DNA of 64,000 nt, taken from the NCBI GenBank assembly GCA_002255985.1, contig NKIR01000008.1, forward strand, positions 1-64,000. Reading direction: 5' to 3'. The stretch's first letter is position 1, and each line of letters starts with the position of its first letter. A program made the position numbers and the translations under genes. The stretch is from Sphingomonadaceae bacterium PASS1 (GTDB taxonomy: Bacteria > Pseudomonadota > Alphaproteobacteria > Sphingomonadales > Sphingomonadaceae). Positions 1-64,000 of the stretch are shown piece after piece. Under the pieces are notes generated by a model. That model did not search any database and was not told where the DNA came from. It saw only the letters and a list, made by a program, of their open reading frames with translations.

Positions 1-44
1 CCACGCGCGGCTGATAGCCGGAAGGTCCGCCCCCACGAGATCAC

Positions 45-239
45 TCATACATCTGGACGATGATTACGCGCGAGTAGGTCACTGACAGCGACCTCAGTGT
101 CGTGCACCAGTTCTAAAGTCGGCAGCACATTTCGCCAAGCATCAATTCGTTGAGACCTGCCGTTTGTTCGATCAGAACTAAACAGTGCGGGTATGACCAA
201 TACCATACCAGAACCACTTTTATTGGATTCACTGCTCAT
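45..239 (-). CDS. Short hypothetical ORF at the window edge
   Basis: A 64-residue ORF that I do not recognise. It has a hydrophobic stretch near residues 12-20 (VLVIPALF). No clear Shine-Dalgarno sequence precedes the ATG at 239. Its stop overlaps an ATG at 48-46 (ATGA), from which an open frame runs out of the window (begins MSDLVGAD). That overlap is the only hint that both are real genes continuing the minus-strand polysaccharide operon. It could equally be a chance ORF or the end of a decayed gene. The 240-408 stretch that follows holds nothing I can identify. Confidence 0.25.
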   Translation of the reverse strand: MSSESNKSGSGMVLVIPALFSSDRTNGRSQRIDAWRNVLPTLELVHDTEVAVSDLLARNHRPDV

Positions 240-408
240 TATTTTTACACCCGATGCTTATGTTTTATCGACAGCAAAGGCCTACGGACATTAAAACAGA
301 TGCGGATTGAAGGAGGTCCAGCATCGTCCAAAGCAGTTTGATTGATAAGATACGTCATCCGAACTAGGGCCTAGGCATGTTCCATCTTATGTGCTGTTCG
401 GCGGGTGC

Positions 409-1599
409 TCACCCGCGAATCCTTGATTTGCTATACAAATTCCGCAGGTTACTTGGCAGATTGCTCTTTCGGGAATTATTGAGGAGGTCGTTAAATTTCA
501 GTATGATAGCAACGCAAACGGCGGACTGTAGATAGTAAGCAACGGAAAAGGGACTATCCATTTGTATAAGAAGTGGGAGACAAAGTCCCAAGCCAAGCCG
601 CAAGTGTGGAAAGAGTCTTGAAAGTCCAACAACCAAAACAATGAGCGCGCCATACGCGAACGACAAATCTAGAACTGCTGGGCCAAGTTCACCCCAGTGG
701 GCGATGGCACGGAGTTCAGGTGAAACGGCAAATGCGCTACCTGAATCTCCAAACATATCGCCAAAAACAACCTCCTCGTCCAGCATTTCGCCAAAATTGC
801 GCACGAGCGGAAGCTGCCAGAAGAGATCAACCGTAAGCGAGGTGCCTGGATCAAAAAATTCGGGACGAAATACCTCATGAGCGACATATTGACCGTATGA
901 ACTTGTTCGATAAAATATATTCAGCGCGCTGATAGGCCCGGCATTATCAAACTTCGCGAGCGTCGTTGCTAAAAAGAGCAAAGCAGTGACCATACCCATA
1001 AATACCTGGGTAAATACTGTCCTATATTGAAATCCTATCAAAAGTAGGATTACCGCATAGAAAAGCAAACCACGAGACAGGCCGATGGCTGCAAGCACAG
1101 CTAAAAACGCCATCGAAAGCATGATTGACCATGCCTCCAGTCTAGAAAGTCGACCCATGCTTGCAATATATGCCGCGGTAAGGGCTATCATCGCTGCAAT
1201 GAGATAGTATAAGTTAGTTACAATTACTAAAGGCCATAATATCAGAAATATCGGTTTGTTATATAGAAAAACTTCACTCTTCCTCAAAATCCATTTTATC
1301 ATAAAAACGATTAATAATAATCGTGGAATCATCAATAATAAGAAATTTAATAAACCGCCCCAAGATAAATCATTTTTGTCGTAATTTACTACTCCGCTCT
1401 TCTGATAAAGACCGAGCGCGTATTGGGCTTCTACATTAATATCAAAAATGAGCGCGTATACCGGCACTGCTATAGTAATAAAGAAAAATATCCATGCCAT
1501 AATTGATGATATTTTTACTGTATCTGCTACGGCGATTGATACATCTCGCAAACGACCTCTATGTCTTTTTTGGACAGGCACCCCCACTGATACCTGCAT
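409..1599 (-). CDS. Oligosaccharide repeat-unit polymerase-like membrane protein (Wzy candidate)
   Basis: A 396-residue, very hydrophobic protein with roughly 10-11 membrane segments and a larger hydrophilic loop around residues 225-300. That layout is typical of O-antigen/exopolysaccharide polymerases, which join lipid-linked repeat units on the periplasmic face. Sequence conservation in this class is poor, so the call rests on topology and context: it is the last gene of a minus-strand cluster with a flippase and a GT2 enzyme. Its ATG shares one base with the stop of the upstream glycosyltransferase (TAATG), which suggests translational coupling. The first half of the gene is clearly more AT-rich than the wzc-wza genes upstream, as is common for serotype-specific genes exchanged by transfer. 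The function is likely but the substrate is unknown. Confidence 0.6.
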   Translation of the reverse strand: MQVSVGVPVQKRHRGRLRDVSIAVADTVKISSIMAWIFFFITIAVPVYALIFDINVEAQYALGLYQKSGVVNYDKNDLSWGGLLNFLLLMIPRLLLIVFMIKWILRKSEVFLYNKPIFLILWPLVIVTNLYYLIAAMIALTAAYIASMGRLSRLEAWSIMLSMAFLAVLAAIGLSRGLLFYAVILLLIGFQYRTVFTQVFMGMVTALLFLATTLAKFDNAGPISALNIFYRTSSYGQYVAHEVFRPEFFDPGTSLTVDLFWQLPLVRNFGEMLDEEVVFGDMFGDSGSAFAVSPELRAIAHWGELGPAVLDLSFAYGALIVLVVGLSRLFPHLRLGLGLCLPLLIQMDSPFSVAYYLQSAVCVAIILKFNDLLNNSRKSNLPSNLRNLYSKSRIRG

Positions 1600-2621
1600 T
1601 AATCTACAAGCTCTAAATTTGTGATCTGCGCGCGGAACAGCAGAGCCTTCGATCGTTGCTCGCCGTACCTTCCTGAAAGCGCATCAATCATGGCCCACCA
1701 CTGAACTCTGGCGGCTCGAGGCCGGTTATGCTTGAATATGAGCCCCGCAAGTGTTCGCAATGACCCAAAAAACCAAATTGCCAAGTTGATTATAACAAAT
1801 ACCTTTTGAGAAAATTTTAAAATGAGTAAACATTCATTCCGGCATATGTAATAATTTCTCAAATCCTGATTTGAACTACCCGATCTGGAATGATATAATA
1901 TCGATGCCGGAACATACAATATTTTCAATTTATTTTTTTTCACTTTTAAGCAAATGTCATCATCCTCGAAATATAAAAAATATTGTTCCGAAAATCCCCC
2001 AACAGAATTAAAAACATCTTTTGAAATCATCATTGATGATCCAATGACTTTATCTACTTCCGAAGGTAATGATGAATTGTTGTTATTTTTTTTCCTTCTC
2101 ATGAAGGAATTGTAAATTATTCCACCCTCAATAAAACTTCCATCTATTATGTCGACATTTTTTGAGCCAACAATTCCAATCATATCATTAAATTTGTGTG
2201 CTTTTATTAATTCTTTTATCATTTTGTTATGCAAAGTGGCATCGTTGTTTAAAAGTAAGTAGTACTGATAATCCCAATCAGAGCAATTATTTATTCCATA
2301 GTTTACGCCAGCGCCGAATCCTAAATTTTTTTGTAAACACACCAATCGAATTCGGATTCCATTAGAAGTATATCCGTCGAAATTACTGGGATGCTTAGAA
2401 GGATACGTTCGCTGCGATCCGCAAAGCTCAACCAATGCATTTAACAACTTTTTAGGCGATCCATCACTGGAGCCATTGTCGACTATGCAAATTCCTAATT
2501 TTTTCTCCTCTTGGCATAGGATAGAATCAATACACCTAATCGTATCCGTGAAGTTGTTCCAATTCAGAACAACAGCCATAACTCCAGATTTATCATTCTC
2601 AACTTCTTCAAAATGCGTCAA
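1599..2621 (-). CDS. GT2-family glycosyltransferase (rhamnosyltransferase-like)
   Basis: A cytoplasmic GT-A fold enzyme that would add one sugar to the growing lipid-linked unit. Visible motifs are the N-terminal VVLNWNN strand, the IVDNGSSDGS nucleotide-binding segment, LLNNDAT (the DxD-equivalent) near residue 125, and GGFSEQYFLYFEDDDICLK near residue 210, which carries the acidic ED motif typical of this subgroup. The listed start is a TTG at 2621 without a good ribosome site; an ATG at 2579 (MAVVLNWN) is preceded by GGAG and would put the first beta strand at the N-terminus, as in relatives. The gene is markedly AT-rich with asparagine/lysine runs, unlike the flanking wzx and wzc genes. 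That points to a different origin. Donor and acceptor cannot be read from sequence. Confidence 0.8.
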   Translation of the reverse strand: MTHFEEVENDKSGVMAVVLNWNNFTDTIRCIDSILCQEEKKLGICIVDNGSSDGSPKKLLNALVELCGSQRTYPSKHPSNFDGYTSNGIRIRLVCLQKNLGFGAGVNYGINNCSDWDYQYYLLLNNDATLHNKMIKELIKAHKFNDMIGIVGSKNVDIIDGSFIEGGIIYNSFMRRKKNNNNSSLPSEVDKVIGSSMMISKDVFNSVGGFSEQYFLYFEDDDICLKVKKNKLKILYVPASILYHSRSGSSNQDLRNYYICRNECLLILKFSQKVFVIINLAIWFFGSLRTLAGLIFKHNRPRAARVQWWAMIDALSGRYGEQRSKALLFRAQITNLELVD

Positions 2622-2675
2622 TTTTCAGATACGGCGTAGGCCGTCCTCCATTGTGCTTAATCTAGAAACACAGCC

Positions 2676-4121
2676 TCAGGTTGCTAGGCTTTCGACCACG
2701 CTGCTCCTGAGAGACAACCTTGCCGATCTTAATAACCAGTATGAATATCCGCTTGCCAGCACCAACGCTCCGGTTCCAATGAATGTCAACGGCATTGATG
2801 TACCGGAACTTAGCACTCCTAACAACGAGCAAGCCATCAATAAAAATGGCGCCAAGACGGCACGACTGGTCACGGCACCCATTTTGGCAGCGAACGACAA
2901 AATGACCAGATCGACGAAAACCCGCAAAGTGAAAGCGATCGCGGCACCTATGCCGCCCCAATTTTGTAAAAGTAGCCATAACAAGGCAACATACGGGATT
3001 ACCTCAATGAGATGGCATATGGCTATCAGACGCGCGTGACCAAGGGCTTGGAGGCGAGTAAACGGAATGACAGCAAGAGCATTAAGCCAGAATCCAAATA
3101 AGAGGACCTGTCCTATAGGTGCGGATTGATCAGCAAATTCTGCGGATATCCAAATTCCAAGCGCCGGTTCCAGAAATAATATAGCCGCAATCATTGTTGG
3201 CGTAGAAATTGCCAACAAGTATAACAGATATCGCTTTGCTAGTAAATCTACCGCAGCGGGAGACATTTGTGCAAAGCTGGGAAATACCGCGGAGCCTATA
3301 GAAGTGGCCAACATAGTTGTACGCTCCGCAAGCTGCCAGGGCACTGTGTAAAATGCAACGACTTTAGGTCCTGCAACTGCCCCTATTAACAGACGGTCTA
3401 AGGTAACCATTAAGGGGCTGATGATAGCGCTTACTGCAGTCCAGCCACCGAAGATAAGGAGACTTTTGTATTCTAAGCGATTGGGTCGAGTGAAGCCGTT
3501 CGGGAGAATGCGATTCCATGCTACAATAGTAACAGCTAACAACGAAATAACCCTCACTGCTACAGCCGCGGGGATAACCACTCGGAGATCAGGCTTTTCA
3601 AATATTGCCACGATAAGTGGGATGATTTGAAACAAGCAGGTTGAGAGAACAGACGATAAATTTATAATTTTAAATTGTTTGTGACCTTGTAGCGCACCAT
3701 GGATTGTTGGCGTAACGATAACAGCCGGCATAGCAATTGCCAGCCAGACCGGCAGTAGCAAGGCTTCTTCCGTTAGGACAGAAGCACCTAACGGCTGAAT
3801 GGACCGAAACAGGTAAAATGCTAGCAAGATAACAATACCGCCCAAGAAGCCAAAAGCTGCACTTAAGACGATACCAGCGCTTGTTGCTGCAGAACTTCGG
3901 CTTTGGTCAACTGCTGACAGCGAAGCGACACGCTGCGCTACGGCTCTACCCATACCTAAATCTAGAAAGCCAAAATAGCCTAAGACAATCCAGGCAAGAG
4001 CCATTAGTCCGTAACGTTCTATACCAAGTACCTCTATGTATAGAGGTAGTGTTACAATAGATACTAAAATCGGAACAATGCTGCCGACCAAATTTAATAT
4101 TGAATTTCTAAAAATCTGCAT
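2676..4121 (-). CDS. wzx: Polysaccharide flippase (Wzx-type, MOP superfamily)
   Basis: A 481-residue protein with about 12-14 membrane segments. It starts with a short amphipathic stretch and the typical opening of polysaccharide flippases (NSILNLVGSIVPILVS), followed by a YGLMALAW-like conserved region near residue 36. Wzx proteins move undecaprenyl-linked repeat units across the inner membrane. It lies 54 bases upstream of the GT2 gene on the same strand, and a 261-base gap separates it from the disrupted nucleotide-sugar dehydrogenase. Family assignment is firm; the exact glycan is unknown. A second, different flippase (49128-50411) serves the other cluster. Confidence 0.85.
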   Translation of the reverse strand: MQIFRNSILNLVGSIVPILVSIVTLPLYIEVLGIERYGLMALAWIVLGYFGFLDLGMGRAVAQRVASLSAVDQSRSSAATSAGIVLSAAFGFLGGIVILLAFYLFRSIQPLGASVLTEEALLLPVWLAIAMPAVIVTPTIHGALQGHKQFKIINLSSVLSTCLFQIIPLIVAIFEKPDLRVVIPAAVAVRVISLLAVTIVAWNRILPNGFTRPNRLEYKSLLIFGGWTAVSAIISPLMVTLDRLLIGAVAGPKVVAFYTVPWQLAERTTMLATSIGSAVFPSFAQMSPAAVDLLAKRYLLYLLAISTPTMIAAILFLEPALGIWISAEFADQSAPIGQVLLFGFWLNALAVIPFTRLQALGHARLIAICHLIEVIPYVALLWLLLQNWGGIGAAIAFTLRVFVDLVILSFAAKMGAVTSRAVLAPFLLMACSLLGVLSSGTSMPLTFIGTGALVLASGYSYWLLRSARLSLRSSVVESLAT

Positions 4122-4382
4122 TTTTATTTTACGAATACATTTTCTTGATATTTAAAGTGACGTTTATAGGTATTTGGTCTAGCATATTTTTGCGGGTACT
4201 TCCGTATCAGCAGCGACCGCTGGCAGAAAAGAACCATCAGGATTGGGTTGTGATAGCGCTATTGCCGTAGAGCGGAGCGCAAATCGTCGCGAAACTTAAT
4301 TATCATACGAAAATAGGCCGTGCCACTCCCCAGCCCATGACTGGCGCGCCCGAAACGCACAAAACTGGCGGTGCTTCATAAT
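4122..4382. other. Intergenic gap between wzx and the broken dehydrogenase gene
   Basis: No ORF or RNA is supported here. The half nearer wzx is AT-rich and could hold a local promoter for wzx, which would matter because the upstream gene carries an IS insertion that may be polar. I cannot point to a convincing -35/-10 pair. Confidence 0.4.
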
Positions 4383-4749
4383 TCATGCCGGAACAACCCG
4401 TTCGAGGGGTGCGCCTGCCCGCGCGCAAGCATTACGTGTATCGACCACCAGGCCAGCGACTTTGGCTAATTCTTGATAATCCACAACGTCATGGTCTGTT
4501 GCAATTAGGACGGCGTCGTACCCAAATATAAGGTCCGTGTCCCATCCAATGCTCTCACGCCCTGCAAGGGTTCCATGGTCACGCGTTCCTGGGATAATAG
4601 GGATAAGCGGATCAAAATAATCTACCGCGCCTCCGCGGGCTTCGATCTTCTCGATAAGACGAAGTGACGGACTTTCTCGCAAATCATCAACATTCTTCTT
4701 GTAGGCAATGCCGACGAGCAAAATTCTAGACCCAGCGAGATCTTTTCTA

Positions 4750-5586
4750 GGCCGTGTACTCATAAATAGGATTCCCCTCTCGACAAGCTTGTGATTCAAT
4801 GGTCCCGGAAGGGAGCATTGAAATGAGCCGTTATGATCTGAGCGAGTTTGAGTGGCGAGTGATTGCGCCTTTGTTGCCAAGCAAGCCGCGTGGGGTGGCA
4901 CGGGTTGATGATCGCCGGGTCCTGAACGGGATATTCTGGGTGTTACGCTCGGGTTCGCCGTGGCGCGACATGCCGGAGCGCTACGGTCCCTATACGACAT
5001 GCTACAATCGGTTCCGGCGTTGGACCACGGCTGGGGTATGGGATCGGATTATGGATGCAATTACCGATGCTTATGAAGGCGATGTGCGCATGATCGACGG
5101 CACGAGCGTGCGCGTTCACCACTCAGCGGCGACTTTAAAAAAAGCCACCCGGATAGATGTCTTGGACGAAGCCGGGGAGGTCTTACTACGAAGATCCATG
5201 CTCTGACCGATGGTGAGGGTTTGCCCGTGAAGTTTGTGATTACGCCGGGCAACACGCATGACATCCAAGCCGCTGCCGAACTGCTCGCTGATATCCGCAA
5301 AGGCCAGATGGTACTTGCTGACAAAGCCTATGATGCCAACTGGCTGCGGGACTATGTCTCGGATCGTGGTGGCTGGGCAAACATACCGCCAAAATCCTTG
5401 CGCAAAAGCCCGATCTGCTTCTCACCGTGGCTTTACAAACAACGCAATCTGGTTGAACGATTTTTCAACAAACTCAAATATTACAGACGCATTGCAACGC
5501 GATATGACAAGCTCGGATCAGCCTTCGCCTCGATGGTCAAACTCGCTTGCATCCGCATCAGGCTAAGGCATTATGAGTCCACGGCC
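4750..5586 (+). mobile_element. IS5-family (IS427-like group) insertion sequence, 837 bp
   Basis: The ends are imperfect inverted repeats: GGCCGTGTACTCAT on the left, and the complement of the right end reads GGCCGTGGACTCAT. Both sides are flanked by TA (4748-4749 and 5587-5588), the target duplication usual for this group. Length and the two-frame transposase also fit the IS427-like members of the IS5 family. It sits inside a dehydrogenase gene in the orientation opposite to that gene. The intact ends and duplication suggest a recent insertion. The exact IS name needs ISfinder. Confidence 0.9.
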
Positions 5587-5589
5587 TAA
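4823..5589 (+). CDS. IS5-family DDE transposase made by -1 frameshifting
   Basis: Two overlapping frames. The first begins at 4823 (MSRYDLSEFEWRVI) after an AGGGAG-like site and ends at 5206. It holds the N-terminal DUF4096-like region and the first catalytic aspartate in MIDGTSVRVHH. A -1 slip at the A7 run (5137-5143) leads into the second frame, reading KKSHPDRCLGRSRGGLTTKI and onward. That frame carries the second aspartate (LADKAYD) and the glutamate (NLVERFFNKLKYYRR). A protein of about 255 residues would result, the normal size for this family. The stop uses the TA of the flanking duplication. Nothing in either frame looks broken, so the element may be active. Confidence 0.85.
5137..5143 (+). 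promoter_or_regulatory. Probable programmed -1 frameshift site (A7 run)
   Basis: Seven adenines between TTT and GCC lie exactly where the two transposase frames overlap. Slipping back by one base keeps the conserved LGRSRGGLTTKIHAL segment in frame. Frameshifting on A runs is well known in IS5/IS427-type elements. Confidence 0.7.
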
Positions 5590-6783
5590 ATCGATCTTTA
5601 AGTGCATTTGCAAGGGTGTCGACGACATGGTCCGGCATGGACGTGTTTATTTCGCCGGCAAGTTCTATAAACCGGGTAGAGACACCGAATTCCTTCGCTT
5701 TCCATGCCAGATAGAAGGGATCAATTGGAATGCAATGACCGCCAAGGCCCGGCCCGGGGTAGAAAGGCATGTAGCCAAACGGCTTAGTTTTGGCCGCGTC
5801 AACGACTTCCCATACATCGATCCCCATCCGTCCATAAACTAGCTTGAGTTCATTCACTAAGGCGATGTTCACGGCCCTGAAGATATTTTCTGTAATCTTA
5901 ACTGCTTCGGCGGTTGCCGCGGAACTTACCGGGACTGTCGTCGAGCCGTAGCTCTCGTATACGGCGCAGGCAAGGCGACTACTTGCAGCGTCGTCGGCGC
6001 CTACAACCTTGGGTATGGTTGCAGTGGTATGGGTCAGATTGCCCGGATCTTCACGTTCTGGTGAGAAGGCAAGAAAGAAATCGATACCGCTCCTGAGGCC
6101 CTTATCCTCAAGAATTGGTTTCACCACTTCTTTCGTAGTCCCAGGATAAGTTGTGCTTTCAAGAATAACGAGTTGCCCATCGCGAAGGCACTCAGCAATC
6201 GATTCGGCTGTCTTGATCACAAAGGATAAATCTGGTTCACGATTTTCGGTGAGTGGTGTTGGCACGCATATGATGATTACGTCCGGCTCATCAAGGCGCT
6301 TCATGTCCACAGTTGCGCTGAATATACCGGTACGGGATACCGCGGCAATGCGTTGTCCTGAAAACTGTTTTAGGTACGTCCGACCAGCGGCGATAGCCTC
6401 AGGCTTTGCAGGGTCTGTGTCGAAGCCCAGAACCTTTACCCCTGCTTCAGCTAGCGTCAGGCATAACGGCAGGCCAATATAGCCCAGGCCAATAACACCT
6501 ATCAGTGCTTTATGCTTGGTGATGCGACCAAAGAGATCTGCAGCCGTCACGGACAACACGTCCTGTGGCGCACATGCAGTATCAGAAGTCATGGGTGCAG
6601 ACGTACGATTTAGTGACCATGTTAGCTTTCAAGTTTTTATAATATCTGTATTTTTTTAAGAATGTTGGGCCGAAGCAAATACTGTAACCGTTATGATTAG
6701 GAGACCCTGATTTGATCAGCATCCCTCCCCAAACTGCCGATAACGCAAGCACGCGCCTGTCCTAAAACTGGCCGCCACGCCCA

Positions 6784-9039
6784 TCAGGCGCGCTTGCCGC
6801 TGGGTTCAGTCGCCGCCTCGGGCTCACTGCCGTAGCCGTAGGCGCCGTAGCCATAACCGTAACCATAGCCGTACCCATAGCCATATCCGTAGTTCTGCTT
6901 CTTGGGGTCAATCTTGGTGACAATGACGCCCAAGATATTGCCGCCCAGCATTCGCACGCGGCCCAGAGCCTGGCGAATGCCGCGCACGGGCGCGCCCTCG
7001 GGCTCGACAACGAAGACGAGGCCCTCGACGGCCTGGGCTAAGAGCGGGGCGTCGGACAGGCCGAGTACGGGCGGGCAGTCGACGACGACGTGGTCGTAGG
7101 CGCCCTCGAGCATCCGCAGCACGTCGCCGAGGCGGTCGTTACTCAGCAGCTCTGATGGGTTTGGCGGCTTGGGGCCCGAGGGCATGATGCTGAGGCCTGG
7201 GAAGTCCGTCGCCTGGACAAAGTCTTTCACGTCGTCGGCGCCGGTCAGCATGTTGCTAAACCCGCTCGCGTTCTTGACGCCAAATAGGTGGTGCACCGAG
7301 GGCGAGCGCAGGTCGCCGTCGACCAGAAGCACGGACTTGCCCGTGCGGCCAATGATTTGCGCCAGCGCGAGGGCGGAGGTCGACTTGCCCTCGCCTGCGC
7401 GCGTGCTCGTGACGCCAAGGGAACGCGGGACGCCGTGCGTGGTCGCAAAGGCCAGCGCCGAGCGGATGGAGAAGTAGGCCTCCGACAGATGCGACTTCGC
7501 ATCCTGCAGCGCGTCTGTGGGTTCCCCCTCTGACAGTGGCACGTTGCCCAGCAAAGCGAGACCCAAGAGATTGGGCACGTCCTCGGGCGCGTGGATGCCC
7601 TGGTTCATTTGCTCTAAGGCAAAGAGTGTCAGGAGCGAGACGCCCATGCCCACCAAGAGCGCCACGGCGAGATTGAGCGGCAGGCTCGGCGCCGAGGGCG
7701 AGCTTGGAATTTTGGCCTTGTCGACAATCGAAATGTTGCTCGTGCCAATGGCGCCGGCGATGCCGATCTCCTTGTAGCGCTGCAGCAGCGCATCATAGAG
7801 CTGGCGGTTGGTGTCAGCGTCGCGGACGAGGACCTGATATTGAATGCTGTCGCGCTGCTGGCGGTCGAGCTGCGCCTTCAGGCCGCCGACTTGGGTCTCG
7901 AGCGCCTGCTCGCGGGTTCGCGCCTCGGCGTATCCCTGCCGGCGACTGGCGCCGACGCGCGAGGCCTCGCGCGCAATGGCTTTGTCGAGCGCATCAATCT
8001 GCTCCTTTACGGCCACGGCCTCGGGGAATACCGGCTCAAATTGTGCGAGGAGGCGCGCATATTCTGCGGCGAGCTCGCCGCGACGCTGGCGGAAGCCCGA
8101 GATCGTGCTGTTGGCCATCGCCTCTGCCGAATTTTCGGCGGCGCCGGTGGTGGCCGTGCTCTGGGCGGCAATGCGGTCGGTGCGCGCGGCAATCAGCGCC
8201 TCGTTGACGCCCTCCAAGTCGGCAGAGGCGAGCGTGCGCTGCGCCTGCGTCTTGCCCTCGGCGTCGCGAATGGTCACCAGTTCGACGATGCCGCGCTCGC
8301 TGGCGTAGGTGACCATCTCACGCTCGGAGACTTCAAGCTTGCGTCGCAGTTCGCTCAGGCGCGCCTCAAGGAAGCGCCGCGCGTCGGCGTTGGAGGAAAA
8401 TTGTCGGTCCATGCTGGCGCCGATAAACTCGCGCACCCACGCGTCGGCAATGCGCGACGACATCTCGGGCGAGCGGCTGGTGTATTTGACGTTGACGAGC
8501 TTCGATTTTTTAACCGGCTCAATCGTGATATTTTTAAGCAGGATGCCCATGACCTGAAGCTTGCGCACCTTGGGGCGGTCAGAGCCATTTACGCCGTGCG
8601 CCTCAAAAAATGCGTCCTGCTCGTGCAGCTTGAGTGACGTGCCCACGCGCTCGGCCAAGGATTCTGCCTTCAGCAGGGCGTATTGCGTGTCGTAAAACTC
8701 CATGTCGCGGGCTTCCGAGGCGCGGTCGATGCCCTCGACATTGGTGACGTTCTTTTGCTCACGCGAAATCTCAATCTGCCCGCGCGCGGTGTACAAAGGC
8801 GGCGTGAACAAGGTCACAATCAAGCCAATGGCGAGGCTGGCGCCGATGATGCCGGCAATGACCCAGCGCCAGCGCAGCACGACCTGCCAATATTGCAGGA
8901 TCTCAGGCGGCAGGAGGCGGTCGTCGTCGCCCTCGGCCAGTAAAGCGCGCGCCTCCTGCTGCGAGAGCAGGAGTTCGGTGCCGCGGCGGTCTGGTTGCGT
9001 ATTATTTGGCGTGTCGGGCGTGTTCATGTGGCTACTCAT
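6784..9039 (-). CDS. Wzc-like polysaccharide co-polymerase with BY-kinase domain
   Basis: A 751-residue inner-membrane protein. Residues 45-80 contain the first membrane segment (WVIAGIIGASLAIGLIVTL) after the conserved PPEILQYWQVVLRWRW. The Wzz and coiled-coil GNVR regions follow, and a second membrane segment lies near residue 450 (LAVALLVGMGVSLLTLFAL). The cytoplasmic kinase has Walker A (GEGKST), Walker A' (LLVDGDLRSP) and Walker B-like VVDCPPVLGLSDAP. The C-terminus carries an alternating Tyr-Gly run that is the likely autophosphorylation cluster. Such proteins control chain length and couple polymerisation to export. The gene ends an apparent wzy-wza-wzc operon: only three bases separate it from the wza-like gene. 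A paralog with the same Tyr-Gly tail is at 38061-40256. Confidence 0.9.
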   Translation of the reverse strand: MSSHMNTPDTPNNTQPDRRGTELLLSQQEARALLAEGDDDRLLPPEILQYWQVVLRWRWVIAGIIGASLAIGLIVTLFTPPLYTARGQIEISREQKNVTNVEGIDRASEARDMEFYDTQYALLKAESLAERVGTSLKLHEQDAFFEAHGVNGSDRPKVRKLQVMGILLKNITIEPVKKSKLVNVKYTSRSPEMSSRIADAWVREFIGASMDRQFSSNADARRFLEARLSELRRKLEVSEREMVTYASERGIVELVTIRDAEGKTQAQRTLASADLEGVNEALIAARTDRIAAQSTATTGAAENSAEAMANSTISGFRQRRGELAAEYARLLAQFEPVFPEAVAVKEQIDALDKAIAREASRVGASRRQGYAEARTREQALETQVGGLKAQLDRQQRDSIQYQVLVRDADTNRQLYDALLQRYKEIGIAGAIGTSNISIVDKAKIPSSPSAPSLPLNLAVALLVGMGVSLLTLFALEQMNQGIHAPEDVPNLLGLALLGNVPLSEGEPTDALQDAKSHLSEAYFSIRSALAFATTHGVPRSLGVTSTRAGEGKSTSALALAQIIGRTGKSVLLVDGDLRSPSVHHLFGVKNASGFSNMLTGADDVKDFVQATDFPGLSIMPSGPKPPNPSELLSNDRLGDVLRMLEGAYDHVVVDCPPVLGLSDAPLLAQAVEGLVFVVEPEGAPVRGIRQALGRVRMLGGNILGVIVTKIDPKKQNYGYGYGYGYGYGYGYGAYGYGSEPEAATEPSGKRA

Positions 9040-9042
9040 TCT

Positions 9043-9780
9043 TTATCGTACGAGGCGGTCGAGGGCGATCACCAGCGGGCCGCTGACGAGGGAGAAGGTC
9101 GTCAGCAGGTCCTTCGTGAGGCGGGCCGCCGCGTCGTCGCCGACCATGACGATGTCATTGGGGTAGATCTCAGGGTCGGCGTAGGCGCCCTGCCGAATAT
9201 AGTCGAGGTCGTGGACGGCGGCGAAGCGCTGGCCCTTCACGGTGCGGTAGATAATGATATTTTCAAGATTGGCGAAGTCTCCTGGGCCCTCGGCTACGGC
9301 CATGACCTGCATGAGGGTCATGCGTCCGACCACGGGATAGAGGCCTGGCTTTCTGACCTGCCCCTCGACCGTGACGATCTGGCTGACGGCCTCCTTGAGG
9401 TTGACCGTGACTTGGGGATTTTTAATGTAGGTCGCGCGCAGCCTCTGCGCGATGAGGGTCTCGACTTCACTTGGCGTAAGGCCTGCGACTTCTATGGCGC
9501 CCACATAGGGGAAGGACATTTGTCCGGCGGCGTCGACTTGAATTTCACGGTCCGTGAGGCCTTTCACATCCAAGACGTCGACGATGAGGCGGTCCAAGGG
9601 GCCGACAATATAGGGCCGCGTGTTGGGCTTGTAGTCACTCGCGTCTGGCGTCGGCAGTTCGCGCGTCTGCAGGACGGTCAGGCCTGGGTCGCCGCCCACG
9701 ACGAGCGTTGTGGCGCACGCGCTCAGCAGGAGCGAGCTTCCGGCGATGGCGGTCAGGCATGTGAGAGAGTGTAGTTTCAT
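9043..9780 (-). CDS. Polysaccharide export lipoprotein (Wza/GumB-like)
   Basis: A 245-residue outer-membrane export protein. It begins with a lipoprotein signal peptide whose lipobox LLLSAC puts the modified cysteine at about residue 22. It continues with the Poly_export domain (YIVGPLDRLIVDVLDV, near residues 59-74) and an SLBB-like domain (VTVEGQVRKPGLYPV near residue 136). It is shorter than E. coli Wza (about 380 residues) and closer to GumB-type proteins. It lies between the ligase/polymerase-like gene and wzc, with 7 and 3 base gaps, so the three are almost certainly one operon. It is the only export protein of this class in the window, although there are two wzc genes, so it may serve both clusters. 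Confidence 0.88.
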   Translation of the reverse strand: MKLHSLTCLTAIAGSSLLLSACATTLVVGGDPGLTVLQTRELPTPDASDYKPNTRPYIVGPLDRLIVDVLDVKGLTDREIQVDAAGQMSFPYVGAIEVAGLTPSEVETLIAQRLRATYIKNPQVTVNLKEAVSQIVTVEGQVRKPGLYPVVGRMTLMQVMAVAEGPGDFANLENIIIYRTVKGQRFAAVHDLDYIRQGAYADPEIYPNDIVMVGDDAAARLTKDLLTTFSLVSGPLVIALDRLVR

Positions 9781-9787
9781 TGGAATT

Positions 9788-11284
9788 TCAGTTTCCTTGT
9801 CTATCCAAATCGAGGCGGTTTAGCGAACCAGTAGCATGCGATCCCTCCGTTGCCGAGGGGGCGAAGGGCATTGCCGCCCAGACTGCCGCGAGCGCGAAGA
9901 GGCAAGCCATTGCGGGCGTCCTCAGCGGGTAGTCCGACAGCGAGGCGCCTGCCAATATCAGCAGGACGATGAGCGCGCCCTTGCGGATCGCGTCATACTG
10001 ATCAGGCGGGTTGCCGTTAAATATTTTGGCGGTCCGCCAAAGCCCTGTGCCCAGCGCCGCGGCCGCTGCGGTAATCGCAAGCGCGCCGCCCGTCAGCGCG
10101 AGGTCGAGCCAGTCATTGTGTGACTGGTTCATGTGCGGCGCCATCAGGAGGTGCGCCGGCTCACTCACCTTGTAGACCTCCTTGAATGCCCCGAAGCCTA
10201 CACCCCATGGCTGGTGCAGCCAAATCATGTCGAACATCGTCGGCAGTATCAGGGTGCGCATGTCCTCGGCGCGGTCGCGATCCAGAAGCCGATCAATTGC
10301 GAGCGCGCGCTGAAGCCAGACGGCTAAAAGTGTCAACGCCACTAAACCGGCTGCTCCGGCCCACAGTTGAAACCGGCGCGAGGCCCACAACTTGCCGTCG
10401 CCGGCAGGCTTACTCGCGCGGGGCAACAGAATTATGAGGCTTGCAAGCGCGGCAATGCCCATCAAAAGGCCCGACCGCGAGCCGGTAATCAGCATGAGGG
10501 GCACAATGAATGCCGTCGCGGCGATTGCGGCAATCATCCGCGGCGCCAATTTACGCGCCGTAGGCTTTGCGGGTCCCGCGCCCGCCGCATGCAGCCGCAC
10601 AGCGGCGAACATGAGTGGGATCAGGCACGCCAGCAGTGCCGCCTGGTGGTTGCGATTGGCAAAGAGGCCGACGGCTGAGCCAAAATTTGTCGTGTCGTAC
10701 AGATAGAGGGAACCTTGCGGGTCTCCGATCGTTTGCATGAGGGCAATGAGGGCGGTCACGCCGCCTGCCGCCAATATCACGACAAGCAGCCTCGCCTGGT
10801 CTCTCGCCGCCAGCTGTATGCCAATGAGAAACATCGACAGCGGAACAAGAAGCGCCCCGAGCGCGTTTAGCGTGGCGGCCTCAGACATCGCCATGGGCCG
10901 CCAGACGGGGCCCAGCCCCGCCAACACGTCGACCTCGGCCAAGAGGCCGCGCCCCGCCAAGGAGCCGGCCACGCCTGGGGGCAGCGGGATCAGTTGCAAG
11001 GCCGCGAGCAGGACGGCGGCAATTGCGAGTGCTAGCGGCACGGCGAAATTGCGGATGTGTGCGAGGCGGAGGGACATGAGCGCGAGGCCGAGTGCGACGA
11101 TCGACAGCGGCCGCAACACCTGAAGCGAGGCGACTTCCGACCGCGAGCTGCCCCCCATCGCGAAGACGCAGGCAATGAATATTGCGGCGAGGATGAGCAT
11201 CCAACTCAAATTCTCACGGCCCTGCACGCGCAGGGCGGCAAGTAATCCAGAAAGTGAAAGGGATGAGTTTAAATTGAATGACAT
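9788..11284 (-). CDS. O-antigen ligase/polymerase-family membrane protein
   Basis: A 498-residue protein with about 11-12 membrane segments. It has the conserved SAVGLFANRNHQAALLAC segment near residue 204 and, after a periplasmic loop, HMNQSHNDWLDLALTGG near residue 380. The histidine-bearing segment is typical of the Wzy_C/WaaL ligase fold, whose members transfer or polymerise undecaprenyl-linked glycans in the periplasm. It is the first gene of the wzy-wza-wzc set and faces the giant adhesin gene across a 439-base divergent region. A clear paralog lies at 36433-37821, next to the second wzc, so the wzy-wzc pair appears twice. Whether it is the polymerase or a ligase cannot be decided from sequence, since another polymerase-like gene ends this cluster. 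Confidence 0.8.
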   Translation of the reverse strand: MSFNLNSSLSLSGLLAALRVQGRENLSWMLILAAIFIACVFAMGGSSRSEVASLQVLRPLSIVALGLALMSLRLAHIRNFAVPLALAIAAVLLAALQLIPLPPGVAGSLAGRGLLAEVDVLAGLGPVWRPMAMSEAATLNALGALLVPLSMFLIGIQLAARDQARLLVVILAAGGVTALIALMQTIGDPQGSLYLYDTTNFGSAVGLFANRNHQAALLACLIPLMFAAVRLHAAGAGPAKPTARKLAPRMIAAIAATAFIVPLMLITGSRSGLLMGIAALASLIILLPRASKPAGDGKLWASRRFQLWAGAAGLVALTLLAVWLQRALAIDRLLDRDRAEDMRTLILPTMFDMIWLHQPWGVGFGAFKEVYKVSEPAHLLMAPHMNQSHNDWLDLALTGGALAITAAAAALGTGLWRTAKIFNGNPPDQYDAIRKGALIVLLILAGASLSDYPLRTPAMACLFALAAVWAAMPFAPSATEGSHATGSLNRLDLDRQGN

Positions 11285-11723
11285 TTAATAACTTATTGCG
11301 CTTTTCATTGCGTTTTTGAAACAATCTACCCAAATTGCTGCGCGCAGGTTCGGGTCAAAATCTCGCGCGCAATTAAAAAATTTTTAAATTTCAATTCGTT
11401 ATGAAATTGAAAAACCAGCACTGTACAATAGCTACCGCACGGCAGGTGAAGGCCTACCGTTTGAAATTCACGGACACGATTCTCGTGCCGTTATTTAGGC
11501 GTGACTATATGAGAGCCTGTCAAAAGTAACGCTGCATCTGCCGACATTTATCGGCAGTTTTTGCCGATAAATTGATCGCGCCAAATATTTTGCAAGTAAA
11601 TCAATCGCGCGCTCTTACCCTCGACTGTGGGCCTTTTATTGCGTGCCAATATGGAACAGCCAATATCTTGGCATTGTCAAAATTGAAACGTTCTCGCACG
11701 CGTCTGCAAAATAGGAGCGTGAT
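11285..11723. promoter_or_regulatory. Divergent control region between the export operon and the giant adhesin gene
   Basis: A 439-base, rather AT-rich gap that should contain promoters for both directions. The stretch nearest the minus-strand operon has runs of A and T (around 11370-11400). The plus-strand side has the hairpin pair described separately and an AGGAG ribosome site at about 11712-11716, eight bases from the adhesin ATG. No protein-coding content is supported. Confidence 0.6.
11538..11570 (+). promoter_or_regulatory. Two mutually exclusive hairpins in the adhesin leader (attenuator-like)
   Basis: Bases 11538-11544 (CTGCCGA) pair with 11551-11557 (TCGGCAG) and are followed by five T, like an intrinsic terminator. 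Bases 11548-11556 (TTATCGGCA) also pair perfectly with 11562-11570 (TGCCGATAA) over nine base pairs. The two stems share 11551-11556, so only one can form at a time. This is the layout of a terminator/antiterminator switch about 155 bases before the adhesin start. The pairing is seen directly; the regulatory role is inference. The second stem, being palindromic DNA, could instead be a protein operator. Confidence 0.45.
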
Positions 11724-14700
11724 ATGGTTGATTCCCTCATTCAAAATACAAGCCAAGTTGCCGGCAGCCCATTTGTGTCTGAGGCAATTGCCGATCAGCT
11801 TGCCGTGGAAGATACGGAATGGAGCCACCAAGTCTCTGCGAACGCGTTTAGCGATCTAGAAGGCGATACGCTGACCTACAGCGCCACGCTGGGTGATGGT
11901 TCGCCTCTCCCAGACTGGCTGAACTTCGATGCGGCGACGCGGACTTTCTTGGGCACACCACCGCAGAATCTAAACGGCGACATTAGCCTGACCGTAATCG
12001 CGTCAGACGGTGCGTTGACAGCTTCAGATACGTTCGTGCTGACCATCAACCCAGTCGAGGATGAGGCAACCGGCAGCGTAGCTGTAAACGGAACTGTAGC
12101 CGAAGGCGGAACCGTCAGCGTTGATGTGAATGTCACAGACGTCGACGGAGCTATTACTGCTACATCCTACCAGTGGCAGATCTCTGCAGACGGCGTAAGT
12201 GGTTGGACCGACCTGAGTGGTGCGACCCTCTCCAGCTTCGCAATCGCGTCAGATCAAAGCCAAGTCGGCAATTATCTGCGCGTTGTTGCAACCACCACCG
12301 ATGCGCTTGGCGGGACAAGCGCGTTCACAAGCGGAGCAACGGTAGCCATTGCAAACGTTAATGATGCGCCCGTGTTGGCCACTGCGATTTTCAACCAAAC
12401 GGCCGTTGAGGGTATTGCGTGGACGTATCAGTTGCCCGCCAATGCATTCGTCGATCCCGATGATAATGCACTTACCTACGGTGTCACGATGCAGGATGGA
12501 ACGCCGCTGCCTGACTGGATCAGCTTTAATGCAGCCACGCGGACATTGTCGGGCACAGCGCCGATTAACTCCCTCGGATCGTTCAATGTCGTGGTCACGA
12601 CGTCCGACGGCCTAGCCAGCGCGACAGATGTTTTTGCGATCAACGTTTCAGACGTCCTTGGCCAGTTGATTGACGGGACGGATCTGAGTGAGACGCTTAC
12701 GGGCACTGCGGGCGCGGATGTCATCAACGGCCTTGGCGGCAGCGACATCATTTATGGGCGTGCCGGTGATGATATTCTGAACGGCGGTGATCAATATGAC
12801 AACCTGTATGGAGAGGGCGGCAACGACATCCTGAATAGTGGCTCAGGTGGTGGCTATCTTGATGGCGGTACAGGCGACGATATTCTCAATGGTGGCGATG
12901 GGAACGACACTCTGAGTTCTGACGCAGGTTCAGACGTGATGCGAGGCGGGGCCGGCAACGATAGAATCTACAGCTATGGTTACGGATCTGGTTATATTAC
13001 TCGTCAAATTGAAGCGGGATCAGGTGATGATTATGTCTATATAAATAACGGTCAATCAGTAAATACGAGCGTAGATCTTGGCGAAGGCAATGATCTTATA
13101 GAGCTAAACTATTATAATAATAACAGTGAAATGCAGATCACTCTTGGCGCAGGGCAGGACCGCGTCGATCTAAGAGTGTTCAATGGGGCACTGACCTTCA
13201 CTGATTTTATGGCAGGCCCGCAAGGTGATGTTCTTGACTGGGCGCTACTACAAAGCGGCCAGCTCTTTGGATGGGACGGTGCGAGCAATCCCTTTGGCCA
13301 AAGCGGCTTCATGCGCTTGGTGCAATCGGGCACAGATACGCTGCTTCAGGTCGATAGGGATGGCTCCGTGGTCATCCCCCCTGCAGTGCCAGGCATGCCT
13401 GGACCGATCAGCGCGGACTTCACTACACTCGCGATCCTAAAAAACGTCAATGCCGCAGACCTCACCGCATACAACTTCGGAGGGTTCGATCCGCGGACAG
13501 TGACGTTCTTAGGAAGCGCAGCTGATGACCAGATAATCGGGAGTGATCGCGGCGATATAATCGATAGCAACGCAGGCAATGACAGTCTCACCGGAGGTGC
13601 GGCTAATGACGCTCTTGATGGCGGCACTGGGATTGATATTGCCTATTACAGTGGCGCAATCGGCGACTACACGATAACGCCAAATGCTGATGGCAGCATT
13701 GCCGTGGCTGATGTTCGTGTTGGCAGCCCAGATGGAACTGACACGCTCAGAAATGTGGAGCTGCTTAGCTTTGCAGGCATTGCCTATTCGCTGGATGGTA
13801 ATCCTCTCATTATCTCCATAAATGGCGGTGACACCGCTTCAGTCAGCATTTCTGAGAACACAACGATAGTCACAAAGGTTGTGGCCTCACAGTTGAATGC
13901 GACTGCTGCGTTGACCTATTCAATTTCTGGCGGCGCCGACGCGTCGTTGTTCCAGATTGATGCCAGCACCGGTGATTTAACCTTCAAGGCGGCGCCAAAT
14001 TTTGAAATCCCGGCAGATGCCGATGGCAACAACATCTACGACGTTGAAGTTCAGGTCAGCGGTGCCTCGTTGACCGACAGGCAATCTATTTCGGTGACAG
14101 TCACCAATGCTAATGATGCGCCTGTGGTTTCGACTGCAATCGCAGATCAGGCTAGCATCGAAGACGCAGAGTGGAGCTATCAGATACCCGCTGATACGTT
14201 CAGTGATTTTGACAGTGCCACGCTGACCTATAGCACCAAGCTGAGTAACGGCAGCCCCCTACCCGCATCGCTAATCTTTGATCCAACAACCCTACGATTT
14301 TCAGGGACGCCTTCCCTCAATTTCAACGGTGATCTTGGCATTACCGTAACTGCGTCTGACGGTATTGCTGCGGCGTCTGACACCTTCATACTCCAAGTGA
14401 ACGCCGTTAATGATGCGCCAGTTGTATCCGCTGCGATTGCAGATCAGGCCAGTCTCGAAAATGAAGAGTGGCGCTTCCAGCTTCCTGCGAACGCGTTTAG
14501 CGATGTGGATAGCAATACGCTTTATTATAGCGCTCTATTGGACGATGGGTCTACGCTGCCGACATGGCTTACATTCGATACCGCAACCCGCACTTTTTCG
14601 GGGACGCCACCCTTAGATTATCTTGGCACGCTAAACATCGCCATTACGGCGTCTGACGGCAGTGCATTTGTCACAGATACATTTGCTATTTCGATTATCT

Positions 14701-17700
14701 TCAACGTTAACGATGCGCCTGTCGTCTCACTGCCAATTCCAAACAGGGTGGCTTTGGAGAATGCGCCTTGGAGTTACCAGGTTCCCGCGGCTACATTCAG
14801 TGACGTTGACCGTGACATTCTTACGTACACTGCGACGTTAGACAACGGATCACCATTACCCGCATGGCTGACCTTTGATCCAGCAACTCGGACGTTCTCA
14901 GGCACGCCACCGTTAAACTCGGTAGGCGATATAAGCCTCAAGGTCATTGCCTCAGATGGAGCCCTCACTTCTTCTGACACCTTCATATTGGCTGTCACCG
15001 ATGTCCTTGGTCAGTTGATTGACGGGACGGCGGGTAATGATACTTTGGTTGGTACTGCGGGAGCTGACACGATCAATGGTTTTGGTGGTAATGACACCAT
15101 CAACGGCAATGCCGGTAATGATGTTATCGACGGCGGCGCAGGATCTGATACCATTAATGGCGGCAGCGGGGATGACACCTTAAGTGATAGTGAAGGTGGC
15201 GCACAGCTGAATGGTGGCGACGGCAACGACATCATAACAGGTCGGAACCAAGTCTCTATGCCCACTGCTGGGGGAATTCTCTCGGCTAATGGTGGCAGTG
15301 GTGACGATACGATAGATTTTGCAAGTGTAAATGGTTCTGTATCCGGCGATGCTGGTAATGATGTGATTACCCTTGGGGGTGGCTATGCCTCTGGTGGTGA
15401 CGGTAGCGACGTCATCAATATGAGTGGCAGTGGCTCCGTCTATGGCGGCGAAGGCAACGACACCATCACTAGCGGCAGCGGCGATGACTATATTGATACC
15501 GGCAACGGAAATGACATAGTGGACAGCGGCGCGGGCAATGACATTGTCTATTCTGGGCGTGAATATTTTAGCAATTCTGGGTCCGACACGATCCGCAGCG
15601 GCGCTGGTAACGACACCATTTATAGCTACAAGTCTATTTACGGCATGCCTATCTTTCCGGGTGCTCCCCCTGTTGTTACTCCAAATATACTGATCGAAAC
15701 CGGCCTTGGCGACGACCTGATCGAATATGGAAATAATGGCTCTGCTAGTGCGGTCATTAATCTTGGTGAAGGGAACGACAGGCTTCAGCTGCGTAACACG
15801 ACCAGCGGTGGCACACAGCTGACGCTTGGTAGTGGCCGTGATGCCATTGAGCTTTACAACGTCTCTATCGCAGCTCCTCTGACTATCACGGACTTTCAGG
15901 CTGGTCCTGATGGCGACAGCTTCAACCTATCTACGCTGCCCACTGGTCAGTTGTTTGGATGGGATGGTGGCACCAACCCATTTGGCGCAAGTGGCTTTAT
16001 GCGACTTGTCCAGTCTGGCGCAGATACCCTGCTGCAGATCGACCGAGACGGAGCGGCCAACAGCATTGCGCCTATGCCGGGAATGACCACTGGCTTTGTT
16101 ACCCTTGCCATCCTCCAGAACGTTACCGCATCGCAACTCGATGCTTCAAACTTCGGTGGGTTTGCGCCAAGGGGCATCACCTACTTAGGTTCCGCGGATG
16201 CGGACCAGTTTGTAGGCACTACCCGCGACGATGTCTTTACCGCGTTAGCCGGCAACGACACGGTGACCGGCGCTGGCGGCAACGATCGCATTGACGGCGG
16301 CGAAGGCATCGACACAGCCGTCTACAACGGTTCGCTTGGTGACTACACTGTCACCACAAATGCTGATGGCAGCATTTCAGTCGCCGACAACCGCGCGGGC
16401 AACCCCAACGGCAGCGATACGCTAGTCGCGGTCGAGCGCATCAATATTGGCGGCACATTGTACGCACTTGATGGCAAGCCGCTGATCTCGTCCGACGGTG
16501 GCGGCGACACTGCTAGCGTCACTGTCTCTGAGAACGGCACGTTTGTCACAACGGTCACGGCCACAGATCCTGACGCCAATACAATCTTGAGCTACTCAAT
16601 TTCGGGTGGGGCCGACGCGGCATTGTTTGACATCAATGCGGCGACCGGTGCGCTCACCTTCAAGGCAGCGCCAAACTATGAAGCGCCTGCCGATCTGGGA
16701 GGCGATAATGTTTACGACGTTGTTGTTCAAGTTTCCGATGGCACCCTGACTGACACGCAGGCAATTGTGGTCACTGTTACCAATGCGATCAACGACGCAC
16801 AGCTGTTAGCAGCCCCAATCGCGGATCAGTATGTCACTGAAGATGCAGCTTGGAGCTACCAGGTTCCGGCAGGCACGTTCAGCGACCCAGATGGTGATGC
16901 GCTGACCTACAGCGCCAACTCAGGCGATGGTTCTCCGCTTCCCGATTGGCTGGAGTTTGATACGGCAACGCAGACCTTCTCAGGTACACCGCCGCAGGAC
17001 TTTAATGGCAATGTATCAGTCAAGGTCACAGCTTCGGACGGCAGCTTGACAGATTCCGATACGTTCGTGCTGACTGTGAGCCCAGTTGAGGATGAGGCAA
17101 CCGGCAGCGTAGTTGTAAATGGAACAGTAGCTGAAGGCGGAACTGTCGGCGTTGATGCAAATGCCACAGACATAGACGGAGCTATCCAAGACACCACATA
17201 TCAGTGGCAGATCTCTGCAGACGGCGTAAACGGATGGACCGACCTTAGCGGCGCAACCTCTTCAAGCTACGCAACCGCGTCAGATCAAAGCCAAGTGGGC
17301 AAGTATCTGCGGGTCGTTGCAACCACCACCGATGCACTTGGCGGCACCACTGCGTTCACAAGCGCAGCAACTGTGGCGATTGCTAATGTTAACGATGCGC
17401 CTGTTTTGGCGGCGGTCATTTTCAACCAGACAGCCGTTGAAGGCATTGCGTGGTCTTACCAGTTGCCATTCAATGCATTCACCGACCCCGATGGTGATGC
17501 TCTTACCTACAGTGTGACAATGCAGGACGGAACGCAACTACCCGGCTGGATCAGCTTTAATGCAGCCACGCAGACATTGTCAGGTACAGCGCCTGTGAGC
17601 TCGACTGGGAATTTTAGCTTGAAAGTTACCGCTTTTGATGGCGTCACTAGCGAGTCGAGCGCATTCACGCTCTCTGTATCGGAAGTTCTCGGTCAGTCTA

Positions 17701-20700
17701 TCGATGGAACTACGCAAAACGACGTCTTGCAGGGCTCTGCTGGTAGCGATTTGATTAATGGCATTTCTGGCAATGACACCATCAACGGCGGTGCAGGTAA
17801 TGATAGTCTTTACGGTGGGACCGGGAACGATAGGCTCGATGGCGGAATCGGCGATGACCTGATTGCTGGCGGTGATGGCGATGACACCCTCTTTTGGTCA
17901 GCCGGTTCAGATAGAATGCAAGGCGGCGCGGGCAATGATCTAATCGAGCTTCAAGAGGAAAGCACTCGCCTAGCGAACCTCACAATTGATACCGGATCTG
18001 GTGACGATCAATTCTATATTTATTATGCCTCGACCGCGGATATTGTTGCTAACTTATCAGAAGGCAACGATCGCTTCTTTCAATCTGGGGCTGCATTTAA
18101 GTCGCTGACTTTGACACTTGGAGATGGGCGAGACAGCGTTGCGCTTTCGAGCTTTGAGCCAACTAACGCGTTTCAGATCACTGACTTTCAGGTCGGCTCC
18201 CAAGGCGATGTGCTCCAGTTTCAGTTTATAAATATTGGCAACCTGGCTGGGTGGGACGGAACAAGTAACCCCTTTGGGGCGGCTGGCTATGTTCGCCTTC
18301 TTCAGTCAGGATCAGACACATTTGTTCAATTCGACCGTGATGGTGCTATTGGATCGGAGGCGTTTCAAACAATTGTAATACTCAAAAATGTTGTCGCAGC
18401 CGAACTTGATACGATGAACCTTGGTGGATTTAGCCACAGCTCCGAGACCTTAATCGGTATGACGATTGAAGGCAGTGACGCGGATGATCTTTTGAACGGA
18501 ACCGCAGCTGCCGAGACCATTTTTGGGGGTGGTGGAAACGACACAATAATAGGTGGCTTAGGAAACGACAGTATTTACGGCGGCGACGGTAACGATCTAA
18601 TCGAGAGCCGCGGACCAGGGTCTGACTTCATCGACGCGGGTGCGGGCGATGATACAATTATCTCAAACAGCGCCGGGTCTCACGTTTTGTTGGGTGGGAT
18701 TGGCAATGACTTTATAGGTATATCTGGAACTACCACTGAATTAGACATGATTTCGGCAGACGCAGGCGCTGGAAATGATCGTATAACGATCACCGGATTG
18801 GGTAAAGGTAATATTGACCTTAAATTGGGCGAAGGTGACGATCATGTTCGATACTCTGTGAGCCTATCTGTTGCAGCTACTGGAAATCGATCAATAAGTT
18901 TTGGTTTGGGTAAAGACATAATTGAGTATATTGCTACATTAAGGCCATCAAGTTTAAAAATTACGGACTTTGAAGTCGGTTTGGCGGGGGATAGAATAAA
19001 CCTTTCGCGAATTTCTATTTCCAGCTTTGTGGGCTGGGATGGTCTGTCGAATCCTTTTGCAGGCGGGTATTTGCGTTTATTACAAAGCGACACTGACACG
19101 CTGATCCAGATGGATCGAGATGGCGCAGGCGCATCATCCTCGTTTGAAACATTTATAACGCTCCAAAACGTAAACGCATTCGATCTTACCGCATACCATT
19201 TTGATGGTATGGATCCCAATGGAAGCAGCCCACTTGGTATCGTTGTCGATGGTACATCAGGCATTAGTCGTTTGTCAGGATCGTTAGGCCCGGATGTAAT
19301 CAAAGGCTTTGTGCGTAGCGAGCTCATTTACGGTAATGCCGGAAATGACACCATCGACGGTGGCGAGGGTAACGACTCGATTTTCGGCGGTGCTGGCGAC
19401 GATATGATTTATGGCGGTCTTGGGGACGATTTTCTTCAGGGAGAGGGCGGGAATGACATCGTTGACGGCGGCGAGGGTGAGGATTCCCTATATTGGTCCT
19501 CGGGCTCGGACGTATTGAGAGGTGGCTCTGGTAATGATTACATTTTGGCTTCCGCATCTCAGGCCATGGAAAGCGGCTTTATATTCGGCAATGACGGCGA
19601 TGATACATTAGAAATAACGATTGGCGGTACCAATCTTGTTGAAGCTGACATGGGTATGGGGGCTGATTTAGTAAGATACATTTATGGAACAAATGTTTCA
19701 CTAACACTTGGGGTTGGAAAGGATGTTATCGAATATAACCCCTTCAGCTTTCTGAGTTTAGCTGATTACTACAACAATAACTTTATAGTTAATGACTTTG
19801 CAGTGGGCACGAATGGAGATGTCATAGATTTCTCCAAACTTGCTTGGACCAGTTTCAATTGGAACGGCCTGACAAACCTGTTCTCCACTGGGCGGTATTT
19901 GCGGTTGGTGCAATCTGGGACCGATACCCTCGTTCAATTTGATCAGGATGGTTCGCTTGGTGCGCTTGATTTCGGTACTGTCATGACACTCAAAAGCGTT
20001 AATGCAGCGGATCTGGTTGCTGCCAATTTTGCTGGTTTTACACCGAGCGGCATAACCTACCTCGGTACAACAACTGCCGATCAGTATGAAGGAAGCAACC
20101 GTGATGACACCTTCAACGCTCTTGGTGGCGATGACACACTAACCGGTGGCGCAGGAAACGATCGCATCGACGGCGGAGAAGGTCTCGACACTGCAGTCTA
20201 TGACGGCTCGCGAGACGATTACACTGTCGCCACAAATCTCGATGGCAGCATTTCAGTCTCCGACAATCGAGCCAGCAGCACGAATGGTACCGATGCGCTA
20301 ATCGGTGTTGAACGAATTAATATTGGCGGCACATTGTATGCAGCAGATGGCAAACCGCTGATCACGTCGAATGGCGGTGTTGATGCCGCAGCTTTGAGCA
20401 TCGCCGAGAACGGCACCGCTGTGACCCGTGTGGTTGCAACATCGCTTAATGCCAACGCATCGCTAGTTTACGCGATTTCGGGTGGTGTGGATGCCGCGCT
20501 GTTCCAAATTGACCCTGCAACGGGTGAACTGAGCTTCCGGAACGCCCCAGATTTTGAGGTACCAGCAGATACAGGTACCAACAACATCTATGATGTTGAA
20601 GTACAGGTCAGCGACGGCACAAATTTCGATGTCCAGTCGATCGCGGTAAGCGTCACAAACATTAACGACGCACCTGTCGTTGCAAACGCAATAACGGACC

Positions 20701-23700
20701 AGTCTGTAGATGAAGACGCCGCTTGGGTGTATCGAGTTCCAGCAGGCACGTTCAGCGACGCCGATGGCGATACACTAATCTACAGTGCCACTTCGGGCGA
20801 TGGCTCTCCGATACCAACTTGGCTCAACTTTGATGCGACAACACGGACGTTCTCAGGCACACCGCCGCTGAACTTCAACGGCAACATTAGCCTGACCGTG
20901 ACAGCGTCTGACCCGAGCGGACTGCAAGCATCTGATACGTTCGTGCTGACCGTCAACCCTGTTGAAGATGAAGCAACCGGCACTCTTACCATTGCTGGAA
21001 CGGTGGCCGAAGGCGGCCTTGTTGGTGCGAACCTATCTGCAAATGATGTGGACGGTGCGATTACCAGTACAGCTTACCAGTGGGAGATCTCCAATGATGG
21101 CGTGAGCGGTTGGAGCAACCTGAGTGGTGCAACATCATCGAGCTACGCAATCGCGTCAGACCAAAGCCAGGTTGGCAAGTATCTGCGGGTGGTTGCAACC
21201 ACCACTGATGCACTTGGCGGGACCACCGCGTTCACAAGCGCGGCCACTGTGGCCATTGCCAACGTCAACGATGCCCCTGTTCTAGTCGCGCCAATCGCAG
21301 ATCAGTCTGCAACCGAAGATGCAGCATTCAGCTTTGTTGTGGCTACAGGCAGCTTGTTAAGCCTTGTTGTGCCTCCGAGCAGCTTTGCGGATGTGGACCC
21401 TGGCGATGTGCTGACCTTGAGCGCAACGCTGGCCAATGGCAGTCCTTTGCCTACGTGGCTTACCTTCAATGCGGCCACCGGCACCTTCAGCGGTACGCCG
21501 CTGCGCGGTGATGTCGGCGCTGTCTCGGTGCGGGTAACCGCAGCCGATGCTGGTGGGCTAAGTGTCAGCGATGACTTTAACCTGACCGTGGCACCAGAGA
21601 CCATTGCGCCAACTGCAACCATTACGGACAATGTTCCAGGCACTTCGATAGGGACGGTTCTTTATACGGTAACGTTTAGCGAGACCGTAACCGGCCTTGC
21701 TGCCAATGACTTTGCCGTAACCAATGGAACGGTAAGCTCTGTAACCGGAAGCGGCACAAGCTATGTGGTTGCGGTTGCACCTTCAGCTAATTTTGAAGGC
21801 ACGCTTGCACTGTCGCTTAATGCAGGCGCAGTGCTGGATAAGGCAGGCAACCAGAACGCTAGCGTTGCTGCTGCAGGACAAGCGGTTGATACCCGCAAGC
21901 CAGTGGTCACAACGATTACGCCTACTGCAGACAGCACAGGCGTTGCGGTAGCCACCAACATCACGCTGGCATACTCTGAAGCCATACGTGCTGGGACTGG
22001 GGTCATTGAACTGCGTACAGCTGCAGGGGCGCTCATTGAGAGCTTCAACGTTGCCACCAGCAACCGCCTGACCTTTGCAGGCAGCAGCCTTACCGTTGAT
22101 CCTACGGCTCTATTGAGCGGCGCAACGCAATACAGGCTGTCGGTTGCAGATGGCGCTGTGCTGGACGTTGCAGGCAATGCGGCGGTCGCATTGACCACCT
22201 ACACGTTCACAACGCTGAGTGCAGTCAACACTATCAACGGTACTGCTGCTGCCAATACGCTTAACGGTACAGCAGGCGATGATGCGATCTACGGCTTTGG
22301 CGGCAATGACACGCTCAATGGTAATGCTGGCAATGACCTTCTCGATGGCGGCACCGGTAATGACCGGATGACCGGCGGCGCAGGCGATGACATCTATGTG
22401 GTTGAAAGTGCCAATGATACTGTCACCGAGGCTGCCAATGGCGGCACTGATACAGTGCGTACCACCCGTGCGAGCTACACACTTGCCAACAATGTCGAGA
22501 ACCTGACCTATATTGGTGACGCAACCTTTAGTGGGACCGGCAATGCTGCAAACAACAGCATCACAGGCGGCATCGGTAATGACACGCTCGATGGCCGGGC
22601 TGGTAATGACATCATGACCGGCGGCCTTGGTAATGACCGCTATGTGGTCGACAGCTCAGGTGATGTGGTCGTGGAACAGTCCAGCGAGGGCAATGACATG
22701 GTCACAGCATCGATGAGCTATGTTCTGGGCGCCAATGTCGAGAACCTCACTCTGTCTGGCAATGCTGCGCTCAATGGGACCGGTAACGCAGTTGCCAACC
22801 AGATTACGGGTAACAGCGGGGCCAACATCTTGCGCGGTGCAGGCGGCGCTGACACGCTTAATGGTGCTGGCGGTACTGACACAGCTGCGTTCGATCAGGC
22901 GGCATCAAGCTATGCGCTTGATCATAGCGGCTCTGCGGTCATTGTCTCTGACCTTGTGAACGGTGAGGGCACCGACACGCTAACCGCGATTGAGAACCTG
23001 AACTTCGCAGGCTCAAATTATGCAATCGTCTCGGGCACGACTGCGGTCAACACGATCAACGGTGGTGCTGGATCGCAGGCAATCTTTGCGCTTGGTGGTA
23101 ATGACATCATCAATGGCGGGGCAGGCAATGACATCATTGTTGCAGGTCTTGGCAATGATGGCATTACGCTTGCGTCTGATACAGGTGGCCGTGACTTTAT
23201 CGACGGCGGTGCGGGCGAGGATACCTTTACCCTTGCCACAGCAACCGGCGCTGAAGCGTTCGTGATCTACACACGCACAGCAGCGCTCCAGGCGTTGAGT
23301 GGGCTTACGCTCAACCTCAACACCGAGATCGTGGTCACACGCAATGGTGTGGTCATTGCCGAACTCGATAATATAGAGGAGATCGTGGTAAGCTCGCTTC
23401 GGGTAACGTCACCTACAGGCGCCAATGGCGGCACGGTTGCAGGCGACACCATCCAGGTTGTGGGAGACTTCAACCAGACGAGCCTCAACTTCAACACCAT
23501 CACCATTGATGGGACGCAGGCCAATGACGTTGTGGACATCTCGGCGCTAGAATCCGCACACCGGATCGTGTTCACCTCCAATGGCGGACAAGACACGGTT
23601 GTAGGCGCGCTGCGTCCGCAGGACATCGTCAACATGGGTACAGGGCCAACGGCGGCTGTGGATCATGCTGCGCTTGCACCTATTGATACTGCTATGCCTG

Positions 23701-24422
23701 CAGTTGTGGCCACTCCAGTTGTACCCACATCATCAGCCGCGTTGCCAACGGACGATGTGGTACGCGGCACTGTGCAGCGCACAGTGGATGATAATCCGCA
23801 TGCCGATGACAACATCCATGTTGATGATAAGGGCGGACTGCGACCACAAGGCGTTAAGCGTTCAGACGATGTCCCAGGCGTTGATGATCATGGCCTGTCG
23901 CACGGCAAGAACGATGACGATGCGTCAAAGGGTCGTTCAAGCGATGACCATGGCGCACGGCATGGCCAAAAGACGCATGATGTCCTCAGCATTGATCCGA
24001 TACCAGGCAACACAGCCTCCGACAGGTATTACGGCAAAGACGGCGCTGACCTGTTCAAGTTCCGTGGCGGTGATACGATCCACGACTTCGACGATAGTGA
24101 CGACATCATCGACCTTCGCGGGCTTGGGGTATCACGTGATAACTTCAAGCAGATGGTATCGGTGTCGCAAGACAGCGCAGGCCTATCACTCAAGATCGGT
24201 GACGCCATCATGCGGGTCTTGGGCGAGGATGACCTGTCGCTAAGCGACTTCTTGTTTGACGCAGCAGGACCCGCAGTGGACGAACCTAAGCGGACCTCGG
24301 ACCTGCCAACAGACAGCAGGCGTTGGGATGATAATCCCAAGCATCATGGCATCGAGGACAACCTGAAGGTTGAGGACTTTATGGTCCCGCGCTGGACGGT
24401 CGATGCTGATCTGGTGATCTAA
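11724..24422 (+). CDS. Giant RTX/cadherin-like repeat protein, probable secreted adhesin
   Basis: A 4232-residue acidic protein with no Sec signal peptide. I count nine He_PIG-type Ig-like repeats (starting near residues 20, 217, 802, 902, 1002, 1693, 1893, 2987 and 3190). Three cadherin-like segments (SISGGADA near 733, 1627 and 2920) and three copies of a VEDEATG unit (112, 1790, 3082) follow the same mosaic. RTX blocks of GGxGNDxx nonapeptides bind calcium; five of them end in a segment containing GWDG and RLLQSGSDT that resembles the VC_A0849-type secretion-target domain. Two more Ig-like domains lie near 3295-3500, a further RTX block at about 3500-3800, and a His/Asp-rich stretch at about 4010-4090. 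A final short RTX-like segment precedes the C-terminus. This is the pattern of type I secreted adhesins, but no secretion genes are in the window. Confidence 0.85.
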   Translation: MVDSLIQNTSQVAGSPFVSEAIADQLAVEDTEWSHQVSANAFSDLEGDTLTYSATLGDGSPLPDWLNFDAATRTFLGTPPQNLNGDISLTVIASDGALTASDTFVLTINPVEDEATGSVAVNGTVAEGGTVSVDVNVTDVDGAITATSYQWQISADGVSGWTDLSGATLSSFAIASDQSQVGNYLRVVATTTDALGGTSAFTSGATVAIANVNDAPVLATAIFNQTAVEGIAWTYQLPANAFVDPDDNALTYGVTMQDGTPLPDWISFNAATRTLSGTAPINSLGSFNVVVTTSDGLASATDVFAINVSDVLGQLIDGTDLSETLTGTAGADVINGLGGSDIIYGRAGDDILNGGDQYDNLYGEGGNDILNSGSGGGYLDGGTGDDILNGGDGNDTLSSDAGSDVMRGGAGNDRIYSYGYGSGYITRQIEAGSGDDYVYINNGQSVNTSVDLGEGNDLIELNYYNNNSEMQITLGAGQDRVDLRVFNGALTFTDFMAGPQGDVLDWALLQSGQLFGWDGASNPFGQSGFMRLVQSGTDTLLQVDRDGSVVIPPAVPGMPGPISADFTTLAILKNVNAADLTAYNFGGFDPRTVTFLGSAADDQIIGSDRGDIIDSNAGNDSLTGGAANDALDGGTGIDIAYYSGAIGDYTITPNADGSIAVADVRVGSPDGTDTLRNVELLSFAGIAYSLDGNPLIISINGGDTASVSISENTTIVTKVVASQLNATAALTYSISGGADASLFQIDASTGDLTFKAAPNFEIPADADGNNIYDVEVQVSGASLTDRQSISVTVTNANDAPVVSTAIADQASIEDAEWSYQIPADTFSDFDSATLTYSTKLSNGSPLPASLIFDPTTLRFSGTPSLNFNGDLGITVTASDGIAAASDTFILQVNAVNDAPVVSAAIADQASLENEEWRFQLPANAFSDVDSNTLYYSALLDDGSTLPTWLTFDTATRTFSGTPPLDYLGTLNIAITASDGSAFVTDTFAISIIFNVNDAPVVSLPIPNRVALENAPWSYQVPAATFSDVDRDILTYTATLDNGSPLPAWLTFDPATRTFSGTPPLNSVGDISLKVIASDGALTSSDTFILAVTDVLGQLIDGTAGNDTLVGTAGADTINGFGGNDTINGNAGNDVIDGGAGSDTINGGSGDDTLSDSEGGAQLNGGDGNDIITGRNQVSMPTAGGILSANGGSGDDTIDFASVNGSVSGDAGNDVITLGGGYASGGDGSDVINMSGSGSVYGGEGNDTITSGSGDDYIDTGNGNDIVDSGAGNDIVYSGREYFSNSGSDTIRSGAGNDTIYSYKSIYGMPIFPGAPPVVTPNILIETGLGDDLIEYGNNGSASAVINLGEGNDRLQLRNTTSGGTQLTLGSGRDAIELYNVSIAAPLTITDFQAGPDGDSFNLSTLPTGQLFGWDGGTNPFGASGFMRLVQSGADTLLQIDRDGAANSIAPMPGMTTGFVTLAILQNVTASQLDASNFGGFAPRGITYLGSADADQFVGTTRDDVFTALAGNDTVTGAGGNDRIDGGEGIDTAVYNGSLGDYTVTTNADGSISVADNRAGNPNGSDTLVAVERINIGGTLYALDGKPLISSDGGGDTASVTVSENGTFVTTVTATDPDANTILSYSISGGADAALFDINAATGALTFKAAPNYEAPADLGGDNVYDVVVQVSDGTLTDTQAIVVTVTNAINDAQLLAAPIADQYVTEDAAWSYQVPAGTFSDPDGDALTYSANSGDGSPLPDWLEFDTATQTFSGTPPQDFNGNVSVKVTASDGSLTDSDTFVLTVSPVEDEATGSVVVNGTVAEGGTVGVDANATDIDGAIQDTTYQWQISADGVNGWTDLSGATSSSYATASDQSQVGKYLRVVATTTDALGGTTAFTSAATVAIANVNDAPVLAAVIFNQTAVEGIAWSYQLPFNAFTDPDGDALTYSVTMQDGTQLPGWISFNAATQTLSGTAPVSSTGNFSLKVTAFDGVTSESSAFTLSVSEVLGQSIDGTTQNDVLQGSAGSDLINGISGNDTINGGAGNDSLYGGTGNDRLDGGIGDDLIAGGDGDDTLFWSAGSDRMQGGAGNDLIELQEESTRLANLTIDTGSGDDQFYIYYASTADIVANLSEGNDRFFQSGAAFKSLTLTLGDGRDSVALSSFEPTNAFQITDFQVGSQGDVLQFQFINIGNLAGWDGTSNPFGAAGYVRLLQSGSDTFVQFDRDGAIGSEAFQTIVILKNVVAAELDTMNLGGFSHSSETLIGMTIEGSDADDLLNGTAAAETIFGGGGNDTIIGGLGNDSIYGGDGNDLIESRGPGSDFIDAGAGDDTIISNSAGSHVLLGGIGNDFIGISGTTTELDMISADAGAGNDRITITGLGKGNIDLKLGEGDDHVRYSVSLSVAATGNRSISFGLGKDIIEYIATLRPSSLKITDFEVGLAGDRINLSRISISSFVGWDGLSNPFAGGYLRLLQSDTDTLIQMDRDGAGASSSFETFITLQNVNAFDLTAYHFDGMDPNGSSPLGIVVDGTSGISRLSGSLGPDVIKGFVRSELIYGNAGNDTIDGGEGNDSIFGGAGDDMIYGGLGDDFLQGEGGNDIVDGGEGEDSLYWSSGSDVLRGGSGNDYILASASQAMESGFIFGNDGDDTLEITIGGTNLVEADMGMGADLVRYIYGTNVSLTLGVGKDVIEYNPFSFLSLADYYNNNFIVNDFAVGTNGDVIDFSKLAWTSFNWNGLTNLFSTGRYLRLVQSGTDTLVQFDQDGSLGALDFGTVMTLKSVNAADLVAANFAGFTPSGITYLGTTTADQYEGSNRDDTFNALGGDDTLTGGAGNDRIDGGEGLDTAVYDGSRDDYTVATNLDGSISVSDNRASSTNGTDALIGVERINIGGTLYAADGKPLITSNGGVDAAALSIAENGTAVTRVVATSLNANASLVYAISGGVDAALFQIDPATGELSFRNAPDFEVPADTGTNNIYDVEVQVSDGTNFDVQSIAVSVTNINDAPVVANAITDQSVDEDAAWVYRVPAGTFSDADGDTLIYSATSGDGSPIPTWLNFDATTRTFSGTPPLNFNGNISLTVTASDPSGLQASDTFVLTVNPVEDEATGTLTIAGTVAEGGLVGANLSANDVDGAITSTAYQWEISNDGVSGWSNLSGATSSSYAIASDQSQVGKYLRVVATTTDALGGTTAFTSAATVAIANVNDAPVLVAPIADQSATEDAAFSFVVATGSLLSLVVPPSSFADVDPGDVLTLSATLANGSPLPTWLTFNAATGTFSGTPLRGDVGAVSVRVTAADAGGLSVSDDFNLTVAPETIAPTATITDNVPGTSIGTVLYTVTFSETVTGLAANDFAVTNGTVSSVTGSGTSYVVAVAPSANFEGTLALSLNAGAVLDKAGNQNASVAAAGQAVDTRKPVVTTITPTADSTGVAVATNITLAYSEAIRAGTGVIELRTAAGALIESFNVATSNRLTFAGSSLTVDPTALLSGATQYRLSVADGAVLDVAGNAAVALTTYTFTTLSAVNTINGTAAANTLNGTAGDDAIYGFGGNDTLNGNAGNDLLDGGTGNDRMTGGAGDDIYVVESANDTVTEAANGGTDTVRTTRASYTLANNVENLTYIGDATFSGTGNAANNSITGGIGNDTLDGRAGNDIMTGGLGNDRYVVDSSGDVVVEQSSEGNDMVTASMSYVLGANVENLTLSGNAALNGTGNAVANQITGNSGANILRGAGGADTLNGAGGTDTAAFDQAASSYALDHSGSAVIVSDLVNGEGTDTLTAIENLNFAGSNYAIVSGTTAVNTINGGAGSQAIFALGGNDIINGGAGNDIIVAGLGNDGITLASDTGGRDFIDGGAGEDTFTLATATGAEAFVIYTRTAALQALSGLTLNLNTEIVVTRNGVVIAELDNIEEIVVSSLRVTSPTGANGGTVAGDTIQVVGDFNQTSLNFNTITIDGTQANDVVDISALESAHRIVFTSNGGQDTVVGALRPQDIVNMGTGPTAAVDHAALAPIDTAMPAVVATPVVPTSSAALPTDDVVRGTVQRTVDDNPHADDNIHVDDKGGLRPQGVKRSDDVPGVDDHGLSHGKNDDDASKGRSSDDHGARHGQKTHDVLSIDPIPGNTASDRYYGKDGADLFKFRGGDTIHDFDDSDDIIDLRGLGVSRDNFKQMVSVSQDSAGLSLKIGDAIMRVLGEDDLSLSDFLFDAAGPAVDEPKRTSDLPTDSRRWDDNPKHHGIEDNLKVEDFMVPRWTVDADLVI
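11777..12660 (+). repeat. Long internal direct repeat, copy 1 (second copy at about 16810-17690)
   Basis: This stretch and 16810-17690 encode the same order of units: a He_PIG repeat, the VEDEATGS unit, and a He_PIG repeat beginning IFNQTAVEGIAW. They share long runs of near-identical bases, for example around GATGAGGCAACCGGCAGCGT. Both are followed by an RTX block beginning LGQ-IDGT. The similarity at base level points to a recent segmental duplication or ongoing recombination inside the gene. Boundaries are approximate. Confidence 0.7.
16810..17690 (+). repeat. Long internal direct repeat, copy 2 (see 11777-12660)
   Basis: Second copy of the He_PIG / VEDEATGS / He_PIG segment of the giant gene, about 5 kb downstream of the first. 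A third, more diverged set of units starts near 20680. Recombination between copies 1 and 2 would delete about 5 kb, a multiple of three if the copies are in register, giving a shorter in-frame protein. Confidence 0.65.
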
Positions 24423-24533
24423 TGAGATAGAGGCGCGAGGTGGGTTTAAACTGCTTTGCGCCTCTTGGGTTTCTCACGATGTGGCGTGGTTCGATCAAGC
24501 AATCTCGAGGCCATGATACTTAACTGGGTGGCA
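24273..24533 (+). repeat. Duplicated 3' end of the giant gene, copy A (copy B at 26424-26683)
   Basis: 261 bases covering the last 49 codons of the adhesin gene and about 110 bases beyond the stop. Copy B lies 2.15 kb downstream. Over the coding part, 44 of 49 encoded residues are the same. The shared non-coding part includes a potential stem (24429-24436 with 24458-24465, AGAGGCGC and GCGCCTCT) and a degenerate small-lipoprotein-like sequence. See copy B for the truncated stump. Confidence 0.85.
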
Positions 24534-24550
24534 GCCTCGCGGCCACGTCA
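24445..24550 (+). pseudogene. Degenerate small lipoprotein-like sequence, copy 1
   Basis: In the frame reading TALRLLGFSRCGVVRSS this stretch resembles the intact small ORF at 28277-28435 (TAALLLSGFSTCGVGPSD and onward), with a shared pattern through N-EA-I--N--A. There is no start codon in frame and a TAA lies just upstream, so it looks like a decayed copy. Two further copies are at about 26595-26700 and 28277-28435. Confidence 0.5.
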
Positions 24551-24638
24551 GCAGCTGATGCTTCTGTCTATAACGTGCAAGTTGCATCGAAGATTCCAGC
24601 ATCCCTCATGGACCCACCAGATACTCATTCAACTACCG

Positions 24639-24665
24639 AGTGCCTAGTTGGCACTTGGATTTTTT
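24639..24665 (+). terminator. Probable intrinsic terminator downstream of the giant gene
   Basis: AGTGCC (24639-24644) pairs with GGCACT (24650-24655) around a five-base loop, followed shortly by six T (24660-24665). It lies about 220 bases after the adhesin stop and just before the interrupted HTH gene, so it would separate the two transcripts. Confidence 0.55.
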
Positions 24666-24799
24666 CTTGCTAGCGTAACTGATGACTTCGAAATTACACC
24701 ATACCATGCTGCGTATGCTCAACTTTATCGTGAGCTTGAGGCGACTGCCGCCGTTATCCGAACTTTCGGGTGACGAGGAGCGTATGCTGTTTGAACTTA

Positions 24800-25637
24800 G
24801 GGTCAGGACTCATTGATCACAACCAGAAGATGACGGTAGCGGCGATGCAGATGGCCGACATGAAGGTGTGTGCGCATCGATCGTAGCGTGTGTGGATGCG
24901 GCGCCAATCCTTGATTTTAGCGAACAGGTTTTCGACCATATGGCGTTTTTTGTAGACCGCTTTGTCATAGTGATATTGCACTTTGCGGTTGGATTTTGGC
25001 GGGATGCAGGGGGTTATCCCGCGCGCTGTCAGGGCGGCGCGGAGCCAGTCGCTGTCATAACCTTTGTCGCCCAGCAGTTCCTTAGCATTTGGTAGCGCGT
25101 CAAGCAGCAGATAAGCGCCCTTGTGATCGCTCATCTGACCTTCGGTGAGCATAGGGCGCCCCTCGCCATCGCAGACCGCGTGCAGCTTTGAGTTCAGCCC
25201 GCCTTTGGTGCGCCCGATACATCTGGAAAGAGCCCCCCTTTTAAGAGGCTTGCCGCAGTTCTGTGAGCTTTGAGGTGCGTCGCGTCAATCATGATCCGGT
25301 CTGGCTCTCCAGCCTCGCCCGCCAGTTCGGCGAAGATACGGTTGAAGACGCCCAGACGGCTCCAGCGAATGAAGCGATTATAAATCGTCTTGTGCGGCCC
25401 GTAGCTGCGCGGCGCATCGCGCCAGCGCAGGCCGTTCTTGATCACGAAGATGATGGCCGACACAATCAGCCGGTCATCAACGCGCGGAACTCCGTGCGAT
25501 AGCGGGAAAAATGGCTTGATCCGGCGCATCTGCGCCTGACTCAGCAAATAGGGGTAATCCATCAACAGCGCCTCCTTGACGCCGCCATTGAATCAATCAG
25601 TCAACTATTATGCAAGCATTTTAACGGGTCCTGACCC
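24800..25637 (-). mobile_element. IS5-family (IS427-like group) insertion sequence, 838 bp
   Basis: The terminal repeats begin GGGTCAGGACTC on the left and GGGTCAGGACCC on the complement of the right end. TA flanks both sides (24798-24799 and 25638-25639). Almost the same size as the element at 4750-5586 but with clearly different ends and transposase, so it is an independent arrival of a related IS. Its transposase reads on the minus strand, opposite to the gene it interrupts. A decayed relative lies at 56506-56776. Confidence 0.9.
24817..25565 (-). CDS. IS5-family DDE transposase made by -1 frameshifting
   Basis: The first frame (25565 down to 25194; an ATG one codon in, MDYPYLLSQ, is also possible) carries the N-terminal region PRVDDRLIVSAIIFV and the first aspartate in IMIDATHLKAHRT. 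The second frame ends at 24817 and has the second aspartate in LLGDKGYDSDWLR and the glutamate in HMVENLFAKIKDWRRIHTR. A -1 slip on AAAAGGGGGG (complement of 25233-25242) joins them through LSRCIGRTKGGLNSKL, the conserved segment of the family. All catalytic residues are present, so it may be functional. Confidence 0.85.
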
Positions 25638-25849
25638 TAGAGTGCTCTGGGAAAAGCAAGGCTCAATTTCGGTTGCCGACGCTTATAGCTTGGGCGTCAA
25701 CCAATCTGACTCAACGTCATATCGCCAGCTTATTGCACTCAAAAACAAGGGTTTGTTACAAATCTCGGTAGCGGCAGACGATAAGCGTCGACGGGATGTG
25801 AGCTTTACTAAAACTGCAGAAGATTTGTTCTCGATCATCGATTGATATA

Positions 25850-26398
25850 ATGCGAGCTTCACTTCTGCATGACGCTTTAATCAGCGCCGCATTAGCGGTG
25901 CTGTATATTGCCCTCTACTACCTCTCTGGCTGGATGGTCGGGAATGAGGCTGTGGGTGGTATTGCCAGTATCATGTTCTTACCAGCGTTTGTCCGATTGC
26001 TGGGCTTCCTGCTTGTTGGATATTGGGTAGTCCCAGCCTTATTCGTGGCAGGTCTATTTTGCGTCGACCTTGGGCTTGGGATTGAAAGCAAAGTTGTTGT
26101 GTCAGCCGCCATCGCAATCGGCGGACCACTTGGCGTTTTCCTAGCCAGCCGTTTAATTGGATTAAAACCAAGCCTTTCAAATCTCACACCTATTCGCCTA
26201 CTTTTACTCTCGGCAAGCTGTTCGTTGGGCAACTCAACCACATATCACTTCTCCCTAGAGGCTTTGGGGATAGCCGATCATAGCTCTTTAGGGCACTTGT
26301 ATGTTTTCTTCGGCGATATGATTGGGACTTGGTTCATTATGTATTTAATCAAGTTGGCAACGGAGTTTGCTTTAACGACCTACAGGCGTGCGCCCTGA
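25850..26398 (+). CDS. Multi-pass membrane protein of a duplicated HTH/membrane module, copy 1
   Basis: 182 residues with about five or six membrane segments (near residues 11-32, 38-58, 60-78, 82-103, 112-130 and 148-172). It is clearly homologous to the 185-residue protein at 30505-31062: FLPAF-RLLG-LL-G-W, then DLGL, and a TYH motif. The glycine/proline pattern and the GD..G segment near residue 153 remind me of MASE1-type sensory membrane domains, but the match is by eye and weak. It begins four bases after the stop of the interrupted regulator, so with the IS upstream its transcription may be lost. A likely role is sensing or transport tied to the regulator; substrate unknown. Confidence 0.7.
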   Translation: MRASLLHDALISAALAVLYIALYYLSGWMVGNEAVGGIASIMFLPAFVRLLGFLLVGYWVVPALFVAGLFCVDLGLGIESKVVVSAAIAIGGPLGVFLASRLIGLKPSLSNLTPIRLLLLSASCSLGNSTTYHFSLEALGIADHSSLGHLYVFFGDMIGTWFIMYLIKLATEFALTTYRRAP

Positions 26399-26423
26399 TA
26401 TTCTCCTCGATTGATAAGGGCAG

Positions 26424-26573
26424 GCAGTGGACGAGCCTAAGCGGACATCTGGCCTGCCAACAGACAGCCGGCGTTGGGATGATAATCCCAAGCACCATGG
26501 CATTGACGATAGCTTGAAGGTTGAGGAGTTCATGGTCCCACGCTGGACGGCCGATGCTGATCTGGTGATTTAA
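26424..26573 (+). pseudogene. Truncated copy of the adhesin C-terminus (49 codons), copy B
   Basis: An open stretch ending in TAA that encodes the last 49 residues of the giant protein with five changes (D-G, E-D, N-S, D-E, V-A relative to copy A). It starts abruptly 25 bases after the stop of the membrane-protein gene, with no start codon or ribosome site. Most changes are conservative, which suggests the copy came from a functional second adhesin gene or was duplicated not long ago. The homology continues to 26683 past the stop, including the stem at 26580-26587/26609-26616. Confidence 0.8.
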
Positions 26574-26683
26574 TCACATAGAGGCGCGAGGGGGGTGGAA
26601 CCTGCTTTGCGCCTCTTGGGTTGCTCACGATGTGGCGGGGCACCATCAGACAACGCCGAGGCTATAATACTTAACTGGGTGGC
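26424..26683 (+). repeat. Duplicated 3' end of the giant gene, copy B (copy A at 24273-24533)
   Basis: 260 bases matching copy A in order and spacing, including 110 bases beyond the stop codon. Copies A and B are direct repeats that bracket the interrupted regulator and its membrane-protein gene. That arrangement would allow excision or amplification of the 2.15-kb unit by recombination. Confidence 0.85.
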
Positions 26684-26705
26684 AAATGGGGCAGCTCAGA
26701 TGCCC
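26590..26705 (+). pseudogene. Degenerate small lipoprotein-like sequence, copy 2
   Basis: In the frame PALRLLGCSRCGGAPSDN this copy keeps the PSDNAEA segment that is also in the intact ORF at 28277 (PSDNADA), followed by I-LNWVA. It lacks a start codon. It lies at the same distance after the adhesin stump as copy 1 after the full adhesin gene. Confidence 0.5.
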
Positions 26706-27525
26706 CACTACCGTTGGTAATGACCACAAGACTAAGCATTCTTAACGATCCAGTGGGAATTGCAAATTTAGATGCGAACCTCGCACAGCGATCATATTTG
26801 TCGCACATTTTTAGCGTTATCCGGCGCCATCTTAGGGGCTTTAGGGGGCATAAGATGACGCCGGATGCCAATTCGTTATCGGCGGCGTTTTATGGGGTAT
26901 GCGGGGCTAGCGGCCCAACCACCATATTCCGGCAAGACAACGATTGAAGTTAAAGTGGGATAATTGCCGGCCAAGCCGCGAGAGCCGGCAGCGTGTGGGC
27001 TATCGCAATCCTGACGTGGATTTGAACTGGCCTTGCCACTGGTGTTACTTTCTCGGCTACTGGTTGAGTATATGGAAATATCTGATTATTTTATTTCGCC
27101 AGATATGACATAACATCAACTTAAATTGGTGCCATAACGCTCGGATTAACGACACTGTCCGCAAACTTAGTGTTCAAGAAATGCTCCATATTCCTCTATT
27201 GCGTGGCCTTGCAGGATTATCGGGGGGTGAGTAATTGCACCATATGTGAAATGATTTATTTTGCGATGATGATTAGATATAGGTAATCCGCACGTTGGAG
27301 GCGGGGGAATCATTCTCCTTTTTTGGCTTGTGGCTCGGCGGCGGGTGCAGAAAGTGCGACAACAATGATAGCCATTAAGCTGTCATATTTGCGGCGCGGG
27401 GCCGACCGTTTCCCAATACGGCGATGCCCATACAGGGCATTTTTAGAGGGAAAATGCTATCATGGCTTATCTCAACTTCCGCATGTTGTTGGTCACATCC
27501 GCCCAAGCCAACGGACATCTGAGTT
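26706..27525. other. 820-base gap without a supported gene
   Basis: Short ORFs occur on both strands (for example a 77-codon one at 26714-26947) but none resembles a known family or has a ribosome site. The region contains the strong inverted repeat at 26819-26866 and, towards its right end, the presumed promoter of the response regulator. AT-rich around 27060-27130. Confidence 0.5.
26819..26866. repeat. Inverted repeat with 16-base arms
   Basis: ATCCGGCGCCATCTTA (26819-26834) faces TAAGATGACGCCGGAT (26851-26866), 15 of 16 positions pairing, with a 16-base loop rich in G. No T run follows in either direction, so it is not a standard terminator. It might be a regulatory RNA structure, a protein-binding site or the core of a small palindromic element. 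Confidence 0.6.
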
Positions 27526-28218
27526 GTGAACGGTAAGATGTTCCCATCTGACATTTGTATCGTTGATGACGACTCAGATTTTGTTTCGTTTTTAGCGGAC
27601 TATCTGCGGTTGCGCGGGTCCCGCTGCAGCACCTTTACGTCAGCCGAAGAATTGATCCGTGGTGGCAGCCTGGAAGATTATGACTTCATCATTCTCGATC
27701 TGGGCCTGCCCGGCATCGACGGCGTCGAACTGGCGGCCCTGATCCGTGGCTCTAGCAACGCAGGTATGTTAGTTGTCAGTGGGCGGCTCGGACCGGACGC
27801 CTTTAACTCCGCATTGGCCGCGGGGGCAGACATGTTCATCAATAAGCCCGTCCGGTTTGATCAGGTCACCCACGCCATACAGTCTATTTGGAGGCGATAT
27901 AGAGAGCCGCGCGCGCGGCTTACACGGTGGTCGGTTACAGAGGATATGGGGACGCTAATATCCCCCTTGGGGCACGGGGTGGCCTTGAGCGCCATCGAGG
28001 GGCGGCTGCTGGAGAAATTGCTTCAGAATAAAGGCGAGGTTACGTCGCGTGCGGACCTCTGTCAGGCCGCCGGCATTTCAGGAAAAGGCGATCACCGCAA
28101 TCTTGACGCAGCATTTTTTCGTTTGCGAAGGAAAATCGAGCGCGAGGCGGGATGCCCTTCGCCATTTCGCACGGTGCATGGCATTGGATATCAATTGTCC
28201 GAGGATATTGACGGCTGA
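27526..28218 (+). CDS. OmpR/PhoB-family response regulator, orphan
   Basis: 230 residues. The receiver domain (about 5-120) has the acidic pair in CIVDDDSD, the phospho-accepting aspartate in FIILDLGLPG (about residue 57) and the conserved lysine in MFINKPVRF. The winged-helix DNA-binding domain (about 135-228) ends with FRTVHGIGYQL, as is typical. The listed start is GTG; an ATG at 27538 (MFPSDICIVDD) is equally plausible, and neither has a strong ribosome site. No histidine kinase is nearby, so its partner must lie elsewhere. Its position between the adhesin and polysaccharide genes suggests it controls surface traits, but that is inference. Confidence 0.88.
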   Translation: MNGKMFPSDICIVDDDSDFVSFLADYLRLRGSRCSTFTSAEELIRGGSLEDYDFIILDLGLPGIDGVELAALIRGSSNAGMLVVSGRLGPDAFNSALAAGADMFINKPVRFDQVTHAIQSIWRRYREPRARLTRWSVTEDMGTLISPLGHGVALSAIEGRLLEKLLQNKGEVTSRADLCQAAGISGKGDHRNLDAAFFRLRRKIEREAGCPSPFRTVHGIGYQLSEDIDG

Positions 28219-28276
28219 AGACACGCTCTCAACGTCTCATTCCACTGGCAGCAACGGACCCGTATCCAGTTCGTAA

Positions 28277-28435
28277 ATGAAACCCCTGACAGGTAAATTA
28301 TTTGGCGGGAAGTTGCTTACTGCGGCTTTGCTTCTCTCGGGTTTTTCAACTTGCGGCGTGGGGCCATCCGACAATGCCGATGCTGTCATTCGTAACTGCA
28401 TGGCAGCGGCCGATCAGCCAGTCACTTTACCCTGA
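28277..28435 (+). CDS. Small putative lipoprotein (52 residues)
   Basis: Starts MKPLTGKLFGGKLLTAALLLSGF and continues with STCG, a short basic N-region, a hydrophobic core and a cysteine near residue 28. It resembles a bacterial lipoprotein signal, although FSTC is not a perfect lipobox. The mature part would be only about 25 residues. It lies 58 bases after the response-regulator stop on the same strand. Two decayed copies of the same sequence follow the adhesin gene and its duplicated tail. Either a real small secreted protein or the N-terminal stump of a longer lost gene. Confidence 0.45.
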   Translation: MKPLTGKLFGGKLLTAALLLSGFSTCGVGPSDNADAVIRNCMAAADQPVTLP

Positions 28436-28800
28436 AGAGGCTCGTCGACATTTGGGGATGGCAGAGGATCCTGATTGGCATCCTGACCTGTATGATCCGC
28501 AATGAGAAGTGGGCCATCATTTTGGTCTGAATTATCGGCATCCGATTGAGGCAGGGATGGGACCCACGTCCAATCCGGATTGGACGGAAGCCTCACGCCA
28601 TCCTTGCTTTGCCTCATTGTCGAATAGTCAGTGACCTTAAACTCGCGCCACCCATTGTGGTCACGAATAAGTCCGAATTGGCAAATCTTACAATTTGATC
28701 GCCAGTTCATCTCATCATGCCAGTGACGCTTTCGGTCTGGCCGGTGGCGAACCACTTTGCATATAATTGCAAGGGGATGATGCATGTTGTGACTATCCAT
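28414..28800 (-). CDS. Hypothetical protein, 128 residues
   Basis: Not recognised. The sequence has a pair of cysteines (NCKICQFGL) and several His and Trp residues in the first half (HRPDRKRHWHDEMNW), then GWREFKVTDYSTMRQ and an acidic, proline-rich tail. The composition looks protein-like rather than random, but no clear ribosome site precedes the ATG at 28800. It overlaps the end of the small ORF at 28277-28435 on the opposite strand by 22 bases. It could be a small metal-binding protein; function unknown. Confidence 0.35.
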   Translation of the reverse strand: MDSHNMHHPLAIICKVVRHRPDRKRHWHDEMNWRSNCKICQFGLIRDHNGWREFKVTDYSTMRQSKDGVRLPSNPDWTWVPSLPQSDADNSDQNDGPLLIADHTGQDANQDPLPSPNVDEPLQGKVTG

Positions 28801-29264
28801 AGCAAGAAGAGCGACTCAATTATATCATATCTGAAACTTATCTTGCTTATTATAAGCATTTTGTAACCATGTTTTTCAGGGAAATGCGATTTAATCGGTA
28901 GTTTTTCACTCGTCTATGAATAGGTTTTGGATACCTTAAATTCCATAAACGCAGAAATCCTAAAGCGATATAAATTGACGATTTTATACAATGAGTACAT
29001 CGGATGTATCAGAATCTATTACACACAGTTGCCTGGAAGAATTCACGGAGAGTTGGATTGCAGCGGTAGAGCTATCCCTTTGCGGAACCGATATTTCAGA
29101 AATTATGTTTCCGTGATTTCAAAATAATTTCAATAGATAAGACCCTTGGCTCTCGATACCGCGACGAGCGTTGATCAACCGTAACCAAGCCGGCGATATT
29201 TTATGGATAACCACCCAATAGTTGCGTTCACTGTGGGTGTAGTGTCCGCACATGCGAGCGACTG
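28801..29264. other. 464-base AT-rich gap
   Basis: No convincing gene; a 66-codon ORF at 28927-29127 has no support. It contains a 21-base sequence at 28971-28991 that recurs with one change at 33208-33228 in another AT-rich gap. The right part should hold the promoter of the gene at 29265. Confidence 0.5.
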
Positions 29265-29612
29265 ATGCCTCATAAAGCGGCCTCCTCGAATGACAACGAA
29301 CTACCTACCGGCGAGGGCGGTAGTTTCGCACATATCATCCCGCTGCTGTTGGGCCTCAGGCAGGATTTATCCAAGAACGCCTCTGCAAGCTTTCTTAAGG
29401 CGTGGAACCCCGACGGTAGTCAGATTGAGTTAGTTGACCTTGTCATCGAACAGCTAACAGCCACAGAGACAGTGGACCCCGCGGGCCTCTCCGAAGAATT
29501 AGCTCATGCCCTGATGGACCCAGCGATTTCCGATTTATTGCCTGAGGCCGATGCCTTGCAAATTGTGGGCATGCTCAACAAGGTAAAGGCGACAGGCTCT
29601 TCCTCATGGTAA
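29265..29612 (+). CDS. Hypothetical protein, 115 residues
   Basis: Not recognised. A mainly helical, slightly acidic soluble protein: HIIPLLLGLRQDLS near residue 24, then IELVDLVIEQLT and SEELAHALMDPAISDLLPEADALQIV. There is no signal peptide, membrane segment or known motif. The start is an ATG after GAGCGACTG, a weak ribosome site. Codon use is like that of the neighbouring real genes, which favours a true gene. It sits alone between two gaps, upstream of the second HTH/membrane module. Confidence 0.5.
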   Translation: MPHKAASSNDNELPTGEGGSFAHIIPLLLGLRQDLSKNASASFLKAWNPDGSQIELVDLVIEQLTATETVDPAGLSEELAHALMDPAISDLLPEADALQIVGMLNKVKATGSSSW

Positions 29613-30063
29613 CGCTCCAGTTCCATTCACTTTTGCGGCAAAACAAGGCCAGCGTTGGTGCCAAATGAGACTGCATATGATTGGCTTGCCTCATTAACCT
29701 TTCCGAAGATTTTCGTTGCTTTGAGCGCACGGGCACGCTCAGGCCCTTTTGCAATTCTCCAGCCGTTCGGCATCTTGACGCTCTAAATACAACATGCCAG
29801 TCACGCCCACTGAGGCTCAAACGTTCTGCAGACGCCTGCTCCGCATGCATTTGCAAGTTTGAAGGCAGTGCTCGGGATGAAAATAAAGCCACAACGAAAG
29901 CCCCACGGCCGCCGGCGGCTGCGGCATAAACTTCAACTTTCGTGGGGATCCTTGCGCACGCAAAGAGGCGCGTGCCACGGCTAGGTTTATTGACAATGTA
30001 ACCCCTCATAACATGTAACGCTAAACAGATAGATTTCTAAAATCGTTTTTGGTAGGAAATTGT
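29613..30063. other. 451-base gap before the second HTH/membrane module
   Basis: ORFs on both strands here (for example 29681-29929) overlap one another and show no family match or ribosome site, so I see no gene. The last 60 bases are AT-rich and likely carry the promoter of the regulator at 30064. Confidence 0.45.
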
Positions 30064-30378
30064 ATGGAATCGTCATCCGCAATCAAACTCATCAACTTCA
30101 TGGTGTCGCTGCGCCGGCTTCCACCCCTCTCCGAATTGACGGGCGAGGAGGAGCGCCTCCTGTTTGAACTGTACGAAATTTGGGAGCGTAGCGGTGAAAT
30201 ATCTGTCTCCGACGTCTACGGCCTCGGGCGCGGTAAGTCGGCGTCGACGGCCTACCGGACCTTCATTAGCCTGAAGGATAAGGGCATGGTCGATGTGTCC
30301 GTCGACGATAACGACAAACGAAAACGCGAGGTGTCCTTCACCAACCTTGCGCGGCAACTGTTTGCGGCAATGGGCTGA
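30064..30378 (+). CDS. Small winged-helix-like regulator of the duplicated HTH/membrane module, copy 2
   Basis: 104 residues (MESSSAIKLINF) starting at an ATG with AGGAAAT upstream; the longer GTG/TTG starts are less likely. It is the intact paralog of the gene interrupted at 24682-25845. Predicted order: two N-terminal helices (IKLINFMVSLRRL, GEEERLLFELYEIWE), an HTH (EISVSDVYGLG then SASTAYRTFISLKDKGM) and a beta wing (SVDDNDKRKREVSFT). That matches the MarR/PadR type of DNA-binding protein. The membrane-protein gene follows after 126 bases, not four as in copy 1. It probably regulates its own locus or nearby surface genes; this is inference. Confidence 0.7.
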   Translation: MESSSAIKLINFMVSLRRLPPLSELTGEEERLLFELYEIWERSGEISVSDVYGLGRGKSASTAYRTFISLKDKGMVDVSVDDNDKRKREVSFTNLARQLFAAMG

Positions 30379-30504
30379 CTTTCGGCGCGCCATTAAATCG
30401 CTTAAATTAAATGCATTTTTGCCGTAGAAAATGCCCTTAAATGCCTTTCTAAGGCAATAAATCGTTAGCTTTCATCGCCGAACTCATTTAACATATGAAA
30501 TAAT
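30379..30504. promoter_or_regulatory. Spacer with a small hairpin between the module genes
   Basis: TGCCTT (30442-30447) pairs with AAGGCA (30451-30456). The stretch also has repeated AATGC motifs and is AT-rich, so a separate promoter for the membrane-protein gene is possible here. In copy 1 of the module this spacer is only four bases. Confidence 0.35.
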
Positions 30505-31062
30505 ATGGAAGATGAGAAGATTAGCTACCGGGCCGTCGCAGTTACCGGCACATTTCTAACAATTGTTTATCTCCTGCTGTACCAATTAAACGCCAGCATA
30601 ATCGGCACTTTTGAGACAAATGGCATTGCAGTCCTGGTCTTTCTGCCTGCATTTGCGCGCCTGCTAGGCTATTTGCTTATCGGACTTTGGGCGGCCCCAT
30701 TCCTATTTCTGGGCGCGGTCCTCAGTCTCGACTTAGGGCTGGACCTGAGGGACCAGATCACTGTCGCGGCGCTAGTTGAGGTGGGGGCACCCGCGGCCCT
30801 CATGCTTATTCAAAAGGCGCGATTGGACCGGCCTCCCCTTAGGTATCTGACGGGAAGGCAGCTCTTAGTTTTGTCTTCGGTTGCCGCGCTAGGGAGCGCA
30901 ATCACATACCACATTGGCCTCGCGCTGGCGGGGCTTGAGGTGTATTCTGTGCAGTCGTTTGCGACAACCGTGTTCGGGAATGCGGCAGGGGCGTGGGCCG
31001 TGATGTACGCCGCTAAGATTGTGATGACGGTAATGGGGAAAGCCTGGTCGGCCCTGCGGTGA
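30505..31062 (+). CDS. Multi-pass membrane protein of the duplicated HTH/membrane module, copy 2
   Basis: 185 residues, about six membrane segments, homologous to the protein at 25850-26398 over its whole length. Conserved positions include FLPAFARLLGYLLIGLW near residue 47, DLGLDL near 76, ITYHIGLAL near 131, and a C-terminal GNAAGAWAVMY helix. The N-terminus has a few more charged residues (MEDEKISYR) than copy 1. The fold may be MASE1-like, but I cannot name a family with confidence. A membrane sensor working with the upstream DNA-binding protein, or a small transporter, would both fit. Confidence 0.7.
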   Translation: MEDEKISYRAVAVTGTFLTIVYLLLYQLNASIIGTFETNGIAVLVFLPAFARLLGYLLIGLWAAPFLFLGAVLSLDLGLDLRDQITVAALVEVGAPAALMLIQKARLDRPPLRYLTGRQLLVLSSVAALGSAITYHIGLALAGLEVYSVQSFATTVFGNAAGAWAVMYAAKIVMTVMGKAWSALR

Positions 31063-31307
31063 CGGATTTACAATAGCCCCGCGGCCAAAACGCGGCAGTC
31101 GCGGCTGAAATGAACACTCGTCCAGCCAGTTCCATTCACGCATCACGCCGAGCGTTCTAATTGCGCTGACGGCTTTTTAAAATCCAACGCCGCAAAGTCC
31201 AAGGGGGCGAGCCAATGCGTGTTCACCGCCCAATCGTGAGACCAAATGCGGCAGTGAAACGGTCACGTGTCAGAAACAACATCCCACACGGAATATTATT
31301 TGCGTGT

Positions 31308-32426
31308 CTAGTCGCCGAGGGGGCTACTCGGCGGGTTCGCGGCACCCGATCCGCCCGCGGTAAATTGTCGCTGCTGGTATTTGCGGGTCACAAGCCACGC
31401 GGCGCCGTACAGACACACTGCCGAGATCAAGCCTACTGCGCCCATTTTGGGATCGCTGAAGGCAATTAATATTGGGCCACAGACGAGGGCAAGGTAGGCC
31501 GGCAAGCCAAGCCGCCAGCCCATATAACGCTCAAACCTGTGGTGGAGGTGGTCGTGGTCGCCCGACATTGGCGAGACACCGCGCACCTGTCGGGCGAGCA
31601 TCAGCCTGAACATGTCGAGACCGGGGATTGCGAATAGCGCCGCCAATTGCGGCGAGGAAATCCCCCCCTCCCCAAATGGCATCCCGTGGGCGTACAGACT
31701 GATGAGGCCAATCATTGCCGACAGTGCGTACGTTCCCCCGTCACCCAGAAACAGCCGGCCCCTCAGGTTAAACAGTCCCGTTACCAGTAGACTTGCAATG
31801 GCCGCATACAGCAGCAGTTGCAATTGAGGGGGCACGTGAAGGGTCAGCGTCAGGCACCATACAATGCTCATGCCGATAACTAAGCCATTTCGGCCGTCGG
31901 CCATATTTATCGCATTCGTCACGGCGAGGAGGCACAGCGCAGTGAACGGCGCAGTTAACAGACCCAGCGGAACCGAAATGCCGAATGAAGGGGCGGTCAG
32001 CTTGTCAATTGCAAAGCTGGGATAGCCCACAATGAACAAGGCGAAGAGTGGCGCCATAATCATGAGCCGCGCGAGGGCAGACAGGTGAAAGCGGTCGTCA
32101 ATCAATCCTATCAGCATAAAAATAAGTACGAAGAACGAGAGCCAGAATGCAGAATAGCCCCCGCCGTCGGGGGCGACGAAAAACTCTGCCAGAATGGGGT
32201 CAAGTTTCGCCAGCAGTATCCACGGCACCATAATCGCCAAGCCGCCCACAAGGGGCGTAGTTTTATCGTGCAGGCTGTGTGATTTCGCGCTCGGGTCGTC
32301 GACGAGGCCGAGTGACTTTCCAATTTGGGGCGCAAAGAGGCATAGCATAAAACTCAAGAGACCCGCCGAGATGACGTAAATAATGAGGCCGGTATTCGCG
32401 TCCACAAAGGCGGATAATTGGCTCAC
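31308..32426 (-). CDS. WecA/MraY-family undecaprenyl-phosphate sugar-1-phosphate transferase
   Basis: 372 residues, about 10-11 membrane segments. It moves a sugar-1-phosphate, usually GlcNAc-1-P, from a UDP-sugar onto undecaprenyl phosphate to start glycan assembly. Motifs seen: DDPSAKSHSLHDKTTPLVGG near residue 41, LIGLIDDRFHLS with the Mg-binding aspartates near 106, TNAINMADGRNG near 168, LGDGGTY near 227, and the HDHLHHRF signature near 288. The GTG start overlaps the stop of the upstream NusG-like gene by four bases (GTGA), so the two are translationally coupled. A second possible initiating enzyme of another family is at 44712-45311. Confidence 0.9.
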   Translation of the reverse strand: MSQLSAFVDANTGLIIYVISAGLLSFMLCLFAPQIGKSLGLVDDPSAKSHSLHDKTTPLVGGLAIMVPWILLAKLDPILAEFFVAPDGGGYSAFWLSFFVLIFMLIGLIDDRFHLSALARLMIMAPLFALFIVGYPSFAIDKLTAPSFGISVPLGLLTAPFTALCLLAVTNAINMADGRNGLVIGMSIVWCLTLTLHVPPQLQLLLYAAIASLLVTGLFNLRGRLFLGDGGTYALSAMIGLISLYAHGMPFGEGGISSPQLAALFAIPGLDMFRLMLARQVRGVSPMSGDHDHLHHRFERYMGWRLGLPAYLALVCGPILIAFSDPKMGAVGLISAVCLYGAAWLVTRKYQQRQFTAGGSGAANPPSSPLGD

Positions 32427-33067
32427 GCGACAGCCGCCGGCGCAAGCTGGTCGGCATTTACCAAGACCCTGTGCTCGGCTCCCAGCAGGCTCAAGAGCAC
32501 GCTGATGCGCCTCTGGTCATTGAGCGCCTGTATGGTGGCCATCTGTCCCGCCAGTGGCCCCGCATTGATCTGGATGCGGTCGCCTGGCTTTATGCTGTCG
32601 GAGAGCTTGGTGAGAACTCCGGCGCGGCACCTCGACCTCAGATGCTCAATCACGCGCGCGGGGACTGGCTGAGGCTCACTCTGCCGTGGGCCGACCAGTC
32701 GAAGCACGCCGCGGGTGGAATTAACGGACAGCCACCTGTCCATTTTTATGTCAAATCTGACAAAGATATAGCCTGGGAATAGGGGCGCCAATACAGTCTC
32801 AGTCTTGCGGGCGTGGCGCCGTGTCTTGTTGAAACGCGGGACGAACGTCTGAAATCCTTGCCGCCCTAGATGCTCGGCCGCATATCCCTCCTTCTGGGAC
32901 AGGACCTGCGCCACATACCACATCGACCGCGCGTCGGCGCGGCGTGGAGACGGCACGTTGCCTACCAGAGATAACTTGGCGTCGGGAGAGCCAAACGCCC
33001 GCGAAGTATCTGAAAAATCAGAATAGTTTTTGCAAGCCGCAGTATTGAGAGAGCCGCCATTCCTCAT
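32423..33067 (-). CDS. NusG-family specialised transcription antiterminator (RfaH-like)
   Basis: Up to 214 residues. The NGN domain starts at MWYVAQVLSQKEGYAAEHL (residue 49) and continues with QTFVPRF and LFPGYIFVRFD. A KOW domain lies near residues 165-205 (IKPGDRIQINAGPLAGQMATI). It is too unusual at its N-terminus and in its context to be the housekeeping NusG. Paralogs of this type bind RNA polymerase and help it through long polysaccharide operons. The listed ATG at 33067 adds 48 residues before the NGN domain; a start at 32923 is possible. It is coupled to the WecA-like gene. The likely targets are the long operons at 11.3-0.4 kb and 56-46 kb. Confidence 0.85.
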   Translation of the reverse strand: MRNGGSLNTAACKNYSDFSDTSRAFGSPDAKLSLVGNVPSPRRADARSMWYVAQVLSQKEGYAAEHLGRQGFQTFVPRFNKTRRHARKTETVLAPLFPGYIFVRFDIKMDRWLSVNSTRGVLRLVGPRQSEPQPVPARVIEHLRSRCRAGVLTKLSDSIKPGDRIQINAGPLAGQMATIQALNDQRRISVLLSLLGAEHRVLVNADQLAPAAVA

Positions 33068-33428
33068 ACAAAAATACGCTCGCGAGTGAGTGATTGATCG
33101 AGTGTTAAAGTTACATTTCGGCTACAGAGACTAACAATAACAGCAAATAATGGCATAGGCCACCCGATCTAAATAACGCGATCACTCAATTATGTGCCAG
33201 AGGTCATTAAATTGATGATTTTATACAACAATAAATTCCCGAACACTCTAAATCATTTTAGATTTGGAGACCGAATGTCACGCTCTTTTTACAATTCATT
33301 TCGATTGTGCAAGTATATCAATCGGCAATATTTGCCGGCAAAAATATGCAAATTTTGTTGCGTTTTTCTTCGCCGCGGATAGATATGGCCCAATTAGAGG
33401 CAATTAAGCTGGGGATGGCGGGGAATTC
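33068..33428. promoter_or_regulatory. AT-rich divergent control region between the antiterminator and MarR-like genes
   Basis: 361 bases. It includes a perfect 12-base palindrome TTTGCCGGCAAA at 33331-33342, overlapped by a CGGCAA/TTGCCG hairpin (33323-33328 with 33332-33337). A 21-base sequence at 33208-33228 also occurs with one change at 28971-28991. The palindrome is a plausible operator for the MarR-like protein encoded 87 bases downstream. A 62-codon ORF at 33194 is not supported. Confidence 0.45.
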
Positions 33429-33758
33429 ATGACAACCGAATGCCGTGACGGTCACTGCGCAGTTTTAAAAGATACGATGCGCCTTGCAGGCAAGCCGCAG
33501 ACAAATCCAAAATTATCGCTGCTCTCGGCGGAGGGCAAAATACTCTCGGCAATCGCGCGGGACGAGAAGCTTATTATGAAAGACATCCCGCACATCACTG
33601 GGATTTCATTTCGTTCTTGCTTCGACTGTGTGCGTAAATTGACAGATCTGGGCATAATTGAGAAGGCCAAGGACCCCGACGACGGGCGTTCGGTCGTCCT
33701 GAAGCTGAACCACGAGAAATTATGTGAAATGCTGTGCGGCGGCCGCGGATCAGTCTAG
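33429..33758 (+). CDS. MarR-like winged-helix protein
   Basis: 109 residues. The core reads SLLSAEGKILSAIARDEKL, then MKDIPHITGISFRSCFDCVRKLTDLGIIEK (HTH with recognition helix) and AKDPDDGRSVVLKL (wing). That is the standard MarR order, but the dimerising helices at both ends are short, so the protein is smaller than most MarR members (about 140 residues). It starts at an ATG preceded by GGCGGGGAATTC. Unlike the two module regulators it has no adjoining membrane gene. It faces the antiterminator gene across a palindrome-bearing gap and may control it. Confidence 0.65.
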   Translation: MTTECRDGHCAVLKDTMRLAGKPQTNPKLSLLSAEGKILSAIARDEKLIMKDIPHITGISFRSCFDCVRKLTDLGIIEKAKDPDDGRSVVLKLNHEKLCEMLCGGRGSV

Positions 33759-34035
33759 GCTAAGGTTGCCGTCAATTTGGATGCGTGGGTCCCAACACTC
33801 TCGGGCGAAATCTCGAGCGTTGCCTTGCGCGAATGCGGGCGTTTTTTTCAAGATGCGCCCTCTTGCGAATGACCGGCGTTATCGGGAGTTTAGATCCGCG
33901 GCATTTCCCTGTGTCCGGCCCAATAATAGGGAAATTTTGTCTCTCCGTGCGCCTGCCTTTCACGATAACGTCGCATCCGAAGGTGCCTGTGCGCAATAGG
34001 TAACGTACACCACCTGCCTCGTCTGGCCGACCCGA
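33759..34035. other. Gap between the MarR-like gene and an IS3 remnant
   Basis: No gene is supported. ORFs on both strands overlap and have no family resemblance. Confidence 0.4.
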
Positions 34036-34160
34036 CGACCGGTGAGGATGTCAACTTGGCCGTGCGCTGCTTGATCGCGCATCCCTTGTACAGTCTGGCC
34101 GAAGCCAAGATCATGATCGAGGCGTGGCGGCGAGATTATAACACCTTACGTTGGGCCAAC
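34036..34160 (+). pseudogene. Remnant of an IS3-family transposase
   Basis: In one frame this reads LAVRCLIAHPLYSLAEAK followed by IMIEAWRRDYNTLR. This resembles the C-terminal end of IS3-family OrfB proteins, where a SLA-A---IEAWR-DYN segment precedes the last helix. The usual RPHSSLG ending is missing and no upstream catalytic domain is present. It is unrelated to the intact IS3-family element at 34700. Confidence 0.55.
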
Positions 34161-34336
34161 GCCGACCCGCGCCGAAGGCAGTTCTGTGTGCATTGCAGTC
34201 CTCCGGATCTGCTTCGCGACACCCTCGGCCAGCATGGACCGAGGAAGCAGTCGTGCACCAAATTTTAACCATGTTCGGGTGATACGGCCGATACATAAAA
34301 TGGCTAAGGGTCGGCGGATCACTTTCGGGGGAATTT

Positions 34337-34699
34337 ATGCACAGCGATAGCTTTCGCATGCGGATCAGCGTCGCGGCAGTGCTTGTGGGCCTTTTGCCGG
34401 CGTGGATGGTGCTGGCGCCGCTCGACATCACGATGGCGCCCGAAGTATGGCAAGTGTTCGTCCGCGGCAACGCATTCGCGGTGCCGCTGGTTCAACTGGT
34501 TTTTGTACTGTTGGCAATGGGGGGGAGCTTTTCTCCGATCCGCGCGGTGCGCGAACTGCCCTACATATCCGAGCTTGCCTTGGCACTTTGGTTTGCGCTC
34601 GCGAGTTTTGTGTCGTTCCAACCCGGAAAAGAACATTTTTTTGCAAGTATCGGTATTTCCAAACTGATTATTGCCGGTTTTGTCCGTCGTCAGAACATT
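34337..34699 (+). pseudogene. N-terminal stump of a hydrophobic membrane protein, possibly O-antigen ligase-like
   Basis: 121 codons with three or four membrane segments (ISVAAVLVGLLPAWMVLAPL, AVPLVQLVFVLLAMGG, SELALALWFALASFVSF), then SIGISKLIIAG, an arrangement like the start of O-antigen ligase family proteins. The frame runs straight into the left end of the IS3-family element and stops three codons inside. Beyond the element the frame does not continue for long, so the rest of the gene has been lost. The intact relative at 36433-37821 lies on the other strand. Confidence 0.5.
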
Positions 34700-34755
34700 T
34701 GGCACTGATTGCTGCGTAAATTAATGGAGCATTGGCCTCATCAGTTGGGTTGATA

Positions 34756-35736
34756 TTAGGCGGCGAGCTTGCGGTGTTGCAAGCGCCGATATTCGATAGT
34801 CTTTCGTTTGATCCTTTCGCGTTGTTGGATGATGGCTTGCGCCCTGCCGAAGTAGGCGTCGGCGGGCGTTACGTTGTTCAGGCTCTCGTGATAGCGCTGA
34901 TGGTTGTAATGCTCGACGAACGCTTCGATCTGCTGCTCAAGGTCGCCGGGTAGGAAGTAGTTTTCCAGCAGGATGCGGTTCTTGAGTGTCTGGTGCCAGC
35001 GCTCGATCTTGCCCTGTGTTTGCGGATGCATCGGTGCACCGCGCACATGGCTCATCTTGTTGGCTTCGATATACTCCGCCAGTTCGCCCGCGATGTAACT
35101 GGGACCATTGTCGCTGAGCAACCGCGGCTTGTGCTGAACCGTCGCATGATAGCAGCCCGATGCGGCAAGTGCCATGTCCAGCGTGTCGGTGACGTCCTCG
35201 GCTCGCATATTGCTGCACAGCTTCCAGGCGATGATATAGCGCGAGAAGTCGTCGAGTACGGTGGACAGGTACATCCATCCCCAACCAATGATCTTGAAGT
35301 AGGTAAAGTCTGTCTGCCACATCTCGTTGGGACGGGTAGTCTTGGTGTGGAACTCGCTTGATGCCTTTACCACGACATAGGCCGGACTGGTAATGAGGTC
35401 ATGAGCCTTCAAAAGCCTGTAAACCGTGGCTTCTGACACGAAGTAACGCTGCTCGTCGGTGAACCGCACCGCCAGTTCACGTGGTGACAGTTCTGACTGT
35501 TCCAGGGCCAGATCGATGATCTGGTCATGGATTACCTTCGGGATACGGTTCCACACACGGCTCGGGCTTGATGGCTTATCCGCCAGCGCTTCAGGCCCAC
35601 CTTCTAGATAGCGGTCATACCAGCGGTAGAAGGTCCGGCGGGCAACGCCCAGCTTATCAAGTGTGATCTTTGTCGGCAGATGCGACTGCTCGACGATCCT
35701 AATGATCTCGAGCTTCTCAGGGGCGGGATATCTCAT
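34756..35736 (-). CDS. IS3-family transposase OrfB (DDE integrase core)
   Basis: 326 residues. An HTH region (KLGVARRTFYRWYDRYL) is followed by the rve integrase core. The DDE residues are visible in MWQTDFTYF (D), LLSDNGPSY (D) and QGKIERWHQT (E, 35 residues after the second D). The start ATG overlaps the orfA stop (ATGA), so it can be translated by coupling; many IS3 elements instead make a frameshifted OrfAB fusion. The frame is intact. Confidence 0.9.
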   Translation of the reverse strand: MRYPAPEKLEIIRIVEQSHLPTKITLDKLGVARRTFYRWYDRYLEGGPEALADKPSSPSRVWNRIPKVIHDQIIDLALEQSELSPRELAVRFTDEQRYFVSEATVYRLLKAHDLITSPAYVVVKASSEFHTKTTRPNEMWQTDFTYFKIIGWGWMYLSTVLDDFSRYIIAWKLCSNMRAEDVTDTLDMALAASGCYHATVQHKPRLLSDNGPSYIAGELAEYIEANKMSHVRGAPMHPQTQGKIERWHQTLKNRILLENYFLPGDLEQQIEAFVEHYNHQRYHESLNNVTPADAYFGRAQAIIQQRERIKRKTIEYRRLQHRKLAA

Positions 35737-36110
35737 TCGTCGTCTCCCCCATCCGCGATCATGCTTTTTTTAAGCAAACGGTTCTCAAGGGTCAGATCAG
35801 CAACGCACTCCTTCAGGGCACGCGCTTCACGGCGCAGGTCCTGCACTTCACCACTGGTCGCTGCACGGGCAGTATCACCCGCCAGACGCCGCTTGCCAGC
35901 TTCCATGAACTCCTTGGACCAGACGTAATACAGGCTCTGCGCGATGCCTTCCTTGCGGCAAAGCTCGGATATGCTGTCATCACCGCGCAAGCCCTCAAGC
36001 ACGATCCTGATCTTGTCTTCGGCAGAAAAATGCCGCCGGGTTGCACGCCGAATATCCTTCACGACACGCTCGGCAGAGGCCTTGGGTTGGCCAGAGTGTT
36101 TTGGTCTCAT
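35733..36110 (-). CDS. IS3-family transposase OrfA
   Basis: 125 residues (MRPKHSGQPKAS) with a GGAACG ribosome site just before the ATG at 36110; an in-frame ATG at 36146 is further from any such site. It has an HTH_Tnp_1-type domain (HFSAEDKIRIVLEGLRG through YYVWSKEFMEAGKRRL) and a C-terminal leucine-zipper-like coiled coil (LRREARALKECVADLTLENRLLK). It binds the IS ends together with OrfB. Confidence 0.88.
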   Translation of the reverse strand: MRPKHSGQPKASAERVVKDIRRATRRHFSAEDKIRIVLEGLRGDDSISELCRKEGIAQSLYYVWSKEFMEAGKRRLAGDTARAATSGEVQDLRREARALKECVADLTLENRLLKKSMIADGGDDE

Positions 36111-36176
36111 CTTCGTTCCTTCGTCACTACGATGAAACCAAAACACTCCTTAAATCACAACATCAAATCTGTGCCA

Positions 36177-36432
36177 TTGGTGCTGACGGGGAACACCCAA
36201 GAATTACATGATTCACATTTTCAGTGCGCCGCTCTAGAAAACAAACACGCGGATTCAATATAGAGTCGGGTACGATCCAGGAGTAAATCCGCGCAGGGTT
36301 CTACACGGCCGCAATCATGCGCGCTGGCGGTTGGAAATCGACCAATGTATTGGCGCGATATCTCGAGTTTGCGGATCACAATGTTTGGGAGACGCCATAA
36401 ATGCCTCCAGAAAGGCTGAGGGCGGGAAGCTA
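36177..36432. other. Gap between the IS3-family element and the ligase-like gene
   Basis: 256 bases. No continuation of the interrupted membrane-protein gene can be recognised, and no other gene is supported. Confidence 0.4.
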
Positions 36433-37821
36433 TCAGGCGGCGTCCAACGTAGCCTCTCGTTCGGGCAGAGCACCCACGAACCAGAGGCACATCAACGCGG
36501 CAAAGCCCATCATCGCGGGCGTACGTAAGGGATAGTCCGACAAGCTCGCGATGGCTAAAATCGCAATGACAATACTTGCCATGCGGCCCAATCCTACCGA
36601 CGTTCGCGCGCCTTCGAACCGAGCCCACAAATGGAAGGTACGCCAGAAGTAGTAAAATGCTCCGCCCAGCATCAGTAGCACTCCAGGGACGCCAAGGGTA
36701 AGGCCGACCTCAAGCCAGTCATTGTGCAGCCTATTGAGGTATGAGCCGTCTAGCAAGGCAATCGGTTCATCTACTTGGAAGACTAAAACAAAAGAGCCGG
36801 GCCCAAAACCGAAAGGAAAATATTGCCAGAAAAGCGCTACGCCCGAGGTCCAGAAATCCGCGCGATCATTTGCCATTCCATTTTCGGCAAAAATGCGCTC
36901 GATTGCCTCGGCGCGAGAGAAATAAATGGTCGCAAAGACAAGGGAGGCGACAACGGCTACGGCCACGACGGGGACAAGAGGCCTGCCGGTTTTCGACCCG
37001 CGCTGGGTTTGACCGCTGGAAACATACAGCACTACCCCACCAACCAAGCCGATAATTGCCGAGAGCATACCAGAGCGCGATCCAGTGACCAAAATGAGCG
37101 GGATCAAAACGATCGCGATGGTGGTCGCCGCAAGCTGCCGCGTGCTCCGACCATCGCCAAATTTTCCTTGAGAACGTTCGGCAAAAATGGCCAGCATGGG
37201 GAAGAGGCAGGCCAAGAAAACGGCGGCGTGGTTTCGGTTGGCGAATAGACCCACGGCGCTGCCATTATTTGTAGTATTATACAAATAGAGCGGCCCACTT
37301 GCACCGCCCGCCAATTGAAGGACGCCGGCTATCCCTGAAATGCCACCCAAGATTATGATTAGCGGCAGGGCTAGTCGCAAGTCGTCCCGCCTAAGCTGCA
37401 CGGAAAACAAAATCACCGCCAGTGGAGCAAACAGAAAAAAGAGCGACTGCAGGGCGGCTTGTGGTGCCATTGCTAATGCTTGCGGAGAGCCGGATACATT
37501 GGCGGCGGCACGAATATCTGCCGCGTTACTTAGACCTTGCGAGTAATCCTCAAGATGCACGGGCATTGGAACGACGTACAATAGCCCCGAAATAAAAACG
37601 ATCCCCACAATAGCCGCGAGCCACTTTCTCTCTATCCAGTGCTCGCGCCTGAGTGACATAAGGGCGGCGCCGCAGCAGATGATCATTGTCGGGTTCAAAA
37701 TTGCCAGGGACTGCACGTCCCCGCGCGAGGAACCTCCTGTGAGAAACAGCACTGCGAATGCAATGAGAAGTCCCCAAAATGGGATTGAAGGCGCGGCCAT
37801 GAGTTCCAGTTTTGGCAACAT
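36433..37821 (-). CDS. O-antigen ligase/polymerase-family membrane protein, paralog of 9788-11284
   Basis: 462 residues with about 11-12 membrane segments. It shares with the paralog the opening LLTGGSSRGDVQSLAIL-like segment, the NGSAVGLFANRNHAAVFLAC stretch near residue 180 and the RLHNDWLEVGLTLG segment near residue 353. It ends with the same IASLSDYPLRTPAMM block. The fold is that of Wzy_C/WaaL proteins acting on undecaprenyl-linked glycans in the periplasm. It is divergent from the second wzc gene (239 bases between starts), matching the idea that a ligase/polymerase-wzc pair was duplicated. Start: ATG at 37821, with a second ATG seven codons in. Confidence 0.8.
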   Translation of the reverse strand: MLPKLELMAAPSIPFWGLLIAFAVLFLTGGSSRGDVQSLAILNPTMIICCGAALMSLRREHWIERKWLAAIVGIVFISGLLYVVPMPVHLEDYSQGLSNAADIRAAANVSGSPQALAMAPQAALQSLFFLFAPLAVILFSVQLRRDDLRLALPLIIILGGISGIAGVLQLAGGASGPLYLYNTTNNGSAVGLFANRNHAAVFLACLFPMLAIFAERSQGKFGDGRSTRQLAATTIAIVLIPLILVTGSRSGMLSAIIGLVGGVVLYVSSGQTQRGSKTGRPLVPVVAVAVVASLVFATIYFSRAEAIERIFAENGMANDRADFWTSGVALFWQYFPFGFGPGSFVLVFQVDEPIALLDGSYLNRLHNDWLEVGLTLGVPGVLLMLGGAFYYFWRTFHLWARFEGARTSVGLGRMASIVIAILAIASLSDYPLRTPAMMGFAALMCLWFVGALPEREATLDAA

Positions 37822-38060
37822 CTTATCCTGAAAATAGCTTTGAGTGGGAACGAACCGTGGCCATATTGTTAGCTGCTAGCAATGGAGCATCCATCTTATA
37901 ACTCCGCCAGCCTAAATGTATAGGCCAAGTAAAGCGCCCCACTCGGGGAAAAAACTATGGCATTGTTTTTGTGCTTCGGGTACCTGCGACGGCGTAATGT
38001 TAATTGCCGACTGGCTGGGTAACTCACTCCCATGATGCCCATTCCAGGACAAGGAAGATA
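37822..38060. promoter_or_regulatory. Divergent promoter region of the second wzy/wzc pair
   Basis: 239 bases between two divergent starts. An AAGGAAG ribosome site lies at about 38050-38056 and decides the wzc start at 38061. An AT-rich stretch around 37950-37975 may be a promoter. I see no further structure. Confidence 0.45.
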
Positions 38061-40256
38061 ATGCAAAAAACCACTCCCCCCGCTCTTGGAATTACCAACT
38101 CAGGCGTAGCCTCACAGGAGGCCAGTTCAGAGCGCGGCTTGGCGCCGCCAATTTTGTTACAGTACTGGCAGGTTGTTCTGCGCTGGAAGTGGTTGATCGT
38201 AGGTATCACAGCCGCAGCCCTTACCTTTGGCCTCGTGGCGACGCTCTTGGCGACGCCGCAATACACGGCCACGTCGCGGATTGAAATTAGCCGCGCCCAG
38301 AAGAACGTGACAAATGTGGAGAGCCTTGAATCCGCTGAGGCGGGGCGCGATTTAGAATTTTACCAGACGCAGTATTCACTCCTGCAGGCTCGCTCACTTG
38401 CTGAGCGTGTAGCTCGTCAACTGCGGTTAGGCACAAGCGATGCATTTTTCGAGGCACATGGCGTCGACGCAAGCGATGAGGGCCTTTTTGGATCTAAATC
38501 TAGCCAGCAGTTAAGTGCCGCCGAACGGCTAAAGCGGGAAAAGAAGGCAATTGATTTGCTGACTAAAAACATTGCGATTTCGCCGATCCGCGGCTCGGCT
38601 TTGGTGGATATCAGCTATACAAGTGCCTCTCCTGGCTTGTCCGCGCAGATTTCAAACACTTGGACTGACCAGTTTATCGTTCAAAGTATGGACCGCCGTT
38701 TCGCTTCCACCGCAGACGCGCGAAAATTCCTTGAAGGCCGTCTGGCCGACCTTCGCGCTCGCGTCGAGACCTCAGAACGGGAGGTCGTGAATTACGCCTC
38801 GCAAAAGGGCATTGTTGCTCTGGGAACATCGACAAGCGCTGACGGCAAGACCGAGGTTGAGCGGACACTGGTCTCGAGTGACCTTGAGGCATTGAATGGC
38901 GCGTTGGCTGAAGCCACTGCCAGCCGCATTGCCGCCGAAAGCCGCGCCAGCGGCCGGAACGGGGGCGCTAATTCGGACGCGCTGGGAAATGTTGCGATTT
39001 CTCAGTTGAGACAGAAGAGGGCGGAGGCTGCATCTGAATATGCAAAATTGCTTGTACAGTTCGAGCCGGGCTACCCCGCGGCGAGAGCCCTCAGTGAGCA
39101 GTTGCGTGTTTTGGATGCGAGCATTGCACGCGAGGAGAGCCGCGTTCTCAATAGCCGATCGTCAGAGTATAGTGAGGCAGTGCAAAGAGAGCGTGACCTT
39201 CGGCAGCAAGTTGAGACGCTTAAGGAGCGGATGGACCGCCAGCAGCGCGACAGCATAAACTACAATATTTACCAGCGTGAGGCTGACACCAACCGCCAGC
39301 TTTATGATGGCCTTTTGCAGCGCTACAAAGAAATCGGCGTCGCCGGCATTGGCGCAAATAACATTGCCATTGTCGACCAGGCCAAAGTGCCAGAAAAACC
39401 ATCAGCACCTAGTCTGCCATTAAACATGGCGCTCGCCTTGCTTGCCGGAATTGGACTGGCCGCCGTGGCTACATTTGCACTCGATCAAATCGACGAAGGC
39501 ATTCGCGATCCGGGCCAAGTCAATCGCCTGTTGCAATCTCCGCTTCTTGGCAGTGTACCGGACGTTGATCAAGATAATGCGCTAGTGTTGTTGGGCGATG
39601 CAAAATCGATGATTTCAGAGGCATATTTAAGTATTCGTTCAAATTTAGCGTTCAGTACTGATCACGGAGTTCCTAGCACATTCATGGTCACTAGCACGCG
39701 ACCGGCGGAAGGAAAATCTACTACGAGCGTTGCCTTGGCGACCGTGCTGGGCCGTACCGGCAAAAAGGTACTACTTGTGGATGCCGACATGCGCTCACCG
39801 TCCATGCACCAGTTTCTCGCTCGTGATAATAAAAGTGGTTTGAGCAATTTTCTCGCTGGGGACAACGAGTGGCAAAATATGGTCCTTGCGACGGACCAAA
39901 AGGGTTTGCAACTCCTTCCCGCCGGACCGATGCCTCCCAGCGCCTCGGAGCTTCTCAGTAGCGACCGCATGCTGATGCTCGTGAGGCAGTTAAGCGAGCA
40001 CTTTGATCATATCGTTGTCGATGCGCCTCCAATCTTGGGTTTGGCGGATGCCCCTCTTTTGTCACGTGCGGTGGAGGGCTGCATATTTGTTGTCGAGGCA
40101 GAGGGTGTAGCGGTGAGAGGCGTCAAGTCGTCACTGGGTAGACTACAATCGGTTCATGCCCATGTTTTTGGTGTCATACTCACCAAGTTGAAACAGCGCC
40201 AAGCGGGTTATGGCTACGGCTATGGCTATGGCTATGGCTATGGCGACGGCAAATAA
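38061..40256 (+). CDS. Wzc-like polysaccharide co-polymerase with BY-kinase domain, second copy
   Basis: 731 residues (MQKTTPPALG), start chosen by the AAGGAAG site; the frame is open 19 codons further up. Same architecture as 6784-9039: PPILLQYWQVVLRWKW, membrane segment 1, a Wzz/coiled-coil periplasmic part, membrane segment 2 near residue 452, then a kinase with TSTRPAEGKSTTS (Walker A), LLVDADMRSP (A') and VVDAPPILGLADAP (B). The tail is an alternating Tyr-Gly run ending DGK. It regulates chain length and export by cycling tyrosine phosphorylation. No Wza-like gene accompanies it, so it may share the one at 9043. Confidence 0.9.
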   Translation: MQKTTPPALGITNSGVASQEASSERGLAPPILLQYWQVVLRWKWLIVGITAAALTFGLVATLLATPQYTATSRIEISRAQKNVTNVESLESAEAGRDLEFYQTQYSLLQARSLAERVARQLRLGTSDAFFEAHGVDASDEGLFGSKSSQQLSAAERLKREKKAIDLLTKNIAISPIRGSALVDISYTSASPGLSAQISNTWTDQFIVQSMDRRFASTADARKFLEGRLADLRARVETSEREVVNYASQKGIVALGTSTSADGKTEVERTLVSSDLEALNGALAEATASRIAAESRASGRNGGANSDALGNVAISQLRQKRAEAASEYAKLLVQFEPGYPAARALSEQLRVLDASIAREESRVLNSRSSEYSEAVQRERDLRQQVETLKERMDRQQRDSINYNIYQREADTNRQLYDGLLQRYKEIGVAGIGANNIAIVDQAKVPEKPSAPSLPLNMALALLAGIGLAAVATFALDQIDEGIRDPGQVNRLLQSPLLGSVPDVDQDNALVLLGDAKSMISEAYLSIRSNLAFSTDHGVPSTFMVTSTRPAEGKSTTSVALATVLGRTGKKVLLVDADMRSPSMHQFLARDNKSGLSNFLAGDNEWQNMVLATDQKGLQLLPAGPMPPSASELLSSDRMLMLVRQLSEHFDHIVVDAPPILGLADAPLLSRAVEGCIFVVEAEGVAVRGVKSSLGRLQSVHAHVFGVILTKLKQRQAGYGYGYGYGYGYGDGK

Positions 40257-40265
40257 AAGTTATTC

Positions 40266-41399
40266 TTAAAGGATATCCGCAATAGGCACAGCAAGACCCA
40301 AATACTCCAAATAGGATTTGTTGACTGCGCCAACTGCATATTTTCTAACCGCCAGTGCTCGACTGTTGGCGCCCATTTCGGCGCGCTTTTGTTGGTCATT
40401 GGCCAACAATTCCATGGCCGAGGCCAAGGCATCCACATCGCGAATGGGAACCAACGTACCGTTGTAATCCTGCACCACGGTCTCACGACAGCCCGGTGCA
40501 TCGGTGGTGATGATCGGGCGACCCATTGCCATTGCTTCCAACACTGAGCGTGGCGTACCTTCTCTCCAAGACGGTAGTACATAAATCGAGGCACTCGCAA
40601 TTGCCGGACGGACGTCTGATAGCTTGCCGAGGAATTGGACGCCCGACTTCTGCCATAGCTGAAGCTGCTCATGGGTGACTGCATCGGGACCCGTGCTGGC
40701 ATATCCCACTAGTAGAAAATCGGCATCGATCTTTTTCTGGATTAGCCGCACCGCCGCCTCGCAATATTCAGATAAGCCCTTTGTCCATAAATAGCGCGAG
40801 ATCATCAGAAAGACTGGCCGAGCGGGAAGCGGCGACAGCTGAAAATATTCGATGTTGACACCCGACCCGTTGACCAGCCGGGCCTTATCTGGCTCTGCCA
40901 AGCTGCCGGCTCCAATAAAATCGTCGCGATCATCAGCGTTTTGGAAGATCACTACGCTGTTCGCCGAAGTGGCCAACCGGTAAAGTCGCTGTGCAAATTT
41001 TTGCATCATCTTGCGGACAATGCCCTTTCGCGGAATAAAAGCGAACCCCAGGCCTGTTACCATCGATATCGATTTGACCCCGGCTACTTTTGCAGCAAGG
41101 CTTCCCCAAATGTTGGGCTTTATAGTATATCCGATCACAAGCTGGGCGCTTATGTCAGTGATGACCGCGTAAATTGCTCGCGCGTATCGTAAATCTTTGA
41201 TTACATTGAACCCATTGGATTCGAGGGGCACTGAATGGGGTATGGCGCCGACTAAAACCAGTTCTTCATATACTTGGGTTGCGATGTCGGGCGCCGTGAC
41301 ATGAACTTCATGCCCATTGGCGATCATGTCCGCGATCAGGTCCTTACGAAATAATATTAGCGATTCTGCCAGAGATGCGTTCAGTAGTACGCGGGTCAT
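40266..41399 (-). CDS. GT4-family glycosyltransferase (PglA-like)
   Basis: 377 residues, GT-B fold. The C-terminal donor site has the EX7E motif in WREGTPRSVLEAMAMGRPII near residue 295. The overall pattern (SNGFNVIKDLRYARAIYAV, then GYTIKPNIWGSLAAK, MVTGLGFAFIPRKG and RYLWTKGLSEYCEAA) is like Campylobacter PglA, which adds a HexNAc to an undecaprenyl-PP-linked amino sugar. It is convergent with wzc at 40256 and lies downstream of the AsnB-like gene on the same strand (48 bases), probably in one transcript. A PglA-type role is suggested also by PglE/PglC/PglD-like genes 2 kb away; the true substrate is inference. Confidence 0.8.
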   Translation of the reverse strand: MTRVLLNASLAESLILFRKDLIADMIANGHEVHVTAPDIATQVYEELVLVGAIPHSVPLESNGFNVIKDLRYARAIYAVITDISAQLVIGYTIKPNIWGSLAAKVAGVKSISMVTGLGFAFIPRKGIVRKMMQKFAQRLYRLATSANSVVIFQNADDRDDFIGAGSLAEPDKARLVNGSGVNIEYFQLSPLPARPVFLMISRYLWTKGLSEYCEAAVRLIQKKIDADFLLVGYASTGPDAVTHEQLQLWQKSGVQFLGKLSDVRPAIASASIYVLPSWREGTPRSVLEAMAMGRPIITTDAPGCRETVVQDYNGTLVPIRDVDALASAMELLANDQQKRAEMGANSRALAVRKYAVGAVNKSYLEYLGLAVPIADIL

Positions 41400-41447
41400 C
41401 CCAATAATCCTAAACCAGTGGAATTTTGTGTTGAGTTAAGTGGACAT

Positions 41448-43400
41448 TCAAGATTTCGAGTGCCGCAACCACGCCTGAAACATCAAAACCGACCATAATT
41501 TGGGAGCAAGATTCTGCCGGCCAGACAGGTGCGTCTGCCACGCAGAACGGACAATGTCGACATGCCAATGGCCTTCCTCATCTAATCGCTTGGGGTCCAG
41601 CAAATCCTCGGCCCATTCACGTAACGGGCCGCGAAGCCAATCTGCCACGGGAATTCCAAATCCCATCTTGGGGCGATCCAACAGGGATTTTGGCACATAG
41701 CGGTAAAGCAATTCGCGCAACGGCCACTTTGTGACGCCATCGACAATTTTATGGCCGATGGGCAAGGAGCATGCAAATTCGATTAATGCCGGATCAAGGA
41801 ATGGCACCCGTGTTTCTAAAGAAACCGCCATGGCGGCACGATCAACTTTTGTCAGTATATCGTCTGGCAAATACGTCAACGCGTCGATGGCCATCATTTG
41901 TTCGATGTCATCGAGTTTTTCGATACCGGCGGGAAGCGCGTCAAAGAGGGTGAGTGGTTCCGATCCGCCTTTTACCCAATGGACCGGCTCCGTTTCAGCG
42001 GATGCAAGCCTGTGGTGAAGCGCCTGTACACTAGACGCCGACAGCACAGCTGCTGCTTTATGAACCTTGTCGCCAAACGTCCGGAAATGCCGCTTTGCCA
42101 GCGATCCTCCCATGCTATCCCAACGATGTGGGGGAACGCGCAGTAGCAGATCCCCTAACGCCACTCGAACGGACCGTGGCAAGGCCGCAATACGCTTCCA
42201 ATTTTTCGCAACGGCCAGATAGCGGTTATAGCCCCCGAAAAGCTCGTCACCCGCATCACCGGAAAGTGAAACAGTAACATGCTCACGGGCAAAGCGACTG
42301 ACCAAATATGTCGGAATTTGCGAACTATCGGAAAAAGGTTCGCAATAAATTTCTGGTAATGCCGGAATAACACTGAGGGCATCTTCCGGCGCCAGTCGAA
42401 ATTCGTGATGTTCGGTATTTAGATGTCGGGCAACATCTTTTGCGTAGACAGACTCGTCATAGGCTTGGTTATCATATCCTATAGTAAACGTTCTGGCAGG
42501 CTTGTTTGAAACCTGCTGCATCATCGCAACGACTGCAGAGGAATCAATTCCGCCGGACAGAAAGGCACCCAACGGCACGTCAGAGATCATCTGCAGTTCG
42601 ACGGCTGCGATCAGCTTGTCATGCAACGCATCTACTGCTTCTTCGCGCGTGCCTTCAAAACGGCTCACCGAACCCGCCTGCGCCGTTTCAGTGAATGACC
42701 AGTACGTTATCACTTCACCTTCAGGCTGCTGGGCGGACAACGTCAGGATAGTTCCTGGTGCGAGCTTTTTGATGTCCGTCCAAATGCTGTGAGGGGCAGG
42801 AACATAATTATATCGCATAAACAGGGTCAGCGCCTGGCGATCGATTTCAGCCGCAAATGCAGAATGCTTGTTGAGCGCCTTGAGTTCTGAACCAAACAGG
42901 AAAACTCTGTCGGCACCGTCCCCCTGCCAACCAAAATAAAGCGGCTTCTCTCCCATCCGATCGCGAGATAGCGACAGGGCCGAAAGCTTGCGGTCCCACA
43001 AGGCGATCGCGAACATTCCGCTAGCGTTACGCAATGTCTGCTCAAGACCCCAATGTTCAATTGCAGCGAGCAGCGTTTCCGTATCGGAGTGCCCCTCCCA
43101 AACGCTTTGGCCCGTTTCGCTCTCTATGCGAGCGCGAAGCTGCAGATGATTGTAGACCTCTCCGTTAAAGGCGATGATGTAACGCCCCGAGGCCGAGATT
43201 TTGGGTTGGTGCCCGGACTGCGTGAGGTCTAAAATCGAAAGCCGGCGATGCCCCAGAAATATGCCTTCCTTTGCGTCATTCCACGTTCCGAAATCATCTG
43301 GTCCGCGGTGGCGTAATGCTGCTTGCATTTTATCCAGCTGTCCAAGTGCGGTTTCAATATCTGTTAGAGACGGCACCAAAAAGCCTACTATTCCGCACAT
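41448..43400 (-). CDS. Asparagine synthase-like glutamine amidotransferase (AsnB/WbpS type)
   Basis: 650 residues. It begins MCGIVGF, giving the N-terminal nucleophile Cys2, followed by the class II glutaminase motifs RRLSILDL, FNGEVYNH and GHSDTE. The synthetase domain has the PP-loop LSGGIDSSAVVA near residue 259. In polysaccharide clusters such proteins often amidate uronic acid carboxyl groups rather than aspartate (WbpS-type). The cluster also encodes a UDP-sugar dehydrogenase that would make a uronic acid, so amidation is likely but not proven. It is divergent from the aminotransferase gene. Confidence 0.85.
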   Translation of the reverse strand: MCGIVGFLVPSLTDIETALGQLDKMQAALRHRGPDDFGTWNDAKEGIFLGHRRLSILDLTQSGHQPKISASGRYIIAFNGEVYNHLQLRARIESETGQSVWEGHSDTETLLAAIEHWGLEQTLRNASGMFAIALWDRKLSALSLSRDRMGEKPLYFGWQGDGADRVFLFGSELKALNKHSAFAAEIDRQALTLFMRYNYVPAPHSIWTDIKKLAPGTILTLSAQQPEGEVITYWSFTETAQAGSVSRFEGTREEAVDALHDKLIAAVELQMISDVPLGAFLSGGIDSSAVVAMMQQVSNKPARTFTIGYDNQAYDESVYAKDVARHLNTEHHEFRLAPEDALSVIPALPEIYCEPFSDSSQIPTYLVSRFAREHVTVSLSGDAGDELFGGYNRYLAVAKNWKRIAALPRSVRVALGDLLLRVPPHRWDSMGGSLAKRHFRTFGDKVHKAAAVLSASSVQALHHRLASAETEPVHWVKGGSEPLTLFDALPAGIEKLDDIEQMMAIDALTYLPDDILTKVDRAAMAVSLETRVPFLDPALIEFACSLPIGHKIVDGVTKWPLRELLYRYVPKSLLDRPKMGFGIPVADWLRGPLREWAEDLLDPKRLDEEGHWHVDIVRSAWQTHLSGRQNLAPKLWSVLMFQAWLRHSKS

Positions 43401-43524
43401 TTAGGCAACTCTTTCAGACACCGAGCAAAACGGTGGGTTGATGACTCAAGCAGAACGCGATTGCATAGCTCTGCGGTGAAACCTAGCATTGAAATCGAAC
43501 CATTTCCAGCGTAGCACCACTGGT

Positions 43525-44703
43525 ATGCTAAATACTGCTTTTTCACCATGGCCCAACTACACCGACGAAGAGATCGATGCAGTTGCGGCCACATTACGCT
43601 CGAACCGGGTCAACCAATGGACCGGAGAGCATGTCCGTAGCTTTGAAAACGAATTCGCATTATGGTGTGGCACCGACCAAGCTGTTGCGGTTGCCAATGG
43701 CACATTAGCTCTCGATCTTGCGCTGAAAGCGCTCAATATCGGTGCCGGAGATGAGGTGATTGTTACTCCGCGAACTTTCATGGCGTCTGTTTCCAGCGTC
43801 GTGACCGCCGGCGCAACCCCGGTTTTTGCAGACGTCGATCCTGATTCGGGCACTATCAGCGCAAGGACAGTGGCACCCTGCATTAGTTCGAAGACAAAGG
43901 CGATCCTGCCGGTTCATTTAGCCGGCTGGCCAGTTGATATTGCCGCGATTCGGACGCTGACCGGTGGTAAAAATATCGCAATAATTGAAGATTGCGCCCA
44001 GGCGCACGGAGCTAGGGTAAGAAATGAACCCGTCGGTGGACTTGGCGATATCGGCGCATGGTCGTTCTGTCAGGACAAGATCATGACTACCGGAGGGGAA
44101 GGAGGCATGGTGACATGTTCGAACCCAAATTACTGGGAGCGTATGTGGTCATATAAAGATCACGGAAAAAGCTGGGATGCTATGTTCAATCGCACACATG
44201 CTCCTGGCTTTCGGTGGGTACATGAAAACATCGGCACCAATTGGCGAATGCTGGAAATGCAGGCAGTCATAGGCCGTATTCAGCTGAAACGTATGGCGGC
44301 ATGGACGCAACGCCGCACCGCCATCGCACATCAGATTCACGCTGCGTTGCAACCATTTGCCAATACTATTCGATCGCCCTTACCGTCTTCGGAATATGTC
44401 CACGCATTCTATCGCTTTTACGCTTATGTCCGGCCATCGGGTCTTAGAAGCGGCTGGGATCGCGATCGGATTGTGGCAGAGTTTTCTAAGTTAGGTGTTC
44501 CGCTGTTTCAGGGCAGCTGTTCCGAAGTGTATCTGGAGAGGGCCTTCGACGACACCGCCATACGCCCTGCACAACGCCTTCCTGTTGCACGCGAGCTTGG
44601 CGAAACCAGCCTAATGTTTCTGACCCACCCTACGTTGACCGATGACGAAGTCGAGAAAACGTGCGATGTCATAAACTGGGTTATGTCAGAGGCTTGCGGG
44701 TAA
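43525..44703 (+). CDS. DegT/DnrJ/EryC1/StrS-family sugar aminotransferase (PglE-like)
   Basis: 392 residues (MLNTAFSPWPNYTDEEID); the ATG at 43525 is preferred over an in-frame TTG twelve codons upstream. A PLP enzyme that turns a 4-keto sugar nucleotide into a 4-amino sugar. Motifs: GTDQAVAVANGTLALDLALK near residue 50, IIEDCAQAHGA with the PLP-binding aspartate near 152, and the Schiff-base lysine in SFCQDKIMTTGGEGG near 182. It is followed at eight bases by the PglC-like gene and then the acetyltransferase, the order expected for a bacillosamine-type pathway. The matching 4,6-dehydratase (PglF) is not in the window. Confidence 0.85.
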   Translation: MLNTAFSPWPNYTDEEIDAVAATLRSNRVNQWTGEHVRSFENEFALWCGTDQAVAVANGTLALDLALKALNIGAGDEVIVTPRTFMASVSSVVTAGATPVFADVDPDSGTISARTVAPCISSKTKAILPVHLAGWPVDIAAIRTLTGGKNIAIIEDCAQAHGARVRNEPVGGLGDIGAWSFCQDKIMTTGGEGGMVTCSNPNYWERMWSYKDHGKSWDAMFNRTHAPGFRWVHENIGTNWRMLEMQAVIGRIQLKRMAAWTQRRTAIAHQIHAALQPFANTIRSPLPSSEYVHAFYRFYAYVRPSGLRSGWDRDRIVAEFSKLGVPLFQGSCSEVYLERAFDDTAIRPAQRLPVARELGETSLMFLTHPTLTDDEVEKTCDVINWVMSEACG

Positions 44704-44711
44704 CACAGTCC

Positions 44712-45311
44712 ATGCCACGTGCCGTTGATATTTTGATTGTTGCATTGCTTGCACCGCTTGTCTTTCCACTATGTGTCATACTGTGCGCATTGGTTGCGTT
44801 CGATGTTGGCCGGCCGATATTCTTCCGGCAACTGCGGCCCGGATTTAAGGGGTCTATATTTGCGATCTATAAGTTTCGCACAATGACGGACGCTTGCGAC
44901 GGGGCCGGAGTGCCATTACCTGACGGTCAGCGTCTGACAAGGTTTGGAAAATTAATGCGCGCAACGAGTTTGGACGAACTGCCGTCACTCCTCAATCTGG
45001 TCCGAGGCGAGATCCGTTTGGTGGGACCCCGGCCACTACTAGTTGAATATCTCGAACTGTATACGTCCGAGCAGATGCGGCGTCACGATGTACCACCGGG
45101 CATTACCGGCTGGGCACAGGTCATGGGCCGCAATAAATTAACGTGGGACGAAAAGTTCTCGCTAGATCTATGGTATGTCGACAACAGAAGTTTTTCTCTC
45201 GATGTGAAAATCTTGGTGCTGACGATCTGGCGAGTCATTTCCCGTAACGGGATCAGCGCGGACGGCGAAGTAACGATGTCAAGGTTCAAGGGAAGTGGAG
45301 AACTGAAATAG
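44712..45311 (+). CDS. PglC-like phosphoglycosyl transferase (bacterial sugar transferase)
   Basis: 199 residues (MPRAVDILIVALL), a short form with one N-terminal membrane hairpin. It has the family motifs YKFRTMTDACDGAG, ATSLDELPSLLNLVRGEI with the catalytic Asp-Glu pair, VGPRPLLVEYLELYTSEQ, and PGITGWAQV. It moves a sugar-1-phosphate onto undecaprenyl phosphate. The size matches PglC rather than the long WcaJ/WbaP forms. The ORF is open 17 codons upstream, overlapping the aminotransferase, but the ATG at 44712 fits the family. It is a second possible initiating enzyme besides the WecA-like protein. Confidence 0.88.
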   Translation: MPRAVDILIVALLAPLVFPLCVILCALVAFDVGRPIFFRQLRPGFKGSIFAIYKFRTMTDACDGAGVPLPDGQRLTRFGKLMRATSLDELPSLLNLVRGEIRLVGPRPLLVEYLELYTSEQMRRHDVPPGITGWAQVMGRNKLTWDEKFSLDLWYVDNRSFSLDVKILVLTIWRVISRNGISADGEVTMSRFKGSGELK

Positions 45312-45313
45312 TT

Positions 45314-45952
45314 TTGAGGGGCATATTTGGAGCGGGCGGATGTGGCCGAGGCATCATGCCGTTGTTACGTTGGCAAATGCCAGACGTAAGTTCGAGTTCG
45401 ATGGTTTTTGTTGATGACAATTTGGCAGGCAAGCAGGTGAACGGGCATGCCGTTTTGAGTTTCAACGATTTCGTTTCGTCCCGAGCAGAGGACAAAGCGA
45501 TCGCTCTGGCCGTTGCTAGCCCCGCTACACGCGAGATGGTCGCATCGCGTTGTATCGATGCAGGTCTCGCTTTTTTTAATGTATCGGCAAGTAATGTAAT
45601 TCAAATGGACAATTTGGTTATTGGTGAGGGGGCTTTGCTTTCTCCCAACGTAGTTCTGACCAGCAACATCCTTATTGGAAAGCATTTTCATGCCAACATT
45701 GGCAGCTATGTCGAACATGATTGTGTCCTCGGCGACTGTGTGACCTTCGGTCCTGGGGTGAAATGTAACGGGAATGTCCATATCGGCGACGGTGCATATA
45801 TCGGGGGGGGTGCCATCATTCGGCAAGGGCGATGCGGAAGCCCGCTGCGCATTGGAAAAGGTGCGGTCGTAGGCATGGGCGCGATTGTTCTGTATGATGT
45901 CCCGGACGGGGTTACGGTGGTCGGGAACCCAGCCACTATTTTACCACGCTAG
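45314..45952 (+). CDS. Sugar O/N-acetyltransferase, left-handed beta-helix (PglD/NeuD-like)
   Basis: 212 residues with a TTG start two bases after the upstream stop. An N-terminal Rossmann-like part (IFGAGGCGRGIMPLL) binds the UDP-sugar. From about residue 95 a run of hexapeptide repeats (VIGEGALLSPNVV, ILIGKHFHANIG, HIGDGAYIGGGA, RIGKGAVVGMGA) forms the acetyl-CoA-binding beta-helix. The catalytic histidine candidate is in YVEHDCVLG near residue 138. With the aminotransferase and PglC-like enzyme this would make and mount an acetylated diamino sugar. It ends convergent with the GT4 gene at 45965. Confidence 0.85.
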   Translation: MRGIFGAGGCGRGIMPLLRWQMPDVSSSSMVFVDDNLAGKQVNGHAVLSFNDFVSSRAEDKAIALAVASPATREMVASRCIDAGLAFFNVSASNVIQMDNLVIGEGALLSPNVVLTSNILIGKHFHANIGSYVEHDCVLGDCVTFGPGVKCNGNVHIGDGAYIGGGAIIRQGRCGSPLRIGKGAVVGMGAIVLYDVPDGVTVVGNPATILPR

Positions 45953-45964
45953 CGAAAGCTTCAA

Positions 45965-47053
45965 TCAGCGATCAATTGTGTGATTGTCGCTTATGGCATC
46001 GAAAAAGGCAGTTAGTCGTGGTATGTTCGATGCTAACGAGTAAAATTGTTCGACCTTCGATCGCCCTGATACTCCCATTCGTTCGCGAAGGTGACGACTT
46101 CCACCCAGCGTTGAGATGGCACGAGACCAGTCTAAATCCGTCCTCGCCAGAAAGCCAACATCTGGCGTCACTATTTCCCGATTCACGCCCACCGGAGATG
46201 CAATTACAGGTTTGCCACACGCCATGTACTGGATGAGTTTATAACCACACTTACCTCGCTCGAACGGTGTGTCAGCCAAAGGCATAATCCCTATGTCGAT
46301 CTTGTTGAGCAATGTTACTTCACTATCTTCTGTCCATGGATGCGCTTCTACTGGAAACCTTGTATTTTCCAAGGCGGGAATACCGATAGTAAGCAGGCGG
46401 AACGGCGTTAAAATCGCTGCTTTGTCAAGAGCAGAGATTACGTTGACCAGAAGGTGCCTGGTGGCGGGGCTGCCGATCCATCCAAGCGTCAGCGGCCGTT
46501 CGCAGTCATCAGCGGGCAAGTGTTCGTATTTGGGCGTATCCACGACGGTAGGAAAATCAACGACATTACGTGCACCATGTTGCCGGGCGTAGTTACCAAG
46601 GTAGCGATTGCCGGCAGTTACGCCACTGGAATGCGCCAATAGTATATCAAGTCGGTTACTCAGCAATTTACGGACAAGGAAACTGGAGTGCTGATCGTAG
46701 TTATGAAAAATGGCATCGTCGAAATCAACCACGTAGGGGACACCCGTCATTGCAATCAGACGCTCCATGATTGGCGGTGCGAAAGGGAACAACTCCTTTT
46801 CGATCCACAGAATATCGTATCCACGCGCGCTGAACAACGCAGCTAATCGCCGCGAATATGCCTGCAAGACTTTCACAAACGGACGCTTACCCTCGCCGCG
46901 ATAGAGCCGTTGCAGATAATCATCGTCGAAGAATGGAGAGAATTCGATATGATATCCGGCCGTGTCCAACGCAGGCTTGTAAAGGGCAAACCGAACGCGA
47001 CTGCTAGCGCCCATAAGCTCATAGCGGGTGAGTGCCAGAATTTTTTTTGCCAT
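45965..47053 (-). CDS. GT4-family glycosyltransferase
   Basis: 362 residues, GT-B fold. The N-terminus has YELMGASSRVRFALYKP. The donor domain has LTLGWIGSPATRHLL near residue 200 and FERGKCGYKLIQYMACGKPVIAS near residue 285, typical of GT4 enzymes in polysaccharide clusters. It is the last gene of the long minus-strand operon that starts at 56192, 11 bases after the EpsG-like gene. Its sugar specificity cannot be read off. Confidence 0.8.
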   Translation of the reverse strand: MAKKILALTRYELMGASSRVRFALYKPALDTAGYHIEFSPFFDDDYLQRLYRGEGKRPFVKVLQAYSRRLAALFSARGYDILWIEKELFPFAPPIMERLIAMTGVPYVVDFDDAIFHNYDQHSSFLVRKLLSNRLDILLAHSSGVTAGNRYLGNYARQHGARNVVDFPTVVDTPKYEHLPADDCERPLTLGWIGSPATRHLLVNVISALDKAAILTPFRLLTIGIPALENTRFPVEAHPWTEDSEVTLLNKIDIGIMPLADTPFERGKCGYKLIQYMACGKPVIASPVGVNREIVTPDVGFLARTDLDWSRAISTLGGSRHLRERMGVSGRSKVEQFYSLASNIPRLTAFFDAISDNHTIDR

Positions 47054-47064
47054 GGAATGCTCGA

Positions 47065-48090
47065 TTAATATTCAAAAATCAGTTTGTCGCGAATTCCTAA
47101 ATAAATAGACGCCACTCCATAGGCCGCAACGAAAAATGCCGGTATCCAATCCTGGGGCGTCCTGTTCCGATCAAATGCGATGAACAACAATCCGACGGTG
47201 AAAATCTCACGAAGCCGATGGCTGAATACTGGAAATTGAAGGAAAGAAAATGCAACGCACAAAGAAGTGGCAGTCATGTAAATGTATATAATTTTGTAAT
47301 TATTTTTGTGAAATCCCAAAATAAACGATGAAATCAGAACTATAAAAGGTAAAATTATAGCTACAGAATAGATGTTTACTGTATCGTTATTCATGGCATA
47401 TGTTGTTGATCTCATGTAAGCATCGGCCGCAACACTGAATTGGCTAGCTAAATCAATTAAGAAGAAAGAAAATAGATAAATTACTACTGATATAGCTGGC
47501 AAAGCGAAGGCAACAAATTTCCGAATCGTGCTTTTGTCGTGAAAATAGGCTGCCATTACGAAAGGGATCATGACAATTGAAGTATAGTGAAAGTTAAATG
47601 CAATATATGTTAAAATTATTGGCGCTATTAATTTTTTTTGAAAAGATAAATGCAAAGCCAGCAAACAAAAGGACAAAGATAATGAAATTCTTATTTGTGT
47701 GTACTCATGTATCGGATAAATGATTAAAATGTAACTAAAAATTGCTAGTGGCCAGTATTTTAGATAATAACGAAATATAAAAAATTTTATAGACAGTGAA
47801 GCAGTTATAACTATTGTTGAAAATAGTTCATAAGGAAATCTCAAAACCCATTTTGCAAACCATACTGTGTAGACATATGCTGGTTCAAATCTGACATAGT
47901 TCCAGTTTATCGAGTTATCCATTTGATCATAGAACGCAACATAGTCCCAGTAATCAAATCCGTATCCTAATAAACGATAGCCAGAAATAAATGCCAGCGA
48001 CATACTTAAGACAGAAATTAGTAACAATTCCCAGAGCAGTGACGTTTTGGCGGTGGATGTTTCTCGTACGATTTTTGAGACGCTGTTCAT
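47065..48090 (-). CDS. EpsG-family polysaccharide polymerase-like membrane protein
   Basis: 341 residues (MNSVSKIVRETS), about ten membrane segments. The start at 48090 overlaps the stop of the upstream GT2 gene by ATGA; the frame is open 41 codons further but that would lie inside the GT2 gene. It has the pattern of EpsG proteins: GYGFDYWDYVAFYDQM, then FEPAYVYTVWFAKW near the second and third segments. EpsG acts like Wzy, joining repeat units in the periplasm. The gene is strongly AT-rich compared with the rml genes upstream. That is usual for polymerases swapped between serotypes. Confidence 0.8.
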   Translation of the reverse strand: MNSVSKIVRETSTAKTSLLWELLLISVLSMSLAFISGYRLLGYGFDYWDYVAFYDQMDNSINWNYVRFEPAYVYTVWFAKWVLRFPYELFSTIVITASLSIKFFIFRYYLKYWPLAIFSYILIIYPIHEYTQIRISLSLSFCLLALHLSFQKKLIAPIILTYIAFNFHYTSIVMIPFVMAAYFHDKSTIRKFVAFALPAISVVIYLFSFFLIDLASQFSVAADAYMRSTTYAMNNDTVNIYSVAIILPFIVLISSFILGFHKNNYKIIYIYMTATSLCVAFSFLQFPVFSHRLREIFTVGLLFIAFDRNRTPQDWIPAFFVAAYGVASIYLGIRDKLIFEY

Positions 48091-49025
48091 TGGGTACACC
48101 GATTTGCGCTGGATTGAGCTCCTCTTCTTTGCCTGAAAATTTTCAGGCCTTTGTTGACCTCGCTTGCTCCACAAAGACCCAAAGTTGCTAACGCATGAAC
48201 CCTTCGGACCCAAGGCTCAACCGTTATCATAAGTACCTTTACGATTTTGGATTGCCACTTAGGAAGGTGCTTCTGAGCAAATCGTAACCGCCCCTCCATT
48301 GAATACGCTAATCGCTGCGCCTTGATGTTCTCGCTCGTACCGCCGCCTTTATGAAAACATTGAATTTCGGGTCTATATCTAATTCTTCCCCCAGTATCTT
48401 GAATGCGCTTTGATAGATCTAGATCCTCGAAATAGACAAAAAAATCTTCGTCAAATCCCCCAACTGCTTCAAATACACTCCTGCGAACCATGTAGAAAGC
48501 TCCGATGACATGGGGCACATCACGACTAGTCAAGTGATCGAATTCAGCCATGATTATCGGAGGAAATATCCGTGGAACAAGCGATGATAACCCCGTTGCC
48601 TCTCCGATAAGCGTCCTTAAATCAGGTATACGGGCACAATGCCGCTGAACTTTATCATTCTCGTCATGAAGTTTTATCCCGCACGCCGCGTAGGCTTTTC
48701 CTTCTGTCGAGTTCAGGAAAGCTACCGCCCGAGATATTGTGTCGCTCTCGACACGCGTGTCTGGGTTAAGTAGCAAAATTAGTTCTCCGGAACCAAGACG
48801 GGTGCCGGTGTTGCAGGCTGTGCCAAATCCGACATTTTCGGTATTTTTAATAACGACAATTCGATCGTCCATCGGGATGACCTCAATGGATTGATCGGTT
48901 GACGCATTATCGACTACAGAGATAGTCGAAACGTCCTCTGAACCACTGGCCAGAATAGATTCCACTGCTTCCTTAGCCTGCACTCCGCTGTTCCAGTTGA
49001 CAAGGACCACATCAACACATCGCAC
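48087..49025 (-). CDS. GT2-family glycosyltransferase (rhamnosyltransferase-like)
   Basis: 312 residues. Motifs: VVLVNWNSG at the start, VVDNASTDQS near residue 36, a DxD-like NPDTRVES near residue 86, and GGFDEDFFVYFEDLDLSKR near residue 188. Many members of this subgroup transfer L-rhamnose from dTDP-rhamnose, and the four rml genes are in the same operon. Rhamnosyl transfer is therefore a reasonable inference. It is downstream of the flippase and coupled by overlap to the EpsG-like gene. Confidence 0.82.
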   Translation of the reverse strand: MRCVDVVLVNWNSGVQAKEAVESILASGSEDVSTISVVDNASTDQSIEVIPMDDRIVVIKNTENVGFGTACNTGTRLGSGELILLLNPDTRVESDTISRAVAFLNSTEGKAYAACGIKLHDENDKVQRHCARIPDLRTLIGEATGLSSLVPRIFPPIIMAEFDHLTSRDVPHVIGAFYMVRRSVFEAVGGFDEDFFVYFEDLDLSKRIQDTGGRIRYRPEIQCFHKGGGTSENIKAQRLAYSMEGRLRFAQKHLPKWQSKIVKVLMITVEPWVRRVHALATLGLCGASEVNKGLKIFRQRRGAQSSANRCTQ

Positions 49026-49127
49026 TAATTCATTTCCCTACAATCAACCGGACATCCGCTACCACTAGGCTTAAACCGCACCCATCGATCAAATCCGATC
49101 ACCGAATTTAGTCCGTTCATTAAATGC

Positions 49128-50411
49128 TTATTTTGTCAGCACGGCATCTCGCCTCTGATCGTCGGTCGGCCGTGCCATAAACATGAGTCGGATAAAGCAG
49201 TATAGTGCAAGGAGACCAAAGGCAACGACATGGGCGATTACGGGCGCAAACGAACCCCAAATTACCGCACCGAAAATCGCGATGACAACGAACCCAATAT
49301 TTGAAACCACCTCAATCAGGCCGTAATGTAAGATTTTTTGCCGTGTGATTAGCGTGTGTGCGTAGAACCATGTGAAGACTCTCATTACGTCGCCGGCTAA
49401 TTGATACGGCAAAAGCCTTCCTGCCTCAGTAAATTTTTTTGAGAATAAAATTTCAACCAACGTCTCAGAAAATGTCGACAATATGATACAAATTAATATG
49501 AAAATTGGCATGATAAATTTTGCAGCGTGTGCAACCGTTTGAAAAAGGGCAAAATCGTTTTTCGATGATGCAAGTTTAGGGACAAGATATACTGAAAGAA
49601 CTGCTGCAATAATAGATCCGTTTAGTATAGATATTCTATTGACGGTATCCCAAATGCCTGCATGTTCCAATCCAGAGTTGTTGATGATATGACTGCGAAC
49701 GGCAAACTGAGCTAGATTAATCGTAATGCCGCTTACGCCAGCCATTATTACATACCGAAATAAATCTTTGGCCAAAGGCTTCGCCACGCTTTGCGTAAAG
49801 TTGCTGAAGGCGAACCAAGGCACGCTGCGAAGCCAGCAAATAGCAACCAGAAACAGCGTGCCCTGATAAGTCGCGGTTGCGATAAGCGCACCGGGTAGAT
49901 CGTAAAACCATGCCATCACTGCGGTGAAAACCAATATCAACAACGAGCTGATTACGTTTATGCAGACGAGCGAAATGACGTCTTGTTTTCCTGTGACGAT
50001 AGCGGTCAGCATGGATGCGAATGCAAACAGCGGAATGGTCATCGCAGCCGCAATTATCACATAGAAGTATCCTGCGTCCTTCAATAACCAACTGGCTAGA
50101 TCGTAAGAAAATATAATCCCCAGCAGCGTTAGCGGCAGACTGGTAACCATAACTGCCAGAAAGGCGGTTGCGAAAAATTTCAGTTGTTGCGGCTCATCCC
50201 CTTCGTGCCGGGCCGTCATGATTGTTATTCCATTACTCATCGCCCCCGCCGATAACGTGGAGGACAGCGCAAAGGCATTTTGTAGCTGGGAAATTAGAGC
50301 AAATCCGGCAGGCCCAGCGGTGATTGCAACGACTTTGTTGATCAGGAGCCCGCATAACAGCCTGACCCCGGTCGACAGTCCAGACAGTAGAGAGATACGT
50401 GCAAGGTTCAT
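49128..50411 (-). CDS. wzx: O-antigen/exopolysaccharide flippase (Wzx-type)
   Basis: 427 residues from the ATG at 50411 (MNLARISLLSGL); the frame continues 51 codons into rmlA but that is overlap. Twelve or so membrane segments. The opening LSTGVRLLCGLLINKVVAI, QLQNAF and the GITIMTARH segment resemble WzxE-type translocases that move lipid-linked units to the periplasm. It lies 26 bases after rmlA on the same transcript. It is distant from the other flippase at 2676-4121, so each cluster has its own. Confidence 0.85.
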   Translation of the reverse strand: MNLARISLLSGLSTGVRLLCGLLINKVVAITAGPAGFALISQLQNAFALSSTLSAGAMSNGITIMTARHEGDEPQQLKFFATAFLAVMVTSLPLTLLGIIFSYDLASWLLKDAGYFYVIIAAAMTIPLFAFASMLTAIVTGKQDVISLVCINVISSLLILVFTAVMAWFYDLPGALIATATYQGTLFLVAICWLRSVPWFAFSNFTQSVAKPLAKDLFRYVIMAGVSGITINLAQFAVRSHIINNSGLEHAGIWDTVNRISILNGSIIAAVLSVYLVPKLASSKNDFALFQTVAHAAKFIMPIFILICIILSTFSETLVEILFSKKFTEAGRLLPYQLAGDVMRVFTWFYAHTLITRQKILHYGLIEVVSNIGFVVIAIFGAVIWGSFAPVIAHVVAFGLLALYCFIRLMFMARPTDDQRRDAVLTK

Positions 50412-50436
50412 CTGATACAACCGGATGCTTGCGCAA

Positions 50437-51306
50437 TCATGTTGAGTCAGCCAGCGCCAGCAAGCTTTTGCCATAAGCGGTCTTTTCGAAAAATTTCCCG
50501 CGTTGGCGCAACTGGTCCGCATCGATAAACCCTTGACGGTAAGCGATCTCTTCGAGGCAACCAATCATCGTCCCAGTGCGGTTCTGGATCACCCGGACAA
50601 ATTCCGAGGCCTCGACTAGGCTGTCATGCGTTCCGGTGTCCAACCACGCATAGCCCCGGCCCATCCGCTCGACATACAACTCGCCCATTTCCATATAAAG
50701 GCGGTTTAGATCGGTGATTTCCAGTTCGCCGCGCGCCGAAGGGCGGACCTGCTGCGCAAGTTCAACGACTCTGTTGTCGTAGAAATACAGACCGGTGACG
50801 GCAAAGTTCGATTTCGGTGCCGAAGGCTTTTCCTCGATGGACAACGCCTTGCCGCGGTCGTCGAGCTCAACCACGCCGTATGCAGTTGCATCCGCCACCT
50901 GATACGCAAACACTGTGGCACCTGATCTGCGGTTTGTAGCGCTGGCCAGCAAAGCCTGAAACCCGGCACCGTGAAAAATATTGTCTCCAAGCACCAGCGC
51001 CGCCGGCTGATCATCGATAAATTCGGCACCAATATGAAATGCCTGGGCAAGACCCTCAGGCCGGGGCTGAACTGCGTAATCGAAACGCAACCCAAGCTCC
51101 CCGCCGTCGCCGAAGAGCCGGCGATAATTGTCGATATATTCTGGTGAAGAGATGATCTGAATTTCGCGGATACCCGCCAGCATCAACGCCGACAATGGAT
51201 AGTATATCATTGGCTTATCATAAATCGGCAGCAACTGCTTGTTGATCGCAAGTGTAGCAGGGTGCAATCGAGTCCCCGATCCTCCAGCCAAAATCAGTCC
51301 TCGCAT
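50437..51306 (-). CDS. rmlA: Glucose-1-phosphate thymidylyltransferase RmlA
   Basis: 289 residues, the family length. It makes dTDP-glucose from dTTP and Glc-1-P, the first step to dTDP-L-rhamnose. The N-terminus carries the nucleotide-binding LILAGGSGTRLHPATL and the lysine in NKQLLPIYDKPMIYYPL; LVLGDNIFHGAGF and YAWLDTGTHDSL are also as in RmlA. It overlaps rmlD by 13 bases. Confidence 0.95.
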   Translation of the reverse strand: MRGLILAGGSGTRLHPATLAINKQLLPIYDKPMIYYPLSALMLAGIREIQIISSPEYIDNYRRLFGDGGELGLRFDYAVQPRPEGLAQAFHIGAEFIDDQPAALVLGDNIFHGAGFQALLASATNRRSGATVFAYQVADATAYGVVELDDRGKALSIEEKPSAPKSNFAVTGLYFYDNRVVELAQQVRPSARGELEITDLNRLYMEMGELYVERMGRGYAWLDTGTHDSLVEASEFVRVIQNRTGTMIGCLEEIAYRQGFIDADQLRQRGKFFEKTAYGKSLLALADST

Positions 51307-52193
51307 TTCGATGTCTCCTCACGCTGCATATATTCGGCCACGATTGCGTTTACCGCATCTTTCCAGGGCCGCAGCTTTATCCCCAGCTCTGCTTGAATTT
51401 TGTCAGTTGAAAGCCTCGAATTCTCCGGACGCTTGGCCGGAGTAGGATATTGCTCCGTTGTGATAGAACTTATGAAAGGCGCGTTATATCCGGCGTCAGC
51501 CGCACAGGCAAAAATCTGTTCTGCCAAGCCGTGCCAGCTAGTCGAGCCACCGTTAACCGCATGCCAAGTTTTACCGGTCGCTGCAGACTGCATTATTACC
51601 TTTAAGATGACCTCAGCCAAATCGTCGGCGCCGGTCGGGCAGCCGAACTGGTCGCTAACAACCGCAATATTGTCTCGTCCAACTCCTAGCCGAAGCATTG
51701 TTGTCAGAAAGTTTTTTCCACCCGCGCTGAGCACCCACGCGGTCCTCAATATAGCATGATCCGGGTTTGCTCTTCTGATCCGAGCTTCACCCTCTGCCTT
51801 GCTCGCTCCATAAATGCCTAATGGCGCGATTGGATCGCTTTCGGTGTAAGCATTGGCCTTGGCGCCATCAAATACATAGTCGGTGGACAAATGAATAATA
51901 GGAATACCTAACCGAGCGGTAAGTGCGGCCAGTGCCCCCGGCGCCTTTGCGTTTGTGGCGAATGCTTGCTCAGGATCTGTTTCGGCTTGGTCGACAGCTG
52001 TGTAAGCTGCGCAGTTGACCACATAGCTCCATTGATTTGAGCCAATGAAATCTTCCATCGAATCCGGATTGGTAAGATCGAGCCTGTCGCGGCCCGGCAG
52101 GCAAACGTCATACCCTCGCGAAGCAGCCAGCTTAGCAAAAGCGCCGCCCACCTGTCCGCTTGCGCCGGTTACAAGGATCGGGTCGATTGTCAT
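51294..52193 (-). CDS. rmlD: dTDP-4-dehydrorhamnose reductase RmlD
   Basis: 299 residues from the ATG at 52193, which shares a base with the rmlB stop (TAATG). It carries out the last step, reduction of dTDP-4-keto-L-rhamnose. The Rossmann motif is GASGQVG near residue 9; the catalytic threonine is in LSTDYVFDG and the YGASKAEGE segment holds the Tyr and Lys of the SDR active site. Overlap with rmlA by 13 bases suggests tight coupling. The order rmlC-rmlB-rmlD-rmlA is complete here. Confidence 0.95.
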   Translation of the reverse strand: MTIDPILVTGASGQVGGAFAKLAASRGYDVCLPGRDRLDLTNPDSMEDFIGSNQWSYVVNCAAYTAVDQAETDPEQAFATNAKAPGALAALTARLGIPIIHLSTDYVFDGAKANAYTESDPIAPLGIYGASKAEGEARIRRANPDHAILRTAWVLSAGGKNFLTTMLRLGVGRDNIAVVSDQFGCPTGADDLAEVILKVIMQSAATGKTWHAVNGGSTSWHGLAEQIFACAADAGYNAPFISSITTEQYPTPAKRPENSRLSTDKIQAELGIKLRPWKDAVNAIVAEYMQREETSKCED

Positions 52194-53266
52194 TATCCAA
52201 GGATTGCCTGGCCTAAGCGCTCTCCACGATAGCTGCCGTCGATGATGGCCTCCCACCAATCCCGTCGCTCAAGAAACCACGCGATGGTTCGCTCCATTCC
52301 GGTCTCGAATGTCTCTAGCGGCACCCATTGAAGTTGTTCACGAAGTTTGGATGCATCAATTGCATAACGGAAGTCGTGACCGGGCCGGTCTATGACAAAG
52401 CTTATTTGGTCACGGTAGCTACCTCCATCAGCACGCGGCTGCAGGCGATCCAGCGTGTCACATATCGTTTCAACGACTTGCAGATTGGTACGCTCTGAAT
52501 TCCCCCCGACCATATAGCTATCACCAATGGCACCCCGTTCGAAAACAGATTGAATCGCACGCACATGGTCATCGACAAACAGCCAGTCGCGAATATTGTC
52601 TCCCTTACCGTAAATCGGCAGCGGCTCGCCTGCGAGGCACTTGATAATCATCAGCGGGATCAGTTTTTCGGGAAAATGATAGGGGCCATAATTGTTTGAG
52701 CAGTTTGTCAGAACGACCGGCAAGCCATACGTATGATGCCACGCGCGCACCAGATGGTCAGATGCCGCTTTGGATGCAGAATACGGTGAACGCGGATCGT
52801 AAGCAGATTGCTCGGTAAAGAAACCCTGTTCGTGCAGTTCCCCGAAAACTTCATCGGTGGATACGTGATGAAAACGAAACGACGCCTTACGGTCATCCGG
52901 CATTGCACGCCAGTGAGCGGTCGACGCCGCGAGGAGCGAATATGTACCCACGATGTTAGTCTGAACAAACTGCCCCGGTCCGTCGATCGACCGATCGACA
53001 TGACTTTCGGCAGCCAGATGCGTCACGATGTCAGGCTGGATTTTCGCAAAAAGTTTAGCCAGCAATTCGCCGTCGCAAATGTCGCCGTGTACGAATTGAA
53101 AGCGATCGCTTTCGGCAATTTCTGCGAGAGACGTTAAGTTACCCGCATATGTGAGCGCGTCGATTACAACGACCTGGTATTCTGTTTCGGCAATCAGGTT
53201 GCGTACAAGCGCGGAACCGATAAAACCGGCACCGCCGGTAACGAGAACGGTTCGACTAGATGTCAT
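52193..53266 (-). CDS. rmlB: dTDP-glucose 4,6-dehydratase RmlB
   Basis: 357 residues from the ATG at 53266, with GAAAGG eight or so bases upstream; a TTG five codons earlier would fall on that site. It removes water from dTDP-glucose. Seen: [16 protein letters not shown], the [15 protein letters not shown] segment, STDEVFGEL with the catalytic Asp-Glu pair, and [15 protein letters not shown] with Tyr/Lys. Full length for the family. Confidence 0.95.
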
Positions 53267-53277
53267 GAAGTAGCCTT

Positions 53278-53847
53278 TCAATTCAACGGCAGCAGTGGGC
53301 AGCCATCATAATGAAAATCTAATTGGATATCACCCACAAAAGGCAATTTTCCGTCTTTGTCGGACAATGTCACCGCTGGTAACCCCTGTTCAGCGAACGG
53401 CCAGATAATACCAATTGCAGAGTCGTCCCAACGAACGCCCGCGTCCGATTCAGCGGAGTAATAGGCATCGACCTTATACTGCACTTCGCAGTTTGCTTCC
53501 AAAGTCAGAAAACCGTGGCCATATCCTCCTGGCACGAATAGCTGGTGACCGTTTTCCGCAGACAACTCGGTTGCTACCCATTTCAGAAAAGTAGGCGAGC
53601 CCGAACGCAAATCAACCGCAACATCGTAAATCCTGCCGCGTGTGCATCGGACTAGTTTCGCTTGGACATAAGGCTCATTCTGAAAGTGAATGCCGCGCAA
53701 AGTTCCCGCCTTGACTGAGAAACTGTGATTGTCTTGACGGAAAACATTCGAAATCCCAACATCTGTGAGGCCATCTAATCTGTAAGTTTCCGAAAACCAT
53801 CCGCGATCGTCTGCGTATCTTTTCGACTTGATCAATAAAGCTGTCAT
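53278..53847 (-). CDS. rmlC: dTDP-4-dehydrorhamnose 3,5-epimerase RmlC
   Basis: 189 residues from the ATG at 53847 ([11 protein letters not shown]), the normal RmlC length; the open frame upstream overlaps the dehydrogenase gene. A cupin enzyme that inverts C3 and C5. Motifs: [17 protein letters not shown] with the catalytic histidine, the [16 protein letters not shown] strand, and [12 protein letters not shown]. It is 12 bases upstream of rmlB. Confidence 0.93.
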
Positions 53848-53906
53848 TGTTTTTCGATCGTTCTGTTTGGGAAAATAGTCTTGTAGAGCTCCTGCGCAGA
53901 GGCTCT

Positions 53907-55181
53907 TTACATAGCCCAATAATGTCTTTGTCCATTCTCGGACAATTGCTCCGGAAGATCTGGCCAAATACGCTTTAAATCTACGATCAAACCACCCTCA
54001 TCCACCAATGCTTGCAACAAGGCGCAATCCATCAACCTATATTCATTATGCGAGACGAGCGCTATTGCGGCATCATAGTTTCGGGACAGAGCGTTGGCAT
54101 CCAGATCGATTGCATATTCCCGTTTGGCTTCGGCCGGATCTGCCAGCGGATCATGAACGGTGACCAAATGACCTTTTGCTTCAAGAGCGCGGATTACGTC
54201 GATTACTTTGCTATTACGCAAATCGGGAACATTTTCTTTAAAAGTCAAACCCATCACCAGGATTCTTGCAGCTTTTTTGTTTACTTTTTGGTCGATTTGT
54301 TCGGCCAGCCAGCTTCCCATGCCATCATTTACCGCCCGTCCCGAAAGTATGACCTGAGGGTCGCAGCCCAGTTGCTGCGCCCTGTAACTCAGATAATATG
54401 GGTCAACGCCGATACAATGACCGCCAACGAGCCCGGGTTGAAACGGCAAAAAATTCCACTTCGTACCCGCAGCATCGAGGACATCCCATATCGAGAGGTC
54501 GATGCGGTTAAAAATCTGAGTTATTTCATTCATAAAGGCAATATTGATGTCACGCTGGGCGTTCTCAATGACTTTTGCCGCTTCTGCCGCCTTAATTGAT
54601 CGCGCGCGAAAAACCCCGCCTGTAGTAATTGCTCCGTATATTACCGCAAGTTTCTCAGTAATTTCCGTGCTTTCACCGGCAATTACTTTTGTAATGCGGC
54701 TAACAATATGCTCCTTATCACCAGGATTAATGCGTTCCGGAGAATAACCCAGAAAAAAGTCGATCGACTGGGTGTAGCCTGATTGCGTTTCAAGCAGAGG
54801 ACCACAGATGTCCTCCGTGACGCCTGGATATACCGTGCTTTCATATATGATTAACGGCTTGAGGGTAGGATCGATCATAGATGCTACTGCCTTGGTCGCG
54901 CTGATCACCGGGCCGAGATCGGGCTGATTCAGTTGATCGATCGGTGTAGGAACGGTCACAATGTACACCTCAGCGGATGGACATTTTTCAGACCTGTCGG
55001 TCAGTCGCAAGGATGAAGCGGAAAGCGCGGCTGCGTCCACTTCGTTCGTGCGATCATACCCGTCGACCAATTCTTGTATTCGTCCACGATCAATGTCCAG
55101 TCCCCAAACATTAAAATGTTTCGCTAATTCAATAGCCAATGGAAGCCCAACATAGCCAAGGCCCAAAACAACAATGTTCAT
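53907..55181 (-). CDS. UDP-sugar 6-dehydrogenase, TviB/WbpO-like
   Basis: 424 residues. NAD-binding VVLGLGYVGLPLAIEL at the start, the YIVTVPTPIDQ and STVYPGVTEDIC segments, and the catalytic cysteine in GLVGGHCIGVDPYYLSYR near residue 254. The C-terminal domain begins AARILVMGLTFKENVPDLRN. The ENAQRDINIAFMNE segment and Q-rich features place it with the Vi-antigen TviB/WbpO branch that oxidises UDP-HexNAc, not with UDP-glucose dehydrogenases. Its product would be a HexNAc uronic acid for the glycan, perhaps amidated by the AsnB-like protein. The gene is intact, unlike the WbpA-type one at 4383-6592. Confidence 0.88.
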   Translation of the reverse strand: MNIVVLGLGYVGLPLAIELAKHFNVWGLDIDRGRIQELVDGYDRTNEVDAAALSASSLRLTDRSEKCPSAEVYIVTVPTPIDQLNQPDLGPVISATKAVASMIDPTLKPLIIYESTVYPGVTEDICGPLLETQSGYTQSIDFFLGYSPERINPGDKEHIVSRITKVIAGESTEITEKLAVIYGAITTGGVFRARSIKAAEAAKVIENAQRDINIAFMNEITQIFNRIDLSIWDVLDAAGTKWNFLPFQPGLVGGHCIGVDPYYLSYRAQQLGCDPQVILSGRAVNDGMGSWLAEQIDQKVNKKAARILVMGLTFKENVPDLRNSKVIDVIRALEAKGHLVTVHDPLADPAEAKREYAIDLDANALSRNYDAAIALVSHNEYRLMDCALLQALVDEGGLIVDLKRIWPDLPEQLSENGQRHYWAM

Positions 55182-55196
55182 AATCGATCCTAACGC

Positions 55197-56192
55197 TCAA
55201 ATGCCGTTATAGCTGCGGTACCATTCGACAAAACGAGGAACGCCAGTATCAATCTTGGTCGTTGGCTCAAAGCCCAAATCTCGAGAAATTGCGGATATAT
55301 CTGCGAATGTTTCGCGGACATCGCCGTCCTGCATAGGATACATTTCACGGACCGCAGCCTTTCCGCATGCTGCTTCTATTATTGCAATCATGTCGGTCAG
55401 CTCCTCGGTATGACTGTTGCCGATATTATAAATCCTGTGCGGGCCAGAGCTCCCGCCCGCCTTTGGTTGGCCGTCGTCAGGCGGCGGATTATCAAGACAA
55501 GCGACAACCCCGGAAACAATATCGTCGACGTAAGTAAAGTCACGACGCATGTCGCCGCCGTTGAATACCTTGATAGGAGAACCTTCGAAGATCGCCTTGG
55601 TAAAAAGCCACATTGCCATATCGGGGCGGCCCCATGGGCCGTACACGGTAAAAAAGCGAAGACCAGTCAACGGTATCCGGTAAAGGTGAGCGTAAGTTTC
55701 GCTCATAAGTTCATCTGCTTTTTTTGTCGCGGCATAAAGTGAAAGAGGATGATCGACCCGATCTTCAACGCTGAAAGGTAATTTATCATTGCTGCCGTAT
55801 ACAGATGAAGATGAAGCATACACCATTGGAACACTTCGCTCTCGCGCCAGTTCGAGCATATTTAGATGTCCGACGAGATTCGATTGTATATAAGCTCGAG
55901 GATTAGTTATGGAGTATCTTACCCCAGCCTGAGCACCAAGGTGGCATATTTTGTTATAACTTAAATTTATTAGGGCCGCGGTAAGTTGCTCGTGGTCCGC
56001 AAAGTTTACTTGTAAGAATTTAACATTTTCACCGTAATTCTCTATCAGATTAGAAATACGGTCCTGTTTCAAAACAGTACTATAATAATCATTTAAATCG
56101 TCAATCAGGATGACTGATTCTCCACGCGACAGCAGACGGTGTGCCAAGTGAAATGCGATAAAACCTGCACCCCCAGATATTAACGTTGCCAT
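55197..56192 (-). CDS. UDP-uronate 4-epimerase-like protein (SDR family)
   Basis: 331 residues. It begins ATLISGGAGFIAFHLAHRLL, where the third position of the usual GxxGxxG is Ala. The HLGAQAGVRYSITNP segment, SSSSVYG and YAATKKADELMSETY (Tyr/Lys) identify the extended SDR group of UDP-glucuronate/HexNAcA 4-epimerases (LspL/GAE and TviC-like). It is the first gene of the long minus-strand operon, 15 bases before the dehydrogenase. Together they resemble the TviB-TviC pair. Whether it acts on glucuronate or on a HexNAc uronate is not decided. Confidence 0.85.
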   Translation of the reverse strand: MATLISGGAGFIAFHLAHRLLSRGESVILIDDLNDYYSTVLKQDRISNLIENYGENVKFLQVNFADHEQLTAALINLSYNKICHLGAQAGVRYSITNPRAYIQSNLVGHLNMLELARERSVPMVYASSSSVYGSNDKLPFSVEDRVDHPLSLYAATKKADELMSETYAHLYRIPLTGLRFFTVYGPWGRPDMAMWLFTKAIFEGSPIKVFNGGDMRRDFTYVDDIVSGVVACLDNPPPDDGQPKAGGSSGPHRIYNIGNSHTEELTDMIAIIEAACGKAAVREMYPMQDGDVRETFADISAISRDLGFEPTTKIDTGVPRFVEWYRSYNGI

Positions 56193-56505
56193 ACCGCTTC
56201 ATTCCCTATTAATTTATGGTTGCGCACTAGGGGGTCCAATCAATAACTGCAATATAAATGCTAGCCCCACAGCTCATATTTTTATATTTTTCACCGACCA
56301 AAAATTATTAGAGTGTAGTTAGATGCTGGACGGTCAAAGGTCGATTTCTGCAGCGCCTCTGCGTGGACTATATTTTACTAGGAGAGCAAAATTCTTTCGA
56401 ACAATCCTTAAAGATTTTTTCAGCGGATCTTATACGGCTTTTATAATGCTGCGATCTAATACAATGCGTGAACAAAAAGTTAGTAATACTGAAATGATTT
56501 TGCTT
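56193..56505. promoter_or_regulatory. Upstream region of the long polysaccharide operon
   Basis: AT-rich, with no supported gene (a plus-strand ORF from 56323 has no family match). It should contain the promoter for the ten-gene operon running from 56192 to 45965 and possibly the site where the NusG paralog is recruited; I cannot name an ops-like element. Confidence 0.45.
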
Positions 56506-56776
56506 GGGACCCATCGATCACAACCAGAAGCGGCGTGTTACGGCGATGCAGATTGCGGGCGTGACGGTGGGTGAGCATCTGTTATATAGGGTTGCGCCGC
56601 GAAGACGGTCCTTGATGAGACCAAAGACATTCTTGATCTAATGACGCTGGCGATAGAGCCGTTTGGTTTAGTAATTAGGAACCTTCCGGTTCTTGCGGGA
56701 CCGGATGCCTGGTGGGGTGACGCGCTCCATAAAGAGCGATCCTGAAGCAGTTCATGTCATAAACTTTTCCCGCCAT
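56506..56776 (-). mobile_element. Decayed IS5-family remnant
   Basis: Begins TGGGACCCATCGATCACAAC, close to the left end of the IS at 24800 (GACTCATTGATCACAACCAG), and stays alignable through the region encoding the C-terminal part of the transposase, including GGGATGCAGG-like and TGTCATAA-like blocks. Frames are broken and the right half and far terminal repeat are missing. It comes from a related but different element. It marks the junction between the island and ordinary chromosome. Confidence 0.7.
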
Positions 56777-56802
56777 GCGCCTCGGCTCAGGTGCATTCTT
56801 GA

Positions 56803-57588
56803 TTAATCGGGTCGCTCTACACCACCTTCCGGCATACGCTGACGTGGCGTTTGCTGCTCAGGGCGAGGTTCAGGCGGTTGTTCAGCCGACGTAACATTCT
56901 GTTGCCGGCGCGAAACGTCAAGTGGGGCGGCGGGAGCGGTATTCCTATCTGGTGCTGCGCTACCTCGCCGGTCAGGCTGCCGATAGTCGTCCCTATAATC
57001 CTGCCCTCGTCCTTGGCCTTGCGACGCACCTGTATTTGGTAACGGAGCAGCACCTGCACCGCGCCCATCCACGCGGAGCCATTGGTCATTACCATTTCTC
57101 CTGCCGTCAGGCCGGCGACCGTGTCTGTCGTGGCCATCCTGCATCCGGTCTTCTCGACGGTCCGGCGATCCTAGTCTTTCGTATCTTGGGTTGCCCTTAT
57201 AATACCGCTCACGGCCTTCATAACGGTTACGGTCCAAATCACGCCGACGGTGCTCGCGATACCAATTATGCCGCCGCTCGCCCCAATAACGGCGATATTG
57301 CTCGCGCATTGGATAGCGGCGCCCGAAGGTATCGAACAAAAAGATGCCGTGGCCGGGATAATAATAATTGTCGTACCAGCCCCCGCCAAAGCCGATGTTG
57401 CTGAATGCCTGCCCATAGTCGCAGTTATAATATGCGTCATAGCCGCCGTAAGGATCGCAGCCATAAGCGCCGTCATGATAGCCGTCGCTGGCGAAGCCGA
57501 GGCCGACATCATAGACGCAGCCCGATAGGCCCGCACTTGCCGCAATGAGCAGCGCCGCCTTCAAAAATGACTGTCCCTTGATTGCCAT
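56803..57588 (-). CDS. Arg/Tyr/Asp-rich putative lipoprotein
   Basis: 261 residues. Signal peptide with a lipobox-like GLSGC near residue 23 (LLIAASAGLSGC). The next 70 residues are rich in Tyr, Gly and Asp (GGYDAYYNCDYGQ, GGWYDNYYYPGHG), then a highly charged Arg/Asp/Tyr stretch (residues 95-165) and a Pro/Gln-rich tail. It looks disordered and is of a type found in sphingomonads as a hypothetical lipoprotein. No function can be stated. It ends 27 bases after the IS remnant. Confidence 0.7.
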   Translation of the reverse strand: MAIKGQSFLKAALLIAASAGLSGCVYDVGLGFASDGYHDGAYGCDPYGGYDAYYNCDYGQAFSNIGFGGGWYDNYYYPGHGIFLFDTFGRRYPMREQYRRYWGERRHNWYREHRRRDLDRNRYEGRERYYKGNPRYERLGSPDRREDRMQDGHDRHGRRPDGRRNGNDQWLRVDGRGAGAAPLPNTGASQGQGRGQDYRDDYRQPDRRGSAAPDRNTAPAAPLDVSRRQQNVTSAEQPPEPRPEQQTPRQRMPEGGVERPD

Positions 57589-57789
57589 GATCTGTGTTCC
57601 CTGCGAAATTCTTTCGGCTAATGCACCTGCATCTGGCCCGTGTTGCGATGCTTATTAATCGGCAGTTGAATTGCACATGAATACGGTTGTTTGGCGCCGT
57701 TCATATTCGGCGCGCCCATGTCGCGCTTGCACCATACTGACATCCATGGCAGTAAACATTAACCGCGCAATTAAACAGGAATGAAGCCC

Positions 57790-59157
57790 ATGGCCCTTGC
57801 CCATAGCGAAGCTGCGAACCCGCATTGGGTCCCGCGCAAAAAGATTGATGAGCTTGCGCATATTCCTGGCGAAAACGGCCTGCCTATTGTCGGCACGACA
57901 TTCCGCGTGCTGCGCGATCCGCCTGCTTATGGCGCGCATATGGTCAAAACCTATGGCAAGGTGTTCCGTACCAACGCCTTTGGCAATCCGACGATTTCCT
58001 TGGTCGGCGCCGAGGCCAACGAATTGATGCTGTTCGACCGGGAAAAGCTTTTCTCGTCTGAGCAAGGCTGGGGCCCAGTACTTAATCTGCTCTTTCCGCG
58101 CGGATTGATGCTGATGGATTTTGACCATCACCGCATGGACCGTCGCGCACTTGGCATCGCGTTTAAACCAGGCCCGATGCGCGCCTACACCCAAGACATG
58201 AACCGCATTTTTGCCGAGCAGTTGAAGAACTGGCGCGGCGACATGCTGTTCTATCCTGCGATCAAGCAACTGACACTTGATGTTGCGGCGAGCAGTTTCT
58301 TAGGGATTCCGCTGGGGCCCGAGGCCGACAAGATTAACAAGGCATTCGTCGACATGGTTCAGGCCTCGGTCGCGCCGATCCGTGCGCCTATTCCCTTTAC
58401 CTCAATGGGCAAAGGCGTTGCCGGCCGCAAATATCTCATCGACTATTTCGGCCCGCAAATTGCCGAGCGCCGCCGCAATGAAAACCGGCAGGATATGTTC
58501 AGCCAATTCTGCCGGTCAAAGCGCGAAGACGGCGAATATATGTCGGACGGCGAGCTGATCGACCACATGAACTTTCTGATGATGGCGGCACATGACACCA
58601 TCACGTCGTCGGTGACGTCGATGATCTGGTATCTCGCCAAACATCCTGAATGGCAGCAGAAATTGCGCGAGGAGTGCCTCGCCATCGCGCCCGCCGGCGC
58701 AGACATCGCCTTTGCTGATCTCGATAAGTTCGAACTCACCGAATATGCGTTTAAAGAAGCGTTGCGGATGATTTCGCCGGTGCCGTCGATACCGCGCCGT
58801 GCGCTCAAAGACTTCGAGTTTATGGGCTATCACATTCCGAAGGGCACTTCGGTCAGCATCAGCCCGTCTTATGTGCACATGATGCCTGAATATTGGGAGA
58901 ACCCCGAAACCTTCGACCCGATGCGTTTTACGCCGGACAAGGTGAAGGCGCGGCATAAATATGCGTGGGTGCCGTTTGGCGGTGGCGCGCATATGTGCCT
59001 CGGCCTGCATTTCGCCTACATGCAAACAAAGCTGTTCATGCATCACCTGCTCACATCTGTTCGCGTGGAGATTGCAGATGGTTATGCGCCCGATTGGCAG
59101 GCGTGGCCCATCCCCAAGCCAAAGGATGGATTGAAGGTACGCTTCGTTCCCCTGTAG
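57790..59157 (+). CDS. Cytochrome P450
   Basis: 455 residues from the ATG at 57790, which has AGGAATGAAG at a better distance than the ATG three codons before. Heme-binding motif FGGGAHMCLGLHFA near residue 393 with the axial cysteine; I-helix AAHDTITSSVTS near 262; the ExxR pair in FKEALRMISP near 320. A soluble bacterial P450 with no membrane anchor that needs separate ferredoxin partners, none of which are in the window. The substrate is unknown; relatives are often annotated for lipid or terpenoid hydroxylation. Confidence 0.9.
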   Translation: MALAHSEAANPHWVPRKKIDELAHIPGENGLPIVGTTFRVLRDPPAYGAHMVKTYGKVFRTNAFGNPTISLVGAEANELMLFDREKLFSSEQGWGPVLNLLFPRGLMLMDFDHHRMDRRALGIAFKPGPMRAYTQDMNRIFAEQLKNWRGDMLFYPAIKQLTLDVAASSFLGIPLGPEADKINKAFVDMVQASVAPIRAPIPFTSMGKGVAGRKYLIDYFGPQIAERRRNENRQDMFSQFCRSKREDGEYMSDGELIDHMNFLMMAAHDTITSSVTSMIWYLAKHPEWQQKLREECLAIAPAGADIAFADLDKFELTEYAFKEALRMISPVPSIPRRALKDFEFMGYHIPKGTSVSISPSYVHMMPEYWENPETFDPMRFTPDKVKARHKYAWVPFGGGAHMCLGLHFAYMQTKLFMHHLLTSVRVEIADGYAPDWQAWPIPKPKDGLKVRFVPL

Positions 59158-59253
59158 TTTTGGCGACAGGTGCCGCAGACCGTGGCATGTACCGCTCCGC
59201 TAAATTCACGCATTGCAAGCTATGCCTGATACCGTAAAGGTCGCCGGGCGCGC

Positions 59254-60051
59254 ATGGCTTATTCAGAACAGACAGATTGGACCAATGAACCGCGGTGGGA
59301 GTTGGTCCGGCGGCGGGGCCTTGGTGTCGTCGTCGCGCTGTTACTCGAAGCCATCATCATACTTGCGATACTGAGCCTAAGCATGCGGTCTGGCGGGCCA
59401 GCGGCGGGAACACGCGGGTTAAACACATTTTCCTTGGAGGCTGAGGCAGATTCTGCGTCATCGGCTGATAAGAACGAAACCAAGACGCCGGTGACCAAAG
59501 AGCAAGAGCGCGCAATCACGCCGCCGATCCCCAAACCATTATTGCCGCCCGTAAACCCTGTGAAGGCCCCGCCGCCTAGCCCGGACTATATCAAAGTGAG
59601 CAAGTCCGAATTTGACGCAATGGACCTATCGAAGTTTCCAGCTAGCGGAGGCAGCGGATTGGGCGAGGGCAAAGGAAACGGACAGGGCGCCAAGGGCATG
59701 ATGGGCCCGGGCCTCGGACCCGGCGGCGCGCAATTATATCCAGTAGCGTGGCTACGCGAACCCTATGACAGCGAACTCGCGCCCTATCTCGCTGCCGTTA
59801 AGCGCGTCCCATCCGGCGCATCCGCCGACATCGCCTGCCGCATGGCGGAACATAACCGCGTCGAAAACTGCCAAATCTTGGGAGAAAGTCCACGCGGCAC
59901 CGGCCTCGCCAAAGCGCTTCGCCTCGCGGCTTGGCAGTTCCTTGTTAAACCACCACGCATCGACAACAAACCGCAACTGGGCGTCTGGGTGCGGATACAT
60001 TTCGATTTCGGAGTGCGGGCAATTGACGAAGGGACAGCGCCGTCAGACTAG
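59254..60051 (+). CDS. TonB-like protein with one membrane anchor
   Basis: 265 residues. One N-terminal membrane segment (GVVVALLLEAIIILAILSLSM, residues 24-44), then a Pro/Lys-rich linker (PPIPKPLLPPVNPVKAPPPSP near 90) and a Gly-rich stretch. The C-terminal domain (about 155-255) has YPVAWLREPYDSEL and SPRGTGLAKALRLAAWQFLVKPP, resembling TonB C-terminal domains. It probably bridges the inner membrane and periplasm. ExbB/ExbD are not nearby, so an energy-transfer role is not shown. Confidence 0.65.
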   Translation: MAYSEQTDWTNEPRWELVRRRGLGVVVALLLEAIIILAILSLSMRSGGPAAGTRGLNTFSLEAEADSASSADKNETKTPVTKEQERAITPPIPKPLLPPVNPVKAPPPSPDYIKVSKSEFDAMDLSKFPASGGSGLGEGKGNGQGAKGMMGPGLGPGGAQLYPVAWLREPYDSELAPYLAAVKRVPSGASADIACRMAEHNRVENCQILGESPRGTGLAKALRLAAWQFLVKPPRIDNKPQLGVWVRIHFDFGVRAIDEGTAPSD

Positions 60052-60070
60052 ACGCTGCCCTCTCATTTTC

Positions 60071-61903
60071 TTACTTGCGCGACGCAATCCAAGCATCGAC
60101 TTGTTCTTCAAGCACATCCAACGGAACGGGGCCCGATTTGAGCACAGTGTCGTGGAAACCGCGCACGTCGAATTTCTTGCCGAGCGCCTTTTGTGCCTTG
60201 TCGCGCAGCTCGCTGATTTTCAGACGGCCGACCATGTAAGCCGTCGCCTGACCTGGGTAGATGATATAGCGTTCGATGGCCTTCACGATGCCGCCGGGGG
60301 CGTCTGCAGAGTTATCCTCGACATATTTGATCGCCTGCTCGCGCGACCAGCGTTTGTGGTGCAGACCGCTGTCGACGACGAGCCGGATGGCGCGGTGCAG
60401 TTCCAATTGCAACCGGCCAAAATCTCGCGCGGGATCAGTGTAGAGCCCCATGTCCTTGGCGAGCTTCTCCGAATAGAGGCCCCAACCTTCGGAATAAGCC
60501 GTAACGCCGCCAAATTGGCGAAACGCGGGGACGTCTTTCAATTCCGTCTGGATCGCCAACTGTAGATGGTGGCCAGGGACGCCTTCGTGGTAAAACAATG
60601 CTTCGACCTCGGTCAGTGGCATGTCGGCCATCTTATAGAGGTTGGCATAATAGGTGCCGGGACGCGAACCATCGGGCGCGGGGCGCTGGTAAAACGCCTT
60701 GCCTGCCGATTTCTCACGGAATGCTTCCACGGGCTTCACAACCAACGGAGCCTTGGGCAGTATTCCAAACCATTGGGGCAGTAATGGTGTGACGGCGTCC
60801 TGCGCCTTTTGCGTTTCGGACAAATAGAGCGCACGGCCTTCTTCGGTTTCGGGCGCGTAGAATTTGGGCTCAGTCCGCATATATTTGAAGAAGGCGTGAA
60901 GGTCGCCCTTCACGCCCATCTTCTTTTGGACGACGCCCATTTCCTTGTGGATGCGCGCAACCTGCGCGAGGCCCAATTCATGGATCTGGTCTGGCGTCAT
61001 GTTGGTCGTGGTGTAGTTGGACAGCCGTTCGGCATAATAGCCAGCGCCGTCGGGGAAGCGCCAGACGCCGTCGTCGGTGCCGGCGACTTTTTCCTGCGCC
61101 GTCATTTCGGCAATCAGCGCCTCATAGGCAGGCTTTACAGCACTGGTGAGCGCCTGCGCTGCGTCCGCAGTCAAGATATCCTTTTCGATCTGCGTGATCT
61201 TCAGCTTGCCGACCTTCGCCTTGAAATCGGCAAATAATGGCGCGTCAGGGCCGCCATCAAAAGGCGCTCCGGTGATGACGTTGCGCGAATCGGCGATGAC
61301 GTAAGGGTAGACCCATTTGGGTGGCATGATGACTTTTGCGGCGCGCGTTTTGGCTTGGCCGACAGCCTCCGTCATAGCGGGGCCAATGCCGTAGAGCCGG
61401 TTCACATAGGCGCGGGCGTCGGACTTGGTGTCGATGCGGTGGATGTTGATGAGAAAGGCTGGGATCTGGCTCTGTGCGCCGTTCATCTGATCGAAGACAT
61501 AGCCATAGTCGTTATATTTGTACGCACCCTCGCTGCGCGCCGCGCGCTTTTCGAAGAGGCGGTACGAGAGCTGGTTTTCTGGCGACAGCTTGGCGGGGTC
61601 AAAGCGCGCGCGCATTTCTTTCAGCGCCGAACGTTCGTCTTCATAATTGCGGGCTTCGGCCTCGTCGGAACCATCGTCCCATTTCCCATAGTCGCTGTCC
61701 TTGATGCCGCGGTAGGATTTGCCCAGCGGCGATCGCGCCAGCTGCTGCGCATCATATTCTTCGAAAAATGCCATGATCGCGGCGTTTTGGTCAACGTCGG
61801 CCGAAGCGACCGGCGCTGCATCGGCAGTCTGCGCAAGCGCAGGTGTGGCCATATATACCAGCGCCACAGCAACGGCAGAAAGGGCGGTTTGGGTTATGCG
61901 CAT
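60071..61903 (-). CDS. DUF885-family secreted protein (putative metallopeptidase)
   Basis: 610 residues with a Sec signal peptide (ALSAVAVALVYMATPALAQ, cleavage near residue 25). The DUF885 fold is a gluzincin-like peptidase: the HEGVPGHHLQLAIQ segment near residue 438 carries HExxH-like metal ligands and YSEGWGLYSEKLA near 471 holds the third ligand. Such proteins are common in sphingomonads and their substrates are not known. It is convergent with the TonB-like gene (20 bases between stops). Confidence 0.85.
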   Translation of the reverse strand: MRITQTALSAVAVALVYMATPALAQTADAAPVASADVDQNAAIMAFFEEYDAQQLARSPLGKSYRGIKDSDYGKWDDGSDEAEARNYEDERSALKEMRARFDPAKLSPENQLSYRLFEKRAARSEGAYKYNDYGYVFDQMNGAQSQIPAFLINIHRIDTKSDARAYVNRLYGIGPAMTEAVGQAKTRAAKVIMPPKWVYPYVIADSRNVITGAPFDGGPDAPLFADFKAKVGKLKITQIEKDILTADAAQALTSAVKPAYEALIAEMTAQEKVAGTDDGVWRFPDGAGYYAERLSNYTTTNMTPDQIHELGLAQVARIHKEMGVVQKKMGVKGDLHAFFKYMRTEPKFYAPETEEGRALYLSETQKAQDAVTPLLPQWFGILPKAPLVVKPVEAFREKSAGKAFYQRPAPDGSRPGTYYANLYKMADMPLTEVEALFYHEGVPGHHLQLAIQTELKDVPAFRQFGGVTAYSEGWGLYSEKLAKDMGLYTDPARDFGRLQLELHRAIRLVVDSGLHHKRWSREQAIKYVEDNSADAPGGIVKAIERYIIYPGQATAYMVGRLKISELRDKAQKALGKKFDVRGFHDTVLKSGPVPLDVLEEQVDAWIASRK

Positions 61904-62022
61904 CGAAACTCTCCTGATATTATTTATGGCAACTTCATATCAGGCAGATGCGGCAGGGGAAGCGGCGATTTTAAAGCTTGTCGAACGGGCAATGGTTTTG
62001 GTCGAAGCGATCTACCGGTTCC

Positions 62023-64000
62023 CTAACCGCTATTGCGCAACGCCGTCGCTATCGCGTTAATCGTCAATTGAATGCCCTCGCCAATCCGTTCGTCGGCTTC
62101 ACCGGCGCGGTGGCGTTTCATGAGTTCGATTTGGAGCAGGTTGAGGGGCTCAATATAGGGCAGGCGCAGGCGGATGGAATTGTTCAGCGCCGGGTTGGCC
62201 TCAAGCAGGTGGTTTTGGCCGGTTGCCGCTAGCAGGCTGTCGCGTGACGCGTGCCAGCCGCCCTTGATGCGGCCGAACAGATCATGCGCAAGCGCCTGAT
62301 CCTCGACCAAGCCAGCATAATGTGCAGCGATGCCCATGTCCGACTTTGCCAAAACCATTTCCATGTTGGCGAGGATGGTTTGGAAGTATGACCACTCGCC
62401 CGCCATCGCGCGCAGAAGGCCCTTGTCCGCAAAATCGGCCAGCGCTTGTCCGGTGCCGTACCAGCCGGGCAGCATGACGCGCGCCTGCGCCCATGAAAAT
62501 ACCCACGGGATGGCGCGCAAATCTTCAATGGCGTCGGACGCGGTGCGGCTTGAAGGCCGCGATCCGATTTTCAGCGTCGCGATTTCGTTGATGGGCGTCA
62601 TCTGGCGGAAAAATGTGCGGAAGCCTGCGGTATCGTACACCAAGCCGCGATAGTGGCGGAAGGCACTGGCCGAGAGTTCAGCCATCGCCGCCTTGAACCG
62701 CGCAACGTCGGCACCGGCAATCGGGTCGCTCGACAGCGTGGCGAGCATTGTCGCCGACGCGATGGTTTCAAGACTGGTGACGGCATTGTCGACCGTGCCA
62801 TATTTGGCGGCGATGACTTCGCCCTGTTCGGTAATGCGGATGCGGCCCTGCACGGTGCCTTGCGGCTGCGCGAGGATTGCACCGAAGGCGGAGCCGCCGC
62901 CCCTGCCCACTGCGCCGCCGCGTCCGTGGAACAGCTGCATCGCGACGCCTGCGTCGGCGAACACGCCCGCCAAGGCGCTCGATGCCTCATATAATTCCCA
63001 CGTGGATGTGAGGTAGCCACCGTCTTTGTTCGAATCCGAATAGCCAATCATCACTTCCTGATGCCCGCGCGCCTTGGCCAGCGCCTGCATCATGGGAATT
63101 TGGAAAAAGGCGCGCATGGTTTCGGGCGCAGCCTGAAGGTCGGCGATGGTTTCAAACAAGGGCACCGACATGATGGTCGCGCTTGGCTGGCCATCCTCGT
63201 CCATGCGATACAGCCCCGCCTGTTTCAGCATCACATAGACTTCGAGCATGTCGGAGACGCTGGTCGTCTTGCTGATATTATAGGTCGTGATGGCCGCGTC
63301 ACCGAAATCAGCCTGCGCCTTGGCCGCAGCGCGGACGATGGCGAGCTCCTTTGCCGTCTCCGCGCTGTAGTGCGTCCAATCGCCCGCGAGCGGACGATTG
63401 TGCGACAGTTCGGCAACAAGCAGTTCGACCCGCGCACCTTCATCCAACGCAAGATAATCCGGCGACACGCGGGCAACGCGGAACAGCTCGGCGACGACAC
63501 GTTCGTGCACATCGCTGTTCTGGCGCAGATCGAGCGTCGCCAGGTGGAAGCCAAATATCTCCACTGAGCGGATGAGCCGCGCCAGTGCGCCGCCGCTCGA
63601 AAGCGCACCATCGCCATCGCTGGCCAGACCAGACGCCACAGTGACAAGGTCCCTGCGCAGTTCGTCAGGGCCGCCATAGGGCTGTCCTGAGAGGCTCGAG
63701 GGGCGCGGCGGTTGATCGCCAACCAGTTTGATATGTGTCGCTGCCAGACGCGCGTAGATGCCCGACAGCGCCCGCCTATAGGGTTCGTCCGCGCGGCTTG
63801 GGGCAGTGTCGCCGCTCTTCTCGGCCAATGCCTGCACAGGCTCGGGCGTATCACTCATCAGTGATGAGATCGAAATTTCCGCGCCAAGTTTATGGATCAG
63901 CTCAAGATAATGACGAATGGCCGTGCCGCCGTTACGCGCAGTGGCATAACGCAGCGTTTCGGCATCCACGAAGGGATTACCATCGCGGTCGCCGCCAATC
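62023..64000 (-). CDS. ppc: Phosphoenolpyruvate carboxylase, C-terminal three quarters (runs off the window)
   Basis: Carboxylates PEP to oxaloacetate, feeding the TCA cycle. The frame is still open at the right edge, where IGGDRDGNPFVDAETL (family motif) is read, so the N-terminus lies outside. Also seen: GYSDSNKDGGYLTSTWEL and FHGRGGAVGRGGG with the catalytic loop, then QGRIRITEQGEVIAAKYG. The C-terminus ends RNSG where most relatives have QNTG, a change in the residues that close over the active site. It is a core metabolic gene and shows the island has ended. Confidence 0.95.
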   Translation of the reverse strand, partial: IGGDRDGNPFVDAETLRYATARNGGTAIRHYLELIHKLGAEISISSLMSDTPEPVQALAEKSGDTAPSRADEPYRRALSGIYARLAATHIKLVGDQPPRPSSLSGQPYGGPDELRRDLVTVASGLASDGDGALSSGGALARLIRSVEIFGFHLATLDLRQNSDVHERVVAELFRVARVSPDYLALDEGARVELLVAELSHNRPLAGDWTHYSAETAKELAIVRAAAKAQADFGDAAITTYNISKTTSVSDMLEVYVMLKQAGLYRMDEDGQPSATIMSVPLFETIADLQAAPETMRAFFQIPMMQALAKARGHQEVMIGYSDSNKDGGYLTSTWELYEASSALAGVFADAGVAMQLFHGRGGAVGRGGGSAFGAILAQPQGTVQGRIRITEQGEVIAAKYGTVDNAVTSLETIASATMLATLSSDPIAGADVARFKAAMAELSASAFRHYRGLVYDTAGFRTFFRQMTPINEIATLKIGSRPSSRTASDAIEDLRAIPWVFSWAQARVMLPGWYGTGQALADFADKGLLRAMAGEWSYFQTILANMEMVLAKSDMGIAAHYAGLVEDQALAHDLFGRIKGGWHASRDSLLAATGQNHLLEANPALNNSIRLRLPYIEPLNLLQIELMKRHRAGEADERIGEGIQLTINAIATALRNSG

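What the first reader, a model, noticed from the sequence alone, without database searches (positions are those of the whole stretch)
24682..31062. A duplicated two-gene module: small winged-helix protein plus multi-pass membrane protein
Two loci 5 kb apart carry the same pair in the same order: 24682-25845 with 25850-26398, and 30064-30378 with 30505-31062. Both proteins of each pair are clearly paralogous by eye over their full lengths. I do not recognise the pair as a described system. The membrane partner loosely resembles a MASE1-type sensor domain without an output domain, so the DNA-binding partner might be the output, recruited by contact rather than phosphorylation. The surrounding genes all concern the cell surface. 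The pairing is seen; the signalling role is inference.
Basis: partly seen in the sequence, partly recalled or inferred. Interest (0 to 1): 0.7.

Follow-up and report, generated by a model that had tools for sequence, protein, structure and literature searches.

The report
Membrane sensor paired with DNA-binding partner
This is a recurrent, apparently undescribed bacterial gene pair, a small membrane protein resembling a vitamin-binding receptor and a small DNA-binding protein, that probably lets a membrane signal switch genes without the usual phosphate relay.

Summary
The pairing is real, but one of the window's two regulators is broken: an IS5-family element (24800-25637) splits the first. 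The copies are old paralogues (membrane proteins 37% identical over 155 aa), not a recent local duplication.

Stand-alone relatives of the membrane protein have the same winged-helix gene beside them at 36 of 40 places across Pseudomonadota, in three arrangements: regulator first (20), divergent (13), membrane gene first (3). No other neighbour recurs in more than 3 of 32 loci. All 8 plasmid records (of 72,556) matching the membrane gene carry the regulator within about 340 bases. MASE1 domains of other, mostly long proteins lack it (0 of 30 loci).

Best reading: the membrane protein senses a ligand or partner and controls a winged-helix regulator made by the next gene. It would work like HAAS-PadR dyads but with different parts. 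Pairing and homology are shown; sensing, contact and targets are inferred. A repressor of a small membrane transporter is the main rival.

The parts
30064..30378 (+). Copy 2 winged-helix regulator, 104 aa, intact
   Evidence: AlphaFold model pLDDT 87.6 with H2-18, H27-43, H48-51, H60-72, E76-80, E88-92, H94-103
30505..31062 (+). Copy 2 membrane protein, 185 aa, half-MASE1 / S-component-like fold, intact
25850..26398 (+). Copy 1 membrane protein, 182 aa, intact frame
24682..24799 (+). Copy 1 regulator, 5' piece, cut off by the IS
   Evidence: Translation; aligned; 46.5 bits
24800..25637 (-). IS5-family insertion sequence inside the copy 1 regulator; the one full-length copy found in this genome
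25642..25845 (+). Copy 1 regulator, 3' piece (most of the winged helix)
   Evidence: 71.4 bits
24266..24533 (+). First copy of a 268-nt direct repeat: 3' end of the giant adhesin gene plus downstream DNA
   Evidence: 231 of 268 identical
26417..26684 (+). Second copy of that repeat (adhesin tail remnant), downstream of copy 1
11724..24422 (+). Giant RTX/cadherin-like adhesin gene immediately upstream of copy 1 (context, not part of the pair)
   Evidence: a relative 77% identical over 1011 aa, with RTX and cadherin-like Pfam matches, lies upstream of subfamily II pairs in congener G001, with one ORF between

Best explanation
A two-gene transmembrane regulatory module. The membrane protein (about 185 aa, five long helices, no soluble domain) is the sensory half. 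It has the core of a MASE1 domain and an ECF S-component-like predicted fold, a fold whose known members capture a small molecule in the membrane. The output is not fused to it but made by the adjacent gene, a minimal (104-aa) MarR-like winged-helix protein with no receiver or separate ligand-binding domain. The likely mechanism is that ligand or partner occupancy of the membrane protein changes its contact with the winged-helix protein, releasing it from the membrane or reshaping it. That would change transcription of the module's own promoter and of nearby targets, in this strain probably exopolysaccharide and adhesin genes. Shown: pairing, sequence homology, predicted folds, lack of kinase or receiver domains. 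Inferred: ligand, direct contact, DNA targets, direction of control.
For: Pairing at 36 of 40 stand-alone membrane genes in three gene orders. Seeded from the regulator, 16 of 18 places above 60 bits are paired, and 9 of 9 in named genome contigs. Membrane and regulator distances correlate, r 0.75 over 36 pairs and 0.85 over 20 alphaproteobacterial pairs, above all 5000 permutations. No third gene recurs in more than 3 of 32 loci. MASE1 homology. S-component-like predicted fold. MASE1 domains elsewhere, nearly all in long proteins, lack this regulator nearby (0 of 30 loci). No EcfT subunit found in the window's genome. HAAS-PadR pairs are a published precedent for a membrane-linked protein plus separate winged helix (PMC11237479, passages).
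Against: No direct evidence of contact, and no fusion protein was seen among the places found. Pairing and co-divergence are equally expected if the regulator simply controls the membrane gene. 4 of 40 membrane genes lack the regulator; orphan regulators exist (G461, G404:C32; a Robbsia plasmid record has the regulator but no membrane match). The module is sporadic: stand-alone membrane genes in 12 of 397 family genomes. No shared operator was found. The window's own two membrane proteins have no Pfam MASE1 match. The fold match rests on a predicted model, and Foldseek alone finds nothing at E 0.001 or below.
Confidence: 0.52

Rival explanations
1. Regulator and target: the winged-helix protein is a local repressor whose main target is the membrane gene, and the membrane protein is a small solitary transporter or binding protein (like a lone S-component) rather than a sensor.
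For: S-component-like predicted fold. Divergent arrangement with 94-172 nt between the matched regions at 12 loci fits local control. The regulator resembles MarR-type regulators such as SlyA. Strict two-gene module.
Against: The sequence relatives of the membrane protein are MASE1 sensory domains, not transporters. No EcfT found in the window's genome. The same pairing in three gene orders and across far-diverged sequences seems tighter than usual for a regulator and its target (inference, not measured).
Confidence: 0.3
2. A dedicated exopolysaccharide/adhesin regulator: the pair is an accessory of surface-polysaccharide loci, whatever its mechanism.
For: Window: polysaccharide genes on both sides (WecA-like and RfaH-like, both below their NCBIfam cut-offs; Wzy_C, Wzc-type, flippase-like) and the adhesin. 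L115, L118, L119 and L121 lie among Poly_export, Wzc-type, Wzy_C or sugar-nucleotide genes. The Polaromonas pair is followed by CsgG. In congener G001 subfamily II pairs lie downstream of a 77% identical adhesin.
Against: No polysaccharide genes were evident at 6 of 11 distinct subfamily I loci (L113, L114, L116, L117, L120, L026; two on short contigs), nor at most subfamily II and phylum-sample chromosomal loci (read mostly by eye). The adhesin association among congeners is weak (2 of 16).
Confidence: 0.12
3. A toxin-antitoxin or defence-type pair: a membrane toxin with its repressor.
For: Sporadic distribution, some plasmid carriage, local multi-copy clusters (window, G001, G396).
Against: No PADLOC match for the four membrane proteins scanned, only weak CARF/Csa3-type hits for the regulator's helix-turn-helix. 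No match for one Burkholderiales member in phage records. MASE1 homology. Copy 1's membrane frame persists next to a broken regulator.
Confidence: 0.03
4. Decayed MASE1 sensors: the membrane protein is a truncated relic of a longer sensor and the neighbour is incidental.
For: It covers only the first half of MASE1; some copies are damaged (window copy 1, G469, G253). A truly broken MASE1 beside a transposase-like gene does occur (G925, L157).
Against: In some searches stand-alone proteins score 65-228 bits and the MASE1 sensors 37 or less; the one stand-alone found at sensor level is G680 (22 bits), judged by its 203-aa frame. Conserved motifs and a constant partner.
Confidence: 0.03

Closest known systems
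HAAS-PadR-like wHTH dyads (PMC11237479; passages read)
   Same: Two genes: a membrane-linked signalling protein plus a stand-alone winged-helix regulator, proposed there as an alternative to two-component systems, with a conformational change passed on by contact.
   Different: Different parts: no HAAS/DUF1700-type Pfam match in 19 members and no PadR Pfam match for the regulators scanned. The sensor is MASE1/S-component-like. Found here in Pseudomonadota.
MASE1 (Pfam PF05231) sensory domain, as in DgcE of E. coli (PMC6510439; passages read)
   Same: Homologous membrane core sharing the (W)xFLPAxxR and GDxxG stretches. MASE1 of DgcE is a signal-input domain that a protein partner (RdcA) interacts with directly.
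   Different: Half length (about 165 of 299 positions), no fused output domain, partner is a DNA-binding protein.
ECF-transporter S-components (thiamin, riboflavin, folate, biotin and other types)
   Different: Sequence identity 8-16% in those rows; no EcfT subunit found in the window's genome; paired with a regulator instead of a transport module.
MarR/SlyA-type winged-helix regulators
   Same: Recognition-helix and wing region align (SlyA, E 1.5e-6); the model is a winged helix.
   Different: 104 aa in the window against about 138-200 aa for most MarR chains listed; its own conserved N-terminal LRxLPPLxxL stretch; no Pfam match above cut-off in the members scanned.

Membership tests
MASE1 (PF05231) | Sequence match to the Pfam model | tested here: inconclusive
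   Window copies: no MASE1 match. Of 19 members, 6 match at E up to 1; one, L037 (G133), is above the cut-off (38.7 bits against 29.8, positions 4-173 of 299). Profile-profile 98.3%, E 2.3e-14.
MASE1 (PF05231) | Full-length domain of about 300 residues (8-10 membrane segments) | tested here: not met
   Aligns to template positions 21-189 of 310; model has five long helices.
MASE1 (PF05231) | N-terminal to a fused signalling output (kinase, GGDEF, EAL, PAS) | tested here: not met
   The window proteins end after the last membrane helix; stand-alone open frames of 153-295 aa.
ECF S-component | S-component fold | tested here: met
ECF S-component | EcfT partner in the genome | tested here: not met
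   PF02361: 0 matches in G000 (96% complete); the control search matched 10 of 14 genomes.
ECF S-component | Substrate binding or transport | not testable with these tools
   Needs a biochemical assay.
HAAS-PadR dyad | HAAS (DUF1700/1048/1129) domain | tested here: not met
   No such Pfam match in 19 members at E up to 1.
HAAS-PadR dyad | PadR-family regulator | tested here: not met
   No PadR Pfam match. In the PDB the best hits are MarR/SlyA (1.5e-6); one PadR-like chain, 9h9y, at E 0.046.
MarR family | MarR winged helix | tested here: inconclusive
   Winged helix modelled; SlyA region matched at 1.5e-6; no Pfam MarR match above cut-off for the regulators scanned.
Two-component system | Histidine kinase and receiver domains | tested here: not met
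   Neither protein has them. An unrelated OmpR-type regulator lies at 27526-28218.

The most novel reading that the evidence does not exclude
MASE1-type domains are S-component-fold receptors that bind a small molecule in the membrane. In this two-gene system such a receptor directly controls a dedicated winged-helix regulator made as a separate protein, giving a phosphorylation-free transmembrane signalling system spread across Pseudomonadota and independent of HAAS-PadR.
Probability: 0.38. Interest if true: 0.8.

Novelty: new variant of a known kind. Interest (0 to 1): 0.62.

Why it matters
If the membrane protein controls the regulator by contact, bacteria have a second, independent design for passing a membrane signal to DNA without phosphate transfer. 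The predicted fold also suggests what MASE1 domains are. These domains sit on c-di-GMP enzymes and kinases, and their molecular role is described as long enigmatic (PMC6510439, passages): S-component-like receptors would be a testable answer, and the stand-alone pair is a minimal system in which to test it. It would also link two protein families that annotation barely reaches: of the members scanned, one membrane protein (L037) passes a Pfam cut-off and no regulator does.

Tried and rejected
Operator search: inverted repeats upstream of or between the genes in 37 regions, plus two alignments. A perfect 24-bp palindrome in G934 is partly kept in G1014 and G1088; its core occurs 8, 14, 6 and 4 times in four genomes against 2, 2, 4 and 7 for the reversed control. 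A few other regions also beat most shuffles (G118, G258, G975, Cupriavidus and others), but G118/G258 look like a terminator and no repeat was seen to be shared across the family. Not used.

Mobile-element idea: one Burkholderiales member has no match in 50,697 phage records and 8 matches in 72,556 plasmid records (subfamily II L034 finds 7; the window's own protein none). Viral contigs were not searched.

Solved structures by sequence: the membrane profile meets mainly TAL-effector repeats with no significant stretch (composition artefact).

Left out of the pairing count: G539 (L124, 33.6 bits, sensor-range score, frame runs to the contig end, no regulator nearby); G925 (L157, 162-aa remnant of a MASE1 next to a transposase-like frame, no regulator); G212 (N-terminus of a 931-aa MASE1 kinase); G699 and G760 (frames with stops); G880 (long frame). 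Counting G539 and G925 would give 36 of 42. Conversely G680 was kept at 22 bits for its 203-aa frame; its regulator is very diverged, and the adjacency was seen by eye before both proteins entered the profiles.

Control set: 30 loci, 28 distinct places, 2 or more kb held except L111 (1.8 kb); one of them is the G925 remnant.

Literature: searches for MASE1 with 'winged helix' (0 papers), MASE1 with MarR (2, neither evidently about this pair by listing), and two broader ones found no description of the pair. 'MASE1 domain' gave 22 papers, 15 listed; passages of two were read. The MASE1/ECF search listed only 8 of 54 papers, none holding MASE1, so a published MASE1/S-component link is not excluded.

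Full report
WHAT IS IN THE WINDOW. Copy 2 is intact: a 104-aa regulator (30064-30378) and a 185-aa membrane protein (30505-31062) on the same strand, 126 nt apart. Copy 1 keeps an intact membrane frame (25850-26398), but its regulator is cut by an 838-bp IS5-family element at 24800-25637 with two minus-strand transposase frames. This is the one full-length copy found in this genome. Copy 1 also sits between two 268-nt repeats of the 3' end of the giant adhesin gene 11724-24422 (231 of 268 identical).

THE COPIES ARE OLD. The membrane proteins are 37% identical over 155 aa. Copy 1 is 65% and 60% identical to relatives in Altererythrobacter (L113, L114), and copy 2 is no more than 37% identical to the ten proteins compared. 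The tree groups copy 1 with L113 and L114 and puts copy 2 on a separate deep branch. The AU test does not reject the two as sisters (p 0.178; 0.146 with the regulator included), so an old local duplication stays possible and a recent one does not. Copies of one subfamily lying within about 8 kb recur in G001 (pairs II about 4 kb apart, regulators identical) and G396.

THE PAIR IS REAL. Searches with the membrane protein found stand-alone relatives at 18 places in 12 of 397 family genomes, the window's own three included (a 19th match, G212, is a long MASE1 kinase), 2 more in relatives, 2 in a class sample of 289, 10 further ones in a phylum sample of 398, and 8 plasmid records of 72,556. The regulator lies beside the membrane gene at 16 of 18, 2 of 2, 2 of 2, 8 of 10 and 8 of 8, in all 36 of 40. 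Two of the 36 regulators are damaged (window copy 1; G469, split between frames). The four exceptions are L026, L028 (truncated membrane gene), L162 and L164. Two doubtful short frames without a regulator, G539 and G925, were left out (one search shows G925 to be a broken MASE1); with them it is 36 of 42. Gene order varies: regulator first at 20, divergent at 13, membrane gene first at 3. Control: 30 loci (28 distinct places) of MASE1 matches elsewhere, 29 of them in frames of about 500 aa or more and one a broken remnant, show no such regulator even at E 10 in the 1.8-3.5 kb held. Among 383 ORFs in 32 loci, only the membrane family (27 loci) and the regulator family (22 loci) recur in more than 3. 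The distances of the two proteins correlate (r 0.75 over 36 pairs; 0.85 over 20 alphaproteobacterial pairs; highest of 5000 permutations 0.25 and 0.48). Shared ancestry of the hosts contributes to this correlation, so it shows travelling together, not contact.

The regulator has no Pfam match above cut-off in the members scanned. Its profile meets SlyA/MarR chains in the recognition-helix and wing region (1.5e-6), and its model is a compact winged helix with one N-terminal helix and a short C-terminal helix (pLDDT 87.6). It has no receiver or separate ligand-binding domain. The LRxLPPLxxL stretch before the winged helix is strongly conserved in subfamily I and recognisable beyond it and is a candidate partner surface (inference).

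CONTEXT. The window is a polysaccharide locus: WecA-like and RfaH-like genes, Wzy_C, Wzc-type, aminotransferase, glycosyltransferase, flippase-like and UDP-sugar dehydrogenase genes. Of 11 distinct subfamily I loci, 5 lie in such surroundings: the window, L115 (same synteny as G001's by eye), L118, L119 and L121. At L113, L114, L116, L117, L120 and L026 none was evident by eye. In congener G001, two subfamily II pairs lie downstream of an adhesin 77% identical over 1011 aa to the window's, so pairs of different subfamilies sit by the same adhesin. The adhesin was found in 2 of 16 congeners searched (G001, G044), both of which carry a subfamily I pair; G030 and G008 carry a pair without it. Many subfamily II and phylum-sample chromosomal loci show no surface genes by eye. 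I therefore do not claim that surface control defines the family.

MECHANISM. MASE1 sensors keep sensor and output in one chain; here the sensor core stands alone and the constant neighbour is a bare DNA-binding protein. The simplest reading is sensor and output in trans. HAAS-PadR dyads show such an arrangement has been proposed elsewhere (PMC11237479, passages), and MASE1 of DgcE interacts directly with a protein partner (PMC6510439, passages). The S-component-like fold adds the idea that a small ligand bound in the membrane is the signal. The main rival keeps every observation but makes the membrane protein the regulated product, for instance a solitary transporter. I put the sensor reading at 0.52 and the rival at 0.30.

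COPY 1. Its membrane protein may be without its own regulator, or may work with copy 2's; this cannot be told from sequence.

Noticed in passing
window 24266-24533 and 26417-26684: Direct repeat of the adhesin's last codons and downstream DNA on both sides of copy 1, suggesting past recombination or loss of a second adhesin gene.
   Followed up: partly
window 27526-28218: OmpR-type response regulator (GTG start) between the two pairs; no kinase gene was noticed next to it.
   Followed up: no
window 33429-33758: Another small MarR-like regulator beside the RfaH-like gene, apparently not in this regulator family (22% identity).
   Followed up: partly
L038 (G000:C19) 1591-2220: Diverged stretches related to the copy 1 IS lie just upstream of the genome's third pair as well.
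   Followed up: no
L029 5807-10741: Two subfamily II pairs in G001 with identical regulators and 92% identical membrane proteins, about 4 kb apart with phage-like genes (by eye) between, downstream of the adhesin.
   Followed up: partly
L090 7391-7750; L091 2432-2875: Orphan regulators of this family without a membrane partner, at one conserved site next to what look like rplM and rpsI.
   Followed up: partly
L165 4864-4887: Perfect 24-bp palindrome in the divergent gap of G934, possibly an operator; only partly kept in relatives.
   Followed up: partly
L109, L142, L151: In MASE1-CHASE proteins the Pfam MASE1 match stops near model position 167-202, so half-length MASE1 units also exist inside long sensors.
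   Followed up: partly
L157 1387-1875: A MASE1 remnant of 162 aa in G925 next to a transposase-like frame: a broken sensor, not a member of the pair.
   Followed up: partly
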